Below, in pieces: positions 1 to 64,000 of a stretch of 64,000 bases of DNA (position 1 is the stretch's first letter; each line of letters starts with the position of its first letter). Origin of the DNA: Pirellulales bacterium (GTDB lineage Bacteria; Planctomycetota; Planctomycetia; Pirellulales; JACPPG01); assembly GCA_036490175.1 (NCBI GenBank), contig DASXEJ010000382.1, positions 1-64,000 on the forward strand, in the 5' to 3' direction. A model generated the notes under the pieces. The model did no database searches. It worked only from the letters and a program-made list of their open reading frames with translations, and was not told where the DNA came from. The translations under genes were made by a program, and so were the position numbers.

Positions 1-492
1 GCCGTGCTTGCTATGAAACTCTCCAGGCCGCACCAGCCACCGCTGCCGACCCGCAAAGTCGTAAGCCGCCACGACGATGTCGTCCTTCGCCAGAAACGTG
101 ACGTAGACGCTTTCGCCATCGGTCGCCGGGGTGCTCGAGGCGTGGCTGTTGAGCTCGTGCTTTTCCTCAAGCGCCGCCGTGATCACCGTCTGCTGCCAAA
201 GCGTTTGCCCCGACTTTCGGTCAAGGCACATCAACACTCGATCGCCCGAATCCACGAGGCAGGTAAGGAGAAAAATGCGATCCTGCCAGACAATCGGAGA
301 CGCATGGCCGATGCCCGGCACTGCGATTTTCCAAGCGATGTTCTCTTGAGCGCTCCAATGGATCGGAACGTGTTGCTCCTCGCTGGTACCGTCACCGTGC
401 GGCCCGCGCCAGCAGGGCCATTCTGCAGCGCTCACGACCGTTGTCGCGCCAAGAACGATCAAGAAGAAGACCGACCATGCGAATCGCAACAT
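1..492 (-). CDS. Secreted PQQ-like beta-propeller protein (3' end outside window)
   Basis: Reading the minus strand from an ATG at 490-492 gives a signal peptide (hydrophobic core FFLIVLGATTVVSA, then AAEW) followed by WPCWRGPHGDGTS, the opening motif of planctomycete PQQ/BamB-like propellers. It continues with SPIVWQDRIFLLTC and MCLDRKSGQTLWQQ, which are typical propeller blades (a closing strand with GxxLW). The protein runs off the left edge of the window, so only about 164 residues are seen. It is closely related in layout to the genes at 1076-2365 and 6226-7596, and is divergent from the first of these. Such proteins are exported; their ligand or enzymatic role is unknown. The start fits a candidate promoter at 536-564. 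Confidence 0.85.
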   Translation of the reverse strand, partial: MLRFAWSVFFLIVLGATTVVSAAEWPCWRGPHGDGTSEEQHVPIHWSAQENIAWKIAVPGIGHASPIVWQDRIFLLTCLVDSGDRVLMCLDRKSGQTLWQQTVITAALEEKHELNSHASSTPATDGESVYVTFLAKDDIVVAAYDFAGRQRWLVRPGEFHSKHG

Positions 493-535
493 AAGGCAGG
501 TTCCGGCGGGAGAATGGTTCGCGGCGAGTGCTACT

Positions 536-564
536 AGCGTAGTACCCTCGCAAGGGCTTGGCAA
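536..564 (-). promoter_or_regulatory. Candidate sigma70-type promoter for the propeller gene at 1-492
   Basis: On the minus strand TTGCCA (559-564) and TACGCT (536-541) are separated by 17 bases. The -35 matches five of six consensus positions and the -10 only three. It would give a leader of roughly 35 nt before the ATG at 492. This is a motif match only. Confidence 0.35.
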
Positions 565-1075
565 CATTCGGGCGGAGCGTCGCTGGACCTGGCTGCTCCG
601 GTTCGTCTCGCGCGCGTCGTGTCGCATGCTTGCGCCCCGGCCGGTACAGCAAATCGATCCGAGTCGTCGCAGGCGCGTTTGGTATCCTCGGGTCGCAGCG
701 CAAATGGTCGATCAGTCCTCCATTGCCATTCGGCATTCGTGGGCTTCCCCATCGAAGAACGTCGCTCTATTCCGCGCGGAAGCTCACCGCGCATCAAGGT
801 TGGTGGCGCCGGCAAAAAGCTGTCGAAATCTCCATCGCACTGCTCGTTGCCCGCGACTTGACCGGGCCCAATGGATCGGCGACAGTAACGATGTCGACTT
901 GCCCACGGCTTGGCTATCTCGCGTGGGACCAATCGGCGAATTCGCGCTGACCAAACTCCCCTGTCCCGCGCCTTGGCGCAGGGCGCGGATGTTACGACCA
1001 GTCGCTTTGCTGCCCGCAGTACAACCACGCCGTAAACCTTCCCTGCCGCGGACCTTTCTCACGGATCGATCTCGA
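565..1075. other. Intergenic region between divergent propeller genes
   Basis: About 500 bases with no gene I can support. The frame of the plus-strand propeller stays open back to 626, but that upstream translation is rich in Arg and Pro and has no propeller or signal-peptide character. The region presumably carries the plus-strand promoter; I see no convincing motif for it. Confidence 0.4.
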
Positions 1076-2365
1076 ATGGTCAAACCTATCTTGTGCGTTT
1101 TTGGATTCACGATTGCTTCGATTCTTTCGGCCACCATCACGGCGCAGGCAGAGAACTGGCCACAGTGGCGTGGGCCGCGCGAGGACGGCACGAGCCTGGA
1201 AACCGGCCTGCCGACCAGTTGGAGCAAGACCGAAAATATTGTCTGGCGGATGCCGCTGCCGGGGCCTGCCGGCGCCTCGCCGGTGGTGTGGCAGGATCAT
1301 ATCTTTCTCACCAGCGCCAAAGATCGCGATCTGGTGCTGATCTGCGCCGACACCAGTGGCAAGATCCTGTGGGAGCGAGTAATGGCCACGGGAGACAAGG
1401 AAGTCCGCGGCGACGAAGGTAACTCTGCTTCTCCATCGCCAGCGACCGACGGCAAGCACGTGTGGGCCATGATGGGCACGGGCGACCTGGCCTGCTACGA
1501 CTTCGCCGGCAAGGAAATCTGGAAATACAATCTGCAAGATCGTTATGGACCATTCAAGATTCAGTTCGGCATGACCTCGACCCCCGTGCTGGATCGCGAT
1601 CGGTTGTATTTGCAGTTGCTACATTCGGCAGCGGCGCTAGTGCTGTGTCTCGACAAGGCGACGGGGGATGAGATCTGGAAGCAGAACCGCACGAGCGACG
1701 CCCGCGCGGAGTGTGAGCACTCTTATGCCTCGCCGATCATGTATCGGGATCACGATCACGAGTACTTGATAACTCATGGCTGCGACTACGTGGTGGCCCA
1801 TCGCCTGGCGGACGGCGCCGAACTTTGGCGATGCGGCGGCCTAAACCCCAAGGGGCGCTACAATCCCACGCTTCGATTCGTCGCCTCACCCGTAGCGGCC
1901 GAGGGTTTGGTTGTCGTGCCCAGCGCAAAAAACGGTCCGGTGCTGGGCATCTCGCCCGACGCCAGCGGTGATATCTCGGAAACGCAAGAAGGTCACGTCT
2001 GGACGCGTACGGAAAACACGCCCGACGTGCCGTCCCCCGTGGTACACGACGGCTTGGTCTATCTGTGCCGTGAAAACGGCGTGCTGATTTGCATGGACGC
2101 CAAGACCGGGCGAGAATTGTACCAAGAGCGTACGCACACAACGCGCTACCGGGCGTCGCCCGTTTATGGCGACGGCAAGGTATACCTGACAGCCCGCGAT
2201 GGCGTTGTGACCGTGGTCAAGGCGGGGCGCACGTTCGAGGTGTTGGCTACGAACACGCTGGGCGAAGAGAATGACGCGGTGTCGGTTTCGGCTTCGCCGG
2301 CGATTTCTGGTGGGCGTATCTACCTGCGATCGTTCGATGCACTGTACGCGATTGGAACGAAGTAA
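1076..2365 (+). CDS. Secreted PQQ-like beta-propeller repeat protein
   Basis: A 429-residue protein. The start at 1076 places a clean signal peptide (MVKPILCVFGFTIASILSA, cleavage near AQA-EN) directly before NWPQWRGPREDGTS, the same opening motif as the other propellers here. Repeated blades follow with motifs such as LICADTSGKILWE, LCLDKATGDEIWK and ICMDAKTGRELYQ, spanning residues ~25-429. The family is common in planctomycetes as exported proteins built on the PQQ/BamB fold; whether PQQ or any ligand is bound cannot be told from sequence. It lies 66 bases before a DUF1080 gene on the same strand and may be co-transcribed with it. The frame is open far upstream, but starting there would bury the signal peptide. 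Confidence 0.85.
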   Translation: MVKPILCVFGFTIASILSATITAQAENWPQWRGPREDGTSLETGLPTSWSKTENIVWRMPLPGPAGASPVVWQDHIFLTSAKDRDLVLICADTSGKILWERVMATGDKEVRGDEGNSASPSPATDGKHVWAMMGTGDLACYDFAGKEIWKYNLQDRYGPFKIQFGMTSTPVLDRDRLYLQLLHSAAALVLCLDKATGDEIWKQNRTSDARAECEHSYASPIMYRDHDHEYLITHGCDYVVAHRLADGAELWRCGGLNPKGRYNPTLRFVASPVAAEGLVVVPSAKNGPVLGISPDASGDISETQEGHVWTRTENTPDVPSPVVHDGLVYLCRENGVLICMDAKTGRELYQERTHTTRYRASPVYGDGKVYLTARDGVVTVVKAGRTFEVLATNTLGEENDAVSVSASPAISGGRIYLRSFDALYAIGTK

Positions 2366-2431
2366 GCGGCGCCTGGGTCGAGAGTAGTTTTGGCGGCAAC
2401 TTAGCGATTGCAACAACTGCGAGCACAACTT

Positions 2432-3109
2432 ATGAAATCCAGAATCGTCGTTCCCCTGCTTTGTTGCACCGCATGGGCGTTGGTCATAGCCGGCAATCGT
2501 GCTGTTCACGCTGACGAAGCGGGCTTCGATGAGATTTTCAATGGCCGCGACATGGTCGGCTGGATGGTCGAAGGAACCAGCACGCGCAAAGAGGGCGAGC
2601 AAACCGTCCCGGTGTGGACTGTGGCCGACGGCGAGCTGCGCTGCGGCGGCGGCGGTTTCGGATTCTTGCGGTTCGATCGCGAGGTTTGCGATTTCGTCTT
2701 TCAGGCCGAATTCAAGCTAGCCAAGGGGTCCAACAGCGGTGTCGGCATCCGCACGGTGCCTTATCGCAGTGTCCGGCAGACGCGTCCTTCGTTCGCCGCG
2801 TATGAAGTTCAATTGCAAGACGACGGCGCCAAACCGCCGGACGAGCATTCCAGCGGCTCGCTCTATCGATACGTGGCCCCCACGGCAAGCGCCGTGAAGC
2901 CGGCCGGTGAATGGAACACGGTCGAGATCCGTTGCATGGGACCACGAATCATGGTGGTGATCAACGGCCAGCAAGTTCTGGACGTGGATCAAACGACGGT
3001 CGAGCAGATTAAAAACAAGCCCCTTTGTGGCTACGTCAGCCTGCAGAATCACGGCAGCGCGGTGGCTTTCCGCAAACTGCGCTTGAAGACCATCAAGGCC
3101 GGCGCGTAA
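2432..3109 (+). CDS. DUF1080 (3-keto-disaccharide hydrolase-like) secreted protein
   Basis: A 225-residue protein with signal peptide MKSRIVVPLLCCTAWALVIA and cleavage near VHA-DE. The mature part begins GFDEIFNGRDMVGW, the hallmark opening of DUF1080, followed by a concanavalin-like beta-sandwich: FRFD-type strand, FKLAKGSNSGVGIRT, YEVQLQDD, GEWNTVEIRC and GYVSLQNHGSAVAFRKLRLK at the end. Members of this family have been linked to hydrolysis of 3-keto-glycosides; the substrate here is unknown. A TTG eight codons upstream is a possible start, but ATG 2432 fits the signal peptide better. It sits between a PQQ-like propeller and a VCBS/FG-GAP propeller, so this stretch looks like a set of exported proteins. 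Confidence 0.85.
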   Translation: MKSRIVVPLLCCTAWALVIAGNRAVHADEAGFDEIFNGRDMVGWMVEGTSTRKEGEQTVPVWTVADGELRCGGGGFGFLRFDREVCDFVFQAEFKLAKGSNSGVGIRTVPYRSVRQTRPSFAAYEVQLQDDGAKPPDEHSSGSLYRYVAPTASAVKPAGEWNTVEIRCMGPRIMVVINGQQVLDVDQTTVEQIKNKPLCGYVSLQNHGSAVAFRKLRLKTIKAGA

Positions 3110-3217
3110 AAGGTGCAGCGCGTACCTGGTGCCAGGCAAAGTGGCACGCTGTGTTCTTGCTGTCGCAAGCGACGCCGGAAGTCTCTGATAAACATGACCC
3201 ACACGCGGAGCAATACC

Positions 3218-4459
3218 ATGCGCCGACTGCTTTTGGTTCTCTTCCTGTGGGTGGCCCCGTGTATTGCCACGGCTGCAGAACTGGCCTTTCGTACGCAGGA
3301 AATCGGAGCAGGGCTGGGCGTAGGATATGCCGTCGCTGTGGTCGACATGAATGGTGACCGAAAGCCCGATGTCGTGGTGGTCGATACCGGGCGGGTGATC
3401 TGGTACGAAAATCCCTCCTGGCAGTTGCACACGATCATTGAGGGGCAAACGAAGAAAGACAATGTGTGCATCGCCCCCTACGATATCAACGCTGACGGGC
3501 GACTCGATTTTGCGCTGGGTGCGGACTGGCATCCCACCGAGACGCATTCCGGCGGCACGATCCAATGGCTCGAGCGACCCGCGGGAGACAAAAGCGAACG
3601 TTGGAACGTCAGCCCGATTGCCGAAGAGCCTACCTTGCACCGCATGCGATGGGCCGACATCGATGGCGACGGGCGTGCCGAGCTGATCGCCGTGCCGCTG
3701 CAAGGGCGCGATACCAAGGGGCCGGATTGGGATGGGCACGGCGTGCGCATTCTGGCTTTCCACATTCCGCCCGACCCGCGCCGCGACGCGTGGCCGGTGG
3801 AAGTGCTGAACGAAGACCTGCACGTGACCCACAATTTCTGGCCCACCGATTTCGACGGCGATGGCCAGATCGATATTCTCGTGGCCAGCTTCGAGGGAGT
3901 GACACTGCTGAAGCGCGGGGCCAACGGGCGTTGGACGCCGCGACGGATCGGCACCGGCAATCAGACCTCGCGCCCCAATCGCGGCGCGAGCGAGATCAAG
4001 TTCGGTCGGCTGGCGAGCTCGCGTTACATCGCTACGGTCGAGCCCTGGCACGGCTTTCAAGTAGTCGTTTATACGCCGCCCAACGCCGGCCAGAAAACGC
4101 CGGGCAATGGCGAAGAAAGCGCGACCGACGCTCTGTGGCAGCGCCACCTGCTCGACGAAGAGCTGAAATGGGGGCACGCCGTATCGTGCGCGGATTTAGA
4201 TGGCGATGCCGACGAGGAATTGGTGATCGGCGTTCGCGACGAACTGAGCGCGACGGCCCGCTGCGGCGTGCGAATTTACGACCCAGCCGATGCGGCGGCC
4301 GGACGCTGGCAGCGCAGCGCAATTGATCCGGGGGGCGTGGCCGTCGAGGACCTGGCCGTGGCCGACTTCGATGGCGACGGTCGGCAAGACATCGTGGCCG
4401 TGGGCAGGCAATCGCACAACGTGCGCATCTATTGGAATGAGACGTCGGCCAAGAAATAA
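3218..4459 (+). CDS. Secreted VCBS/FG-GAP repeat beta-propeller protein
   Basis: A 413-residue protein. ATG 3218 is chosen because GCGGAG ends seven bases before it and a signal peptide follows at once (MRRLLLVLFLWVAPCIATA, then AELAF). Several FG-GAP/VCBS blades with calcium-loop motifs are visible: VVDMNGDRKPD, YDINADGRLDF, ADIDGDGRAEL, DFDGDGQIDIL, CADLDGDADEEL and ADFDGDGRQDIV. The regular DxDGDG loops predict an integrin-alpha-like propeller that binds calcium outside the cytoplasm. No enzymatic domain is seen. It is convergent with the gene at 4495-5574, only 35 bases away. Confidence 0.85.
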   Translation: MRRLLLVLFLWVAPCIATAAELAFRTQEIGAGLGVGYAVAVVDMNGDRKPDVVVVDTGRVIWYENPSWQLHTIIEGQTKKDNVCIAPYDINADGRLDFALGADWHPTETHSGGTIQWLERPAGDKSERWNVSPIAEEPTLHRMRWADIDGDGRAELIAVPLQGRDTKGPDWDGHGVRILAFHIPPDPRRDAWPVEVLNEDLHVTHNFWPTDFDGDGQIDILVASFEGVTLLKRGANGRWTPRRIGTGNQTSRPNRGASEIKFGRLASSRYIATVEPWHGFQVVVYTPPNAGQKTPGNGEESATDALWQRHLLDEELKWGHAVSCADLDGDADEELVIGVRDELSATARCGVRIYDPADAAAGRWQRSAIDPGGVAVEDLAVADFDGDGRQDIVAVGRQSHNVRIYWNETSAKK

Positions 4460-4494
4460 TCGGCGTGCTCAAAATGCAGGCGACAGGCATTGAA

Positions 4495-5574
4495 TCAGCG
4501 TCGCTCCAAAGCTCGCCTTACCGGAACGTCGATCGACCGGCCAAGCGGGCCATCCGTTGGCCGAAGTCTGCCGTCCGGGTTGTTCCCAGCCGGTGCTCCG
4601 GGTAGTAGAGCCGCCTTACCGCCTGGCAACACTTCGGGCTGCGCGGCAAAGGCAGCCTCGATGCGCTCCTGATCTTCGGCCGACATTCCCATCGCGCGCA
4701 GCATTCGGCCTAGCCGTTCCAGCTCGCGCTCTTCTGATTGCCAGGCCTGCTCGAGCGAGCGCAACAGTCCTTCGTCGACCTCTTGCGGCGGCAAAGATTC
4801 TTGCTTCTCCATATGCATCCGCATCGCTTGAATCGTTTTGATCGACGCGACCCAAGTTTGTTCTCGCATTTGTGAAGACTTGCCGAGCTGGCGGATCTGA
4901 CCTTCGACTTGGGCAACTTCATCTATGTTGTTAGCCTCGATTTCCGCCCAAGAAATGCCCAAGCTGTGCAATTCGTCCTCCAACTCGTCGACAATCCGCT
5001 GGTCTTGCTCAAAATATTTGCGGGCTTCGTCCACGACGTCCGCCGTCGCGTCGCTACCAGCACGATCCAAGCGGCGCAAGGTATAGCGGTCGCGTTCCAG
5101 GGCCACGATCGCCTTTCGCAACAATTCGTCTGTACTGCGCCGTCGTCGGTGACGCTCGTCGATTGATCGATACAACTCTCGGATTTGTCTGCCCGAGGCG
5201 CCGAGAACGTGTAGCTGTCGCTCGATCTCGCCGAGGCGGCGCGCTATCACTTCCACTTCGCCGCTCGGATCGGTAACGCGGGTGTTGGACTTGCGCGGAG
5301 GTCGCTTCCGCTTCAAGTTGATCCATTCTTCGGTCAACTCGCGCAACAAGGCCGGCTCGACGTGATTGATATCGAATGGCTCCCGCTGGGGCGCAGTGGG
5401 TGCCAGTTCCTTGGAAGTGACCTGAAAATTCTGGCTCGCCGACGGCTCGGCGGTTTCCGCCGGCGGGTCTGCGGCAACGCACGCCGCGGCCCTGATTCCC
5501 ACGATCGCCGCGACGATGTGCAGTGTGCAAGCCAGGCCCGTTCCAGCAAAACCATGCGAGTGCCCACGGAGCAT
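4495..5574 (-). CDS. Secreted helical (coiled-coil-like) protein of unknown function
   Basis: A 359-residue protein. ATG 5574 is preceded by GGAG with seven bases spacing and followed by a hydrophobic segment (LACTLHIVAAIVGIRAAACVAA), a likely signal peptide or anchor. The rest is charged and rich in E, R, Q and L with heptad-like spacing: VEVIARRLGEIERQLHVL, LRKAIVALERDRYTLRRL and EDELHSLGISWAEIEANN. This predicts long alpha-helices or coiled coils over residues ~60-330. I recognise no family. The C-terminus is Pro/Gly-rich. It is 197 bases downstream of the TIGR03067 gene on the same strand, so the two may or may not be co-transcribed. Confidence 0.6.
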   Translation of the reverse strand: MLRGHSHGFAGTGLACTLHIVAAIVGIRAAACVAADPPAETAEPSASQNFQVTSKELAPTAPQREPFDINHVEPALLRELTEEWINLKRKRPPRKSNTRVTDPSGEVEVIARRLGEIERQLHVLGASGRQIRELYRSIDERHRRRRSTDELLRKAIVALERDRYTLRRLDRAGSDATADVVDEARKYFEQDQRIVDELEDELHSLGISWAEIEANNIDEVAQVEGQIRQLGKSSQMREQTWVASIKTIQAMRMHMEKQESLPPQEVDEGLLRSLEQAWQSEERELERLGRMLRAMGMSAEDQERIEAAFAAQPEVLPGGKAALLPGAPAGNNPDGRLRPTDGPLGRSIDVPVRRALERR

Positions 5575-5771
5575 GTTAATTCTCCGCCACAGGAAGCGTT
5601 TTTCGATAGAAACATCGCGACGATGTGGACGCAATAGCCCAAGAACCTCCCAGCCCGCTAGCCACCGACAATAGATTGTAGAGCAATCGGCCCCTGGGTT
5701 GCTACATCGGGACGGCGAAGCCAGGTGGCGGGCGGCGTGACGTTTTCGAGCCATCGGCGGATCGCGCCCGC

Positions 5772-6218
5772 TTACTTCTTTTCCGGTTCCCACACGATCG
5801 ACGTATGACCGGAACCGAATTGAGCGTCGAAATTGACCGGCCGTGGCTTGCCGGGCGACGCGTTGCAGATTTTCAAGCGAGCACCGTCGAACTCGTAGAT
5901 CCCCAAGATCATTTTTGCCTGGTCGTTCTGGCCGGCCGGTGCCGAGTCGATTTTTTTTAGTTCTTTAGTGGCATCGATTTTGAAAACACCCTGTCCGACT
6001 ACCTTGGTAAAGCGCGACACAGTGTATTTGTCGCCGGCAACCGTGCGAAACAGGATCTGCGCTTCGTCGTCCGCCAGCTTCGTACCGCTGGTGGTCATCG
6101 ACGCGACCATCCAATCCCCCTGCATTTTGGCAAGATCGGCGGCACTTGCGTCGTCCTGCGCCACCGCGGCGGGCGCGGTCCCGACAACAAACGACAGGAG
6201 CAAAACGTTCGCCAGCAT
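5772..6218 (-). CDS. TIGR03067-family secreted protein
   Basis: A 148-residue protein with signal peptide MLANVLLLSFVVGTAPAAVA-QDD. The mature domain has the pattern of the planctomycete TIGR03067 family: LAKMQGDWMVASMTTSGTKL near the start, then a beta-rich lipocalin-like run (YTVSRFTKVVGQGVFKID, ILGIYEFDGARLKICN) and a PVNFDAQFGSG ending. Function is unknown in the family. The start lies seven bases after the stop of the upstream propeller gene (6226), so the two are almost certainly one transcript. An in-frame start further upstream would overlap that gene and lose the signal peptide. Confidence 0.75.
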   Translation of the reverse strand: MLANVLLLSFVVGTAPAAVAQDDASAADLAKMQGDWMVASMTTSGTKLADDEAQILFRTVAGDKYTVSRFTKVVGQGVFKIDATKELKKIDSAPAGQNDQAKMILGIYEFDGARLKICNASPGKPRPVNFDAQFGSGHTSIVWEPEKK

Positions 6219-6225
6219 GCAGCAC

Positions 6226-7596
6226 CTAAGATTGCCTGGCCAATGAAACACAAATGATTTCCTGATCGTTGCGGGCAAACACGCAACGGCGGGCAAAAGC
6301 CGGGTGCGACCACACTACTTCGCGGCCGCGGGCCGCGCTGTCGGGATCGAGCACGTGTGCCCGATCGATCTCCTCGTAGCCGGCCGGCGAGAGCGAGGCG
6401 AACAACAGGTTCCCCTGATCGTTGAACATCACATACCGCCCGTCCTGCGGCACAATGAATACCGTTCCGCAATCTGCCCTGCGGCCCGTGACTGCCGCGT
6501 AACTCTGCCAAAGCTGCTCTCCGGTGTCGACGCAAAAGCAACGTAGATCTCCCTGGTTGCCAACCGCGTAACCATATCCGTCCTTGAAAACCGGCGACGC
6601 CATGACGGCATGCGCGCCATCCGGGCGTGCCGCGTTGTTGCTGTTCCCTTTCCACACGATCGAGGTCTCATCCGCGGGCGAGACCTTTATCATCATCGGA
6701 CCGTGATAGAAGCTCGATATGAACAGCATATCGTCGATCTTCTTGACGGTGACGATGTTCACCGCCGGTCGCTGCGGCGGCACACCCTCAGGATAGGCAT
6801 GCGTCCAGAACTTGCGCCCCGTGGCGAGATCGAGCCCATAGAGCGCTTCGGAGAGCCAGATCACCAGTTGCCGCTTGCCGGCCAGTTCGTAAATCATTGG
6901 CGGGCTGTAGCCAATTTCATCGCTCGAAAGGGCCTTCCACACTTCCTCTCCCGAGTGTTTGTTCAGTGCCACGACGGCGCTACCTGCACCACCGACTGTG
7001 CAGTACAAAATATCTCCGTCGATCAACGGATGACCGGCGTAGCCCCAGACTGGCACTTCGGTCTTATAGGCGGTGGCCAGATTCTTCGACCAGCGAACCT
7101 TGCCGGTGTCGGCGGCGAAGCAGATCAAGTCGCCCATTGCGCCCAGCGTGTAGACACGATCGGCGTCGATCGTAGGTGTGGTGCGCGGCCCATTAGGGTA
7201 CGAAATCGTGTAGGGGCAATCGTACTCGTGCTTCCAAATCGCGTGGCCGTCGACGGCGCTTAAACAATGAACGCGTTCCTTGCCGAGAATGCCCTGCCGG
7301 GTAGCGCGAAGGCGTTGGCCCTGTTCGTCGGTGGCGCGCTCGAGGTCCATGACGTACACGCGGTCGCCAAAGACCGCGGGTCCGGCGTAGCCAATCCCCA
7401 GCGGGGCACGCCACAACACCTGCGGGCCACCGGCCGGAAACTTATCGAGCAGGTCGGCCTCATGCCATACGCCATCACGATGTGTGCCAAACCATTGCGG
7501 CCAGTCGGCCGCCGACGCCAATCGACTGCTCCCCAAACAGGCGATCGAGATAGACGTCAGTGAAATCAGATACGCGCGCCTCGCCAAGGTAAGCAT
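6226..7596 (-). CDS. Secreted PQQ-like beta-propeller repeat protein
   Basis: A 456-residue protein starting at ATG 7596, which is preceded by GGAGG with six bases spacing. The signal peptide (LISLTSISIACLGSSRLASA) is followed by ADWPQWFGTHRDGVW, a variant of the opening motif of the other propellers in the window. Blades include VHCLSAVDGHAIWKHEYD, ICFAADTGKVRWSKN, VALNKHSGEEVWKAL and RCFCVDTGEQLWQSY. It is more divergent from the copies at 1-492 and 1076-2365 than those are from each other. It is the first gene of a likely two-gene unit with the TIGR03067 protein. Ligand and role are unknown. Confidence 0.85.
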   Translation of the reverse strand: MLTLARRAYLISLTSISIACLGSSRLASAADWPQWFGTHRDGVWHEADLLDKFPAGGPQVLWRAPLGIGYAGPAVFGDRVYVMDLERATDEQGQRLRATRQGILGKERVHCLSAVDGHAIWKHEYDCPYTISYPNGPRTTPTIDADRVYTLGAMGDLICFAADTGKVRWSKNLATAYKTEVPVWGYAGHPLIDGDILYCTVGGAGSAVVALNKHSGEEVWKALSSDEIGYSPPMIYELAGKRQLVIWLSEALYGLDLATGRKFWTHAYPEGVPPQRPAVNIVTVKKIDDMLFISSFYHGPMMIKVSPADETSIVWKGNSNNAARPDGAHAVMASPVFKDGYGYAVGNQGDLRCFCVDTGEQLWQSYAAVTGRRADCGTVFIVPQDGRYVMFNDQGNLLFASLSPAGYEEIDRAHVLDPDSAARGREVVWSHPAFARRCVFARNDQEIICVSLARQS

Positions 7597-7746
7597 GAAC
7601 TGCCTCCACGCGAAAGGATCGAAACGCGAGCGGGCCACAGCATCAGTCAGAACCGCCTCGCTGGCCCAAGACAAATTCTGGCACGACTCAGGATATCCGC
7701 GCGATAGCAGAATTGCCACTAAATCCAGCACGCGTTTAACGTCAAC

Positions 7747-10083
7747 TCATGGCGGGGATGACAACTCGGCCACCACCATCGAGTGGACATCCAGCTTATC
7801 AACCACCACCTGCTGGCCCGTGGGTGTGTCGAGCAGTTGCAGAACTTTTCCCTCCGGCTCGAGGTGGACGCGGCCCAGCTTGTAGCGGCGATCGAATGTC
7901 ACGCGAATATCGTGGATGGGCACCACTTCCTCGTGCAATGGTACGTCGTCATTCGGCAATGCATGAAACGCCGTCGTGTTCAGATCGCTGTAAAGATGTA
8001 CGACCAGCCGTTCGGCATTGCCCGCCTGCTGGCGCATCGTCGTGGCATGCACGCACATTGGCGCGGTAACGATTACCGGCTGCGACGCCGCAGCAGCCCA
8101 TTGGATGGCATGCTTAAGCACCAGCCGATGGTACGGATAAGCGTACAAGTAGTAGGCCGCGTCAAAGCCGGCTGGCAAGTACACGACCCGGCCTTGGCCC
8201 AATTCGTTGGTCACCACGGCGGGTAATTCCAACGGCTGCTCTGCCGATTTGCTGCGCAACGTGCCAATAACGCGGGCCTGCGCTCCGCGGGGAGCGACAC
8301 GTACCGCGGCCCCCTTGAATGTCACCTGCGTATCGCCGACGTAGGTCTTCATCAAGCCTTCGTTCAACAGCGACTGCGTATCTTGCTTGAAGTCGAAGAC
8401 ATTCTTCCGCTTCTCCCAATAGTCAGCGCCAATGCCTTTGGAGAAATTGACATCGACTTCTTGCGGAGCGGCGGCCGTGGCAGGCAGTCCCTGATAATCG
8501 GCGCCAAATACATTCGCCAGTGAAAAGTTATCGCGCGGGTCGCCGAACTCGTTGAACAGCGACGTATCGACCGTGGCCACCAGTCCGCCGCCAGCGCGCA
8601 CGAAGCCCTCGACCGCCGCCGCTTGCGCATCGTCCAGGCAGGCCGCGTTGGGCAGAATCAATACCTTGTAACGAGCCAGGTCCGTGGGATTAAGGTTCCA
8701 ATCATTGACGATCGCCACCGGCAGATGCTCTTCGACGGTGGCACGGAAGGCACCAAACACGTGGGCCATATAACGCTCTTCGACCTGGCCGGCCGAGCGT
8801 CCGTAAAAGTTGCGCGTGTTGTCACTGAGCAATAGTGCCGCCCAAGGCTCGGGACACTTGTGCGTGATCCACGGCTTGCGACGTTCGATCTCGGCCAGGC
8901 ACTTGTAGACTTCGTCTTGCAGGTTCGCAGGCTGACCAACGGCCAAACTGGGCTGGGCCCCATACGTGACGGCCAACAGCATGCGACGCAGAATCTCTTG
9001 CGGCGGAAAACTGTCCTTACCGTAGGGATTGCCGTGGGTCATCAAGTAAGGCTCGCTGAACGCGACGCGATGATTCGTCGTCGCCCAGATGTAGGCATTG
9101 GCAAGGGCCGGCACGATCGTCGCGCCGCGATTGGTTTCGTCCAGCCAGAATTCCTGATCGGGCGCGTCCAATAGCAGGTTCATTCGCGCGGGCATGTTGC
9201 GGGGAATGCTAAGAAAATGACCGAAGCGACCGGCGTTCGTCGTCCATGTGACTAACGCTACGTCGGGCTTGATCTTTTTCAGGCGTGTTTGCACGCGGCG
9301 AATGCAATCTTCCATGCGGCGATCGGCCCAATGTTGATACCGGCGAAATGCCGGATCGTTCAGATCGGCAGCAGGTATCTCGCCGCCGGTGTCATGACGG
9401 AAATTCTCGCGGCAGTGTTGGCAGTAGCAGACGCCCCCGTAGTGCAAGCCGTCGAAGCTAAAGGCGTCGACATCGGGAAACTGCGTGAGAATCTCGGCCA
9501 GCACGTCGATGAAAAAATCGCCATAGGGGCCCAGCAGGCAGAGCATACCGCCATGCGGATACTTCACCATGTCGATGCTCGGGATCTGCGTGGTGTTGGT
9601 ATCGATCCTGCGCCAATCAGGGTGCGTCTCGTACACCTCGCCTTGCAGGCAGGGCGGATAAACGCCTAGGATGCGAACGCCCAGTCGCTTGTATTCAGCG
9701 ATATCCTTTGCCAAGCGGTCTGGTGGGACATGCGGACTACGTTTCTTAAGCAGCTTGCTGTCGTAGTACGCATAGAACGGATCGACGAAGCCCATCTCGC
9801 TCAGGCGCACGCCCGCCGCAGCCGCCCGCGTGCGCTGTTGCGTGTCCATGCCCGAGAGCGTGTAGCCGCAGCCGATGGTTTGCTCGACCCACTCCGGCAC
9901 GCGAATCTCGTGGAACGGCTCCTTGTCGTAGGGCTGCGGCATGATCAGGTCGCCCCAGATCGACGCGGGCGCAGAGCTCGTCGCGGACGAACGTCGGTCA
10001 TTCTCATCGGCCCCTGCGAAGTCGTAGGCGCTCGCTGCCAGAATCAGGGGCAAGATGGCAACGCGCAGCGTACAAAATCTCAT
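7747..10083 (-). CDS. Secreted glycoside-hydrolase-like TIM-barrel protein with GATase-like domain
   Basis: A 778-residue protein with a signal peptide (MRFCTLRVAILPLILAASA). Residues ~60-400 look like a glycosidase TIM barrel of the beta-galactosidase/GH42-like superfamily: DAFSFDGLHYGG, then CYCQHCRENF (a CxxC cluster) and a conserved RMEDCIRRVQTRL helix. Residues ~430-680 resemble the beta-galactosidase trimerisation domain, a class I glutamine-amidotransferase-like fold (VLILPNAACLDDAQAAAVEGFVRAGGGLVAT), without an obvious catalytic triad. The C-terminus is beta-rich. It probably acts on polysaccharide outside the cytoplasm, but substrate and catalytic acids cannot be assigned by eye. It follows the maf gene on the same strand after a 187-base gap. 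Confidence 0.65.
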   Translation of the reverse strand: MRFCTLRVAILPLILAASAYDFAGADENDRRSSATSSAPASIWGDLIMPQPYDKEPFHEIRVPEWVEQTIGCGYTLSGMDTQQRTRAAAAGVRLSEMGFVDPFYAYYDSKLLKKRSPHVPPDRLAKDIAEYKRLGVRILGVYPPCLQGEVYETHPDWRRIDTNTTQIPSIDMVKYPHGGMLCLLGPYGDFFIDVLAEILTQFPDVDAFSFDGLHYGGVCYCQHCRENFRHDTGGEIPAADLNDPAFRRYQHWADRRMEDCIRRVQTRLKKIKPDVALVTWTTNAGRFGHFLSIPRNMPARMNLLLDAPDQEFWLDETNRGATIVPALANAYIWATTNHRVAFSEPYLMTHGNPYGKDSFPPQEILRRMLLAVTYGAQPSLAVGQPANLQDEVYKCLAEIERRKPWITHKCPEPWAALLLSDNTRNFYGRSAGQVEERYMAHVFGAFRATVEEHLPVAIVNDWNLNPTDLARYKVLILPNAACLDDAQAAAVEGFVRAGGGLVATVDTSLFNEFGDPRDNFSLANVFGADYQGLPATAAAPQEVDVNFSKGIGADYWEKRKNVFDFKQDTQSLLNEGLMKTYVGDTQVTFKGAAVRVAPRGAQARVIGTLRSKSAEQPLELPAVVTNELGQGRVVYLPAGFDAAYYLYAYPYHRLVLKHAIQWAAAASQPVIVTAPMCVHATTMRQQAGNAERLVVHLYSDLNTTAFHALPNDDVPLHEEVVPIHDIRVTFDRRYKLGRVHLEPEGKVLQLLDTPTGQQVVVDKLDVHSMVVAELSSPP

Positions 10084-10270
10084 GGCAGCGAGTCCCCAGG
10101 AAGCAATGCGCTGTCGGTTGGCGGCGGAATAACTTCGCGGCCACCTACAGCAAGTGGCACCGGCGGTCGTCGGCGCTCAGAAATAGAAGAGTCACGTCAC
10201 GCCGAGCCGTGTTCCGTGGTCCCTTCGGTATGTGCCCGTACATCTTCGTTGCCGTGGGACCGGCTTGCAA

Positions 10271-10864
10271 TCAATCCGCGGCCGGGGCGTCGGCCAGCAT
10301 TTCGGCCAGCAGTTCCATGGGCAGACCGACGACGTTGGACTCGCTCCCCTGCTCGATGTGGACCCAATCGAGTCCGTCCTGATAGCCAAACGCTCCGGCC
10401 TTCCCCTCCCAGGCCCCAGTGGCGACGTACGCGGCGATCTTGTCAGGCGAAAGTGCGTCCATGCGCAGCGTCGTCTTGGCCACGCGCACGACCGGCTCTC
10501 CGGCGGGAACGCGCCAGATGCACAGCCCGCTATAGACGCAGTGACGCTTGCCTGACAGCAGCGTGAGCATGACCCGGGCATGATCTTCGTCCCGCGGCTT
10601 GCCCAAAACTTGGCCTTGGCATTCGGCCACGGTATCGCAAGCCACGATCAACGCCGGGCCGATACGGGTCGAAACATCGGCCGCCTTTTGATACGCCAGG
10701 CGCGCCACCAATTCGGGCGGCGATTCGCCACTGCAGACGCCGCATTCGGCCAGTTCGCTAGGCGCTACGACCTCGAAGTCGTAGCCCGCCTCGCCGAGCA
10801 ATTGCCGGCGGCGTGGCGAGCTGCTGGCAAGGATCAGTTTCGAGCGGTAAGTCGGCGTTGGCAT
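10271..10864 (-). CDS. maf: Maf-family nucleoside triphosphate pyrophosphatase
   Basis: A 197-residue protein of the usual family length. It begins LILASSSPRRRQLL, the Maf signature loop that holds the triphosphate, and contains VACDTVAECQGQVLGKP (catalytic Asp in the DTV motif), the KTTLRM strand, GKAGAFGYQ and SNVVGLPMELL near the C-terminus. Maf proteins hydrolyse non-canonical or specific NTPs (dTTP/UTP or modified nucleotides depending on subgroup) to monophosphates and act in the cytoplasm. GKAGAFGYQ matches the dTTP/UTP (YhdE-like) subgroup pattern more than the YceF one; this is a tentative reading. It stands alone, between the divergent pseudouridine synthase and the glycosidase-like gene. 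Confidence 0.9.
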   Translation of the reverse strand: MPTPTYRSKLILASSSPRRRQLLGEAGYDFEVVAPSELAECGVCSGESPPELVARLAYQKAADVSTRIGPALIVACDTVAECQGQVLGKPRDEDHARVMLTLLSGKRHCVYSGLCIWRVPAGEPVVRVAKTTLRMDALSPDKIAAYVATGAWEGKAGAFGYQDGLDWVHIEQGSESNVVGLPMELLAEMLADAPAAD

Positions 10865-11026
10865 GAGATAAGACGTATGGTCGGTTCTTGGCTAAATGCG
10901 GTTATCCCCGAAATGCCAGGGCGGCGCGGGTTTCCGCGACACGGTTCGTGACCACCGGCACTACCGGCATCGGGTCGCCCATTCTACGATTCATACGGTA
11001 TCCCCGACAACGCACCACGGCGCTCT

Positions 11027-11710
11027 ATGGCCAGCCCCACGATCGAAATCCTGTACGAGGACAATCACCTGTTGGTGATCAACAAGCCGGCCGGGTTGCC
11101 CACGATGGGAGTGACGGCCGACCGCGAAAGCCTGCTGGTCCGCGCCAAGGAATACATCAAGCAACGCTACCAGAAACCGGGCAACGTTTACCTGGGGGCC
11201 ATGAGCCGGCTGGACGCCCCGGTTTCGGGCGTGGTGCTTTTCGCCCGCACCTCGAAGGCCGCGGCACGGATGACGGAGCAGTTCAAAACGCGCACGGTCG
11301 ACAAGTTGTATTGGGCTCTGGTGGCTGGCGCCGTACAGCCACCTGCTGGACGACTGGTAGACCTCGTCCGTGCCGACGAGCGGCATCGTCGCATGCACCG
11401 GACAGCGCTGGCAGGTCCTGGCGTGCAGGAAGCGCGCTTGACGTACCGCAGCCTCGCTTGCCTGGCACCCGGAACGCTTTTGGAAGTCGAGCTGGAAACG
11501 GGCCGCAAACATCAGATCCGGCTGCAACTATCCGGCCAAGGTTGGCCGATTCTGGGCGATCGTAAATATGGTAGCCGGCAGGCATTTCCCGTAGGGATCG
11601 CCCTGCACAGCCGCCGGCTGACGTTCACGCATCCCACCCGCGACGAGTCGATCGAGTTGACGGCGCCGCTACCTGCGCCGTGGCTGAAGTATGGCGTCCG
11701 CGACCGTTAG
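11027..11710 (+). CDS. RluA-type RNA pseudouridine synthase
   Basis: A 227-residue cytoplasmic enzyme with the RluA/RsuA catalytic core and no S4 domain. It begins IEILYEDNHLLVINKPAGLPT (motif I), has the catalytic-Asp motif SRLDAPVSGVV (Asp63), and ends with ETGRKHQIRLQLSGQGWPILGD, the motif with the conserved Arg and the GD loop. The usual His of HRLD is Ser here; this is seen in some family members. The length and lack of an S4 domain resemble RluA/TruC-like proteins, but the target (rRNA or tRNA position) cannot be told from sequence. It precedes the Ser/Thr kinase gene by about 210 bases. Confidence 0.88.
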   Translation: MASPTIEILYEDNHLLVINKPAGLPTMGVTADRESLLVRAKEYIKQRYQKPGNVYLGAMSRLDAPVSGVVLFARTSKAAARMTEQFKTRTVDKLYWALVAGAVQPPAGRLVDLVRADERHRRMHRTALAGPGVQEARLTYRSLACLAPGTLLEVELETGRKHQIRLQLSGQGWPILGDRKYGSRQAFPVGIALHSRRLTFTHPTRDESIELTAPLPAPWLKYGVRDR

Positions 11711-11788
11711 GACCTTGCCGGATCCTACCTCGGCGGACTAAATCTGGCGACGGATCTACTGGCACTGATAGAATTTACGCTCGACTGA

Positions 11789-11818
11789 CTGCCAACACAC
11801 TCCCACAACGCGTATACT
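11789..11818 (+). promoter_or_regulatory. Candidate promoter for the Ser/Thr kinase gene
   Basis: TATACT (11813-11818) is a near-consensus -10. CTGCCA (11789-11794) is a four-of-six -35 with an 18-base spacer. It would give a leader of about 95 nt before the GTG start at 11920. Confidence 0.35.
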
Positions 11819-11919
11819 AGTGGGCAGCAATTCGGGGTAGAGGTATCGATCCCTTTTGCCCCCAGCAGGGTTGTACATGAGAGGATCGTAACAATTCGCC
11901 CCATTCTAGCGGCACGTTC

Positions 11920-13293
11920 GTGACTAGTGATTCCAAAAGCGTGTTTCAACAGGCGGCCTTGGCCAGTGCTCTGCTCACGCAAGAGGAGCTGGACGAAGCG
12001 ATCGGCGTACTGGCTGCCGGAAGCGCTGGAGATCTGACCGACGAGAAGTTGGCCACCAAGCTCGTCGAGCTAGGGCGACTGAATCGCTGGCAGGCCGAAC
12101 AACTGCGCATCGGCCAGCGCAAGTTCAACCTCGGCGACTACCACATCATCGACTCGATCGGCCAAGGGGGCATGGGGCAGGTGTTCAAGGCCGAACACGC
12201 CATGATGGGGCGGATCGTCGCCGTCAAGGTTTTGCCGCGCAGCAAGAGCACGCCCGAGGCCGTAGCAAGCTTCTTTCGCGAGATGCGCGCCCAATCGCAA
12301 TTGGATCATCAGAATCTGGTGCGCGCTTATCACGCCGGACACGACGGCAACGTGTACTTCCTGGTCACCGAATTCGTGCCGGGCACAGACCTGAGGCGAC
12401 TGATCCGCCGGCGCAGCAAGCTCAGCATGACCACCGCGGCTGTGATTATCGGACAAGCGGCCAATGGCCTGGCACATGCCCATAGCCGCGGCCTGATACA
12501 TCGCGACGTGAAGCCGGGCAATATCCTGGTTACGCCCGACGGTATTACCAAGGTCTCTGACCTGGGGTTGGCCGACTATTTCAGCGACGAAGTGCCCGCG
12601 GATGCCAAAGGGGGAAAAATCGTCGGCACAGCCGATTACCTGTCCCCCGAGCAAATCACGATGCCCGACCGGCTCACCGGCGCCAGCGACGTTTACTCGC
12701 TGGGATGCACTTTGTATTACGTGGTCACGGGCAAGGTGCCGTTCCCCGGTGGTACGACGCGCGACAAGGCTCGGGCGCATTGCCAATTGCCCCCAATCGA
12801 TCCGCGGCGATTCAACCCTGAGTTGAGCGACGATTTCGTGGAAGTCATCGCCGACATGATGGCCAAGCGCGTCGAAGAGCGAATTCCCACGGCCGAGGAA
12901 GTCGTGCAGCGGTTGGAACTCTGGAGCGGAGATTTCGAATCCGCGGCGCTGGAGATTCGCTCTAACGAACCGATCGCCCCTCCGGTAATGGCGCCGCCGC
13001 GTACACGTCCGATTCCGATTCAACTGCGGGATACGGAATCGAACTTCTTGATACAGCCCTTGCAAGAGTCGGGCGGTGCGGAGAGTCCCAGCCAGACATC
13101 GGTGGGTACGGCGCCGCTGGTAGCCATCGATCAAGAGACGATCCGAATGCTGGACCCGGAGCCACGCCTGCTGGGGTCGCGCAACGACCTGTCGACGCTC
13201 CCTTCCTGGCTGCGGTGGATGATGGTCGTCGCCGCCGTGGTCGCCGTGCTGGCGATCGTGGCTGTCATCGTAAGCGGCTTCTTGCCGCATTAG
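11920..13293 (+). CDS. Membrane-anchored Ser/Thr protein kinase with helical N-terminal module
   Basis: A 457-residue protein with a GTG start. Residues ~8-65 form a helical module (LLTQEELDEAI ... LVELGRLNRWQAEQL). The kinase domain (~73-340) has the Gly-rich loop GQGGMGQVF (81-89), Lys103 in AVKVLP, the catalytic loop HRDVKPGNIL (Asp196), DLG in place of DFG (214-216) and SPEQ (242-245). All catalytic residues are therefore present, so it should be an active Hanks-type kinase. After a Pro-rich linker, a single TM helix lies at ~434-453, only four residues before the end, so there is no sensor domain outside the membrane. It is convergent with the 13.3-20.8 kb block, one of whose proteins shares the N-terminal module. 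Substrates are unknown. Confidence 0.93.
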   Translation: MTSDSKSVFQQAALASALLTQEELDEAIGVLAAGSAGDLTDEKLATKLVELGRLNRWQAEQLRIGQRKFNLGDYHIIDSIGQGGMGQVFKAEHAMMGRIVAVKVLPRSKSTPEAVASFFREMRAQSQLDHQNLVRAYHAGHDGNVYFLVTEFVPGTDLRRLIRRRSKLSMTTAAVIIGQAANGLAHAHSRGLIHRDVKPGNILVTPDGITKVSDLGLADYFSDEVPADAKGGKIVGTADYLSPEQITMPDRLTGASDVYSLGCTLYYVVTGKVPFPGGTTRDKARAHCQLPPIDPRRFNPELSDDFVEVIADMMAKRVEERIPTAEEVVQRLELWSGDFESAALEIRSNEPIAPPVMAPPRTRPIPIQLRDTESNFLIQPLQESGGAESPSQTSVGTAPLVAIDQETIRMLDPEPRLLGSRNDLSTLPSWLRWMMVVAAVVAVLAIVAVIVSGFLPH

Positions 13294-13320
13294 CTAGCCA
13301 TCGCGCGTGTAGACCCACGT

Positions 13321-14778
13321 TCAGGAGCCGTCTTGCGCGGGCGGAGCCGCTTGCGCCGTTTCATCTCCGCCAAGTTCGCGCTCCAAACGATCGATTTGCC
13401 GTGAGTCGAGCGTGCGGTTGATCACGGTTTGCGTATCGTCGAACAGCTTGTCGATCTGGCGCTGGGTGCGGGGATCGCCGGTCGCGCGCCGCTGACGTTC
13501 GACAAGCAGCTGTCGGGTGAAGTCTTGTTGTGATCGCAGGCGGCGCAACTGCTCGAATAAGAGCTTGGCCTCTTGGGTCTTGCCGGCTTTCATCCGCGAA
13601 CGGACGCGCGACATTAGCACTTGCCGCCGCGCGATCGTATCGACCAGCTCCTCCTGAAATCCGGCGATCAACCCTTCGACTTGCAGACGCCGATTGTCGT
13701 CAGGCATTTGGGCAAGTACCACCGGCGCCAGACCCGGCAGCAATGGGAGCTTCGCCATGATCATTCCGCCGCTTTTCACCAGCAACACCCGCACGCCGCC
13801 GTCGCCGGGCGGAATACGCAGATCGCCCCGCGTGTCGGTCGCACCTAGCAACTGAGTTTCCTTCGAGTCGACAGGATGAGAGTAGACCTGATAACCAACA
13901 AGCGGCCGAGCTGCCTTGTCCGGAGTGCGCAGCTCTAACGTCGTGTCTCGGTCCGGAAGATGTACGAAGAGGGCCAACTGCTCGGTACTGCGGCGACGCC
14001 GGGTGGAGAGCGGCGCGCGCAATCCCGTGATCAGGCGGGCCATCACGTGCGATCCTTCGACGCTTTCACTGATTAGATACGTCCATTCGATCGGCAATAC
14101 TTTCGGCGCGCGACCTGCCCGTTCGGTCCGGCGCACCACCGGACGAAAGATGCTCTTCTCGGCAACCGTGGCGAGGGACGGATCGCGGGTTGGAACGGCG
14201 GCCGCACGCAGCTGCAGCGAGACCTTGTCCCCGGCCACATCTTCGACGCGTGCCAAGGGGGCAAAGGCCGCTAATAGAGTTTGAAAGATCGCATCGGCCA
14301 ATCGCGCGCGCTGATAGACGCGTGCCGACTGAGGGGCGCTGATGAGTTGCGCGCGTACGTCGAAATCACGAATCGCGACGTCGTACGTGCCCGCTTGGTA
14401 GTCCAAGCGTACCAACAGCACTTTGTCGAAGTCGTCGCTGGCGATCGTGGGCAGAATTTGCTCGGCCTTGAGTTCCTGGAAACCATACACAACGGCCTCA
14501 CGTACGGCAGGTGCCGCCACGGCGGCCGAAAACGTCCACCGCGCCCCCACCACGGCCCAGGCGCGGGCTTCGAGCGCCGCGGTGAGGTTCGTCGACACGT
14601 TGCCACACTGCTCAGCCGCGGGCGTGAATGCGATCACGGCGTGTACCCGGTAAGGCGTGAACTCCCACAATGTCTCGTCCGCGCTACAGGTCTGCGCGAG
14701 CAGGACAAGAAGTAGGAACGCAAGGCCCCACAACTTTTGCTTCCCGCATGCAACACTGGCCGGGCCACGATGGCTCAT
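13321..14778 (-). CDS. Secreted protein of unknown function, coupled to the solute-binding fusion gene
   Basis: A 485-residue protein. ATG 14778 overlaps the upstream stop codon by four bases (ATGA), indicating translational coupling. It has a signal peptide (LWGLAFLLLVLLAQTCSA, then DETLWEF). The first ~170 mature residues alternate strands and helices with no motif I recognise. The middle holds an IEWTYLI strand and a TDTRGDLRIPPGDGGVRVL segment that resembles a carboxypeptidase-regulatory-like beta-sandwich repeat. Residues ~370-470 are helical and highly charged (MSRVRSRMKAGKTQEAKLL, FEQLRRLRSQQDFT). It is the last gene of the block, and its only clue to function is its tight link to the fusion protein. 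Confidence 0.6.
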   Translation of the reverse strand: MSHRGPASVACGKQKLWGLAFLLLVLLAQTCSADETLWEFTPYRVHAVIAFTPAAEQCGNVSTNLTAALEARAWAVVGARWTFSAAVAAPAVREAVVYGFQELKAEQILPTIASDDFDKVLLVRLDYQAGTYDVAIRDFDVRAQLISAPQSARVYQRARLADAIFQTLLAAFAPLARVEDVAGDKVSLQLRAAAVPTRDPSLATVAEKSIFRPVVRRTERAGRAPKVLPIEWTYLISESVEGSHVMARLITGLRAPLSTRRRRSTEQLALFVHLPDRDTTLELRTPDKAARPLVGYQVYSHPVDSKETQLLGATDTRGDLRIPPGDGGVRVLLVKSGGMIMAKLPLLPGLAPVVLAQMPDDNRRLQVEGLIAGFQEELVDTIARRQVLMSRVRSRMKAGKTQEAKLLFEQLRRLRSQQDFTRQLLVERQRRATGDPRTQRQIDKLFDDTQTVINRTLDSRQIDRLERELGGDETAQAAPPAQDGS

Positions 14779-17147
14779 GGTTCCACCGCCGGCAGGGGAA
14801 CTTTGACCTGCCATTGCTCGATGCCCTGGTACAAGCTGGCCGGCTGCGTGGCGACGCCTGACAAGGAATCGTGGTGCGCATAATGCTCCGTCAGTTGCCA
14901 GAGTGGCACCACCGAAACCTCGTCGAACGTCAGGCGGTGCAAGTCGTGCAATGCCTGCCGCGCCTCGTTCCAGCCCGTCGCTGTTTCGACCTGGCGCAAG
15001 ACCACGCTCATGTATGTGCTGGGGCTGCCGATTAGCCCCCCGTCGCCAAACAGGCGCCTGGCTTGGACCAGCGGCTCTTCGATCGCCAGCTCCAGGTAGA
15101 GCAAATCGTCCCCTTCTGCCAACTGCGTCGGCTGACCGAGCGGGATCTCACGCAAGTTCACCGTAATGCTGATGGCTTCCAGATTTCTCTGGATGGCCTT
15201 GCAGGCGATCCGCGCCACGTCGTCCGCGGGATAGGCCAGTGTTAGCGCGGGCAATTCCTTGGGCGGATCCTTTTCGGTGACCGCGGCTGCGGCTACTTCA
15301 CGCAACGCCACCGCCGAAAGCGTCAATGCCAGCCGCGGCTCGTAAGAGCGCGGCGCGATCTCGTCGTCGTAGGCATAACCAGCCGGATCGCTCAACGCCG
15401 CGCCTTTGGAAAATGGCCCGCTCACCACCTCGCAACCGGGCACGACTTGCTTCTTGAGGATCTCGTCGGTGAGAATCTTGGGGCGATTGATCCCATAGAC
15501 CAGGGCTCGACGAAAGCCGCGTTGCCGCATGAAGCGGTTTGCAAGATTCGGCAACAGGCAATGCACCGTCGGCACGCAATATCTCTCGACAGAAACGCCG
15601 GCCGACGACTTCATCGAGCCGACTTGCCAGGGGTTCAAGCGGTCCACGGCCGTGATGACCCCCAACCGCAAAGCCTCGGCGGCGTCGGCACGCGTGGCGA
15701 ACAACTGTTCGATGACTCCCTGCGGTTCGGTCGTGGTGCGGGCGAAATACTCCTTGCCCGCCAGGAATGTCGTGCGCTCCGGCGACGAAGACTCGGCCAC
15801 ATACGGCACAACGGAAGGGGGCAGAAGGTGCGACTCCTGATCGCCTCCGACCAGCGGCACCGTCAAAAGCGCCGCAGGCGCCAACTGCGGCTCGTGAAAG
15901 TGGACTACCACGTTATTGACGCTGTGGACCTCGATGCTTTGGCATGCTTCGCCCCAGGCCGGCAGAAAATCTGGCCGGCCGCGCTGGGCCAGGGCCAGCA
16001 AGCGGCGCGCCACGTCGTAGCCCGACAGTAAGTCCCCCTGTCGCCAGACGATGTCCGGTCTGATATCGATTGCCATACCGCGGCCCAGGTCGGTTGCCTC
16101 CCAACGTCCCACGGGGCACAGGTATTCGCCGCCGTTGGCGCCGTAGCCGGTAAACTCGAACAGCTGTCGTGCGATCAAGCGGCGCGTCCGCCGCACCGAC
16201 CACTGAACCATGAACTCGTCGAGACCCGCTGAATATGGTGCCGTGACGCCCACGACGACATGCGGAAATGTGGCGAACGCTTCCTCGGCCAATTCCTTGC
16301 CCCCAGCGGCCTTGGGCCAAATGGCCATAGCGCGGCGCGCCAGCGATAGAGCCTGCTGCGGATTGCCGGCCGACAGGGCATCACGCCCGTCGGCGACAAC
16401 CTTCATGGCCCGCTCATTCATTTGGGCTTCGAATCGGGCGGCGGTCGTTCCCGCGGGAAACCGCGCGCGCATCTCCTTCACCAGCCGCCGCACCGACGTG
16501 TGATCCCCTGCGGCGACGTAATTGTCGATGAGCTTGCCGGTCGAGGCGGCCATCGCCGCCTCGAGCCCCGGTCGTTGCGGCTGCCGGTCGAAGAGCGTAC
16601 GCAACAGGACGAGCGCGTTTTCGTAGTTTCGCTTGCGTTGCCAATCCTTGGCTTCTTCGTACAAGTAGTCGGCAATCGCGTCGTCAAGACCGACCGCTTT
16701 GGGATATTCTCGCCGTAGAAAGGCGTAGAAATCCAGGGCTTCATTGAACTTGGCGGTTGCGACCAGCTTTTTGGCCTGTTCCAGAACCAGCTGATCGAAG
16801 GTTTTTACCTCAGCGATATCCTGCCATTGGACGTCGTACTCGTCATCCGAATCCTCAAAACGCCGGATGCGCAACTTGTCGCCACTACGGGGAGCTGCCG
16901 GAACCTTTCCACCCGGCAACGTCAGAGGAAGCACCTTGATCTGCGTCATGGCCGTGTCATTGAGGATGACCAGGTCGTAGGGCTCTTGCTCGTAAAAGGG
17001 ACCAGAGGGCTCCTTCTTCGCGGCGGGTTCATCGTCGGCAGCCCAGGCGCAGGGGCTGCCGATGGCCGCCAGTATCACCAGCGCCGCGAGCCAATGGCCG
17101 AGCAGACAGCGCGGTCCGTCGACCAGTTTTCGTGCGCAGCGTTCCAA
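14775..17147 (-). CDS. TPR-like region fused to family-5 extracellular solute-binding domain
   Basis: A 790-residue exported protein (signal peptide with core LAALVILAAIGSPCAWA). Residues ~45-300 are helical TPR-like repeats (FNEALDFYAFLRREYPKA, NYENALVLLRTLFDRQPQ, NPQQALSLARRAMAIWPKA). Residues ~305-785 match the SBP_bac_5 fold: IDIRPDIVWRQGDLLSGYDV is the usual 'substrate, wsdG, taeDV' segment, and FRRALVYGINRPKIL is the 'vRqAlayaiDR' helix. Ordinary members bind oligopeptides or nickel for an ABC importer and have no TPR part. No ABC permease or ATPase is nearby. It follows the 1202-residue propeller gene by 58 bases and is coupled to the next gene by a four-base overlap. The function may be binding or assembly rather than uptake; that is inference. 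Confidence 0.7.
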   Translation of the reverse strand: MERCARKLVDGPRCLLGHWLAALVILAAIGSPCAWAADDEPAAKKEPSGPFYEQEPYDLVILNDTAMTQIKVLPLTLPGGKVPAAPRSGDKLRIRRFEDSDDEYDVQWQDIAEVKTFDQLVLEQAKKLVATAKFNEALDFYAFLRREYPKAVGLDDAIADYLYEEAKDWQRKRNYENALVLLRTLFDRQPQRPGLEAAMAASTGKLIDNYVAAGDHTSVRRLVKEMRARFPAGTTAARFEAQMNERAMKVVADGRDALSAGNPQQALSLARRAMAIWPKAAGGKELAEEAFATFPHVVVGVTAPYSAGLDEFMVQWSVRRTRRLIARQLFEFTGYGANGGEYLCPVGRWEATDLGRGMAIDIRPDIVWRQGDLLSGYDVARRLLALAQRGRPDFLPAWGEACQSIEVHSVNNVVVHFHEPQLAPAALLTVPLVGGDQESHLLPPSVVPYVAESSSPERTTFLAGKEYFARTTTEPQGVIEQLFATRADAAEALRLGVITAVDRLNPWQVGSMKSSAGVSVERYCVPTVHCLLPNLANRFMRQRGFRRALVYGINRPKILTDEILKKQVVPGCEVVSGPFSKGAALSDPAGYAYDDEIAPRSYEPRLALTLSAVALREVAAAAVTEKDPPKELPALTLAYPADDVARIACKAIQRNLEAISITVNLREIPLGQPTQLAEGDDLLYLELAIEEPLVQARRLFGDGGLIGSPSTYMSVVLRQVETATGWNEARQALHDLHRLTFDEVSVVPLWQLTEHYAHHDSLSGVATQPASLYQGIEQWQVKVPLPAVEP

Positions 17148-17205
17148 ACCACAACTCCCCGACGGTAGGTTTTCTACGCGTTACTACATGTGTACAGTCG
17201 CTTCT

Positions 17206-20200
17206 CTATTTCGGCTCGGCAACCACGTACAACGTGCCGTCGCTACCGGCAAACAACAATCGATCGTGCCAACGCACCGGCCCCAGTGCGAGCGGTTGGC
17301 CGAGCGCGATTTCTGAAACGACCTTGCCCGTGTCAGGGGCTATTCGATAGACGCTGCCGGAATTCGAGCCCGCTACGATCTCGCCGCGCGATTCGAGAGG
17401 ACTGCCTATCACACCACCGTGCCCAAGCGGCACCTGCCATTTCAGTTCTCCCGTGCCGTCGACACAGGTCAATTGACCAGAGAGTGTCGCCACGAGCACA
17501 TAGTTGCCGACACGCGTCGGCCCCCACACGGCACGCGCATCCAGCGGCCAGTCCTTGGCCGGGGCCAGGTCGGGCAAGCGAAACGAGATCAAGCGATTTC
17601 CGCGATCGACGCCGTAAGCAAAGTTGCCAGCTGACGCCATCGTCGACACGAGCGGCACCGCCAATTCGACAGTCGCGGCCGCTTCGAGATGCGCCCGCGG
17701 CGCGTCGGCCACGGCCAGCAGGTACAACTTCGTCGCGCCGTCAGAGATCAATGCCTGCTTGTCGTCGAAAACGGCGGGCTCCGTCCAGGCGACGTCGACC
17801 CCCACTTCCACAATCGGCTGAAAAGGCTCGATCAGATTGCGCCCCGTGTCGGGATCGACCAGCAACACCTGCCCGATCTTGGCCGGCACCAATAGCCCCT
17901 CGCCAAAGGCAACAGGCTGGGCCGCCACGGCTTGACTGAGTGTCTTGCGCCGCAGCTTGTCATTGCTGGATCTTGGGTCGTAGATGAGCAATTCGCGGAG
18001 ATCCATCGGCGCGTCGGCGCGTGCCTGCGTGAAAACGCATCGACCATCGGGCAATTGCACGAGCGGTAGATCGGGTTGCAGATTGAATTTCTCGCTAATG
18101 GTGGCCGCGGGGGTATCCATCAGCTTGCGGTTGGCCAAACCGGCCGCAGGCACTTCGTACAAGGAACCGACGGCAGTCATGACAACCGCTTTGCTGGCAT
18201 CAGCGGTGACGATCGGCGGAGCGGCCAGCGGCACACCAAGCCGTGTTTCCCAAAACCGGCTGGCGTCGACGCCGTTAATCGCGCTCACCGAAGCGCCGGC
18301 CGTTCGCGGACTGCGCGTGACGAAGATCACGGCCGGGCCAACCACGGCAGGCGGGTGCAACACGACGGCCTGGTCGTCGTCGATCCACTTGGGCGCGAGC
18401 GCGCCACGGGAAGCCTGCACGTCGTAGCGAGTGAGGCCGTAGCCAGCCAACCACAGCTCGGAACCGCGCGCCGCCAAAAACGGCACGATCGGCGGTTTAT
18501 CATCGGGAGGTTTTTCGGCAAGCTTGGTCAGGATTTTGCCGCCGTCGGGCGCTCCCAACTCGATCGAATACAGTGCCCCGCGATCGGTTGCCACGATCAG
18601 TGCGCGGCCACTAACGACCGGCGACGAGAATACATGGCCGCGCAGCGGCATCTGGTCGACGGCTTTGAGTTTCAAGCCGTCTTCATCTGCCAACAGCACG
18701 CGCAATACGGAGTCCTCGGCGCCGCTGTTGACGACCAGTATCACGTAACGCCCCACCAGCAGCGGCGGCGCCGCGATGGTTTCCGGCTCGTGGCCCAAAT
18801 AAAATACTTCGCGGCATTCCCCATTTTCAGCCGCTAATACATATAGATTGGCGTACTCGGCCACCTGGTAATAAAGCCGCTCGCGAGGTTCGGCGATCGG
18901 CCCGACGCGCAAGGCTTGCGGCAATTGGATGTAGCCTCGCAATTCCCCCGTTTCGAGATCCATCACCAACAGCTTGCCCGCGCGGCTGGCCAGCAACACA
19001 CGGTCGCGCACGACGACGGGCGCCGCGTAATGTCCGCCGTCGATCTTTTGGCGCCAGCGCAGTTTGCCTGTGACGGCATCCACCAGTGCGATGCCCTCTT
19101 GCACGCTGTCGACCAACAGTGCCGCGGGACCAGCGGCCGTCTTGATGACCTGCGGCGCATGTTCCGTATCGAATCCCACGAACCGGCGCCAGCGCGGCTT
19201 GCCGGTTCGCGGCTCGATGCCGAAGACCGAACCGGAATCCAGAATGGTCATGGTCGGCGGATCGTCGATCGGTGCCGCGGCCCCTTTGGTGCTTGTCAGC
19301 GCGAGAGATGCCAATGTGAGCGAGGGCGCGTCGGTCACCTCAGCGGCGCGCGTTTCGGCGACAAATTTCACGCCGGCACGCTCACGCTCGGCGGCAGCCA
19401 CCATTTCGGCGATCAGTTTCGGATCGTCCGCCAGTTCCGGATACGACTGCAATAATTCACGACGTGTGGCGTAGACCGCCGGCAGCGTCCCCGCCTGGAT
19501 CGCTTCTTGCATCTTGCCGATCGCGGCGGCCAGCGCCTTATCGCGATCGAGCCGGCGGACGGTCATCGCCAGAGAAGCGGCGATGTCGCGCATCTGTTCG
19601 GCCGGTTGCAATGTGATGGGAACAAACTTATCGACGAGCGCCACCGCCTCGCGCGTTTGATCAACCAACGTGGCGCTCGGTTTGTCACGCGTTTGATTCG
19701 CCAAACCTTGGGCCAGCGCGAGCAAGATCGATGCCAGATCCGTCTGCGCCGACGGAAACTCGACTTCCGGCGAGATTTGATTCAGGGCCGTTTGCGTGGT
19801 TGCCAACGTTTTCGACCAGTCGCGCGCCCCTTCCGCGGCCTGACGCATCTCGGCCAGGCCGCGATGGACCTTGGCCACGCTCACCGAGCCATGTTTGGGA
19901 TACTTTTCGAGGAACTGGTCATACATCGAAATGGCTTGGACAAAGGAGCCCGACTTGTACGCTTCTTCGGCAAGCTCGAAGGATTGGTCGCCGGTCTGCC
20001 GTTTCATTACCCATAGCAACACGGCGCCCAACAGCAGCATGCCCACCAGCGTTCCCCCGCCAAGCAGCAACAAGGGAGAATCCCAGGAATTGCGCGGCCC
20101 GGCCATAGCCCGCCGCTTTTGGCGGCGTTCGGCCGCTGAGGCGCCGTCTGCGTCGGCGGCCGCGTGGCCCAGCAAATCGTCCACCTGGTCGGCCAACTCG

Positions 20201-20814
20201 GGAGCCGCGGGCGCCACTTCGTTACGCCATGTGCGGCGTTTCTTTGGAGGGGTCTTTTTTCCGGTCGGCGTTGGCGCCGCCGACTTCCGCGCGGGGGTCG
20301 ATCCGCCCGATGTGCGCGGCTGCAGTGGCGAAGAGAGCAGCGGATCCTCGTCCAGGGGAGCCAAGCCCAAATCGTCGTTCGCGGCCCGCGTTTCAGCCAG
20401 GCTGGCGCTCGGTCGCACGACCTTCTTCGGTGCCGCGGGAGACGGCGGAGGGGGGGGCGGCGGCAGCAGGTCCTCGTGTTCGTCCGGGACCACCTCCAGA
20501 TCGTCGGCCGCGGTCGGCTGTGGTCCGGCCGAGGCCCAAGGGACCGGCTTCGGCCTTGAAGGCTCCTCTTCGTCTAGAACCTCGAGTTCGTCGTCCGGCT
20601 CAACGTGCATCGTCACGCTGGGAGCCGCCGGCTGGGAGAGCAACCGAGCTCCCTGGGCCTTGGTCAGGTGCCCGTCTGTGACGAGTTGCCCAACGATCGC
20701 GGCGGGATCGAGCTTGCCCGCGCCGGTCGCCATCTGGCGCTGTAGCGCGGCGAGTACGTCGTCGGCGATGAGTCCGCTGCGCGCGAGCGCTTGGAGCAAC
20801 GATTCATTCGTCAT
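17206..20814 (-). CDS. Membrane protein: helical module, Pro-rich linker, TM helix and large PQQ-like propeller
   Basis: A 1202-residue protein. Residues 1-60 form a small helical module (LLQALARSGLI ... QLVTDGHLTKAQGARLL) that resembles the N-terminus of the kinase at 11920. Residues ~65-240 are a low-complexity acidic, Pro- and Lys-rich linker, including a run of eight or more prolines near 118-124. A single TM helix lies at ~248-270 (LLLLGGGTLVGMLLLGAVLL). Residues ~276-480 are helical TPR-like, and ~530-1202 are propeller blades (VFGIEPRTGKPRWRRF, VDAVTGKLRWRQKI, VMDLETGELRGYIQ, LLVDPDTGRNLI). The expected topology is N-terminus inside and propeller outside. It is followed closely by the solute-binding fusion gene. 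No start ambiguity. Confidence 0.75.
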   Translation of the reverse strand: MTNESLLQALARSGLIADDVLAALQRQMATGAGKLDPAAIVGQLVTDGHLTKAQGARLLSQPAAPSVTMHVEPDDELEVLDEEEPSRPKPVPWASAGPQPTAADDLEVVPDEHEDLLPPPPPPPSPAAPKKVVRPSASLAETRAANDDLGLAPLDEDPLLSSPLQPRTSGGSTPARKSAAPTPTGKKTPPKKRRTWRNEVAPAAPELADQVDDLLGHAAADADGASAAERRQKRRAMAGPRNSWDSPLLLLGGGTLVGMLLLGAVLLWVMKRQTGDQSFELAEEAYKSGSFVQAISMYDQFLEKYPKHGSVSVAKVHRGLAEMRQAAEGARDWSKTLATTQTALNQISPEVEFPSAQTDLASILLALAQGLANQTRDKPSATLVDQTREAVALVDKFVPITLQPAEQMRDIAASLAMTVRRLDRDKALAAAIGKMQEAIQAGTLPAVYATRRELLQSYPELADDPKLIAEMVAAAERERAGVKFVAETRAAEVTDAPSLTLASLALTSTKGAAAPIDDPPTMTILDSGSVFGIEPRTGKPRWRRFVGFDTEHAPQVIKTAAGPAALLVDSVQEGIALVDAVTGKLRWRQKIDGGHYAAPVVVRDRVLLASRAGKLLVMDLETGELRGYIQLPQALRVGPIAEPRERLYYQVAEYANLYVLAAENGECREVFYLGHEPETIAAPPLLVGRYVILVVNSGAEDSVLRVLLADEDGLKLKAVDQMPLRGHVFSSPVVSGRALIVATDRGALYSIELGAPDGGKILTKLAEKPPDDKPPIVPFLAARGSELWLAGYGLTRYDVQASRGALAPKWIDDDQAVVLHPPAVVGPAVIFVTRSPRTAGASVSAINGVDASRFWETRLGVPLAAPPIVTADASKAVVMTAVGSLYEVPAAGLANRKLMDTPAATISEKFNLQPDLPLVQLPDGRCVFTQARADAPMDLRELLIYDPRSSNDKLRRKTLSQAVAAQPVAFGEGLLVPAKIGQVLLVDPDTGRNLIEPFQPIVEVGVDVAWTEPAVFDDKQALISDGATKLYLLAVADAPRAHLEAAATVELAVPLVSTMASAGNFAYGVDRGNRLISFRLPDLAPAKDWPLDARAVWGPTRVGNYVLVATLSGQLTCVDGTGELKWQVPLGHGGVIGSPLESRGEIVAGSNSGSVYRIAPDTGKVVSEIALGQPLALGPVRWHDRLLFAGSDGTLYVVAEPK

Positions 20815-21015
20815 GATTGCATGTGCTACGCGGCGACGTGGCAGGCCCCTGCGGGGTGCCTGACGACTGCCTCACACAAATAGCCCGATCTGTTCCGGCC
20901 GCCGTGCCCGACTTGCGGGGCATACGACGACCATACGACGTGACAGTTTACGATCTTCCAGCCTAACAACTGGGCGGCCCGGTCACAAATTTTGACCGCC
21001 AAAACCGAGGGATTT

Positions 21016-21034
21016 TGGCTGCCGTTGGCAGCCA
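21016..21034. repeat. Perfect 8-bp inverted repeat after the 21045 stop codon
   Basis: TGGCTGCC, three-base loop GTT, then GGCAGCCA. It lies 11 bases beyond the stop of the minus-strand gene at 21045. Neither strand has a T-run after the stem, so it is not a standard intrinsic terminator; it could be an mRNA 3'-end stabiliser or a Rho-linked hairpin. Confidence 0.5.
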
Positions 21035-21044
21035 GAATGCCGCT

Positions 21045-21971
21045 TTAGTAATACGTCTGGTCGATGACGTAAAACACGAACTTCTGCCCGTCTGGTTTGA
21101 CACCGAAGCGGGTACGGCGAATGTCCTTGCTGGCGCGGTTTTTGAACTGTCGTTCGAGTGTAGCCAACTGGGACTCAATCTCCGGCGGCAGGAACTTGAA
21201 AACGGTGCGTCCCTCGGGATTGATGCCTGCGCGGTTCAACAGCTCCTGGTCGGCCTCGTCGAGGTCGCCCCGGCTCCAGGTCATGTATTTTCGGCCGTCG
21301 GCCGTCCGCTGCCCGGTGCGCGTGGCCGGCTTCGGCTGGGTCAACTTCGAGATATAGACAATCTCGTTGGCGCCGCCAAAAACGCCCAATTCGATGCCAA
21401 AGCCGTCGAGTTGCTTGGCATAGGTCTCGACGGTGTTTCCTGGCGGAAACCGTATCTCCCAGGCCGTTTGTCGCGCGGCACCGCCGCCAAATCCGCCACC
21501 GGTCCCCTTGGCCGGATGTTTTCCCGTCCCTTCGGACCGTCCCCCGGTACGAACGCCTTCACCGCGGGCAAATTGCATGTCGAAGCGGTCGAGACTTGCT
21601 TCACTGGAAACGGTGGCGTCGACAATTTCGGAAAGCGTGTCCGGAGTCTCGTCATCCATGATGTCGCTTTCGGCGGCAATCTCGCTCTCGGTGGGCGCCT
21701 CGATGTGCTGCCCTTCGGTGCCTACGCCGTTTTCGTAGCCGCCACCGCTGGCGAGCTCCTCCATTACCACCGGGACCGATTTCTCGAAGCGGAAGATCCC
21801 GCTCGACAGCCACGCCATGAGCAGACAGAACACACCACAGCCGACTAATACCAACAGCGATATAATCAGGCTGGCCGCATGATCGTAGGCCGACACCGCC
21901 AACGACGCGACCGGCGCCACGGGCGTGGTCTTGCGCAGCGGGCGAGATGGGCGGGCAGCCGTTTGCGACAC
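21045..21971 (-). CDS. Single-TM protein with Gly-rich linker, coupled to toroid/HEAT gene
   Basis: About 308 residues. Two GTG starts are possible: 21977 (overlapping the upstream stop as GTGA) and 21971, which has GGAAG six to seven bases upstream; I chose the latter. A TM helix (AASLIISLLVLVGCGVFCLLMAWL) lies near residues ~30-53. It is followed by an acidic stretch, a Gly-rich linker (GTGGGFGGGAARQ) and a C-terminal domain starting WEIRFPPGNTVETYAKQLDG and ending FYVIDQTYY. The layout (short cytoplasmic N-terminus, TM, flexible linker, compact outer domain) recalls TonB- or ExbD-like proteins, but I cannot assign it to either. Stop-start contact with the upstream gene strongly suggests joint function. 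Confidence 0.6.
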   Translation of the reverse strand: MSQTAARPSRPLRKTTPVAPVASLAVSAYDHAASLIISLLVLVGCGVFCLLMAWLSSGIFRFEKSVPVVMEELASGGGYENGVGTEGQHIEAPTESEIAAESDIMDDETPDTLSEIVDATVSSEASLDRFDMQFARGEGVRTGGRSEGTGKHPAKGTGGGFGGGAARQTAWEIRFPPGNTVETYAKQLDGFGIELGVFGGANEIVYISKLTQPKPATRTGQRTADGRKYMTWSRGDLDEADQELLNRAGINPEGRTVFKFLPPEIESQLATLERQFKNRASKDIRRTRFGVKPDGQKFVFYVIDQTYY

Positions 21972-21973
21972 GA

Positions 21974-23638
21974 TCACTCTTCCAGTTTCGCGTTGGGGCG
22001 AATCGACAAAAACCAGTTGCGCCACTTTCGTACGGCGCCCGCGCGACGCGCGGGAGTAATGCCTTCATTCTCGGCCGGGTTCGAGATTGTGCGCGTCATG
22101 AACTGCAGCGTCTCCTCGGCAGCCAGGAAGACTTCGTCATCTGGATCCGATAGCGCCGCGATAATAAGGGGCGCATTGTTCAGGTCACGGGTACGCCCCA
22201 AGGCGCGGACAGCCGCGGCGCGTGCCTCGGGTTCATCGCTGCCGGCCAGGCTGCGCAAACGTCCGGCCAAACGACCGAGTTCGACCGGCGGCGCGCGGTC
22301 CACTTTTTCTTCCAACCCCTCCACAGCCCGCAGGTAATCCGGATGCCCCGGATCTTCGATGGCGGCCAACAACTGCTCGGCGGGACCGGCCAAGGGCTTC
22401 TGCCGTACTTGCCCCATGCGCAACTCGATATCATTCCCCGAGGGCAATCCGCGGCCTGTAATCAGCGTTCCCGGCCCCAGGTGATGCACACGCTCGATGC
22501 TCTTCTGACTGGAGCGGAGCAGGAACAGGAGCGCAAAGCACGTGTCTGTGGAATTGCCTGTAGTACCCGACCAAGTGCCGTCGGGCAATGCGGTTTTAGT
22601 CAAATAGTACACACCGTCGTCATACCAATGCGATGGCTTGAAAGGCGCGCTCGATGACGCCTCGCGAAAACTCTGATAGCGTTCAAAAGCGTAGAGGTAA
22701 TAATGCACGTACTCGTTAGGATCAATCTTGTAATTGTCCTGCATCCACTTATCGCCGCGATCTAGCGCCTCTCCCAGGCGGGTCAAATTAACGCGTGTCA
22801 CGACTGCCGTGGGCACGGGCTGCTGAGGTGCGGGAGCTTTGCGAACACGTTGCAGGACGGAGGGAGTTCCTGCCTCATCGCGAGGTCCGCCGCGGCGATA
22901 TTTAAAGTGGTCAGCGCAGATATACAAACTTCCTAGACCGGCGCTGGCCATGCTATGGCGCACAAGCTGTTGGTCGACCAGCTTGTAGCTTCCTGGATCG
23001 GTACCCTGATAGCCCCAGGGGCCTTTGGGATCCTGCGTACGAATGAGCCATTCGGCGACCTTCTCCCAAGCTGCCTGCGGCGTCTTGAAGCCCGCCCGCT
23101 CTGCCTCCCAGAGGGCCAACACGCCGTATTGCGTCATCGAAGTGTCGCCCGTTTGACGCTCACGATAACCCCAGCCGCCGTGATCTTTCTGCATCGACAG
23201 TAGGTGATCGAGATAGGTCTGAATCTCGGGCTTCAACCCTTCGGGATCGAGTTCCACCAAGAAGATGGCACACAACCCCACGCTATACACATCGAGCGCT
23301 TCCAGGCTTGCTTTGCTGCCGGCGGCGCCGCGCACCGCTTCCAATGCCGAGCTGACTCCTGGGTGATCACGCTTCAAATCCGCCTTGAGCAGGGTCAGGC
23401 CGAACAAGGCCTTGGCGCCGACCCGCCCATCCGACGTTTTTTCAATGTAACTAATACCTTTTTTGATCAGCGCCTGGACCTCGGGGCTCTTGGGGGTGAA
23501 TGCCGCGCGTGCCGGCGCCACAATCCCCAGCAGGCACAGGGCAGACACCGCGACTATGCCAAGCGGCACAGCGCGGTACGGCATGTCGCTGCGCAGCGGC
23601 AGCAAGCCTGTCGCATTTCGAGAGACCGGCCAGTTCAT
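21974..23638 (-). CDS. Secreted alpha/alpha-toroid (prenyltransferase/squalene-oxidase-like repeat) protein with C-terminal HEAT-like repeats
   Basis: About 554 residues. Two starts are plausible: ATG 23638 (used here, with GGCGGA 11 bases upstream) and ATG 23584, which gives a more compact signal peptide (AVPLGIVAVSALCLLGIVAPARA). The main domain has repeated QxxxGxWGY-type motifs of the terpenoid-cyclase-like toroid: SMQKDHGGWGYRERQ, RTQDPKGPWGYQG and ALPDGTWSGTTGN. These folds in planctomycete exported proteins are not evidence of terpene synthesis: the DxDD or DDxx catalytic motifs are not seen. Residues ~450-530 (EARAAAVRALG, DPDDEVFLAAEETLQ) look like HEAT repeats. It overlaps or abuts the downstream TM-protein gene. 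Confidence 0.72.
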   Translation of the reverse strand: MNWPVSRNATGLLPLRSDMPYRAVPLGIVAVSALCLLGIVAPARAAFTPKSPEVQALIKKGISYIEKTSDGRVGAKALFGLTLLKADLKRDHPGVSSALEAVRGAAGSKASLEALDVYSVGLCAIFLVELDPEGLKPEIQTYLDHLLSMQKDHGGWGYRERQTGDTSMTQYGVLALWEAERAGFKTPQAAWEKVAEWLIRTQDPKGPWGYQGTDPGSYKLVDQQLVRHSMASAGLGSLYICADHFKYRRGGPRDEAGTPSVLQRVRKAPAPQQPVPTAVVTRVNLTRLGEALDRGDKWMQDNYKIDPNEYVHYYLYAFERYQSFREASSSAPFKPSHWYDDGVYYLTKTALPDGTWSGTTGNSTDTCFALLFLLRSSQKSIERVHHLGPGTLITGRGLPSGNDIELRMGQVRQKPLAGPAEQLLAAIEDPGHPDYLRAVEGLEEKVDRAPPVELGRLAGRLRSLAGSDEPEARAAAVRALGRTRDLNNAPLIIAALSDPDDEVFLAAEETLQFMTRTISNPAENEGITPARRAGAVRKWRNWFLSIRPNAKLEE

Positions 23639-23892
23639 TGATGTGAGTTCCGCCCACCCGCGACTCGCTCGCACCACACCTGTTCGCCAACGGCGAAGCC
23701 CGCAGGCACAATATCAATAGGCAAGCAGCAGATAGGGTTGCGCGCAATAGGAAAGCGCGCCCAAGCCTCAGAATTTGATCCTATCTGGGCGGCCCCGAGG
23801 GTGTCAAGAAATGGCTTGGGAGCGTCCAGGGCATGGCCGCCGGCTGTCCTGAAACCACCCCAGCCGCGTGGGACCGGAGTTCGGCTCGGCAA

Positions 23893-25566
23893 CTACTGCC
23901 GGCCAAAGCAGATGAGACACATATCGTCGCTTTGGGCGCGGTCGCCGACAAAGCTTTTGACGTCTGCGAGCAAAATTGCCCCCTGCTGCTGCACGCCCTT
24001 GGCGGCCGTTGCCAGATGATCGTGCAAGCGGGCCAGCCCGTACAAATCGTTGTTGGCGTTCATGGCCTCGCTAAAGCCGTCGGTGAACAAGGTCAACGAT
24101 TCGCTAGGCTTGAGCACCATTTCGAACTGCTGGTACTCGTAGTCGCCGGCAACTCCGAGGGGCACTCCGGCCGCATCGGAGCCGACCTCTTCCACGCGAC
24201 CGTCTGCGTGTCGCAGAAACGGCGCCATGTGACCACCGTTCACGAGGCATACCTCGTGTTTATTTGGATCGAGCACGGCGATCACGATGGTCACAAATCG
24301 GTCTTCCCAGCCGCTGGCGCTGAAGGCCGCGTTCAGGCGGTTCATAGCGCCTGCGGGCGTGGGCTCGCTGGCCAGGCAATAGCGGGCTTCGCTCGACAAC
24401 TTCGCGGTCAGCAACGCTGCCGAGATGCCCTTGCCAGACACATCGGCCAGAATCATGGCCAATCGTCCGCCGGACAACGGAACGTAGTCGAAGTAATCGC
24501 CACCAACCTGGTTGGCCGGCTCGTAGAAGTCGAAAAAGTCGTAGCCTTCGACCTTCGGCGGCGCGCTGGGCAAAAATCCTTGCTGCACCTTGTGGGCCAG
24601 CTGCAAGTCGCGCTCGAAGGCGTGTTGCCGCATGGCCGCGTCGTGCAGCTGTGCGTTCTCGAGCGCCCGCCCGGCCTGGCCCGCGACGTTGGCCAGCACG
24701 TCGAGGTCTTCTTGCTGAAAGCGACTGCGCTGATCCAGCGTGTCGATCTGAATGGCCCCCAGCGCTTTGCCGGTGCTATTGAGCAACGGCGCGCACATCA
24801 TCGATCGAATGCGAAAGTCGGCGATGCTCTGACTCGAATCGAAACGCGAGTCGCTGGCCGCATCGGCCGAGAGGATCGCCTCTTTACTTTGCATGACCTG
24901 GCTGACGATCGTGCGGCTGATGCGAATCATCTCCTCGGCGTCGGCTCGGCGATGCTTGACAGCCTTGGGAATCAGGGGCGCCTTATCGTTCTCTTGCAGG
25001 ACGATGAATCCTCGGTCGGCCTGCAAGAACACCTTGAACAAGCTGTCGAGAATCTTTGGCAGCACCTGATCGACCGAGATGGCCGAGCCCAGGTTATCGT
25101 TGATTTCGAGAATGGCCTTGAGCTTGGCCTCGGCATTGACGGTGTATCGCCCCGGCTCTTTCTTGCTCAGGTCGAGCTTGGACATCACGGTCGAGCCGGC
25201 CGAGGCGCCGGCGTCGTCCACCAACTCGGCTGACAGCCCCAAGGCGCCGTCGATGGTGCCCGATTGCCGCTGCGGCTGTTCGCGGCGGAAGGTAAACAGC
25301 AGATCGCAGATCTTGATGCGATCGTTGTCCTCCAGGCGACGTCGATCGTGTATCTGCTGCCCGTTGACGTAGGTGCCGTTGCGGCTCTTGAGGTCCTCTA
25401 GGTAATAGTCGGCTTCGATTTGCAGGATCTGGGCGTGCTGCCGGCTGACGGCCCCGATGTCGAGCACGATGTCGCAATCCGGATGTCGGCCAAGCACGGC
25501 CTTCTCCGCTTCGAGCGGAAACTGCTGACCGGGAGCCATCCCCTTGAGAACTTGTAGTACGGCCAT
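23893..25566 (-). CDS. FHA-GAF-PP2C (SpoIIE/RsbU-type) protein phosphatase
   Basis: A 557-residue cytoplasmic signalling protein. ATG 25566 puts the FHA domain at residues ~1-95 (LGRHPDCDIVLD, SRQHAQI, DLKSRNGTYVNG), which should bind phosphothreonine. A GAF domain follows (~145-300; FLQADRGFIVLQ ... SMMCAPLLNSTGKALGAIQI). The C-terminal PP2C/SpoIIE domain (~330-557) has VGGDYFDYVPL, MILADVSGKGISAAL, LFTDGFSEAMN and the final DDMCLICFG; the metal-binding Asp residues are all visible. In the family such phosphatases dephosphorylate anti-anti-sigma factors or other phosphoproteins. No STAS or anti-sigma gene lies nearby. It is 255 bases upstream of the toroid gene on the same strand, possibly linked to that block. 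Confidence 0.92.
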   Translation of the reverse strand: MAVLQVLKGMAPGQQFPLEAEKAVLGRHPDCDIVLDIGAVSRQHAQILQIEADYYLEDLKSRNGTYVNGQQIHDRRRLEDNDRIKICDLLFTFRREQPQRQSGTIDGALGLSAELVDDAGASAGSTVMSKLDLSKKEPGRYTVNAEAKLKAILEINDNLGSAISVDQVLPKILDSLFKVFLQADRGFIVLQENDKAPLIPKAVKHRRADAEEMIRISRTIVSQVMQSKEAILSADAASDSRFDSSQSIADFRIRSMMCAPLLNSTGKALGAIQIDTLDQRSRFQQEDLDVLANVAGQAGRALENAQLHDAAMRQHAFERDLQLAHKVQQGFLPSAPPKVEGYDFFDFYEPANQVGGDYFDYVPLSGGRLAMILADVSGKGISAALLTAKLSSEARYCLASEPTPAGAMNRLNAAFSASGWEDRFVTIVIAVLDPNKHEVCLVNGGHMAPFLRHADGRVEEVGSDAAGVPLGVAGDYEYQQFEMVLKPSESLTLFTDGFSEAMNANNDLYGLARLHDHLATAAKGVQQQGAILLADVKSFVGDRAQSDDMCLICFGRQ

Positions 25567-25783
25567 GGTGAGCAAGGGGCCAGAGCGATCTGGAAAATCT
25601 CGATCCGCGCAGGGGCCAAACAGCCACCCCGCGCGGCACGACACGGGGCCTAATGGCCCAGTTAGTGAGCGATTCTACGCCTTGCCAGCGCAGGGCGTCA
25701 ACGGGCCAAGAAATGGTAATATCTGGAGACGCGGTAATACGTAATGTGAATGCACCCTACTTCCAACACAACGAAAGAAGAAC

Positions 25784-26890
25784 ATGCCCAAGATCGGCGT
25801 TGGCCTGGTAGGTAGTCAGTTCATTACGACGCAGCACTACGAAGCGTTGGCCCACGTGCCCGACGCGGAGGTGCTGGCTGTTGCGTCGCCGACGATCGAG
25901 CACGTGCGCACTTTCGCCGAGAAACGCGGCATCCCGCGCTGGTTTGTCGACTATCACGAGATGTATCGCCTGCCCGAGATTCAGCTGGTGGTGCTGGGGC
26001 TGCCGAACTACCTGCATTGCGAGGCCGTGCTGGCAGCGGCAGCGGCCGGCAAGCATGTGGTGTTGGAAAAGCCAATGGCCATGAACCTGGCCGAGTGCGA
26101 TCGGATGATCGACGCCTGCCGCGCGGCCGGCGTCAAGCTGATGTATGCCGAGGAACTGTGCTTCGCCCCGAAGTATACGCGGCTAAAGCAAATGGTCGAT
26201 TCCGGAGCGCTCGGCAAGCTCCATCTTGTCAAACAGATGGAGAAACATAGCGGCCCCCATACCGATTGGTTCTACAACACCGATCTCAGCGGGGGCGGCG
26301 TCGCGCTGGATATGGGCTGCCACGCGATTGAGTTCTTTCGCTGGTTGCTGTCCGGGCCCGACTGCGCGAACCGCCCCCGCGCCACCAGCGTCTACGCCCA
26401 GATGGGTACGCATGTCCATGCCCACAAGACGCGCGGCGACGACGAGGCGCTGATCATCGTCGAATTCGACAATGGCTGCACGGGCCTGGCCGAAGAAAGT
26501 TGGACCAAGCCGGGCGGCATGGACGATCGCGCCGAAGTCTACGGCTCGGCCGGACAGGCTTACGCCGATCTGTTGCGCGGCAACTCGATCCACACGTATT
26601 CCGAGCGCGGCTATGACTACGCCGTCGAAAAGGCCAGCCAGACTTCCGGTTGGAGCTTCACGATCTACGAAGAGAATTGGAATTACGGATTCCCGCAAGA
26701 GATGGCTCACTTTGTCGAATGCGTGCGCGACGATAAGCAGCCGATCGTCACGGGCGAGGACGGCCGCGCGACGTTGGAAATCATCATGGCCGCCTACGCT
26801 TCGGCCGGCAGCGGCCGGAAGATCACGCTGCCGTTTGCCACCGACGCTAAAAAACCGATCGACCTGTGGCGCCCCCCAGGAAAGCGTTGA
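25784..26890 (+). CDS. Gfo/Idh/MocA-family NAD(P)-dependent oxidoreductase
   Basis: A 368-residue protein. The N-terminal Rossmann fold opens IGVGLVGSQFITTQHYEAL, where the dinucleotide loop is GLVGSQF rather than the usual GxGxxG. The family's EKP motif follows in HVVLEKPMAMNLAECD (residues ~88-102). The C-terminal alpha/beta domain has GGGVALDMGCHAIEFFRWL, where the conserved His is thought to help catalysis. Family members oxidise or reduce sugars and inositols; the substrate here is unknown. Planctomycetes carry many paralogues, often beside DUF1080 genes, though none is adjacent here. No signal peptide, so cytoplasmic. A GAAAGAAG stretch precedes the ATG. Confidence 0.9.
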   Translation: MPKIGVGLVGSQFITTQHYEALAHVPDAEVLAVASPTIEHVRTFAEKRGIPRWFVDYHEMYRLPEIQLVVLGLPNYLHCEAVLAAAAAGKHVVLEKPMAMNLAECDRMIDACRAAGVKLMYAEELCFAPKYTRLKQMVDSGALGKLHLVKQMEKHSGPHTDWFYNTDLSGGGVALDMGCHAIEFFRWLLSGPDCANRPRATSVYAQMGTHVHAHKTRGDDEALIIVEFDNGCTGLAEESWTKPGGMDDRAEVYGSAGQAYADLLRGNSIHTYSERGYDYAVEKASQTSGWSFTIYEENWNYGFPQEMAHFVECVRDDKQPIVTGEDGRATLEIIMAAYASAGSGRKITLPFATDAKKPIDLWRPPGKR

Positions 26891-26894
26891 TCCG

Positions 26895-27006
26895 CAGATT
26901 GCGCAGATGACACAGATGGGAACGTATCGAACAGCGAGATTCGTCAAGACATGCGCTTCCCGCATCTCGGTTACGTCTTTCTTATCGGCCTCATCTGGGC
27001 AATCTG
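26895..27006. repeat. Inverted 27-nt repeats forming a long imperfect hairpin
   Basis: The arm 26895-26921 (starting CAGATTGCGCAGATGA) and the reverse complement of 26980-27006 (starting CAGATTGCCCAGATGA) agree at 21 of 27 positions. A shorter inverted match lies inside (GCGAGAT around 26934 against ATCTCGG around 26965), so the whole 110-base unit can fold on itself. CAGATT-type intergenic repeats are a known class of dispersed repeat in several bacterial phyla. It fills the gap between the oxidoreductase and the methyltransferase. Confidence 0.55.
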
Positions 27007-27034
27007 CTGGTAGTTTTGAGTTGGGTCGCGCCCG

Positions 27035-27733
27035 ATGAAGCTCGACGACGTCATTCCCTGGGGCCGGTCGCTGGACGAATATCGCGCCATGTTCGCCTTG
27101 TCAGCGGCCGACGTGGCGAGTCGGATTCTGGGCTGCGGCGACGGGCCGGCCAGCTTCAATGCCGACGGGACGGAGTTGGGCTACCGCATCACCTCTTGCG
27201 ACCCAATCTACGAATTCACGGGCGCGCAGGTCGAGTCGCGTGTACACCAGTCCTACCCAGCCATGATCGCGCAGGTGAAAGCGAAGCCGGATAACTTTCG
27301 CTGGGAGCTTTTTCGCGATCCCGATCACCTGGTCGAGTATCGTCTGGCAGCCATGCGCGGCTTCCTGGCGGACTACGAAGCCGGCAAGGCGTCAGGGCGG
27401 TATGTTGCCGCGTCGCTGCCACGACTACCGTTTGCCGATGCGGCGTTCGACCTCGCGCTCTGTTCGCATTTCTTGTTTCTTTATTCGGCACACATTGATT
27501 TGGCATTCCACCGCCAGGCGCTTCAAGAGTTGCTGCGCGTCGCACGTGAAGTGCGGATATTTCCTTTGCTCGATCTCGATTGCGTACGCTCTGCGCATGT
27601 CGAACCCGTCTGCGCATTCCTGCGCAGTGAAGGCCATCAGGTCGAGATTGTCCGCGTGCCATACGAGTTTCAGCGCGGCGGAAACGAAATGCTGCGGATC
27701 CGTCGACGCCATTCAAGCCAAAGCATGTGTTAG
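27035..27733 (+). CDS. Class I SAM-dependent methyltransferase-like protein
   Basis: A 232-residue protein. Residues ~28-50 (VASRILGCGDGPASFN ... YRITSCDPIYEF) fit motif I of the Rossmann-fold methyltransferases (hhxxGxGxG) with an acidic residue at the end of the next strand. LPRLPFADAAFDLALCSHFLF (~131-151) is the motif IV/post-motif region, and LQELLRVAREVRIFPLL is the following helix and strand, as in COG2226-like enzymes. It lacks the usual small-molecule cap domain that would suggest a substrate. It is separated from the oxidoreductase by the inverted-repeat unit, so the two may not be co-transcribed. Function beyond methyl transfer is unknown. Confidence 0.65.
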   Translation: MKLDDVIPWGRSLDEYRAMFALSAADVASRILGCGDGPASFNADGTELGYRITSCDPIYEFTGAQVESRVHQSYPAMIAQVKAKPDNFRWELFRDPDHLVEYRLAAMRGFLADYEAGKASGRYVAASLPRLPFADAAFDLALCSHFLFLYSAHIDLAFHRQALQELLRVAREVRIFPLLDLDCVRSAHVEPVCAFLRSEGHQVEIVRVPYEFQRGGNEMLRIRRRHSSQSMC

Positions 27734-27889
27734 CCTGAGAAGCGGCAAACCGCACGTCGCCATGAGGATCGACCAACACATCTCGTCGCCATCGCCCACG
27801 AGAGGAACCTTCGCCAACGGCTAAAAATGGCGATTTCCGTGCGCGGCCCGCGCTTTGGCTGACGGGTCCCTGCGACTGGTCCACCCCCT

Positions 27890-27917
27890 TTGCCAACCCC
27901 GTTCGCAGCGACATAAT
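27890..27917 (+). promoter_or_regulatory. Candidate sigma70-type promoter for guaB
   Basis: TTGCCA (27890-27895, five of six) and CATAAT (27912-27917, five of six) with a 16-base spacer. Transcription would begin near 27924, supporting the guaB start at 27982 over the earlier in-frame ATG at 27916. Confidence 0.55.
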
Positions 27918-27981
27918 GCGGGGCTACCGCCATTGTCCATCTTGGGACGATTTCGCCATTCGAGCCCGCGGAGGTGCCGCC

Positions 27982-29463
27982 ATGCAAGACAAGCTGCAAT
28001 ATCAGGGCATCACATTCGACGACGTGCTACTCGAGCCTCGCTACAGCACAGTAGTGCCCGGCGACTGCGATGTCAGCACGCGGCTGACGCGGCGGATCAA
28101 ACTCAACATCCCGCTGCTGAGCTCGCCCATGGACACGGTCACCGAGAGTGACATGGCCATCGCCCTGGCCCAGGAAGGGGGCCTGGGTGTCATTCATAAA
28201 AACATGTCGATCGACATGCAGACCAAAGAAGTCGACAAGGTCAAGCGCAGTGCCAACGGCATCATCTTCGACCCCGTCACGCTGCCGCCCGACGCCACAG
28301 TGGGCAAGGCCCGCGAGATCATGGCCCAACACAATGTCTCGGGTCTGCCGATCACCGAGAACTCCGGACGGCTAGCTGGCATTCTCACGCGGCGCGACTT
28401 GCGGTTCCTCGAAGCTAGCGACATGCGCATCGCCGAGGTCATGACCCGCGATCACCTGGTGACGGCCACGGGAAATGTAACGCTTGAGGAAGCTGAAAAG
28501 ATCCTGATGGCAAATAAGGTCGAGAAACTTCTACTGGTTGACGAAAATAACAGACTGACCGGCCTGATTACGATCAAAGACATCGACAAGATGCGCCGGT
28601 TTCCGAATGCCTGCAAAGATAGGCAAGGCAGGCTACGCGTCGGAGCGGCCATTGGAGTACATGAATACGAGCGTGCTGAAAACCTGTTGAGCAAGGACGT
28701 AGACGTCCTGATCGTCGACAGTGCCCACGGGCATTCGGCCAACGTAGTCGAGACGGTACGGGGAATTAAGCAGCGTTGGGACATTGACGTCGTTGCGGGG
28801 AACGTCGCCACCAAGGAGGGATGCCACGATCTGATCGCCGCGGGAGCGGATGCTGTCAAAATCGGGATTGGACCTGGGTCGATTTGCACGACCCGCGTTA
28901 TTTCCGGAGTTGGCGTTCCGCAGATTACGGCGATCTACCAAGCCGCGCAGGCTGCCAGCGATGCTGGCATACCGATCGTCGCCGACGGTGGCATCCGCTA
29001 CTCGGGCGACCTGACGAAAGCCATCGCGGCAGGCGCGCACTCGGTGATGATCGGCGGACTATTCGCCGGACTCGCCGAGAGCCCAGGCGAACAGATCCTC
29101 TACCAAGGACGCACGTTCAAGATTTATCGCGGCATGGGCTCCATGGGCGCGATGGTCAAAGGATCCAGCGAACGATACCGACAAAGCACCAGCGAACGAG
29201 GCAGCGAAAAATTTGTGCCTGAGGGAGTCGAAGGACGAGTTCCCTTCAAAGGCCAATTGAGCTCGTTTGTCTACCAGTTGATCGGCGGACTGCGGGCGGG
29301 AATGGGTTACTGCGGTGCACGAGCAATCGAGGATTTGCGAAGGGATGCGCGATTCATTCAGGTTACAGCGGCCAGCGTGCGGGAGAGTCACCCACATGAT
29401 ATTGCCATTACGCAGGAAGCACCGAACTACAGCGCAGAGTACGCTGCCGGCGACGGCGCGTAG
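27982..29463 (+). CDS. guaB: Inosine-5'-monophosphate dehydrogenase
   Basis: A 493-residue enzyme of normal length. It converts IMP to XMP with NAD+, the committed step of guanine nucleotide synthesis. ATG 27982 has GGAGG seven bases upstream and gives the standard N-terminus ([15 protein letters not shown]). Two CBS domains occupy ~95-205 between halves of the TIM barrel. The catalytic loop is [11 protein letters not shown] with Cys302, and the flap carries GSSERYRQ and the Arg-Tyr pair needed for hydrolysis. DGGIRYSGD and [13 protein letters not shown] bind the substrate phosphate. A downstream secreted-protein gene starts inside its last 68 bases. Confidence 0.97.
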
Positions 29464-30727
29464 CCAAGCCTGGGCGGCCGGCGCATGGCGCGCGGCCCTG
29501 GCCGTTGCGTTTGCCTTGGCAACGACGCCCGCCTGGGCCGACTTTCAACCTGCGGCCGACAAATCTGCTTCCGCGGATGCCAGCTCTTCTTCCGCGGATA
29601 CAACCGCGACACGCACGGCCAATGCCAAGCCCGCGGCCGGGTCCAATGGGTCGGCGAAGAACTTGAAGTGGCGCGCGGCCAAGACCGATGCCAGTGCGAA
29701 CGACGCCAGCTCCTCGGCATCGTCGTTACGGACGGATGACGTTCGCGTGACGACCGTCGATCGCAGCCCGGCCGAAGTTAAGCCGTTGATCGACGAGAAA
29801 CCGCTCGTCGAAGAGAAACCATCATCTGCGAAGTCCGTGATCAAGATTTCCATCGACAAGCGGCCGACCGTGACGAAGTCAAACGACAAAGAGCCGGTCG
29901 AATTCAAATCGGCCCCGCTTGCCAGGCCGATCAAGACGGCACGTTTGCGCCGCGGTGTCTCGGTCGAAAGATTGTCCGAGGCCAGCCCTTCGCCGCACTC
30001 GAGCGATACATACGACTCCGACGCTAGCTCGCTGAAGATTCTCAAGACATCGAACGAAGAGCCGAAGATCGACCCGTTTGGCGAAGATCTGCCGACTCCT
30101 CCTGTAGCAAAGGCTAAAAAGCGCGAACGCGCCGTGCGTGCCGCCCTGCAAGAGCCGCGTGGCGGCAGAGAGCCCGATCCCTTTGGCGACAACGAGCCGC
30201 GGCTGGAACAGGTCATGCCTAGTCAGCCTCCGTTGCCGTTGCCTGAGGACGAACTGACGCAAGCACCGAACGCTTTGCCCAATGCCTGCCCGACTCCCAA
30301 GGAATACGTTAAGAAGTTGGCCGACATCAGCACCAACATCGCCGCCGAGCCGGGCGAGTTCCCGGTGGAGTGCGGTCTGGGTGACGAGCAGTTCGTGCCG
30401 CGCGATTGGCAGAACATGATCTTCGCGTGGAAAGCTTCGGCGCTGTGCCACAAGCCGCTGTACTTCGAGGATGTCCAACTGGAACGATACGGTCAGACTC
30501 CTTCGCCGCTGTTCCAGCCGCTGCTGTCAGCCGCCAGGTTTTACCTGGTGCTGCCGGCCCTGCCTTACATGATGGGCCTGGAGCCGCCTTGCGAGTGCAT
30601 CTATCCGCTGGGCTACTACCGCCCGGGCAGCTGCGCTCCATTTATCATTCCGCCGGTGCCCATCAGCTTGCGAGGTGCGCTGCTGGAAGCTGGCGTGTGG
30701 GTCGCGGGCGTGGCGCTGGTGCCGTAA
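29396..30727 (+). CDS. Secreted low-complexity protein overlapping guaB
   Basis: A 443-residue protein in a frame different from guaB. ATG 29396 lies 68 bases inside the end of guaB, with GGGAGAG eight bases upstream of it. It is followed by a signal peptide after a basic N-region ([20 protein letters not shown]). Residues ~45-300 are rich in Ser, Ala, Asp, Lys and Glu with repeated patterns ([24 protein letters not shown]) and are probably disordered. Residues ~320-443 form a more ordered domain rich in Cys and aromatic residues ([37 protein letters not shown]) ending in a hydrophobic tail. I recognise the style from planctomycetes but no functional domain. Confidence 0.7.
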
Positions 30728-30842
30728 CACGGAAAGTATGAACGATGAATGCGGAATGATGAGCGGCTGATGCCCGTTGCAGGCGCCCTTGGTAGGGCGG
30801 ACGCCGACTCATAATGCGTCCCTTGTCATTCGCCTTCTCCCA

Positions 30843-31073
30843 CTACGCGCCGCAGCCGCCGGTGCCGCACCAGGGAGCACCACAGCCTCCGGCTTTCGGC
30901 ATCGGCTGACAGACCTGCAGGCTGGCGCCTTTGGCCGTGTGGGCTGCTGGCACGCTGAGCTGCTTTTCGAGTTTTGTGCTGCCGCAATCAGGGCAGGTTG
31001 GCCTCTCGCCGCCGCGTAGCAACAGCTCAAAATGGTCGCCGCAGCCGGCGCAGGCGTACTCGTAAAGTGGCAT
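30843..31073 (-). CDS. FmdB-like zinc-ribbon protein
   Basis: A 76-residue protein starting MPLYEYACAGCGDHFELLL, the FmdB/CxxC_CxxC_SSSS signature: two CxxC knuckles (CAGC and CPDC) 19-20 residues apart that should bind zinc. The C-terminus has extra Cys and Gly residues (GGCGAPWCGTGGCG), as in many members of the family. The family was first described as a putative regulator of formamidase/acetamidase, though the role is not settled; an acetamidase-like gene lies 12 kb away, so a link is not implied. A GTG three codons upstream is an alternative start. Confidence 0.75.
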   Translation of the reverse strand: MPLYEYACAGCGDHFELLLRGGERPTCPDCGSTKLEKQLSVPAAHTAKGASLQVCQPMPKAGGCGAPWCGTGGCGA

Positions 31074-31629
31074 GTCGGGCACCGTTACCGTGCAGGGACT
31101 GGCTGGAATCAGGTTCTGGCCCCATTGTAATGGCCGAGACTTCCGGCAGCCATGCGGTTGTATGCAGGGGCTAGTGGCCTGGGGCCGTCGCCAACCCGAT
31201 AGTCAGTGCCGGCGTGCGAGCCAGGGCCAGGGTGCGGCGACTATCAAAACGCGCACGCCCAAGCGACCGTGCGGCACGCTCGGGAATGTTCTGGACAGGC
31301 GGTCCGGCTAGGACTAACATCCGGGGGAATAGGTGCCTTCGCACCTGAAAATTGCAGGCGGCAATCAGCTAATGAGCGTCATCCCAGGCCGGTAGCTCCC
31401 ACGCCCTTTTCGGCGCCGTTGCGGGCACGTTCTTTCACGGCCGCTTCCATCGTCATTACCACCGGCGCGGTTTGCGCGAGTCGATCGCGCTTCCCACGCC
31501 CGGACGACATATTCCTATTCCTATCGTGATGATGCGATTGCCCAGAATCGGCACCTCTTGCTCGGATGCGGGCACGGCTTTCTTTGCGAGCGATTTGCAG
31601 TAACTCATTAAGTAACACGCAGCATTCCC
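31074..31629. other. Intergenic region before the PEP-CTERM gene
   Basis: About 550 bases without a gene I can support. Short frames are Arg-rich. A small perfect hairpin (AGGTGC, loop CTTC, GCACCT) lies near 31331-31346, without a following T-run. Nothing else is recognised. Confidence 0.4.
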
Positions 31630-32280
31630 ATGCCAAGAATCCTTAGACTCACGACTGCGCTAAGTATCGTACTTGCAGGCACCGGACAGGCGATGGCTAC
31701 GATCACGGTCACGCCGGATGCGCTGACTGGCGGCGACTCGTTCGCAGGCGCTTCGGCGCCGGTCTTCTTCACGAATTACTCGGGCGCGTTTCCGGCGATT
31801 CAGGTCGACGCGGCGCTGGCGACGATGGACCCAATTGGGTTCAGCACCGCTTATCAAAGCGGCGACCTGCCGGATTCGTCGGGCTTTGACGGACTGCGCC
31901 TGGTGGAACGCGTAACAAACAATACTGCGGTCGCGTGGTCCACTTTTCATATCGGGTTCGATGATCCCGTGTCGCTGTTTGTGGTCAGCGAGATTCCTTC
32001 GACCTACACCATCACTGGCGATGTGCCGAACTTTATCGCCACGATTGCCCCCACCATCGGCACGCCGACATCCGGCGCCGCATCGGTCGATTTCGCCTTT
32101 GCCAGTCCTCTGCTTCCTGGCGAGTCATTTGGCATGTATCTCGCCTACACGCTGCCGGGCACCGATGGCAATGGGTCAGCCCACATTACGCAAACGGCAG
32201 GCGTCCCGGAGCCCACAACGATCGTTCTCGCCGCGGTGGGCGGCTTGATCTTATTGCTGTGGCGCCGGCGCGTGACGTGA
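31630..32280 (+). CDS. PEP-CTERM sorting-domain exported protein
   Basis: A 216-residue protein with signal peptide MPRILRLTTALSIVLAGTG (cleavage near AMA-TI) and a C-terminal tripartite tail: VPEPTT, a hydrophobic helix (IVLAAVGGLILLLW) and RRR. This is a textbook PEP-CTERM sorting signal, used by the exosortase/XrtA-type system for anchoring and processing of exported proteins. The middle is beta-rich with Thr, Ser, Gly and Asp and no known domain. No exosortase gene is present in the window. It is an isolated plus-strand gene. Confidence 0.85.
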   Translation: MPRILRLTTALSIVLAGTGQAMATITVTPDALTGGDSFAGASAPVFFTNYSGAFPAIQVDAALATMDPIGFSTAYQSGDLPDSSGFDGLRLVERVTNNTAVAWSTFHIGFDDPVSLFVVSEIPSTYTITGDVPNFIATIAPTIGTPTSGAASVDFAFASPLLPGESFGMYLAYTLPGTDGNGSAHITQTAGVPEPTTIVLAAVGGLILLLWRRRVT

Positions 32281-32380
32281 CGCACGACGCGCCCGGAACA
32301 TACTGCCGCTAGCGCAAAGTAACGAAAGCCTGAACCACCGACGGATGGGTATTGTCGCCGCGAAAGTTAGAATGTTGGGC

Positions 32381-33079
32381 ATGCGTACCCAAACTCTCAA
32401 TCGCCGCCAGTCGCAGGAAGTTGATCGTCGCGCTGTGGCCGAATATGGCATGGCGGCCCTGGTATTGATGGAGAACGCCGGGCGAGGCGTCGTCGATACA
32501 CTGTGCCAGATCGGCATCGCGAGTCCCGTCGTGATCTGTTGCGGTCGCGGCAATAACGGCGGCGACGGATTTGTGATCGCCCGACATCTCGATCTACGGC
32601 GGGCGCAGGTCCGCGTCGGCCTGTGGTGCGATCCGGCCGCGCTGCAAGGTGACGCGGCCGCGAACTATGCGATCCTGGCGCGCAGCAGCGTTCCGATTGA
32701 TGTTTTCACCGGCCCTCATGACGTCGCGCGGCTGACGACGATGCTCGACGGCGCCGCTTGGATCGTCGATGCACTGCTTGGTACGGGTTCTCATGGCGAT
32801 CCTCGTTCTCCGCTGGATGACGTGATCGACCAGCTCAATGCGCACCCGGCTCCTAAGCTGGCCGTTGATATTCCCAGCGGATTGGACTGCGACACTGGCG
32901 CCGCCTCGCGCCATACGATTCGCGCCGCGCATACCTGCACATTCGTGGCTCAGAAGCCCGGCTTCTTGCAAGCCGGCGCTCGGATGTTTACGGGCGAGAT
33001 CCACGTCTTGGATATTGGCGCGCCGCGCAAGTTGATCGACGATTGCCTGGCTTCAGCCCAGGCGCAGCGCGCGCCATAA
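32381..33079 (+). CDS. nnrE: NAD(P)H-hydrate epimerase (YjeF N-terminal domain)
   Basis: A 232-residue cytoplasmic repair enzyme that interconverts R and S forms of NADHX/NADPHX. It starts TLNRRQSQEVDRRAVAEYG and has MENAGRGVVD, the Rossmann loop CCGRGNNGGDGFVIARHL and DALLGTGSHGDPRSPL, then AVDIPSGLDCDTG, which contains the catalytic Asp region. It lacks the C-terminal ADP-dependent dehydratase domain found in fused NnrE/NnrD proteins, so the dehydratase must be elsewhere. ATG 32372 (three codons earlier) or 32345 are alternative starts; no strong ribosome site separates them. polA follows on the same strand after 136 bases. Confidence 0.87.
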   Translation: MRTQTLNRRQSQEVDRRAVAEYGMAALVLMENAGRGVVDTLCQIGIASPVVICCGRGNNGGDGFVIARHLDLRRAQVRVGLWCDPAALQGDAAANYAILARSSVPIDVFTGPHDVARLTTMLDGAAWIVDALLGTGSHGDPRSPLDDVIDQLNAHPAPKLAVDIPSGLDCDTGAASRHTIRAAHTCTFVAQKPGFLQAGARMFTGEIHVLDIGAPRKLIDDCLASAQAQRAP

Positions 33080-33215
33080 TCTGCACGCGTAGTGCGTGCC
33101 ACCTCTACCCCCGTTGGCGTATCCGGAGCGAAGACATAGGATACCCTCTCGTCGGCGCCGTCCGTGTGCCGCGAATCCATTTCCCTCTGGCGCGACCTTC
33201 GCCTGTTTGCCAATC

Positions 33216-36206
33216 ATGAGTAAATCGCGCTCCGCACGTCAGGCATCACTCCCCGGCATGGAAGACGAAGCGCCTATTAAGGGGCCAACGCTGTCGCAGC
33301 CGACCGGCCACTCGAAAGCTAGCGGGCCCTCGAAATCTGCCCATGACGCAAGCCTTGGCGGTATCGAAGAGAGAACTGGCGACGAGGCATCTATCGACGG
33401 GGACCATGCCGACGACAGCGACCTCGATGATGCTGTCGTGCCGTCGCTGCTTTCCGCCAGCGGGCCGACGATGCCGCCCGATCTGACCGGGAAGTTGATT
33501 TACGCGATCGATTCCAACTCGCTCATTTTCCAGGTGTTTCACGCCATTCCCGAGATGACCAGCCCGCGCGGCGAGCCCATGAACGCGGTGTTTGGCTTTA
33601 CGCGCGACCTGCTTTTCTTGCTGGAAAAGAAAAAGCCCGACTATTTGTTTTGCACATTCGATATGTCGGGCCCAACATTCCGCCACGAGCTGTACGAGGC
33701 ATACAAAGGGCAACGCAGTGAGATGCCGAGTGAGTTACGGCCGCAGTTCCCGGCATTGCGGCGAATGATCGCGGCGCTCGGGATTCCCATTCTGGAGCTG
33801 GAGTCCTTCGAAGCCGATGACATTTTGGCGACGCTTGCCCGGCTCGCCGACGAGGCAGGCGGAGAGTGCGTATTGGTGACCGGCGACAAGGACTGCCGGC
33901 AGTTGATCACCGATCGAGTCGCTGTCTACAACGTTCGCAAGGACCAGATGTATGACGCTGCGGCGCTAGCGGCGGATTGGGGCATTCGTCCCGATCAGGT
34001 CGTCGACTATCAGGCGATTGTCGGCGACTCGGTAGACAATGTGCCTGGCATTCCGCTGATCGGCCCGAAGATCGCCCGCGAGTTGCTCACGAAGTTCGAC
34101 ACGTTGGAGGGCGTTTTTGCTCATGCCGACGAAATTGCCGGCACCAAACGGCGCGAAAACGTGATCGCGGGGCGTGAGCAAGCGTTACTGAGCCGTGAGT
34201 TAGTGCGACTCGACACGAGCGTCCCGATCACGATCCGTTGGGAAGCGGCCCAGGCAGGCCGCGTCGACCACGAAAAGGCGCTGTCGCTGTGCGCGGAGTT
34301 TGGCTTCCATCGTTTTGCCGAGCAAATCCGCTCGACACAATCGCGCCGGCCCGATGCGCAGTGGCAGGTCACGTATCACACCATCAGCACGGCCGAACAG
34401 CTCGAGGCCTGGCGACAGCAGTTGGCAGCCCAACGACGCGTGGTCATGCGCGTCGAGGGGAGTAGTCCCATGACGGTACACGCCGAGATTACGGGCATTG
34501 CCCTTGCCTGGACGCCTGGCGAAACATGGTATTTGCCCATGGCGGCCGTGGGTGATGCGGGAAATCTGGCCCGCGACGACGCGCTATCAGCTTTGAAACC
34601 CTTCCTGGAAGACAAAAACACGCAGAAGATTTCGCGCGATCTGAAGCACGACATGATCATGCTGGCCGGCGCCGGGATTCAAGCGCAAAACATGGCTTTC
34701 GACACGATGCTGGCCAGTTATTTATTGGACGCCGGTGAACGCAACCATACGCTGGGCGAGTTGGCCGAGCGATACTTGGAACACACGCTCGCCAAATCCG
34801 GCCTGATAGCCGATGCAGCGCAGGAAGGATCGACGGCCGCCCAAATCGCGATGATCACAGCGGCCACGGTCAACGAAGAGGTCGACGTCACATTGCGGCT
34901 AGAGCCGATTCTGGCGGGCAAGCTGCGTGAGGCTGAACTTGATCGTTTGCTGGTGGATCTCGAAGTGCCATTGGCCGAAGTTCTGGCCGAGATGGAGCGC
35001 ACCGGGATTCGCGTTGATACGGCGCGCCTCGGCGAACTAGGCGCCGCTTACGGTGGCAGAATCGCATCGCTCGAAGCCGAGATCTATGCGTTGGCGGGTC
35101 ATGAGTTCAACATCGCCTCGCCCAAGCAATTGCAGCAGGTGCTCTTCACCGAACAGAAGTTGCCGCCGCTACGGCGCACGAAGTCGGGCCCCAGCACGGA
35201 CGCCAGCGTGCTCGAAGAGTTGGCCGCGCAACATCCGCTCCCGGCCAAGATCATCGAGTATCGACAGTACGCCAAGCTGAAGAACACCTACGTCGACGCG
35301 CTGCCGGTGCTGGTCAACCCACACACCGGCCGTGTGCATGCCACATTCCAACAGGCCGTAGCGGCCACCGGCCGCTTGAGCTCGACCGATCCCAACTTGC
35401 AAAACATCCCGATTCGCACGCGCGAGGGGCGCGAAATTCGTTCGGCATTTCTGCCCGGCCCGCCGGGCTGGCGGTTGTTGTCGGCCGACTACTCGCAGAT
35501 CGAGCTACGCGTGCTTGCGCACTTTTCGCACGACGAGGCGTTGTGCGCCGCATTCGCGCGGGGCGACGATATTCACACTCAAGTTGCCTCGCAGGTTTTT
35601 GGCGTGGCGCTGGCCGACGTCACGTCCGAGATGCGACGCCGCGCGAAGGCGGTGAACTTCGGCGTGCTCTACGGACAAAGCGCATTCGGCCTGGCCAAGA
35701 GCCTGAACATCGAACAGGACGAGGCGGCGGCGTTTATCGCTGCCTACTTCGATCGCTATCCGGGCGTCGACAAATTCCTTATAGAAATACTGGAAGGATG
35801 CAGAACAAACGGGTATGTTAAGACCATCCTGGGGCGCAAACGATCCATTCGCGGCGTTCGATCAGATGCCGGTCGGCAGCGGAACCTGCCCGAGCGGACT
35901 GCTATCAATACCGTAATTCAAGGTTCAGCGGCCGACTTGATCAAGCTGGCCATGCTGGCAGTACGTCAGCAGTTGCGCGCCGGTACGATGTCGGCGCGGT
36001 TGCTGTTGCAAATCCATGACGAATTGCTTTTCGAGGCTCCCGAAAAGGAATTGGAATCATTAGCAGGCTTGGTGCGTGCCGCCATGGCGGGTGTGATACC
36101 GCTGGAAGTTCCCTTGGTGGTCGATGTAAAAACCGGCTGCAACTGGGCCGAAACCGAATTGTGGTCGCATCCGAACGATGATTCGCTAACTAACAGTACA
36201 AACTAA
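33216..36206 (+). CDS. polA: DNA polymerase I with a degenerate 3'-5' exonuclease site
   Basis: A 996-residue replication and repair polymerase. An extra ~90-residue Ser/Pro/Asp-rich N-terminus precedes the 5'-3' exonuclease (~93-390; YAIDSNSLIFQVFH, EADDILATLA, VTGDKDCRQL). The polymerase domain has motif A DYSQIELRVLAHF (Asp758), motif B RRRAKAVNFGVLYGQ and motif C QIHDELLFE (Asp935). All are intact, with Phe at the position that disfavours ddNTPs. The 3'-5' exonuclease fold is present (~395-610), but Arg412 replaces the first catalytic Asp and Glu555 replaces the last; Glu414 and Asp479 remain. Proofreading is probably lost, as in Taq polymerase. coaE follows on the same strand after 141 bases, a common pairing. 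Confidence 0.97.
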   Translation: MSKSRSARQASLPGMEDEAPIKGPTLSQPTGHSKASGPSKSAHDASLGGIEERTGDEASIDGDHADDSDLDDAVVPSLLSASGPTMPPDLTGKLIYAIDSNSLIFQVFHAIPEMTSPRGEPMNAVFGFTRDLLFLLEKKKPDYLFCTFDMSGPTFRHELYEAYKGQRSEMPSELRPQFPALRRMIAALGIPILELESFEADDILATLARLADEAGGECVLVTGDKDCRQLITDRVAVYNVRKDQMYDAAALAADWGIRPDQVVDYQAIVGDSVDNVPGIPLIGPKIARELLTKFDTLEGVFAHADEIAGTKRRENVIAGREQALLSRELVRLDTSVPITIRWEAAQAGRVDHEKALSLCAEFGFHRFAEQIRSTQSRRPDAQWQVTYHTISTAEQLEAWRQQLAAQRRVVMRVEGSSPMTVHAEITGIALAWTPGETWYLPMAAVGDAGNLARDDALSALKPFLEDKNTQKISRDLKHDMIMLAGAGIQAQNMAFDTMLASYLLDAGERNHTLGELAERYLEHTLAKSGLIADAAQEGSTAAQIAMITAATVNEEVDVTLRLEPILAGKLREAELDRLLVDLEVPLAEVLAEMERTGIRVDTARLGELGAAYGGRIASLEAEIYALAGHEFNIASPKQLQQVLFTEQKLPPLRRTKSGPSTDASVLEELAAQHPLPAKIIEYRQYAKLKNTYVDALPVLVNPHTGRVHATFQQAVAATGRLSSTDPNLQNIPIRTREGREIRSAFLPGPPGWRLLSADYSQIELRVLAHFSHDEALCAAFARGDDIHTQVASQVFGVALADVTSEMRRRAKAVNFGVLYGQSAFGLAKSLNIEQDEAAAFIAAYFDRYPGVDKFLIEILEGCRTNGYVKTILGRKRSIRGVRSDAGRQRNLPERTAINTVIQGSAADLIKLAMLAVRQQLRAGTMSARLLLQIHDELLFEAPEKELESLAGLVRAAMAGVIPLEVPLVVDVKTGCNWAETELWSHPNDDSLTNSTN

Positions 36207-36347
36207 GAGTCAGGTGCTAACTAAGGACAAGTTTACCGATCAGCGCCGCGTTAGTCGGCCAATGTGCCGGTCGCCACAAAACTGGAACCTTAAAGGACGC
36301 AACGTTTGGCCGGTCCCTGGCCCAATCAGCAAGTGAGTGAGACCCCA

Positions 36348-36941
36348 ATGCGGGTTATTGGTCTTGTTGGTGGGATTGCTAGCGGAAAGAGTCTGGTGGC
36401 GCGACAAATGGTAGAATTGGGTGCGGGCTGGCTCGACGCCGATCGTGCCGGACACGAAGCCCTCGAGATACCCGATGTCAAGCAGGCGCTGCGTGACCGG
36501 TGGGGAGACGATGTGATAGCGGCTGATGGCCGGGTTTCCCGGGCGGCCGTTGGGAAACATGTATTTGGCCCTGCGGCCACAGCGAACCGTCGGTTCCTGG
36601 AACAACTTACGCACCCGCGCATTGGAGAATTGTTGGGTCGGCAGGCGGCCGCCCTGGAAGAGGAGGGAAAGAGTGTCCTGGTGCTTGATGCGCCCCTGTT
36701 GATGGAAGCGGGTTGGGACGAATTTTGCGACAAAACGGTTTTCGTAGACACCCCGCATGAGGTACGATTACAGAGAGCCCGAGGGCGCGGTTGGAGCGAC
36801 GCGGAGTTTTCCGCTCGTGAGGCCGCGCAAGAGTCTCTGGACGTAAAGCGCAAGCGTGCCGATGTGGTCTTAGACAACTCCGGATCTCCGGAGTTCACAC
36901 GCGAGCAAGTCGAGCGGTTCTGGCGCTCACTCATCGGCTGA
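36348..36941 (+). CDS. coaE: Dephospho-CoA kinase
   Basis: A 197-residue enzyme that adds the 3'-phosphate to dephospho-CoA, the last step of coenzyme A synthesis. ATG 36348 gives MRVIGLVGGIASGKSLVARQM, whose Walker A loop is GGIASGKS. Further motifs are GWLDADRAGHEAL (the substrate-binding LDAD), THPRIGELL, LVLDAPLLMEAGWDEFCD (LxDxPLLfE) and VDTPHEVRLQRARGRGWSDAEFSAR, the lid. All active-site segments are present and the length is normal. It follows polA, an order also seen in other bacteria. Confidence 0.94.
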   Translation: MRVIGLVGGIASGKSLVARQMVELGAGWLDADRAGHEALEIPDVKQALRDRWGDDVIAADGRVSRAAVGKHVFGPAATANRRFLEQLTHPRIGELLGRQAAALEEEGKSVLVLDAPLLMEAGWDEFCDKTVFVDTPHEVRLQRARGRGWSDAEFSAREAAQESLDVKRKRADVVLDNSGSPEFTREQVERFWRSLIG

Positions 36942-37146
36942 TTGCCCTGCGTCACTAGCCCGTCAAGCCCACCGCGGCATGCGCACCAATCACTGACGAC
37001 ACATCGATCCCATTCGCGTTCGATTTCGTTGTTCGACTGACTGCCCCAGGGGTCCACTCCCCAATTCCCACAAGGTTACTAAGTTCCCCTGCCGTTGACG
37101 CCTTCAGTGCGCCGACACTATCGATCTCATCCGGAGTAGTTCCGCC

Positions 37147-38586
37147 ATGTCGGAAACACGACAAAGCCGCGTCACGAAGACCAAGCAGCCCGGCAACGAA
37201 AAGCCGTATAGCTCGGACACCAGCGATCTCGAAGGCGAGCCCCTCTCATTGGCCGAGGAAATCGCCGAAGAGGCGGCCCTCCGCGGCGACGATACCGACG
37301 ATCGCTACGAGCAGATCAAGCAAGGCGACATTCACATTGCCGAACTGCAGCGGATGAGTATGCCGCAGCTGATCGACCAGGCCCGCCGCGAAAACCTCAC
37401 CGAGCTAACGGGCATCAAGAAGCAGGACCTGATATTCAAGATCCTCAAAGAGCGGGTAAAGCAGAACGTATTGATGTTCGGCGAAGGGACGCTGGAAGTG
37501 CTACCCGACGGTTTTGGATTCTTGCGCAGCCCGGATTATCACTACCTTTCCTGCCCGGACGATATTTATGTATCGCCCAGCCAGATTCGGCGGTTTGGAT
37601 TGCGGACGGGCGCTACGGTCTCGGGGCAAATCCGCCCCCCTAAAGAAAACGAGCGCTACTTCGCGCTGTTGCGAGTCGAAGCCATCAATTACCAGGACCC
37701 TAACCTGGTGGCTGAGCGGGTATCGTTCGACGAGCTTACGCCATTGCACCCGGACAAGCGGGTTGTGCTCGAGGCGTCGGCCGATGAAGTCAGCATGCGG
37801 GTCGTCGATCTGATCGTGCCGATCGGTTTCGGTCAGCGCGGTCTGATCGTCAGCCCGCCACGCGCCGGCAAAACCATCCTGCTGCAGAAAATGGCCAAGA
37901 GCGTGTTGATCAATCACCCCGAGGTGTATGTGATCATGCTCTTGATCGACGAACGGCCCGAAGAAGTCACCGACATGGAGCGGCAGGTCAAGGGTCCCAA
38001 CTGCGAAGTGATCAGTTCGACCTTCGATGAGCCGTCGGCGCGACACCTGCAGGTTTCAGAGATGGTCATCGAAAAGGCCAAACGGATGGTCGAGTACGGC
38101 CACGATGTGATCATCTTCCTGGATTCGATCACGCGGCTGGCCCGTGCCTGGAACGCCGAGGTACCGCATTCCGGCAAAATCCTCTCCGGCGGCGTCGACG
38201 CCAATGCACTGCAGCGGCCCAAGCGATTCTTCGGCGCCGCGCGCAAGGTCGAAGAAGGGGGTTCGCTAACGATCATCGCCACGGCCCTGGTCGACACGGG
38301 CAGCAAGATGGATGAAGTGATCTTCGAAGAGTTCAAGGGGACCGGCAACCTCGAGGTGGTGCTGGATCGCAAGCTGGTCGACAAGCGCATCTATCCGGCG
38401 ATCGACGTCAATCGCAGCGGCACCCGCCGCGAAGAAATGTTGATGGACCCCGAAGAGCACCGTCGCGTGTGCATCCTCCGCCGCGTGCTCAACGATATGA
38501 ACCCCACCGACGCCATGGAACTGCTCACCACGCGGCTGCAGAAGACCAAGAGCAATGCCGAATTCCTGATGAGCATGAAGTCGTAG
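37147..38586 (+). CDS. rho: Transcription termination factor Rho
   Basis: A 479-residue hexameric RNA helicase. The N-terminal ~65 residues are an acidic, low-complexity extension. The Rho N-terminal helical region follows ([21 protein letters not shown]), then the OLD-fold RNA-binding domain ([19 protein letters not shown] ... [17 protein letters not shown]). The ATPase core has Walker [13 protein letters not shown], the Q-loop/Walker B segment [16 protein letters not shown], and [16 protein letters not shown]. The R-loop and arginine finger region [11 protein letters not shown] is present. GGAG occurs ten bases before the ATG. The window has one clear intrinsic terminator (55912-55948), so Rho-dependent termination is likely important here; that is inference. 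Confidence 0.97.
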
Positions 38587-38725
38587 AACCGCTTTGGCGA
38601 CGCTCCGCCGCGACTGATGTCGTGCGTCATGTTGTGTAGAACGTGCCCAAGGCTCCCCACCGCGTGCAGCACCGAGCGGGTGCTCAACTAGGCCTTGTCT
38701 GGCACGCGATCTTGTTAGGGAAATC

Positions 38726-39196
38726 ATGCCTCAGATTTATCGCGGTGAAATGGCGACGACCTCGCGGCGGATAGCGATCGTCGTGGCGCGCTACAACGAT
38801 TCGGTCACGTCGCGGCTGCTTGCGGGCGCGATCGAGACTTTTGCGCGGCACGGCGTCCCCGAGACGCAGCTCGTCGTGGCCTGGGTGCCCGGCGCTTTCG
38901 AGATTCCGGTCGTGGCCGCGCGGCTGGCCGAGCGAGGAGATTATGCGGCGGTCGCCTGCCTGGGGGCCGTGATCCGCGGTGAAACGACGCATGATCAACA
39001 CATAAATCGGGCAGTGAGCCTGGAATTAGCGGCCCTCTCGGTGCGCACAGGTGTTCCGGTATTGTTCGGCTTGCTGACCTGCGATACTCTCGAACAGGCG
39101 ATCCACCGCTCGGGCGGGAACGTAGGCAATAAAGGAAATGACTGCGCCGAGGCCGCCCTGGAGATGATCCACCTGCTCGGGCAGCTGCCGCAATAA
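38726..39196 (+). CDS. ribH: 6,7-dimethyl-8-ribityllumazine synthase
   Basis: A 156-residue enzyme that condenses 5-amino-6-ribitylamino-uracil with 3,4-dihydroxy-2-butanone phosphate to form lumazine, the penultimate step of riboflavin synthesis. It has IAIVVARYNDSVTSRLL, the WVPGAFEIPV strand, CLGAVIRGETTHDQHI with the catalytic His, and GVPVLFGLLTCDTLEQA. The C-terminal GNKGNDCAEAALEMI helix is typical. No FMN riboswitch is recognisable in the 139 bases upstream. nusB follows after ~206 bases, the common ribH-nusB order. Confidence 0.95.
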   Translation: MPQIYRGEMATTSRRIAIVVARYNDSVTSRLLAGAIETFARHGVPETQLVVAWVPGAFEIPVVAARLAERGDYAAVACLGAVIRGETTHDQHINRAVSLELAALSVRTGVPVLFGLLTCDTLEQAIHRSGGNVGNKGNDCAEAALEMIHLLGQLPQ

Positions 39197-39402
39197 GCCG
39201 CCGAGCGAGCGCACTTTAGCGTCGGCCCTGCGGCTGGAAAGCCGCTGGCCACAGCTCCCACAAAAAAAGTGCGACGGCCAGCCGACGACGCGAAATGGTC
39301 GTCCAGGGGTCCACAGGAGGAGCCGGCCCCGCGCGTGAGTCGCCCACAGCCCACGTAATCACGTACCACCCGACAAACACCCAAGCCGCTAGAATCTTTG
39401 CC

Positions 39403-39837
39403 ATGACACGCCGCAGTCGAGCTCGTGAAGTTGCGCTGCAAGTCCTCTACCAGGACGACCTGAATCCGACGCACAATCCAGGCGTCGCCGATCAGTTTCT
39501 GCAGTCGCGATTGCAAGGGGATGAGCTAGTCGAGTTGGCGCGTAGCCTGGTATCTGGTGTGCGCCGCAATCAAGCCGAGCTCGATGCCCTGCTGTCGCGG
39601 ACGGCTGACAATTGGAGCCTGGGGCGGATGGCTGCCACGGACCGCAACGTGCTCCGCCTGGGTGCCTACGAGATCCTTTACACTGCGACGCCCGGCCGGG
39701 TCGCGATCAACGAAGCCGTCGAGTTGGCCAAGCGCTTTGGGACGGCCCACAGCGCCCAGTTCGTCAACGGCATCCTCGATCGGTTCTTAGCCGGCCATGC
39801 GCCCAGTGATCGCGACGAACCTCGCGGGAAAGGCTAA
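39403..39837 (+). CDS. nusB: Transcription antitermination factor NusB
   Basis: A 144-residue all-helical RNA-binding protein that acts with NusE (S10) in antitermination at rRNA operons. The start at ATG 39403 gives MTRRSRAREVALQVLYQDD, the family's standard N-terminus. Further motifs are ELARSLVSGVRRNQAELD, NWSLGRMAATDRNVLRLGAYEIL and VAINEAVELAKRFG, followed by FVNGILDRFL near the C-terminus. An in-frame start 36 codons upstream would add an unrelated segment. The next gene begins five bases after the stop, so the two are co-transcribed. Confidence 0.94.
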   Translation: MTRRSRAREVALQVLYQDDLNPTHNPGVADQFLQSRLQGDELVELARSLVSGVRRNQAELDALLSRTADNWSLGRMAATDRNVLRLGAYEILYTATPGRVAINEAVELAKRFGTAHSAQFVNGILDRFLAGHAPSDRDEPRGKG

Positions 39838-39842
39838 CGACC

Positions 39843-40388
39843 TTGGACGCGCAGGGACTAGGGCTCCAGTTCAGCATTCGCAGGCTGCTGGCAACGACTG
39901 CGTTTGTCGCGTTCGCGATTTGGAGTTGGCCGCACACCTGGCAACCGCCCGGCAGCATGGTATTCGGGATCCTGCCGGCCTTGATACTGTTTTGGTTTTT
40001 CTTTGCGCCCAGCGCCTGGCGCTCATATCGCCTGCGCTACCAGGCCGCGGCAGCTTCGCCCGCGCAAATTTCACGGCGCAACCTGCGCCGCGAGGGAATG
40101 TCGCTTGCCTGCGCGTTGATGGCCATTATTCCCGCTGGCTTGATGTGGCTCCTCTTCCTGCTCGACCCGTTTGAATCAGGTCACCCCTGGGTTCACCGCA
40201 CAATGGAAATCCTGCTTTATCTGGCGATTTCTTTGTGCGCGGGGTCCATTCTCTTTTTGATCATTACACTCATAATGTTTCGCGGGGCTCGCCAGAACTT
40301 TCCTCTGCTGTTGCTGCGTAGCGTGACGCTGGCGACCAATGTGTTATGGCCGCCGGTCTTTTACTTCGCCGTGCTCACCAAGCTATGA
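39843..40388 (+). CDS. Small integral membrane protein of unknown function
   Basis: A 181-residue protein starting with TTG, five bases after the nusB stop, with GGGAAAGG nine bases upstream. It begins LQFSIRRLLATTAFVAFAIW, the 'FSIRxLL' opening seen in many planctomycete small membrane proteins. Four hydrophobic segments are expected: ~13-30, ~38-55, ~85-110 and ~120-145, with another near the C-terminus. There is a basic loop (RRNLRREG) between helices. No domain is recognised. Its place between nusB and ftsY suggests only operon membership, not function. Confidence 0.6.
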   Translation: MDAQGLGLQFSIRRLLATTAFVAFAIWSWPHTWQPPGSMVFGILPALILFWFFFAPSAWRSYRLRYQAAAASPAQISRRNLRREGMSLACALMAIIPAGLMWLLFLLDPFESGHPWVHRTMEILLYLAISLCAGSILFLIITLIMFRGARQNFPLLLLRSVTLATNVLWPPVFYFAVLTKL

Positions 40389-40471
40389 TGGGCCGCCTGG
40401 ATGCATCGCCGAAGTTGGACGCCCCCTGCTTTCACGGTTAGCAATAATTCGCCAAAGGCAATTCCTGCACA

Positions 40472-41656
40472 ATGGGATTATTCGACAGGTTCAAGAAGAA
40501 GGCCGACGACGGCGCACCTCCGGACAAAGAGGTCGATAAGCCTGTATCCGGCAAGCCCGACGAGGGGACCATTCGGGTCGGTCCCTCAGAAAAGACCTTG
40601 CTCGCGGCCAGCATTGCTGCGCCCGATCGCGTGACCCACGAGCCGGCCGTGTCGCCGCCGACAGCACCTGCGGCCCCCGTCGAGGCTGCGGCCGAGGCCG
40701 AACCTGTCAAGAAATCGGGCTTCTTCGCCAAGATTCGCGAGGGCTTGAAGAAGACGACGCGAATCCTGAATACCGACATTCGCGACTTGTTCAAGAGCGA
40801 AGGTCGACTGGTCGACGACGCCTTTCTCGACGAGTTGTTGGAAATCCTCATCAAGACCGACATGGGTGTCGCCTCGGCCCAACAGGCCATCGACCAGGTC
40901 CGCACCGATTTCCGCGGCCGTGTCGTTCATATGCAAGACGTTGTCGGGAATCTAAAGACGAAGCTCAAGGAGCTGCTCCAGCAACCTGAAGAACCGATTC
41001 GCTTCGCCGACGCGGGCACCACCGTGATCATGGTCGCCGGAGTCAATGGCGCCGGCAAGACGACATCGATTGCCAAGCTGGCGCGGATGTTCATCAATCA
41101 GAAAAAGAGCGTCGTGCTGGGGGCGGGCGACACTTTCCGCGCCGCGGCCGTCGAGCAGTTGACGATCTGGGCGGGCCGCCTGGGGGCCGAGATCGTCACG
41201 GGGGAAGCCAAGAGCGACCCGGCCAGCGTGGCGCATCGCGCCGTGAGCCGCGCTGTCGAAATCGGCGCCGACGTGTGCATTATCGACACGGCCGGCCGGC
41301 TGCAAACGCAGCAGAACCTGATGAAAGAACTGACAAAGATTCACACGGTCATCTCCAAGAAAGTGCCCGGCGCGCCGCACGAGGTGCTACTGGTCCTGGA
41401 TGCCACCACAGGGCAGAACGGCATCAGCCAGGCCAAGAGTTTCAGCGAGGCTGTGCAATGCTCGGGTATTGTGCTGGCCAAGATCGACGGCACCGCCAAG
41501 GGGGGCGTCATAGTGGCGATTCGCCAACTTGTCGGCCTGCCGGTTAAATACCTCGGCATCGGGGAAAAGGCCGAAGACCTGACTCTCTTCAATCCCGACG
41601 AATTCGTGGAAGCCATGTTCGAGGATTTGCTTTCACCGGCTAGTCCCGCCAAATAG
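40472..41656 (+). CDS. ftsY: Signal recognition particle receptor FtsY
   Basis: A 394-residue GTPase that docks SRP-bound ribosomes at the membrane. An acidic, Ala/Pro-rich A domain (~1-80) is followed by the helical N domain (~84-175; FFAKIREGLKKTTRILN) and the NG GTPase: G1 GVNGAGKTTSIAKLA (~190), DTFRAAAVEQL, DTAGRLQ (G3), AKIDGTAKGG (G4) and GIGEKAEDLTLFNP. All GTP-binding motifs are intact. The family needs Arg/Lys-rich helix contacts with the membrane; KKK near residue 8-10 could help. Located between the membrane gene and a REP-like repeat pair. Confidence 0.96.
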   Translation: MGLFDRFKKKADDGAPPDKEVDKPVSGKPDEGTIRVGPSEKTLLAASIAAPDRVTHEPAVSPPTAPAAPVEAAAEAEPVKKSGFFAKIREGLKKTTRILNTDIRDLFKSEGRLVDDAFLDELLEILIKTDMGVASAQQAIDQVRTDFRGRVVHMQDVVGNLKTKLKELLQQPEEPIRFADAGTTVIMVAGVNGAGKTTSIAKLARMFINQKKSVVLGAGDTFRAAAVEQLTIWAGRLGAEIVTGEAKSDPASVAHRAVSRAVEIGADVCIIDTAGRLQTQQNLMKELTKIHTVISKKVPGAPHEVLLVLDATTGQNGISQAKSFSEAVQCSGIVLAKIDGTAKGGVIVAIRQLVGLPVKYLGIGEKAEDLTLFNPDEFVEAMFEDLLSPASPAK

Positions 41657-41710
41657 AACGCGAGCGTCAGATGCGCTCGGCAGATTCCGGCCTCTCGAAG
41701 TACGAGTTTT

Positions 41711-41798
41711 GGGTGTCACTGCTGGCCTGTCCAGCAGTGCGAATCGTCGTGAAACCGGTTCCGTCATATCACTGCTGGACAAGCCAACAGTGGCACCC
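41711..41798. repeat. Inverted pair of 29-nt palindromic repeats (REP/REPIN-like)
   Basis: Element 1 (41711-41739) contains a perfect 9-bp inverted repeat, CACTGCTGG, loop CCTGT, CCAGCAGTG. Element 2 (41770-41798), read as reverse complement, matches element 1 at 26 of 29 positions, with a 30-base spacer between them. Two head-to-head palindromic elements are the form of a REPIN. They lie in the gap between ftsY and dacB. Confidence 0.75.
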
Positions 41799-41884
41799 CG
41801 GTACGTTGCAATGGCAACGGACGTGCCCGAGAATAGGGCCTTCTTGCCTGCAACCTGCGCCGGACAGACCTGCCGAGGCCAATC

Positions 41885-43459
41885 ATGATTCTGCAATACT
41901 CTCGCCGCCGCGCGCTACTGCCGGTAGCGATTCTGCTCGCTATCGCCTCGCACTGTAGCTTCACCACCGCTGACGACGACCTCGGCAAGCGCATCGATGC
42001 CGTGATCGATGCCGCAGAATTCAAGCACGCGCATTGGGGCGTGTTGGCGGTGGACATGGATTCTGGTGCGACACTGTACGAACGAGCGGCCGACAAGCTC
42101 TTCGCACCGGCCTCGACAACGAAGCTGTATTCCGTGGCCGCGGCCCTGGACGAGTTTGGCGCCGACTATTGCTTCGAGACGCCCGTCTATGCCACCGCCG
42201 AAGTGGATAAGGACGGCCGTTTGGCGGGCAACCTGGTGCTAGTGGCCAGTGGCGACCTGAACATGGGAGGCCGAACCGACGAACAAGGCCACATTGCGTT
42301 TGTCGATTCGGACCATACTTACGCCAACTTCAGTCGCTCGGCCGAGATAACCAAGCCCAACCCTCTGGCAGGCCTTGATGAAATGGCCCGGCAAATTGCG
42401 GCCGCCGGAATTAAGCACGTCGAAGGCGACGTGCTGGTTGACGACCGGTTGTTCCAGTCCGCCGAGGGCACCGGTAGTGGCCCTGGACGACTGACGCCGA
42501 TCATCATCAACGACAACGTGATCGATGTGCGGATTACGCCCACGCGGCCCGGTGAACTGGCCAAGGCCGAGTGGCGGCCACAGACGGCGGCCGTGCGCGT
42601 GGACGTGCAGGTCGACACGGTCGCAGCCAAAGGCGAGACGCACGTCGACGTGCAATCGCCGGAGGAAGGTGTCGTGATCGTGGACGGGCAGATCCCGGCC
42701 GAGGCAAAACCTTTGGTGCGCATTCATGAAGTTACGGATGCGGCGTCGTTCGCGCGGTCGCTATTGATCGAGGCGCTGCGTCGCGCGGACGTGCGCGTCG
42801 AGGCTTCTCCCTTGGACTCGAACGATGACGACAACCTGCCGGAGAATACCGAATACGCCACGATGCAGCGCGTGGCGCTGTTGAAATCGCCTCCTTTTTC
42901 CGAGGCCGCGAAGCTGATCCTCAAGGTCAGCCACAACCTACACGCCAGCACCCTGCCCTTGCTGTTGGCGGCGCGACATGACGAACGGACGTTATCGGCA
43001 GGATTGCGGTTGCAGCACAATTTTCTGGCCCGCGTGGGGGTCGACGTCGATTCGATTTCGTTCGGCGGCGGCGCCGGCGGAGACCGCGCTGATTACACGA
43101 CGCCGCGCACCACGGTCCAACTGCTGCGCTACATGGCGACGCGTCCCGACTTCGAAGAATACCGGCAGGCATTACCGATTTTGGGGGTCGACGGTACGCT
43201 GGCCTCCTCGGTGGGCAAAGACAGCCCGGCGCGCGGCAAGGTACAAGCCAAGACCGGCACGCTGGTGTGGAGCAATGTCATGAACGGCACGTCGATGCTC
43301 AATAGTAAGGCCTTGGCCGGGTACGCCACGACAGCCGCTGGCCGGCGCGTGGCACTTGCCATGTTCGTGAACCAGGTACAGATTCATAAGCCCGACGATC
43401 GCGAGCACGTCGGCCAGGTGCTGGGCAAAGTGTGCGAGGAGATCGTAAAAGCGAAATGA
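41885..43459 (+). CDS. dacB: D-alanyl-D-alanine carboxypeptidase/endopeptidase (PBP4/S13 family)
   Basis: A 524-residue exported serine peptidase that trims peptidoglycan stem peptides or cleaves cross-links. The start has GAGG six bases upstream and a signal peptide (LLPVAILLAIASHCSFTTA). Catalytic motifs are STTK (Ser77-Lys80), SHN (in KVSHNLHASTLPL) and KTG (in QAKTGTLVW). The large insert between STTK and SHN (domains II/III of the S13 fold) is present, including LVLVASGDLNMGG. Active PBP4 indicates a peptidoglycan wall, still debated historically for planctomycetes but now accepted. Confidence 0.93.
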   Translation: MILQYSRRRALLPVAILLAIASHCSFTTADDDLGKRIDAVIDAAEFKHAHWGVLAVDMDSGATLYERAADKLFAPASTTKLYSVAAALDEFGADYCFETPVYATAEVDKDGRLAGNLVLVASGDLNMGGRTDEQGHIAFVDSDHTYANFSRSAEITKPNPLAGLDEMARQIAAAGIKHVEGDVLVDDRLFQSAEGTGSGPGRLTPIIINDNVIDVRITPTRPGELAKAEWRPQTAAVRVDVQVDTVAAKGETHVDVQSPEEGVVIVDGQIPAEAKPLVRIHEVTDAASFARSLLIEALRRADVRVEASPLDSNDDDNLPENTEYATMQRVALLKSPPFSEAAKLILKVSHNLHASTLPLLLAARHDERTLSAGLRLQHNFLARVGVDVDSISFGGGAGGDRADYTTPRTTVQLLRYMATRPDFEEYRQALPILGVDGTLASSVGKDSPARGKVQAKTGTLVWSNVMNGTSMLNSKALAGYATTAAGRRVALAMFVNQVQIHKPDDREHVGQVLGKVCEEIVKAK

Positions 43460-43524
43460 TGACCTGAGTGCAAGACGACCAAGACGAAGCCCACCAACGT
43501 CCATCATCTTGCCTTTGGTGTTCG

Positions 43525-44490
43525 TCATTTCTTCAAATATTTCTTCGGCACCTCGGCGCCGGCCACGTAGTTGAGCTTGCCGAGCTTGCACATCTGATAG
43601 ACGTGGATACGGAAATCGGGGCAGGTGCTGACGAAGCAATACGCATCTGTCGGCGTGAAGCCATATTCGGTGATCAGCCAATCCATCATGTTCACCGTGG
43701 CCGTCTCGACTGCCACTTCCAAGGGTCGGAACGCGTACAACGAGATAATCGCATCGGGCTTCTCAATGCGCATCCAGGGAATGCGCTTTTGCTTGATCAG
43801 GTCGAGCTTCAGGCGAACGGTGGACTTGGTTTCGGCCGCGGTACCCGTGAACTCGGTGTCTCCCTGGCTGGCATGTACGTCACCGACGTAGAAGAGCGCC
43901 CCGGGATGAAACACTGGTAGAAAGATCCGATTCCCCGGTGCGACGTCGCGGATGTCGAGATTGCCGCCCCACTCCCCCTGCCCGTCGACACTCGTCGTCA
44001 CTTCACGATCGGGCGCGACGCCCAACGTGCCGACAAACGGTGTCAGCGGCCAGGTGATCTTGTCGTTGAACTGCAGGGTGCCGTCGCGCGTGGTGCCGCT
44101 CGCGCCGGGCGTGTGGTGAAAGATCCGCGTTGTGTATTCGCTCGACAACTCGGGCCAGCGCGTCGACTCGCCCAGCGGCCCGCGGCGCGGACCCACGGCA
44201 GTCCACGAATAATCGTCGACCAGGATGTCGTCGAGTGTGATGACCAGCGTATCGCCTCGTTCGGCGCCAGAGAGCCAGACGGGTCCGCCGATCGGGTTCG
44301 CCATGGGAGGGTAGCGATCGAAACCGGGGCGTCGCGCCGGAATCGCCTTATCGTCTGTCGAGCGGAAGTAGCCGGTGCTGGCGTCATACGTTTCGATCTC
44401 GAACGTCTCGCCTGGCTCGACCCGCAACAGCGGCTCGTCCAGCCAATTGAAAGCGTATTTGCGTGCCTGTTCGCGATCGATACGTTGCAC
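43525..44490 (-). CDS. Acetamidase/formamidase family protein
   Basis: A 321-residue protein. A GTG start at 44490 has GGAGG seven bases upstream. It has the FmdA/AmdA family pattern: GPVWLSGAERGDTLVITLDDI, GTLGVAPDREVTTSVDGQGEWGG split by a loop, IFLPVFHPGALFYVGDVHASQGDTEFTG (with the conserved His-Gly-Asp and HxxQGDxE metal-site motif) and the later AYCFVSTCPDFRIHVYQ. Members hydrolyse short-chain amides such as formamide or acetamide to ammonia; substrate preference cannot be read here. It is divergent from kdsB and has its own candidate promoter at 44556-44584. Confidence 0.88.
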   Translation of the reverse strand: MQRIDREQARKYAFNWLDEPLLRVEPGETFEIETYDASTGYFRSTDDKAIPARRPGFDRYPPMANPIGGPVWLSGAERGDTLVITLDDILVDDYSWTAVGPRRGPLGESTRWPELSSEYTTRIFHHTPGASGTTRDGTLQFNDKITWPLTPFVGTLGVAPDREVTTSVDGQGEWGGNLDIRDVAPGNRIFLPVFHPGALFYVGDVHASQGDTEFTGTAAETKSTVRLKLDLIKQKRIPWMRIEKPDAIISLYAFRPLEVAVETATVNMMDWLITEYGFTPTDAYCFVSTCPDFRIHVYQMCKLGKLNYVAGAEVPKKYLKK

Positions 44491-44555
44491 CGAAAGTCCT
44501 CCGAAATAGGGACCCGACAGCGATTTACATCACCACCGTCCTGGGCTGAATCGGC

Positions 44556-44584
44556 ATTATAGAAAGCGGCCTCCGGCATTACGA
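44556..44584 (-). promoter_or_regulatory. Candidate sigma70-type promoter for the acetamidase-like gene
   Basis: On the minus strand a perfect TATAAT (44556-44561) has TCGTAA (44579-44584) 17 bases upstream, a three-of-six -35. The leader would be about 60 nt. Confidence 0.5.
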
Positions 44585-44647
44585 ATCCTGCTCTACGCGC
44601 GGTTGCCGGAACTTGTTAAGAATTGCCCAGCCACGGAGGGCCAGACG

Positions 44648-45430
44648 ATGTCTCAGCCACAATTCGTCCCGCGTATTCACTCGACCAGCATGATCGTCAT
44701 CCCGGCGCGCCTGGCCTCTTCCAGGCTGCCGCGAAAGATGTTGCTGCGCGACACGGGCAAATCGTTGATCCAGCACACGTTCGAGGCGGCCCGCCGCGCC
44801 ATGCGCCCCACGAGCGTCTGCGTGGCGACAGACCACGAAGAAATTCTCAGCGAAGTTCGCGCCTTCGGCGGCGAAGTCGAGATGACCAGCATCGATTGCG
44901 CCAGCGGAACGGATCGCGTGGCCGAGATAGCGCGGCGGCGGCCCGACATCGATATCTTTGTCAACGTGCAGGGGGACGAGCCCGAGCTGTCTGGTCATTC
45001 GGTCGACCTGGCGATTGAACTTTTGGAACGCGATCCAACGTTGATGATGTCGACACTGGCCACACCGATTCGCAGGCGTGAACAGCTGCTCGATCCGGCC
45101 TGCGTGAAAGTCGTCTTCGACGGGCGCGGCCGTGCCTTGTATTTCAGCCGCTGCCCGATCCCCTTCGTGCGTGACTGGCACGACGACTTGCTCACGGAAA
45201 ATCCGCCCAACTTCTATCAGCACGTGGGGCTATACGCCTATCGGCGCGAGTTCTTGCTGCAGATTGCCCAAATGCCGCCGGCGCGGCTCGAGCAGTTGGA
45301 GAAACTCGAGCAGTTGCGGGTGCTCGACGCGGGATACCAGATTGCCGTGGGCGTGGTCGACGAGCCGACCGTAGGCATCGATACGCCCGAGGATTATGAG
45401 GCGTTTGTGAAACGCACCCACGGACGCTAG
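44648..45430 (+). CDS. kdsB: 3-deoxy-manno-octulosonate cytidylyltransferase
   Basis: A 260-residue enzyme that activates KDO as CMP-KDO for lipopolysaccharide inner core. ATG 44648 has GGAGG eight bases upstream. Motifs: IVIPARLASSRLPRKML (nucleotide-binding, where the usual Gly of LPGK is Arg here), VCVATDHEEI, SGTDRVAEIA, VNVQGDEPELS and YFSRCPIPFVRD, then HVGLYAYRREFLLQ. All match KdsB, with the P-loop Arg a minor deviation. The presence of kdsB indicates LPS with KDO, in line with a Gram-negative-type envelope. Other KDO genes (kdsA, waaA) are not in the window. Confidence 0.93.
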   Translation: MSQPQFVPRIHSTSMIVIPARLASSRLPRKMLLRDTGKSLIQHTFEAARRAMRPTSVCVATDHEEILSEVRAFGGEVEMTSIDCASGTDRVAEIARRRPDIDIFVNVQGDEPELSGHSVDLAIELLERDPTLMMSTLATPIRRREQLLDPACVKVVFDGRGRALYFSRCPIPFVRDWHDDLLTENPPNFYQHVGLYAYRREFLLQIAQMPPARLEQLEKLEQLRVLDAGYQIAVGVVDEPTVGIDTPEDYEAFVKRTHGR

Positions 45431-45521
45431 AATGTGGCTCCAGGGTTCGATTGGGGAATGGCGACCCTGGCCCTCCCTTTAGGCCCCAATTGCTCGGGCT
45501 TACCTCGTTTCATAGTCGTAG

Positions 45522-47261
<1,740 letters not shown>

Positions 47262-47264
47262 CGG

Positions 47265-47300
47265 TCGGGCCTGCCGCTCTGAACAGCGGCCCCGGCCCGA
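47265..47300 (+). terminator. Candidate terminator hairpin after pyrG
   Basis: TCGGGCC (47265-47271) pairs with GGCCCGA (47294-47300), and inside it GCCGCT pairs with AGCGGC around the loop CTGAAC. It begins four bases after the pyrG stop. The bases after it are only loosely T-rich (GTTCGTATGTTTTG), so termination may be weak or Rho-aided. Confidence 0.5.
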
Positions 47301-47339
47301 TGCTGTTCGTATGTTTTGCCTTGCGTGCGGTGGCAAAAG

Positions 47340-47594
47340 TCACTGAGGGCGGACTCCTCTCAACAAACTGGCCAGCGACACGGCGCACCACGTCCCTTCC
47401 AGCACGACGAAGGGAAAGAAGCCGATCATGTAGGACGCCAGGCAGGCCAGGCCGGCGCCCAGGGCGTTGGCCACTTGATAGCGGCGTGATCCAGCCGGTA
47501 CACGGCCGATCAAGTTGAGGAAGAACGCGCCGAGCAGGATCGCAACACCCAGCGAGCCGATCCAGTCCGCCATTTCTGCAGGATCATTGGGCAT
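47340..47594 (-). CDS. CBU_0592-like small membrane protein
   Basis: An 84-residue protein with three hydrophobic helices: WIGSLGVAILLGAFFLNLIG, VANALGAGLACLASYMIGFF and FVVLEGTWCAVSLASLL. The pattern 'xxxSRRYQVANALGAG' between the first and second helices and a Trp in the third match the CBU_0592-like family of unknown function. ATG 47594 and ATG 47573 are both plausible starts; no ribosome site decides. It lies downstream of mraZ on the same strand after ~290 bases and is convergent with pyrG. Confidence 0.65.
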   Translation of the reverse strand: MPNDPAEMADWIGSLGVAILLGAFFLNLIGRVPAGSRRYQVANALGAGLACLASYMIGFFPFVVLEGTWCAVSLASLLRGVRPQ

Positions 47595-47885
47595 GCTGCC
47601 GCATTCTGCACAGGAACGCCGCGAGAGGTTTGGCGACGGACGGAGTCCATACAAAGCGAAATGTACGCCCGCCAGGGCGAATGTGACGCGCCCATGATCG
47701 CTGACGCTTCGCTAAGCTCCGGCTCTCGGTCCTGATCGCCGCGGGCATAAAAGACCATGCCCGGACGGAGAAGAATATTTGGCTTCCATGCCAATGATGC
47801 CAATCCTTGGTCTTGTGCTTTCCAACCGGGTGACAAGCGGGGAAAACAACACTTACTCCGTTCCGGGCATGGGCGCGTATGTGCG

Positions 47886-48371
47886 CTAGCCGGTTAGTCG
47901 ATCAAACAGGCGCCGAAATTTCGGCATTCGTTTTTCCAGGTATTCGAGCCAGGAGTTGATGTTCCAGATCTCCAGGCAGACGGCCGCGCCGATCAGCAGC
48001 ACGTCGCTGTTGGGTTCCACGCGGAGAAACTCGCGAAAGCCTTCGGGTAGCAAAAGCCGGCCGCGGCCAGCCAATGTGACTTGAGTTTGTCGGGTCGATA
48101 ATAACCGGCCCAGCAGTTGTACTTCTGCTAAGCGTGACTCGAGCTTGCCGGCACGCAGCTTGCCTTGAATGACTTCTACCCCCGCATCGAACGTCCCCTG
48201 CCACTGGGCCTGATTCCATAAGCTGAGGCAGCCCGGGCGTTCCTTGGCGAGAATACACGTGGCCTGCTCTCCACCGAGCGATGCGATGAATTCCTGCGGA
48301 ATCGACAACCGATAACGCTCGTCGAGCGTCCGTCGAAACTCTCCCAGGATCAGGTTGTCGTCCCTAACCAT
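47886..48371 (-). CDS. mraZ: MraZ-like DNA-binding regulator (orphan, not in a dcw cluster)
   Basis: A 161-residue protein with two MraZ/AbrB-like SpoVT modules: GEFRRTLDERYRLSIPQEF near residues 10-28, and VTLAGRGRLLLPEGFREFLRV near ~98-118, followed by LLIGAAVCLEIWNINSWLEY. This double-module layout is specific to MraZ. In most bacteria it heads the division and cell-wall (dcw) cluster beside rsmH and represses it; here neither rsmH nor any dcw gene follows. A candidate promoter with an inverted repeat next to it lies upstream. MraZ may therefore control other targets or mainly itself. Confidence 0.85.
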   Translation of the reverse strand: MVRDDNLILGEFRRTLDERYRLSIPQEFIASLGGEQATCILAKERPGCLSLWNQAQWQGTFDAGVEVIQGKLRAGKLESRLAEVQLLGRLLSTRQTQVTLAGRGRLLLPEGFREFLRVEPNSDVLLIGAAVCLEIWNINSWLEYLEKRMPKFRRLFDRLTG

Positions 48372-48501
48372 GTCGGTCGGACCACTGAGGACAGGTACTC
48401 GTCAGCTCGCAGCGAGACTGCGACTCCGTTCTCGTGCCGGCCAGCTTTGCCAGAACTAGAGTTGGGCAAGAATCCCCAGCCTTTAGCTCTAAAATAACCA
48501 T

Positions 48502-48520
48502 TGTGGGTCCATTCCCCACA
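48502..48520. promoter_or_regulatory. Inverted repeat near the mraZ transcription start (candidate operator)
   Basis: TGTGGG (48502-48507), seven bases, CCCACA (48515-48520): a perfect 6-bp inverted repeat just after the expected start of transcription from the promoter at 48529-48556. Known MraZ boxes contain TGGG-type direct repeats; this one is inverted, so the link is tentative. Confidence 0.4.
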
Positions 48521-48528
48521 CAGGAAGG

Positions 48529-48556
48529 AGTCTACCAACTCGAACTCGATTTGCAA
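48529..48556 (-). promoter_or_regulatory. Candidate sigma70-type promoter for mraZ
   Basis: On the minus strand TTGCAA (48551-48556) and TAGACT (48529-48534) with a 16-base spacer. The -10 hexamer and spacer length are the same as in the nrdJ candidate promoter (55633-55660). The leader would be about 150 nt. Confidence 0.45.
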
Positions 48557-49335
48557 CCACATTTCTGCTGAAAAAATTCTCGTTGAGGACAGGTCGCGAT
48601 GTGCGGGAATTTATCGCGAACAGACGCGTTTCACCGCATCAAGATGTCGAGAATCGCGAGCAAACCGCGCGACCCACGCAGAAAAAAATCGCCACGATTC
48701 TGTGTTTGCAAAGTTTGAAATCGCATGTTGCAACACGAACGTCGTGCGGACTTCGCATTGCTGGACACACCGATTCGTCGCCGCGCATAAGCGTGGCCCC
48801 TGTCTTGAGCAAGCTATTTCGGACCGCTGCGCCTGAGCGTTCTGAAACCATCACGCGCTACGAAGGGTATCCGACAACGTCGAGAGATTTACGACTTTGC
48901 AGCGTAAACGAAAAACGGTCGATTCCCGGCAACTGCCCATTGTCAGGCTTGGCAATGCAAGCGGGCCCACGGGGGCCAGACCGGCAACGATGTCTGTAAA
49001 GCTGGCTACTTCGCGCATGGCAGGTAAACACAGCGCCGGCTTCGCGGACTCCCCTCGGTAGCAGTTAAAAGACGATGTTCTGCTTGGGTTTATGTCGCAT
49101 TGTTTCTCAAAGCATGCAACAATGTGTGTCGTCGAAGTCCTCAGCTTGACTCAGTTGCTCCGATTCTCCAGAATCCAGCACAGCTAGGGCCGACCGGCCT
49201 GCGAAATTATGGCGACCTGAAGATCCAGGATGGATCTGCCGATCATGGCGATTTGGAGTTGTTCGCCTCGTGCCTGGCGGAATGTGTTCGCACCCGCGCT
49301 GATTCACCCTCTTGTGCCATCCAGAGATTCCTATT
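48557..49335. other. Long intergenic region between mraZ and the ketosynthase gene
   Basis: About 780 bases with no convincing gene. It is visibly less GC-rich than its surroundings, with A-runs (near 48568-48573 and 48682-48688). A plus-strand frame at 48583-48999 has no recognisable domain and Ser/Arg-rich composition. A 6-bp inverted repeat (TTTACG ... CGTAAA) lies near 48890-48910. It could hold a small RNA, a decayed gene or only regulatory DNA. Confidence 0.45.
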
Positions 49336-50610
49336 GTGCCTGAGAGCCTGCCACGCCGCCGTGATGATCGAGAGCCGATTGTCATCACCGGCATTGGCAT
49401 GATCGCCTCGGTCGGCAAAGATCGCGAAAGCGTGTGGCACGCCGTCCAACAGGGCCACAGCGGAGTGCGCAGCCTGCGGGGCATGGCAGGCATTCCCGAC
49501 GATCTGCTCATTGCGGCAACCGTCGACGTGCCACTGGGTCGCCCCGGCGAGTTGAAGACTATTACACTGTTGCACATCGCCGCGGCCGAGGCCCTCGCCG
49601 ATGCGCACGTGTGCTTGAACGAAATCGATCGCGATCGTTTCGCGTGCGCGATAAGCGGACACATGGGTGACACAGGCTTCGTCGTCGAGCAACTCGGGCT
49701 CGATCAGATGATCGTCCCCATGGCTGTCCCCTGGTGGCAACAATGGATGCCCAACACGGGCTGCTCGTCGGTGGCGAATCGCTTTGGATTGAACGGCCCG
49801 CGGATTTGTCACTCTACAGCCTGCGCCAGCGGATTGATCGACATTCTGGCTGCCGTCCGCACGATAGAAGATGGCAAGGCCGATGTGGCTCTGGCCGGTA
49901 GCGCCGAGGGAATCCACCCGTTGTTCGCCGCGGGATTTCATCGCATGGGCGTGCTCGCGCATCATGAAGATCCTGCGCAGGCGTGTCGCCCATTCGATAG
50001 CGAACGAAGTGGCTTCGTGATGGGCGAAGGGGGCGCGCTGTTCGTCATCGAACGGCTAAGCCACGCCGTGAATCGCGGCGCGCGGATCTACGCCGAAATC
50101 CTTGGCGGCCGGATTCTGGCCGAAGCGCATCACGTCACCGGACTGGACGCTGACAGTGAAGCGCTTGCGTACCTCATCTCGACGACGCTCAATGACGCGC
50201 GGCTGGCTCCCAGCGAGGTCAACTATATCAACGCCCACGGGACCGGCACGTTGCAAAACGACGTGGTCGAGACGCGGGGCATTCGCCGCGCGCTCGGTCG
50301 CGCGGCTGACAAGATCTGGGTCAGCGCCACCAAGTCCATGCTGGGTCACCTGGTGAATGCCTCGGGCAGTGTCGAGCTGGCGATCACGACGCTGGCACTA
50401 CGCGACGGATTCGCTCCGCCCACATTGAACCTGACAAATCCCGATCCGCAGTGCGATCTGGATTGCATCCCGTTGGTGGGCCGGTCTTCGCAATTTCAGA
50501 CGGCGCTGAAAATCTCGGTCGCATTCGGCGGCCACCTGGCGGCTATCGTGCTGAGGCGCTGGATGGATGCCTCGACCGGGTTCAACTACCCGCCAAAAAT
50601 CGCTGCCTGA
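49336..50610 (+). CDS. Beta-ketoacyl synthase (KAS II/FabF-like)
   Basis: About 424 residues with a GTG start (a TTG eight codons earlier is the alternative). The thiolase-fold condensing enzyme has the nucleophile in CHSTACASGLID, the first His in YINAHGTGTLQND, and the second in TKSMLGHLVNASGS: the complete Cys-His-His triad of KAS I/II enzymes. VITGIGMIASVG at the N-terminus and KISVAFGGHLAAIVL at the C-terminus are family hallmarks. It condenses malonyl-ACP with acyl-ACP, but no ACP or other fatty-acid or polyketide gene is adjacent, so the product is unknown. The sequence after GGHL lacks the usual Asn of 'FGFGGxNa', which fits a specialised branch. Confidence 0.85.
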   Translation: MPESLPRRRDDREPIVITGIGMIASVGKDRESVWHAVQQGHSGVRSLRGMAGIPDDLLIAATVDVPLGRPGELKTITLLHIAAAEALADAHVCLNEIDRDRFACAISGHMGDTGFVVEQLGLDQMIVPMAVPWWQQWMPNTGCSSVANRFGLNGPRICHSTACASGLIDILAAVRTIEDGKADVALAGSAEGIHPLFAAGFHRMGVLAHHEDPAQACRPFDSERSGFVMGEGGALFVIERLSHAVNRGARIYAEILGGRILAEAHHVTGLDADSEALAYLISTTLNDARLAPSEVNYINAHGTGTLQNDVVETRGIRRALGRAADKIWVSATKSMLGHLVNASGSVELAITTLALRDGFAPPTLNLTNPDPQCDLDCIPLVGRSSQFQTALKISVAFGGHLAAIVLRRWMDASTGFNYPPKIAA

Positions 50611-50704
50611 CCAGCCGCCTTTCGGGCCGCCATCAACAACCGCATTGGGCCGTAAAGGCCGAACGCAATCGTGGCGTGCCGCTTCCGGTGCCTGATCCTG
50701 GGAC

Positions 50705-51676
50705 TTATGCATTGAGCCGCAGCAGGCGGCGGGCGTTATCGCGAAATATCTTCGCCGCCGCTTCCGCTGGCAAGCCGATTTGCGCGAACAGCTCGAGCTG
50801 GGGCACGTCTTGACCGGGCGCGAGAAAATCGGTGCCGAACATCAGGCGATCCTGGCGGCGGATGAGAAAGGCGCGGCCAAATGCCGGATCGCGGCGGATG
50901 GCACCGGCGCCGCTGCCGGCCGAAAGGTCGCCGTACAGATTGGGGTACTTGTCCATCAGTCGGTCGATCGCGCCGCCGGCCGCGACTTCTCCGCGTGGGT
51001 AACCGGCCATGTCGGCCGCCGTGACGCCTCCACCGATCGAAGCCCACCATCCCGGGCCATGCCCGATAAAAGGGACGGTCGCGTGCGCGCTGAGCACGCG
51101 TTCCAACCCTGGCAGGCCCGGCGCATCCATGTTGCGCAAGTTGTCCAAGTGAAACAAAACCGGCAACTCCAGTTCGGCGCAAGCGCCGTACAGCGCCATG
51201 TTGCCTGGATCGTCGATCGCAACTCCTGGCTTGTGCTCGCCGAATCCGCGGACGCCGGCGTCGACATAGCGCCGCAGCATCGCCACCAGCCCCGCGTGGC
51301 CGCCAGTGTAACTTGTGCGCGGATCGACCGAGCAGAACGGTATCAACCGATCGCGAAACGGCTTGGTCTGTGCAAGCACATAGTCGCTGCTGATCGGATA
51401 GCTGCTCGACTCGGGCGAAACCAGCGGCAGCACGACGGCCTGCGCAATATCGGCGGCATCCATCCAGCGCAACAACTCTTCGGCGGTTAGCTCCTTGCCC
51501 GTGTTCCACACCGTGCCGAGATGGGTGTGAACGTCAACGTAGCGACCGGCTGGGAACTTTCCCTGCGGCGCCGCGCCACAAAGATCGCCCGAGAGGAAGT
51601 CGGCGGTGAGGGCCGTGGCGCACGCGCCGGCAACGTATCGGCCGAAGGCGCGTCGGGTTGTACGGGAAAGATGCAT
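50705..51676 (-). CDS. Tat-exported amidohydrolase-2 family protein
   Basis: A 323-residue metal-dependent TIM-barrel hydrolase. The N-terminus TTRRAFGRYVAGACATALT carries a twin-arginine motif followed by a weakly hydrophobic core, so Tat export is likely. The mature domain starts YVDVHTHLGTVW (HxH metal ligands), contains FGEHKPGVAIDD, LPVLFHLDNLRNMD (His ligand), VPFIGHGPGWW and the final DRLMFGTDFLAP (Asp ligand). This is the amidohydrolase_2 (COG2159) pattern, whose members are decarboxylases or hydrolases of diverse substrates. It is convergent with the ketosynthase gene and precedes no obvious partner except the SUOX-fold gene upstream (43 bases away). Confidence 0.82.
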   Translation of the reverse strand: MHLSRTTRRAFGRYVAGACATALTADFLSGDLCGAAPQGKFPAGRYVDVHTHLGTVWNTGKELTAEELLRWMDAADIAQAVVLPLVSPESSSYPISSDYVLAQTKPFRDRLIPFCSVDPRTSYTGGHAGLVAMLRRYVDAGVRGFGEHKPGVAIDDPGNMALYGACAELELPVLFHLDNLRNMDAPGLPGLERVLSAHATVPFIGHGPGWWASIGGGVTAADMAGYPRGEVAAGGAIDRLMDKYPNLYGDLSAGSGAGAIRRDPAFGRAFLIRRQDRLMFGTDFLAPGQDVPQLELFAQIGLPAEAAAKIFRDNARRLLRLNA

Positions 51677-51718
51677 AGAGTGACCTGTGGTTGGTCGGCG
51701 TTCTGTGCCTGACGACGA

Positions 51719-52213
51719 CTAGGGATTCCCCTCGCCATCGCGCCGGTGCAATTCGGAATGCTCCTGTTCATCACTGGGACGATTGTCGCGGCCGCGGGCG
51801 GCGGTCAACTCGATATGATCCACGAACTTGACGTTGGCGCACTCGTCGATTTCGTCAGTGTGGCAGGCGGCATAATCGGGAATCACAAAACGCACAGGGC
51901 CACCGGCCTTGGCTGGCAACGGCCCGCCGTCGAAGGCGTAGATCAACAGCCCGCGCTCGCGCACGGCAGCCAAGGGGATGCTGGCGTGAAAATCATCAGT
52001 CGCCGAGTGCAAGGTCAGATACTGCGCCACGGTCCGCACGCCCACGTGAGCTAACAATCCTGCCAGAGTCACGGCGCGACCATGCCGCTTGGGATCCAGA
52101 CGGCTGACATCGGCAACCTGGCTACCGAATTCGACCGCTGCTAAATCCGCGAGCGACAGCCTTGCGGGGCGATCCACTTCACCATCGATCAACAGAATTA
52201 CAGAATCAGCCAC
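51719..52213 (-). CDS. Sulfite-oxidase-fold (oxidoreductase molybdopterin-binding) domain protein
   Basis: About 164 residues; several GTG starts are possible (52264, 52228, 52213). The last is used because GAG lies eight bases before it and the sequence then begins at the first strand (ILLIDGEVDRPARLSLADL). YLTLHSATDDFHASIPLAAV, LLIYAFDGGPLPAKAGGPVRFVIPD and VKFVDHIEL match the C-terminal half of the Oxidored_molyb domain. The Cys ligand to molybdenum (found in the CVEGWS-like segment) is not present; the equivalent stretch reads VADVSRLDPKRHG. It may therefore bind no molybdopterin or act as a non-catalytic partner. Confidence 0.65.
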   Translation of the reverse strand: MADSVILLIDGEVDRPARLSLADLAAVEFGSQVADVSRLDPKRHGRAVTLAGLLAHVGVRTVAQYLTLHSATDDFHASIPLAAVRERGLLIYAFDGGPLPAKAGGPVRFVIPDYAACHTDEIDECANVKFVDHIELTAARGRDNRPSDEQEHSELHRRDGEGNP

Positions 52214-52399
52214 GATGATGACTCGCACGGATACAAGATTCGGATGTGAAAGCCACGCGACCACGCCGCGCAGGCATCATACCGGCGTCGCCGAGTCCAC
52301 GCGACGGGCGCAAAAAAAGAGCGGGCGCCGCTCCCGACCATGTGGAGCGGCGCCCGCCAAAAGATGGGTCGACCCGCGGGCCTAGGGCCCGACATTCCG

Positions 52400-55300
52400 T
52401 TACGAGCAACCCATGCTATTGCCGCAGTTGTGACAGAGATAGCAGTTTCCGTTGCGGACCGTGATCGCACCGCAGCTGTCGCAGCTGGGGGCATCGGCCT
52501 GGAAACTGGCAAATTGCTCGCTGCGGATGCGAGGACGTGCGGCGACGTCGCTCTCTGTGCGCTCCAACAGCAAGGTGCCGACCTGATGGCCATGACCGTT
52601 GCCATTACCGTTTCCGTTGACGTGAGCCTTGGGAGACGCCGTATGACCATTGGTCTTTTCGGCGCCACGCGGGCCACCTGACTTCGCGGTGTCCTTCGCT
52701 TTGGGCGATCCTGCCCCCGCATTCAGCCCGCCGTTCATCCTGGCGACGGGCTTGATCTCACCGGGAGCATCCTCCCCGGCAGAGCCGGCCGTCTCGGTCG
52801 GAGACATGTTGGCGTTCGCCTCGCGATAGCCTGGCAGGAACGTGATCCCCAACCAACGAAAGATGTAATCCACAAGGCTCTTGGCGATGCGGATATCCGG
52901 ATTCTTGGTGTGCCCCATCGGCTCGAAGCGTGTATGCGAGAACTTGTTCACATACACTTCCAGGGGAACGCCGTATTGCATGCTCATCGAGACCGCGGTG
53001 CCGAAGCAATCCATCAAGCCGCCGACGGTGCTTCCTTCCTTGGCCATGGTGATGAACAGTTCGCCCGGCCGGCCGTCGTCGTATAGGCCGACCGTGATAT
53101 ATCCCTCGTGGCCGACGATGCTGAACTTGTGCGTGACGGACTTGCGTGTGTCCGGCAAGCGCTCTCGGCGGGGTGCCGCTTTTTGCTTCTCGGCGGCGCG
53201 ATCCCCTTCGGTGCTAGTCGAGAGGGGCTGGCTTTCCTTCGAGCCGTCACGATACACGGCCAAAGCCTTCAAACCCATCCGCCACCCTTCCAGGTAGGCG
53301 TCGGCGACGTCCGCCGGCGTCGTATCACGCGGCATGTTCACTGTCTTGCTGATGGCACCCGACAGGAACGGCTGAGCGGCGGCCATCATCCGCACGTGGG
53401 CACGCCAAGAGATCGAACGCGTGCCATTGCGCGGTTGAAATGCACAATCGAAGACCGGCAAATGGGCATCCGACAGATCGGCGGCGCCTTCGATCGTGTC
53501 TTCGCGATCGATATACGCCACGATCGACTCAATCTGCGGCTCGTCGTAGCCTAGCGTTCGCAGGGCGAGCGGCACCGTCTGGTTGACGATCTTCAGCATC
53601 CCGCCGCCGGCGAGCTGCTTGTACTTCACCAACGCGATGTCAGGCTCGATGCCCGTGGTATCGCAATCCATCAGGAAGCTGATCGTGCCGGTGGGGGCCA
53701 GAACCGTTGCCTGGGCGTTGCGGAAACCGTGGACGCGGCCGCTGGAGAGAACGTCGTCCCATAGCGAGCGGGCTGCGTCCTTGAGGTAGGCCGGGCAGAC
53801 GTCGTCGATCGTCTCGACGGCGTCACGATGCATCTGCATAACACTCAACATCGGCTCGCGGTTCTTCGGATAGCCCTCGAACGGACCGACCGCGGCCGCC
53901 AACTCGACGCTGCACAGGTTGGCAGCACCGTGGAGCAGAGCCGTCATCGCTCCACACAAACCCAGGGCTCCCTGCGAATCGTAGGGCAGACCGCTGGCCA
54001 TGCTCAGGCTGCCGAGATTTGAGTAGCCCAATCCCAGCGGACGGAACATGTGGCTGTTGCGAGCGATGTCGGCCGTGGGATAGCTGGCATGATCGACCAG
54101 AATTTCCTGGGCGATGAAGAAGATGCGGCAGGCGGCCTTGAACCGCTCGACATCGAACGTGCCGTCCGACTGCCGGAACTTCATCAGGTTGATGCTGGCC
54201 AGATTGCAGGCCGTGTCATCCAGGAACATGTATTCCGAACAAGGGTTCGAAGCGTTGATCCGGCCCGAATTGGGGCAGGTGTTCCAATGGTTGATCGTGG
54301 TGTCGTACTGTACGCCCGGGTCGCCGCAATACCAGGCGCCTTCGGCCATCTTGGCCATCACGTCGCGAGCGGGCCAGCTGGGACCCGGCCGACTTGGCTC
54401 TGTGACCCAGTGGGTGCTCCAGGGCTTGTCATCCAATACGGCCTGAATGAAATCGTCTGTCAGACGGACCGAGAGGTTGGCGTTCTGGAACAAGATCGAG
54501 CTATAGGCTTCGCCGTTGAAGTTCGATTCGTACCCGTTCTCGATGAGGATGCGGGCCTTCTTCTCTTCCTTCAGCTTGCACTCGATGAACTCCATGACGT
54601 CCGGGTGCCAGACCTTGAGCGATTGCATCTTGGCCGCACGGCGCGTCTTGCCACCACTCTTTACCACGGCCGCAATCTGGTCGAAAACCCGCATGAACGA
54701 CAGCGGACCCGAGGGCTTGCCGCCGCCGGACAGCTTCTCGCGATGCGAGCGTAGCGTGGAAAGATCGGTCCCCGTGCCCGAGCCGAACTTGAACAACATG
54801 GCCTCGCTACGGGCGAGCTCCATGATGTCTTCCATGCTGTCGTCGACGCTCTGAATGAAACAGGCCGAGCCTTGGGGAAACTCGTAGGGGTTCTCCGGAC
54901 GTCGCACTTCCTGAGCTTCGAGGTCGAAATGCCAATTGCACTGCGATCCCTTCACGCCGTACTGATGGAACAGGCCGACGTTGAACCACACCGGCGAATT
55001 GAATGCTCCGTGCTGGTGCAGGCAGAGCCACGACAAATCGCGATAGAATCGTTCGCAGTCGCTGGGCGTGGCGAAGTAGCCGTCCTTCTCGCCCCAATCG
55101 GCAATCGTCCGGCTGACCCGGTGGATCAGTTGGCGAACGCTGTTCTCGCGCTCTGGGGTGGCCACCTCTCCGTAGAAGTATTTGCTGCAGACGACGTTGG
55201 TCGCCAATTGGCTCCAGGTCGAGGGAACTTCGCAGTCGTTCTGCTCGAAGAGAACGTCACCGTCTTCGCCTTTGATGGCGGCGGTGCGAATCTCCCACTG

Positions 55301-55444
55301 AACGGTCTCGAACGGATCGGCCGCGTCGACCGGACAAAAGTCGGAGTTGATAACCAGTCCGTTCGGAAACCGACGAACCGGCTTCTTCTTGGCCGCCGAG
55401 GCCGTGACGCGTGATTGCGTGGCGCCTGTATCTTGCTGGGTCAT
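52400..55444 (-). CDS. nrdJ: Vitamin B12-dependent (class II) ribonucleotide reductase
   Basis: A 1014-residue adenosylcobalamin-dependent enzyme making deoxyribonucleotides without oxygen-dependent radicals. ATG 55444 has AAGGA seven to eight bases upstream. Motifs include FNSPVWFNVGL, KFGSGTGTDLSTLRS, NPCSEYMFLDDTACNLASINL, the substrate-site LAPTGTISFLMDCDTTGIEPD, and the adenosylcobalamin-class GLYDDGRPGELFITMAKEGST region. A long low-complexity linker (HVNGNGNGNGHGH and others, ~900-960) precedes a C-terminal zinc finger of two CxxC pairs (CDSCG, CYLCHNCG). The C-terminal Cys pairs may also serve as the redox shuttle. No ATP cone is seen. A promoter and NrdR-like boxes lie upstream. Confidence 0.96.
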   Translation of the reverse strand: MTQQDTGATQSRVTASAAKKKPVRRFPNGLVINSDFCPVDAADPFETVQWEIRTAAIKGEDGDVLFEQNDCEVPSTWSQLATNVVCSKYFYGEVATPERENSVRQLIHRVSRTIADWGEKDGYFATPSDCERFYRDLSWLCLHQHGAFNSPVWFNVGLFHQYGVKGSQCNWHFDLEAQEVRRPENPYEFPQGSACFIQSVDDSMEDIMELARSEAMLFKFGSGTGTDLSTLRSHREKLSGGGKPSGPLSFMRVFDQIAAVVKSGGKTRRAAKMQSLKVWHPDVMEFIECKLKEEKKARILIENGYESNFNGEAYSSILFQNANLSVRLTDDFIQAVLDDKPWSTHWVTEPSRPGPSWPARDVMAKMAEGAWYCGDPGVQYDTTINHWNTCPNSGRINASNPCSEYMFLDDTACNLASINLMKFRQSDGTFDVERFKAACRIFFIAQEILVDHASYPTADIARNSHMFRPLGLGYSNLGSLSMASGLPYDSQGALGLCGAMTALLHGAANLCSVELAAAVGPFEGYPKNREPMLSVMQMHRDAVETIDDVCPAYLKDAARSLWDDVLSSGRVHGFRNAQATVLAPTGTISFLMDCDTTGIEPDIALVKYKQLAGGGMLKIVNQTVPLALRTLGYDEPQIESIVAYIDREDTIEGAADLSDAHLPVFDCAFQPRNGTRSISWRAHVRMMAAAQPFLSGAISKTVNMPRDTTPADVADAYLEGWRMGLKALAVYRDGSKESQPLSTSTEGDRAAEKQKAAPRRERLPDTRKSVTHKFSIVGHEGYITVGLYDDGRPGELFITMAKEGSTVGGLMDCFGTAVSMSMQYGVPLEVYVNKFSHTRFEPMGHTKNPDIRIAKSLVDYIFRWLGITFLPGYREANANMSPTETAGSAGEDAPGEIKPVARMNGGLNAGAGSPKAKDTAKSGGPRGAEKTNGHTASPKAHVNGNGNGNGHGHQVGTLLLERTESDVAARPRIRSEQFASFQADAPSCDSCGAITVRNGNCYLCHNCGNSMGCS

Positions 55445-55460
55445 GAGGGCATCCTTTCCA

Positions 55461-55482
55461 GTAGTATACAAATTTATACTAC
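55461..55482. repeat. Perfect 8-bp inverted repeat next to the nrdJ ribosome-binding site
   Basis: GTAGTATA (55461-55468), six bases, TATACTAC (55475-55482). On the nrdJ mRNA it forms an AU-rich hairpin ending two bases before the AAAGGA site. It could affect access of ribosomes or bind a regulator. Confidence 0.6.
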
Positions 55483-55576
55483 AATAGAAATGTCTTCGGC
55501 AGGCGGCCGGTCCCGGGATACCATTCCTGGGCCCTGCTTCCTTGTTTTCCCGGACTCCCCATCTTTCGGGGAATGC

Positions 55577-55592
55577 ACGCTATATATTGTAG
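55577..55592. promoter_or_regulatory. NrdR-like box 1 in the nrdJ leader
   Basis: ACGCTATATATTGTAG matches 13 of 16 positions of the NrdR consensus ACACWATATATWGTGT, including the whole central ATATAT core. Confidence 0.65.
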
Positions 55593-55608
55593 CTGATCAA
55601 TAAGACAG

Positions 55609-55624
55609 GTACAACATCAAGTGC
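55609..55624. promoter_or_regulatory. NrdR-like box 2 in the nrdJ leader
   Basis: GTACAACATCAAGTGC matches about 10 of 16 consensus positions. It lies exactly 32 bp from box 1, the spacing (three helical turns) typical of tandem NrdR sites, and begins next to the predicted transcription start. Confidence 0.5.
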
Positions 55625-55632
55625 AGGAGCCA

Positions 55633-55660
55633 AGTCTACACGTTTTGAATCGACTGTCAA
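55633..55660 (-). promoter_or_regulatory. Candidate sigma70 promoter for nrdJ
   Basis: On the minus strand a perfect TTGACA (55655-55660) and TAGACT (55633-55638, four of six) with a 16-base spacer. Transcription would start near 55626, giving a ~180-nt leader that contains both NrdR-like boxes and the hairpin beside the ribosome site. Confidence 0.6.
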
Positions 55661-55911
55661 TGAAATTCTAACAATGGCACAACCTACTGCCAAAACTGTA
55701 CTTAGAACGCACGTTCGGGAACCTCGCCGAGTCGGTCTCGGCGGGCGGAGCGGTGATAAAAGGTTGTGGGCCCTTTCGTTGCGGCGATTCGTGCTAGCTG
55801 CGAGATCTCTGCCGTTGGCCCAAGAAGTTTTTAATGGACGATTGGGACCCTGATCCCTTAGGTCCGGCACTCGTCACCCGGGGACCGCTACCTTCCCAAA
55901 CGACCCAATAG
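55661..55911. other. Intergenic region between the rplU terminator and nrdJ promoter
   Basis: About 250 bases upstream of nrdJ. I see no gene: in particular rpmA (L27), which usually follows rplU, is not here. A minus-strand frame at 55580-55870 is Arg-rich and overlaps the promoter, so it is not called. Confidence 0.5.
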
Positions 55912-55948
55912 AAAAAGGCCGCCACCCAGAAATGGGGCGGCGACCTTT
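55912..55948 (-). terminator. Intrinsic terminator of rplU
   Basis: On the minus strand AAAGGTCGCCGCCC pairs with GGGTGGCGGCCTTT (14 bp with two G-U pairs) around a short loop, followed by TTTTTC. It lies ~40 bases after the rplU stop and is the clearest Rho-independent terminator in the window. Confidence 0.85.
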
Positions 55949-55988
55949 GAGAAGGCGCATTGATTGGCTGACCGACAGAGGTTGGTGT

Positions 55989-56303
55989 CTAGCCTACCAG
56001 AATCTTGCTGACGCGGACCTTGGTGTGCAATTGGCGATGGCCTGTCTTGCGGCGCGAATTCTTTCGCCGACGCATCTTTTGCACGACCAGCTTGGGTCCC
56101 TGCGACACGCCCACGACCTCGGCGACGACCGCTGCCCCGGCAAGCGTGGGCTGGCCGATCTTGGTGCCGGAATCGTCCCCAAAGGCCAGGACCTGGTCGA
56201 AACGCAACTCATCCCCCGCGCTTGCTTCGCGGTAATCGAGCTCGAACTCCAGACCTTCGTGGACTTTATATTGCCGTCCGCCGTCGACGATGATCGCGTA
56301 CAT
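55989..56303 (-). CDS. rplU: 50S ribosomal protein L21
   Basis: A 104-residue protein of standard length. It begins MYAIIVDGGRQYKVHEGLEFELDY, the L21 N-terminus, and ends with the basic RNA-binding tail KMRRRKNSRRKTGHRQLHTKVRVSKI, which contains the conserved GHRQ motif. It binds 23S rRNA. It follows the RNase E/G gene by ~145 bases, a frequent order (rng-rplU-rpmA), but rpmA is missing next to it. A strong terminator follows. Confidence 0.96.
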   Translation of the reverse strand: MYAIIVDGGRQYKVHEGLEFELDYREASAGDELRFDQVLAFGDDSGTKIGQPTLAGAAVVAEVVGVSQGPKLVVQKMRRRKNSRRKTGHRQLHTKVRVSKILVG

Positions 56304-56448
56304 CGCTGCGTTCCCGTAATCGCTGTTTGTCAGTTACAAGCCGGCGGCTGATGCCGCGGCAGTTCGCCGAGACAAAAACCCGGCGAACCTACGAATATCC
56401 AGATTTTGAGCCTTGCAGTGTAGTGGACCACCAGCCGCGCGTCGAGGG

Positions 56449-58083
56449 TCAACGGGCCTGGAATTTGATGTCCCGGCCGTTGGAATCGAAGGTTTCGACC
56501 AGCAGATGCTCCGGGGGGACCCCCTCCCGCCCGTAAATCTGCACCGAGATTCCGGCGTCGTCCTCGATTTTGGCCAATTCACGGCGTTTCTTGTTGTTCA
56601 GATACGTTGCCACCTCGTCAGCCACTGTGACAGCCACCTTCGAAGCATCCTCCTGTTGGCTGGCCAAAATCAGCATGCGTACGACCTCGATGGCCATGCT
56701 CTCGGCGGTTTTGACAACGCCCGTTCCCTCGCAGCCAGGGCAATCCTTGAACACGCTCCGCTTGAGGCTGGGGCGAATCCTTTGCCGTGTCATCTCGATC
56801 AGGCCGAAGGGGCTGGTGCGCAGGATCTTGGTCCTGGCCCGATCGCGCTTGACGGCGTCGCGCAGCGCGCGCTCGACCCCGCGGCGGTGTCTTTCCTTAC
56901 GCATATCGATAAAGTCGTTGACGATCACGCCTCCCAGATCACGCAAGCGCAGCTGCCGCGCGATCTCGCGAGCCGCCAGCAGATTCATTTGATAGGCGGT
57001 CTCCTCGGCGGAGTCGTCGGCGCGAAAATTTCCGCTGTTCACGTCGATCGCCACAAGAGCCTCGGTCTGGTCGACGACGATCGACCCGCCCTGCCTCAGG
57101 GGGACCTTGCGCTGATGAATACGACTGATTTCTTCGTCGAGCCGATAGCGATGAAACAGCGGCTCTTTACCTTCGTACAGTTGCAAGCGATGCACGTAGC
57201 GCGGCATGACGATTTGCAAAAACTCTTTGGCACGCTCGTGCGCGGCATGCTCGTCGATGTAGATGGCATCGACGTCGCCGGTAAAGATGTCGCGAATCGT
57301 GCGTATGATCATGTCGCTCTCTTCGTAGATATCTACGGGAGCCGGCGACTTCTTGATCCTGCGGACGATTACCTTCCAGAGCCTGAGCAAATAGGCCAGG
57401 TCGCGCGACAGTTCCTTCTTCGTGCGATCGATTCCTGCCGTGCGGATGATAAAGCCCAACCCCTTCGGCGGGTTCAGTTCGAGCATCACGTCGCGCAGCT
57501 TGCGGCGGATATCGTCGTCTTCGATCTTGCGGGAAACTCCCACCCGCCCTAATGCCGGCATCAGGACCAGATAGCGCCCCGGAATGCTGATATAGGTGGA
57601 CAGCGTGGGACCTTTGGTGCCGATGCCTTCCTTGATGACCTGCACCAGGACCTCGTCGCCGCGGCGGAGAATATCCTGAATCGGAGGCTTAATGCGCGGC
57701 CGGGCGCCTGGGCGTGGTCCGCGCCTGCCGCGTTGCGGCTGAGACTCTTCGCCTTCATCGCCGACATGCTCATCTCCGCCGTTGCCGCGATGGCGATGCG
57801 AGCCGCCATCCTCGATCGGCTTATTCGGATCGTAGCCGCCTTGCCGGAAGTATTGCGGCTCGACGTCGCTGATGTGCAAAAAGCCGTTGCGCCCCACACC
57901 GAAATCGATGAAGGCGGCCTGAATGCTCGGCTCTATATTGACGACTTTCCCTTTGTAGATGTTTCCCACGTAGTTGTCTTGACTGCTGCGTTCGATGTAC
58001 AGCTCTTCCAAGACACCATCTTCGACGATCGCAATCCGGCATTCCTCGGGCTGCGAAACATTGATCAACATTTCCTGCTTCAT
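56449..58083 (-). CDS. RNase E/G family ribonuclease
   Basis: About 544 residues (ATG 58083; MLINVSQPEECR at 58071 is the alternative). The S1 domain (~40-155) has NYVGNIYKGKVVNIEPSIQAAFIDFG and GFLHISDVEP, then a ~55-residue insert rich in Gly, Arg, His, Glu and Asp before the domain resumes (VLVQVIKEGIGTKGP). The catalytic DNase-I-like part has the Mg2+ ligands in VAIDVNSGN and VIVNDFIDM. The zinc-link motif CPGCEGTG follows, with a final small domain. It lacks the long RNase E scaffold tail, so it resembles RNase G or a short RNase E. It cleaves AU-rich single-stranded RNA in rRNA and mRNA processing. Confidence 0.93.
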   Translation of the reverse strand: MKQEMLINVSQPEECRIAIVEDGVLEELYIERSSQDNYVGNIYKGKVVNIEPSIQAAFIDFGVGRNGFLHISDVEPQYFRQGGYDPNKPIEDGGSHRHRGNGGDEHVGDEGEESQPQRGRRGPRPGARPRIKPPIQDILRRGDEVLVQVIKEGIGTKGPTLSTYISIPGRYLVLMPALGRVGVSRKIEDDDIRRKLRDVMLELNPPKGLGFIIRTAGIDRTKKELSRDLAYLLRLWKVIVRRIKKSPAPVDIYEESDMIIRTIRDIFTGDVDAIYIDEHAAHERAKEFLQIVMPRYVHRLQLYEGKEPLFHRYRLDEEISRIHQRKVPLRQGGSIVVDQTEALVAIDVNSGNFRADDSAEETAYQMNLLAAREIARQLRLRDLGGVIVNDFIDMRKERHRRGVERALRDAVKRDRARTKILRTSPFGLIEMTRQRIRPSLKRSVFKDCPGCEGTGVVKTAESMAIEVVRMLILASQQEDASKVAVTVADEVATYLNNKKRRELAKIEDDAGISVQIYGREGVPPEHLLVETFDSNGRDIKFQAR

Positions 58084-58163
58084 GCTATGGCTTTCTAGGT
58101 CGGCATGCTGTCGTGAGCCACGGTGTTCTCGACGATCCGCAGCGGATCGGTATGAAGAGGTCT

Positions 58164-58790
58164 TCATCGCGCGAGTACCACCTCGGTTCGGATCGGGAAC
58201 AAGCCTTGCTCGCGCAAGTCGTCCAATCCCAACGCGGTGAGGATGTCCTTGGCGCGCAAGCTACGCTCGCGCGAGGCAGACAAACGAAATCGCAACACGC
58301 CCCCGTCAACCGCGGCGGCGACAAGTAGACCGCGTAGATCCACGGTCGGCTTGGCACTGCGTGCCACCGGCAACGTGGACTGTGCGAGCAAGGACGCTAC
58401 GCGGGCAGCCGTCTCGGCCTGCCGGTCGTCGGGCAACGGAAACTCGTAGGCAAACTCGCTGACTTCAGCGCTGGGCGCCGTCGGCGGTAGCTCCTCGACC
58501 TGAGTCGTGGTTAGGCCGGCCGGTGCACTTGCAGAAATCGTGTTGCGGATTGCGTCGATCGTTTCGTCCCCGTCGAAGTCCACCTCGACGACCTCATCGT
58601 AACCGGCTTCTCCCATCGGCAGCGCCGAGGGGAGGCTGATGCGCGGGCGCCGATGGCACCCTTCGGTCATGACAAGCGGCACTCCGGCGCGGCGCAGGAT
58701 ACGCTCCCAGGCGCGCACCAGGTCGAGGTGGCCAATCAGGCGTAGATCCCCTTCTTTGCGAAATCGTAGGCGTACTCTTCGTCGAACCAT
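58164..58790 (-). CDS. TIGR03936 (DUF2344) family radical-SAM-associated protein
   Basis: A 208-residue protein beginning MVRRRVRLRFRKEGDLRLIGHLDLVRAWERILRRAGVPL, the DUF2344 N-terminal signature. The following EGCHRRPRISLPSALPMG segment is also characteristic. In many bacteria this domain is fused to, or next to, a radical SAM protein (TIGR03960) and lies upstream of rng and rplU; here it is separate and no radical SAM gene is in the window. Function is unknown; an RNA-modification or ribosome-linked role has been suggested by neighbourhood only. It is 80 bases upstream of the RNase E/G start. Confidence 0.8.
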   Translation of the reverse strand: MVRRRVRLRFRKEGDLRLIGHLDLVRAWERILRRAGVPLVMTEGCHRRPRISLPSALPMGEAGYDEVVEVDFDGDETIDAIRNTISASAPAGLTTTQVEELPPTAPSAEVSEFAYEFPLPDDRQAETAARVASLLAQSTLPVARSAKPTVDLRGLLVAAAVDGGVLRFRLSASRERSLRAKDILTALGLDDLREQGLFPIRTEVVLAR

Positions 58791-58874
58791 CAGCTCATGT
58801 GCTTCGCGCTGCCGATGCGCGAAGCGTTTGGTTGTTCGTCGCCACGATCACCTGGCGGCCCTCGGGCCGCACGA

Positions 58875-60617
58875 CTACTCCGGCAGATCGGGCAGGATTG
58901 TCTTCAACTCTTGTCTCAAATAACTCGTCACGTCGCGGGCATTTTCGAGCGACAGGGCTCGCTCTGCCACGGCGCGGCACTGCTCCAGCGTAACGCTGCG
59001 GCAGAGACGCTTGATCTCGGGGACTGCGGCGGCCGCGACGCTCATTTTCCGCAACCCCAAACCCAAAAGAAGCATCGTGTATGTAGAATTCGCGCTCATT
59101 TGTCCACAGAGATTGATCGGCTTGCCATGCCGATCGGCGGCCGTGATCGCCATGCTGATGAGCTTCAGCACCGCGGGATCGCTGCCGCTGTACAGATCGG
59201 CCACGTCCTTGTTGCTGCGATCAACGGCCAATGTGTACTGAATCAAGTCGTTGGTGCCGATGCTGAGAAAATCGACCTCTTCCACAAAATGATCGATCAT
59301 CAGCACCGCCGACGGAACCTCGACCATCATGCCGACCGGGATGTCACGGTTGTACGTCTCGCCGCGCTCATCCAGGTCTTCCATTACGTCGGCCAGCACC
59401 ATCTTGGCCTGACGCAACTCCAATAACGTGGCAATCAAAGGGAACATTACACGCACGTCGCCGACGGCGCTAGCGCGCAAAATCGCCCGCAGTTGCGTAC
59501 GGAACATCGGCAGATTGCGCAGCGCCAACCTCGTGCTACGAAGACCGAGAAAGGGATTTTTCTCGTCTTCAATTACCACCTGCGTAGTCACTTTATCCGC
59601 GCCCAGATCAAAGGTGCGAATAATGACCGGCCGATGATCCATCGTCTTTACAACGCCGGAATAGGCCTGAAAATGAACTTCCTCGTCCGGCGGCGTCGTG
59701 ACGCCCAAGTAAAGAAACTCCGTCCGATATAGACCGATACCGTCGGCGCCACGGGTCAGGCACTGACGTGCTTCGTGCGGGAACTCGATATTCCCGAGCA
59801 GCTCGATGCAGGCCCCATCCTTGGTCGTCGCCGGCAGATCGCGCAGCGCCGACAGCTCGACTTCATGGGTCTTGTGGTGCTCTTCATCGCGACGATACCA
59901 AGCCAGCGTCTCGTCGTCGGGCTGGAGAATGACCTGCCCTCGATCACCGTCGACGATCACCATGTCTCCGCCGGATACATCGGTCAGGAACGTGCCGATG
60001 CCGACGACGGCGGGAATCTCCATGCCTTGCGCCACGATCGCCGTGTGGCTGCCAGGCCCGCCTAACTCGGTGGCAAAGCCAAGCGCAAACTGACGATCGA
60101 GATTGGCAACCTCGCTGGGAGTCAGATTGTGCGCCAGCACCAAAACGGGTGACGTCAACGAAGAGATTTCCTCGCGGCGACGCCCTAGCAGGTTGCGCAG
60201 CAGGCGTTTCTCGATATCCAGAATGTCCGTGGCCCGTTCGGCCATGGAACTGCTTTGGAGCGACTGGAAGACTTTGACGTAGCGGCGGAGGGCCCGACTG
60301 ACGGCATACTCTGGCGAGTAGTGCCGGTCGCGGATCAGCTGCTCCAACTCGCCGCGCAGGCGCGGGTCGCGGAGCATTTGCAGATGAGCTTCGAAGATGG
60401 CGCCATACTCGCGGCCCAACTCCAGCGCGACCGCATCCCGGTTGCGCTCGACTTCTTGCATCGAGGCCGCGAATGCGGCTTCCAGACGCAGCAGTTCTTC
60501 ATCGACGGCGTCGCGCGCGACGAAGCGGCGAGGGATGCGAAATCCCTCATTTCCCATGACAAGTGCCTCGCCGATCGCCACACCGGGCGAAACGGCGATA
60601 CCCTGCAACCGCTGCAT
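58875..60617 (-). CDS. ptsI: Phosphoenolpyruvate-protein phosphotransferase (enzyme I)
   Basis: A 580-residue cytoplasmic enzyme that takes phosphate from PEP and passes it to HPr. ATG 60617 has AAGGA five bases upstream and gives LQGIAVSPGVAIGEAL. The phospho-His is His191 in GGPGSHTAIVAQGMEIPAVVG. The C-terminal PEP-binding barrel has LYRTEFLYLG, VMFPLIATLLEL, GMMVEVPSAVLMID, FLSIGTNDLIQY and LCGQMS (with the catalytic Cys of the GxC motif). All segments are intact. ptsH lies ~390 bases upstream on the same strand. Confidence 0.97.
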   Translation of the reverse strand: MQRLQGIAVSPGVAIGEALVMGNEGFRIPRRFVARDAVDEELLRLEAAFAASMQEVERNRDAVALELGREYGAIFEAHLQMLRDPRLRGELEQLIRDRHYSPEYAVSRALRRYVKVFQSLQSSSMAERATDILDIEKRLLRNLLGRRREEISSLTSPVLVLAHNLTPSEVANLDRQFALGFATELGGPGSHTAIVAQGMEIPAVVGIGTFLTDVSGGDMVIVDGDRGQVILQPDDETLAWYRRDEEHHKTHEVELSALRDLPATTKDGACIELLGNIEFPHEARQCLTRGADGIGLYRTEFLYLGVTTPPDEEVHFQAYSGVVKTMDHRPVIIRTFDLGADKVTTQVVIEDEKNPFLGLRSTRLALRNLPMFRTQLRAILRASAVGDVRVMFPLIATLLELRQAKMVLADVMEDLDERGETYNRDIPVGMMVEVPSAVLMIDHFVEEVDFLSIGTNDLIQYTLAVDRSNKDVADLYSGSDPAVLKLISMAITAADRHGKPINLCGQMSANSTYTMLLLGLGLRKMSVAAAAVPEIKRLCRSVTLEQCRAVAERALSLENARDVTSYLRQELKTILPDLPE

Positions 60618-61007
60618 GTGAATCCTTGTGTGCTGCCTGGCGCCGGTGCGCCTTGGTAGCGTGCTGGGCCGGCAACTGCACGTCCAGCAAGCGCCGCCAA
60701 CGCGACGAGGCGCGTGGGGGGCGACGGCTCCGGGGCCACGCTTCCCGCCTCCGCGCACCAAAGTGCATGTCACCCAATGGTGCGGTGGGATGGTTGCGCG
60801 TGCCTGGCGGTCAGCCGCCACCGGCTACTTGCCGCGTGAAAGCAGAAACGCCCCCTGTTGGGGAACCCGACGGCGGCCGGACGATTCGCGTCGCAGCCAA
60901 GCGTCAGATGCGCTTGCTAATTCCCGCGCGGCAAGAACTCTGGCTTCGGCGATCGCTGGCGGCACGCGTTTGTGCCGGCCGGCAGCTCGCCAAGCCCCAC
61001 GTAATGT
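60618..61007. other. Gap between ptsH and ptsI
   Basis: About 390 very GC-rich bases with no gene I can support on either strand. The long plus-strand frame here is Arg-rich with no domain. An internal ptsI promoter is possible but I see no clear motif. Confidence 0.4.
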
Positions 61008-61298
61008 CTAACACGGTGTTTCGTCTTCGGCGAAGTTATGCGCTACCAGTTCGGCCAGCGCGTCCAACGCCTGCTCGGCGTCACTCCCCGAGGCTTCGAT
61101 CGAGAGGGTTGTTCCCGCGGTCGCAGCCAGAGTGAGAATCGCCAGGATACTCTTACCGTCAACTCGCTCACTATCTTTGACTATTTCAATGCGAGATTCG
61201 AAGCGGCTGGCCAACTTCACGAACATATCGGCGGGGCGTGCGTGCAAGCCCTGCGGGTTCGTGACGACCACCGTTCGTTGCGACTTCTGTTCGTTCAT
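61008..61298 (-). CDS. ptsH: Phosphocarrier protein HPr
   Basis: A 96-residue protein. The N-terminal phospho-site is His19 in NPQGLHARPADMFV. The regulatory serine equivalent to Ser46 is present (Ser50 in GKSILAILTLAA), so HPr kinase control is possible, although hprK is not in the window. ATG 61298 is chosen because the longer frame upstream is unlike HPr. It receives phosphate from enzyme I and passes it to the EIIA-type protein encoded just upstream. The C-terminal helix (AEQALDALAELVAHNF) is standard. Confidence 0.95.
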   Translation of the reverse strand: MNEQKSQRTVVVTNPQGLHARPADMFVKLASRFESRIEIVKDSERVDGKSILAILTLAATAGTTLSIEASGSDAEQALDALAELVAHNFAEDETPC

Positions 61299-61414
61299 TG
61301 ATAACAATTCAACCGGGCAGGCGTACGTCGTGAGTCGTGTCCGGGCGTCGTCAGTGCAACCACCCGCTCGGCGATGCTTCGATCGCCCGGGGCTATTCAC
61401 CCCGAAAGCTGCAG

Positions 61415-61891
61415 TCAGGAAACGAACTGATTGTTATCCGCCTCGTCCAACAATTGCAGAATCTCTTCGGCATTCTTGGCTTGCTTCAAGAATTTGCAAA
61501 ACGTGTCATCGCGCAGTTGCCGAGAAACATTCTCCAGAGCCCGCAGGTGATCGCCGGGCCGATCGGGCGGCGAGATGAGCAGAAAGAAGAGATTTACTTT
61601 CTCGCCGTCGAGGCTATCGAAATCGACCCCCTCGGCACTGACGCCCACGGTGCCAATCAAACGGTCCACACTGGCATGCTTGGTATGCGGAACCGCCACG
61701 CCACGCCCGATGCCGGTGCTGCCGAGTTCTTCGCGTTTCAGGATGGCCTTGATGATGCCTTCGTACTCGGCGGCCGAAACCTTGCCCGCGTCAAGCAGAG
61801 CCTGAGCCATCTCGCGAATCACGGACTCTTTGTCATCCGCCGTGAGATCCGCGCGAACGGCCTCGCGGCTTACAAAGTCTGCAAACTTCAT
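61415..61891 (-). CDS. ptsN: PTS EIIA-type regulatory protein (PtsN/fructose IIA family)
   Basis: A 158-residue single-domain EIIA of the mannitol-fructose class. The phospho-His is His69 in GRGVAVPHTKHASV. LLISPPDRPGDHLRALENVSRQLRD is the family's other conserved region. No IIB or IIC domain is fused or nearby, so it most resembles the regulatory PtsN of the nitrogen PTS. It lies between hpf and ptsH on the same strand (60 and 116 bases away), and is probably part of one unit. Confidence 0.92.
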   Translation of the reverse strand: MKFADFVSREAVRADLTADDKESVIREMAQALLDAGKVSAAEYEGIIKAILKREELGSTGIGRGVAVPHTKHASVDRLIGTVGVSAEGVDFDSLDGEKVNLFFLLISPPDRPGDHLRALENVSRQLRDDTFCKFLKQAKNAEEILQLLDEADNNQFVS

Positions 61892-61951
61892 TCACCCACT
61901 CCTTCTACACGCTGCGGTTCAGGGCGACGGCCGGGGTGTCGGAGATCTCGG

Positions 61952-62305
61952 TCAGTTCACTTCCGGATCAGGCTCGACAACGCTTCCCTGCTGCCGAAGT
62001 CCAGGGGTGCGGTGGTGGTCCTGGACCTTTTCCTTGTACTTTCTCAACTGCTGTTCAACTTTGTGGACGGCGCAATCGACCGCAGCCATGAGCTCGGGGG
62101 CCTGCTCGGTGGCGACAAAGTCGTGCTTGTGCTCCGCCGACACGCGCAAGTCCACCGAAGGGGCGTCTTTATGCTCTAAATTCACCGTGAACTCGACGGC
62201 CGTCAAACGCTCGAAATACTTCGGCAACTTTTCCAATTTGGCGACGATCTTGGCTTGGGTTGCCTCACTTAAATGTCCGTGCCGGGCTGAGATGCTTATC
62301 TGCAC
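61952..62305 (-). CDS. hpf: Ribosome hibernation promoting factor (short HPF/RaiA)
   Basis: A 117-residue protein with a GTG start that has AGGAG seven bases upstream. It begins MQISISARHGHLSEATQAKI and has VEFTVNLEHKDAPSVDLRVSAEHKHDFVA and MAAVDCAVHKVEQQLRKYKEKVQDH, the HPF/YfiA fold with its basic binding surface. The short form lacks the C-terminal dimerisation domain of long HPF. It binds inactive ribosomes in stationary phase. It is the first gene before ptsN, an arrangement shared with many Gram-negative bacteria (rpoN-hpf-ptsN), though rpoN is not seen upstream. Confidence 0.93.
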   Translation of the reverse strand: MQISISARHGHLSEATQAKIVAKLEKLPKYFERLTAVEFTVNLEHKDAPSVDLRVSAEHKHDFVATEQAPELMAAVDCAVHKVEQQLRKYKEKVQDHHRTPGLRQQGSVVEPDPEVN

Positions 62306-62639
62306 CGCGCCGCTCCTAACCAGGGGGTCTGTATGCTTCGGGCATGCTGAAGCGCGACAAAAAGACCCATTCTAACCAGTGCCCGAATGCGCTACAAACG
62401 AGGCAAAAATCAGAAAAAGGGTATGACAACGGCCAGTTTACCCGATATCGGCCCCAGCGTAAGGGGATACATCCAGGCAGGACAAGTCGAGGGCAATGCC
62501 TGGTGGGTTCCCAAAGCCAGCGCAGGCGCCGCCCGTGCAACGCAGCGCAAAACCGGTGACTCGCCGACCCGGCCGTGAAGGTGCTAGGTCAGCTTATGCC
62601 GTCGGATTGCAAGTAATACTCTGCGACATTGCCCAAAGC
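62306..62639. other. Intergenic region upstream of hpf
   Basis: About 330 bases with a candidate hpf promoter and otherwise nothing recognised. Short plus-strand frames are not convincing. Confidence 0.4.
62369..62397 (-). promoter_or_regulatory. Candidate sigma70-type promoter for hpf-ptsN-ptsH-ptsI
   Basis: On the minus strand TAGAAT (62369-62374, five of six) has TTGTAG (62392-62397, three of six) 17 bases upstream. No sigma54-type GG-N10-GC element was recognised by eye. Confidence 0.35.
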
Positions 62640-64000
62640 TCACCCCGCGGACTTGGGCACGATCTGGCCTTCGGCCAGCTTTCGTCTCCAGGCGCGGAGG
62701 CCGTCCTGGCGCTTGGCGGGGGAATACTCGGGTTTATACCCTAGCGGCCCCGCCGAGACGCGTTGCAGGTTCCAAAACGCCAACACGCGAAAATCCAGAT
62801 CCTCGTGATCGAGGTTAGCGACCAGCCGCGCCGCCGCACCATCTTGCAGTTCACGGCGGGAGAAGCCCCGCAGCATTTCATACAATTCTTGGGCTTCCGC
62901 GGCATCGCGCTGGCTCTCCAGCGTCTCTTTCAACTGCTTGGCTAGCTCAGGACTGCGCGCCAATGCATCGCGGGCCCCTTCGATCTGGCTCGACCAATTG
63001 ATCTTCTGCTTCTCATCATTCAACAGTGGCAGCAGGGCCTCGAAATCGCCAAGTAGCGTGAGGCAGTGAACGGCCAGATTGCGCACTTCGTAACGCCGAC
63101 TTTCGGCCAGGGCACGCAAGCGAGCCTGCACCGGCTCGTCCACGATCAGATCCCGGTTGACGAAGTCGACCGCCTGCCGTTCCATCTGGCTGAGCGGATT
63201 GCCGTTGATCCAAGCCGGAAACGTCACCTCGGCCGATGCCGGCGAATCTTCGACCGCGCCCGCCGCCAGCAATGATCTCATCGCGGGCGCTTTCAAAGTT
63301 TCCGGAGCTACGCCCGCCTTGGCGAGATATTCGATGTCGCCGTTGGGAACGTACAGAACGGCGCTCGTGCGGGCTTCATCCTTAAGAGGATCAGCGCCGT
63401 CGGGCAGCCACCGGTGAGCATCGAGCGCGATCCGCGTGTCGGTGCCCAAAAAGGTCACCAGGTACACTCGGCCGTCGACTTGCAGGTTGAGCTGGGTGCC
63501 GGGTTTGCCAGCCGTGGCGACCACCACCTGACCGTCGATGACGTGCAATCCAGGAACTCCGTTCTCGTCTGGCGCCATGAGCCGAATGATCGAACCGCCC
63601 AGCATGTGGGCAATGGCGACTCCGCCCGTGCTCAGGGCGATTCCCGGCCGAAATGTCGGTAACGCCACCAGCTCTTCGTCGGCCAGCAGTGCGTCTCGCG
63701 TCGAAAGGCGAGTCCATGCGCCGTCGGGCGGCACCGCGTGCAGCATGATGTCGTTTTCGTTCGTCAATCTCCCCACGGCCACGGCGGCCCCGCTTCCTGC
63801 GTCCATTCGTCGCCCTCCGCCAGCCACCAACGCCTGGTCGTCGAGTGCCGTCGGTGCTTCATCCGAGCCCGGCATTCCCGCGCCATGGTTGCCTCGTGGT
63901 GCGGCGCCTTCCGGCGGCACATCGGTATTAAACGCGGAATCCTGATCTACCGGCAGGCGCAGCGGATTGCGCCCTCCGGCCACTGCGGGGGGAACGTCGT
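62640..64000 (-). CDS. C-terminal part of a large planctomycete protein with HEAT-like repeats (5' end outside window)
   Basis: The frame is open to the right edge of the window, so about 453 residues of the C-terminal part are seen and no true start is present. The first ~90 residues are Gly/Ala/Pro-rich. Residues ~90-215 form a beta-rich segment (LHVIDGQVVVATAGKPGTQ, VYLVTFLGTDTRIALD) resembling FecR-like domains. The last ~200 are helical and HEAT-like (VQARLRALAESRRYEVRNLAVHCL, YEMLRGFSRRELQDGAA, FRVLAFWNLQRVSAG), ending in an Arg-Lys-rich helix. The combination recalls planctomycete anti-sigma/FecR-type regulators, but I cannot assign a function. Confidence 0.55.
   Translation of the reverse strand, partial: DVPPAVAGGRNPLRLPVDQDSAFNTDVPPEGAAPRGNHGAGMPGSDEAPTALDDQALVAGGGRRMDAGSGAAVAVGRLTNENDIMLHAVPPDGAWTRLSTRDALLADEELVALPTFRPGIALSTGGVAIAHMLGGSIIRLMAPDENGVPGLHVIDGQVVVATAGKPGTQLNLQVDGRVYLVTFLGTDTRIALDAHRWLPDGADPLKDEARTSAVLYVPNGDIEYLAKAGVAPETLKAPAMRSLLAAGAVEDSPASAEVTFPAWINGNPLSQMERQAVDFVNRDLIVDEPVQARLRALAESRRYEVRNLAVHCLTLLGDFEALLPLLNDEKQKINWSSQIEGARDALARSPELAKQLKETLESQRDAAEAQELYEMLRGFSRRELQDGAAARLVANLDHEDLDFRVLAFWNLQRVSAGPLGYKPEYSPAKRQDGLRAWRRKLAEGQIVPKSAG

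Follow-up and report, generated by a model that had tools for sequence, protein, structure and literature searches.

A conserved Pirellulales gene module that probably encodes an Exb-motor-driven trans-envelope machine

Results

The window, by which we mean the whole 64,000-nucleotide stretch of Pirellulales DNA analysed here, carries on its minus strand five genes, A to E, that probably represent five of the eight genes of a Tol/Ton-like trans-envelope machine driven by the proton-motive force (PMF) and equipped with a sensor arm. By gene order and sequence relationship, an ExbB and two ExbD-type proteins, encoded elsewhere in this genus, belong to the same conserved gene set. All five reading frames are open (Table 1), and an ORF check together with Pfam/NCBIfam searches bore out what an earlier note on this DNA had claimed for the coordinates, domains and both flanking genes. 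D and E overlap by 40 nt, and A and B by 52 nt given the GTG start of B used here; the true start of B may lie further downstream. Upstream of A, at 23807-23778, a sigma-70-type scan picked out one site resembling a promoter, but the total number of sites was at chance level.

The hydrophobic N-termini of A, D and E suggest that these proteins are exported. B and C each contain one long hydrophobic helix with positive residues ahead of it (judged by eye), from which the large domains of both are expected outside the cytoplasm.

Table 1 Features of the module region in window coordinates.
Feature	Position	Strand	Description
Convergent Ser/Thr kinase adjoining E	11920..13293	+	Pkinase, E 1.8e-53 (Pfam)
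Gene E	13321..14814	-	497 aa; exported, FlgT/TolB-like fold, Ig/CnaB-like beta region, C-terminal helices (predicted)
E N-terminal alpha/beta domain, residues 55-202	14209..14652	-	Putative FlgT/TolB-like part, assigned by inference (Foldseek without residue ranges)
Gene D	14775..17147	-	790 aa; exported (predicted), TPR-like region and SBP_bac_5
Gene C	17206..20814	-	1202 aa; N-terminal adaptor domain, TM helix, TPR-like stretch, PQQ/BamB-type propeller region
C propeller region, residues 527-1200	17215..19236	-	PQQ_2, E 2e-20; predicted outside inner membrane
C N-terminal domain, residues 1-62	20629..20814	-	Domain preceding the kinase in kinase-bearing C
B-C gap	20815..21044	.	Site of ExbB, ExbD and zinc-ribbon ExbD in most relatives; empty in window
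Gene B	21045..22025	-	326 aa; predicted force-transducer-like protein
B globular C-terminal domain, residues 185-325	21051..21473	-	AF2 model
B transmembrane helix, residues 46-77	21795..21890	-	Type-1 motif xYD[RH]xAS at its start
Gene A	21974..23677	-	567 aa; exported (predicted) toroid and HEAT
FHA-GAF-SpoIIE phosphatase, upstream of A	23893..25644	- (same strand as A)	Pfam

Gene order among relatives

We read gene strings by a profile scan of all ORFs in each locus. The commonest string among loci with B, C or D was A-B-ExbB-ExbD-zinc-ribbon ExbD-C-D-E (36 relative loci), followed by A-B-C-D-E without the motor (12 loci, the window among them), a few loci being counted twice where both the C- and the A-based fetches had reached the same genome. 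The remaining strings were mostly one of these two orders shortened by contig or locus ends. Fetching by C or by A led to the same gene order in many families of Pirellulales, an order of budding planctomycetes. C alone matched in 35/58 genomes, and D adjoins C wherever a C-fetched locus extends past C (one, L004, ends with its contig). A is the first gene of the module in relatives; a scan of the whole collection with its profile returned 80 named loci, nearly all titled planctomycetes and including the isolates Bythopirellula polymerisocia, Blastopirellula marina DSM 3645, Lacipirellula limnantheis, Adhaeretor mobilis and Aeoliella straminimaris, with about 20 of the 80 holding an A relative and no other module genes. 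The profile of B matched 118 of 197 Pirellulales genomes and, in a sample of the phylum, 21 of 294 genomes, all belonging to Pirellulales or to one family of the same class.

Read from these sequences, the conserved gene order is not chance. The earlier note had proposed one coherent undescribed envelope system, to be checked by gene-order conservation in Planctomycetota; the order A-B-...-C-D-E is indeed kept, the genes are not scattered in relatives, and the proposal is thereby supported. Its five-gene set is real and conserved but incomplete, since the ExbB-ExbD-ExbD trio that lies between B and C in most relatives had been missed. We found no earlier description of the module in the literature on ExbB/TolQ in Planctomycetes or ExbB in Pirellulales.

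The motor trio and its relocation

Pfam searches of the B-C gap of relatives identified ExbB (PF01618, E 1.6e-25) and two ExbD proteins (PF02472, 1e-15 to 1e-23), the second of which bears an N-terminal zinc-ribbon-like stretch in several relatives. The gap is also empty in the other members of the window's genus seen. A search of the window's own genome revealed five ExbB-family loci, and the trio itself on contig C384 (L069:5772-7696), where the proteins match the ExbB, ExbD and ExbD families of the module. The C384 ExbB nests within the module's ExbB clade as sister of that of genome G018 (support 100/99), and in both ExbDs the TM motif retains its Asp (DLVFML / DIVFFL). Module-type ExbB scores about 300-330 bits, other ExbBs below 100. 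In 5/5 genomes of the genus the module-type ExbB lies on a contig other than that of C, which on sequence grounds makes the relocation older than the genus.

The occurrence of B and ExbB track each other in the genomes tested, and module-type ExbB was present in 0/15 B-less genomes. One genome with a motorless cluster (G048) encodes a module-type ExbB elsewhere. The genome search returned none in G037, G040 and G052, in which A-B-C-D-E is present, so the five genes can occur together in the absence of this motor or with a different one; the lack in these three is either a real gap in the argument, missing sequence, or a sign of another motor. As for the broad class of Exb/Tol-type PMF motors, the system contains ExbB/TolQ and ExbD/TolR genes, the conserved Asp of the ExbD helix and, in the AF2 model of B, a single-TM transducer with a long linker and a folded C-domain.

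In the window's genome, a kinase-WD40 protein of 1203 aa (L069:2082-5693) is convergent with the detached trio. On contig C363 (L070, 7262-10703), another toroid (A-like) gene directly adjoins an ExbB-ExbD pair, so that Exb motors in these bacteria may have toroid proteins as a recurring partner. Separately, anti-phage defence by a Zorya-like Exb/Mot system was rejected: PADLOC gave no match for A-E or the trio, and only generic kinase models on kinase-bearing C.

Gene B, a candidate force transducer

The AF2 model of B (pLDDT 74.1 overall; alignments for the models of B and E were built from the fetched relative loci) comprises a helix, a disordered linker of ~105 residues and a C-domain with pLDDT >90. 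The predicted layout, with a short N-terminus, TM helix, linker and globular C-domain, is TonB/TolA-like, and the next gene after B in relatives is ExbB. The earlier note had called B a TM linker; a TM segment and a linker are present in the model, but the protein is better read as a TonB/TolA-like transducer. Searches of Pfam, PDB sequences and Foldseek assigned B to no family, and its C-domain has no PDB match (best Foldseek E 0.097).

Type-1 B proteins carry xYDRxAS in place of the S-x3-H motif of TonB/TolA type. By the strict pattern, 63 B proteins with a motor have the type-1 motif and 11 do not, two of the latter being second-type proteins with S-x3-H. The S-x3-H motif occurs in the TM region of seven B proteins from six second-type loci (the second copy L033 of the window's genome, L066, L188, L189, L191 and L193), with ExbB adjacent. 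Many B homologues of motorless loci lack the motor-type anchor; classed by eye, their N-termini show a lipobox in L064 and L089, a signal-peptide-like sequence in L187, L192, L194 and L196, and a plain TM segment in L063, L065, L077, L190 and L195. L044 (G040) keeps the type-1 motif though it has no motor. Neither the S-x3-H motif nor the anchor classes had been predicted beforehand; both emerged on inspection of the sequences. Five loci (L109, L076, L079, L107, L136) contain two tandem B genes within the module, which suggests two transducers on one motor.

The second module copy in the window's genome (L033, contig C22, about 1786-18004) is divergent. Its C protein, of 1598 aa, contains a Ser/Thr kinase, and the copy also has ExbB, a pair of ExbD-type genes and a B with S-x3-H. 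Additional genes separate C from D, among them those for a TPR protein and for a PD40-propeller protein, and downstream lies a gene of multihaem cytochrome-like type.

Gene C and its kinases

C combines a PQQ_2/BamB-like propeller with a YfiO/TPR-like stretch (Pfam/NCBIfam). The C of the window has no kinase match in Pfam and retains the N-terminal adaptor domain. An HMM of this domain matched C-kinase fusions with E 1.9e-12 to 3.2e-8 and, weakly, five standalone kinases (8e-5 to 0.03); BLASTP of the domain against the neighbouring kinase gave 0.008. At L188, a separate kinase gene stands directly ahead of C.

These links bear on a different reading of the module, in which C (with a kinase or a kinase-docking domain) and the ligand sensor D would form the core of a receptor-signalling system, the motor, A, B and E being accessory or serving ligand transport. 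The fusion of C to a Ser/Thr kinase, seen in family f2 and again in the second module copy of the window's genome, is consistent with this, as are C-D adjacency, the tightest link in the module, the three genomes without module-type motor, and a weak NCBIfam match to AfsK, a kinase with a PQQ-like propeller. We nevertheless consider it quite unlikely: most type-1 C proteins have no kinase, yet the motor is kept next door, and the shared occurrence of B and ExbB also speaks against it.

The note had further taken the layout, with its flanking signalling genes, to suggest a membrane-spanning assembly controlled by phosphorylation. Both genes are present in the window. The FHA phosphatase adjoins the module only within the window's genus, in the window itself, L034 and L035, and a further locus of that genus, L036, yielded no such gene; genus-only among the loci examined, it was rejected as a core part. 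The convergent kinase arrangement recurs beside E in 14/31 loci with room, making this kinase a frequent neighbour and a putative member. From the fusions, kinase signalling is tied to C; control of the module by phosphorylation is plausible given these fusions and the shared N-terminal domain, but the support is indirect.

At L118, L101 and L122, a large PQQ-propeller/TPR protein (at L118, 1551 aa and without a kinase match) is paired with a short toroid protein; the two lie upstream, at about 2600-8700, and are encoded on the opposite strand. This pair is possibly a related system.

Genes A, D and E

A shows a weak squalene-cyclase-type toroid (about residues 60-400) followed by HEAT repeats (about 436-524) in Pfam/NCBIfam searches, and its family alignment A3 contains 37 invariant columns. 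We read its hydrophobic N-terminus as a Sec signal.

D contains an SBP_bac_5 domain (Pfam, residues 349-670) with E 1.3e-15, and with E 4e-38 in the second copy. On this basis, D could bind an oligopeptide-like ligand whose import the Exb motor would energise, as in TonB-dependent uptake, with which ExbB/ExbD are classically tied. Such a nutrient-uptake role appears very unlikely, as there is neither a TonB-dependent receptor nor an ABC permease among the module genes, the window's own genome has no Pfam match to TonB_C (PF03544) and a single receptor barrel, on another contig, and the C-domain of B is not TonB-like by Foldseek.

E has no significant sequence family, and sequence profiles find neither TolB nor FlgT. 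Its AF2 model (pLDDT 88.8) gave Foldseek matches to FlgT (3w1e, E 5.1e-9), TolB (7mx5, 1.3e-6) and CnaB2 (8bdw, 2.7e-3), with FlgT, an LPHT ring (8z5n) and TolB in the top ranks and CnaB/pilin Ig folds lower. Whole-chain TM-scores were low, about 0.2, and the predicted likeness to FlgT/TolB is therefore at most domain-level. Exb/Tol-type motors power gliding in other phyla, and FlgT, to which E shows a likeness, belongs to the flagellar H ring, so that a motor for gliding or surface motility, of the AglRQS-Glt or GldLM kind, was also weighed. We regard it as highly improbable: the five genes include no Agl/Glt/Gld homologue by Pfam and NCBIfam, and these organisms are not generally known to glide.

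Discussion

For the preferred reading, a PMF-driven machine with a sensor arm, we propose the following working model. ExbB and the two ExbD proteins would form an inner-membrane motor on which B docks through its TM helix, and the motion would be carried through the flexible linker to the globular C-domain. This domain would engage partners, for which A, E and the outer portion of C are candidates, so that a proton-driven motor in the inner membrane would pull on outer envelope parts. The membrane-anchored propeller protein C, which in some orthologues is joined to a Ser/Thr kinase, would together with the binding protein D constitute a sensing arm, either reporting to the machine or gating it. 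There is no outer-membrane partner (Pal-like or receptor) among the module genes.

The machine might serve to couple or constrict the envelope, to take up substances or to move the cell over surfaces; Tol-like envelope coupling is our first guess, offered tentatively. A bolder version, which we hold to be unlikely, is a dedicated Pirellulales force-and-signal machine in which a proton-driven Exb motor and its transducer are coupled to a receptor-kinase propeller and which would, in these FtsZ-less dividers, do the envelope-coupling work that falls to Tol-Pal in other bacteria. Planctomycetes have no recognizable FtsZ (PMC5147048) and a largely reduced Tol-Pal set (PMC8871954). For the coupling and shaping of their two membranes, the conserved and probably PMF-driven module, with its signalling arm, is a concrete candidate. 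Furthermore, the split of the motor from the cluster, the TonB-like motif in second-type copies and the frequent anchor loss among motorless B proteins are natural experiments on transducer-motor coupling.

Comparison with known systems

The module resembles Tol-Pal (TolQ-TolR-TolA-TolB-Pal-CpoB) in its clustered genes with a motor of the ExbB/TolQ and ExbD/TolR families, B as a single-TM transducer-like protein whose linker leads to a C-domain, a propeller protein, TPR-containing parts and the FlgT/TolB-like fold predicted for E. Unlike Tol-Pal, the module genes include no Pal/OmpA-type lipoprotein, the propeller is predicted to be anchored in the inner membrane with a kinase or adaptor N-terminus, there are two ExbD proteins and extra toroid/HEAT and SBP_5 proteins, and the C-domain of B has no match among PDB structures. 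TolB_N (PF04052) had no match in the window's own genome; the matches of E are to TolB/FlgT structures. The module shares with TonB-ExbB-ExbD the motor family and, in second-type B, the S-x3-H helix motif, but it has no receptor and its type-1 B uses the YDRxAS motif. With neither TolB_N nor TonB_C matched by Pfam in the window's own genome, we do not assign the module to Tol-Pal or to TonB.

AfsK-type receptor kinases join a kinase and a propeller in one chain, as do the C proteins found in family f2 and in the second module copy, whereas the C of the window is kinase-less, has TPR and partner genes, and is embedded in an Exb motor module.

For the PVC group, Planctomycetes among them, transducers with vWA domains beside Tol-type motors have been described (PMC12204202, Mol Biol Evol 2025), and further such transducer systems are expected still to be discovered (PMC12204202). 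That system likewise has a tolQ-like gene, a pair of tolR-like genes and a transducer with TM segment, linker and non-TonB C-domain. Neither Pfam nor Foldseek matched a vWA domain in B, and the gene set of the present module differs in its toroid/HEAT protein, receptor propeller, SBP_5 protein and E. The module appears to be an undescribed eight-gene machine, kept together across Pirellulales.
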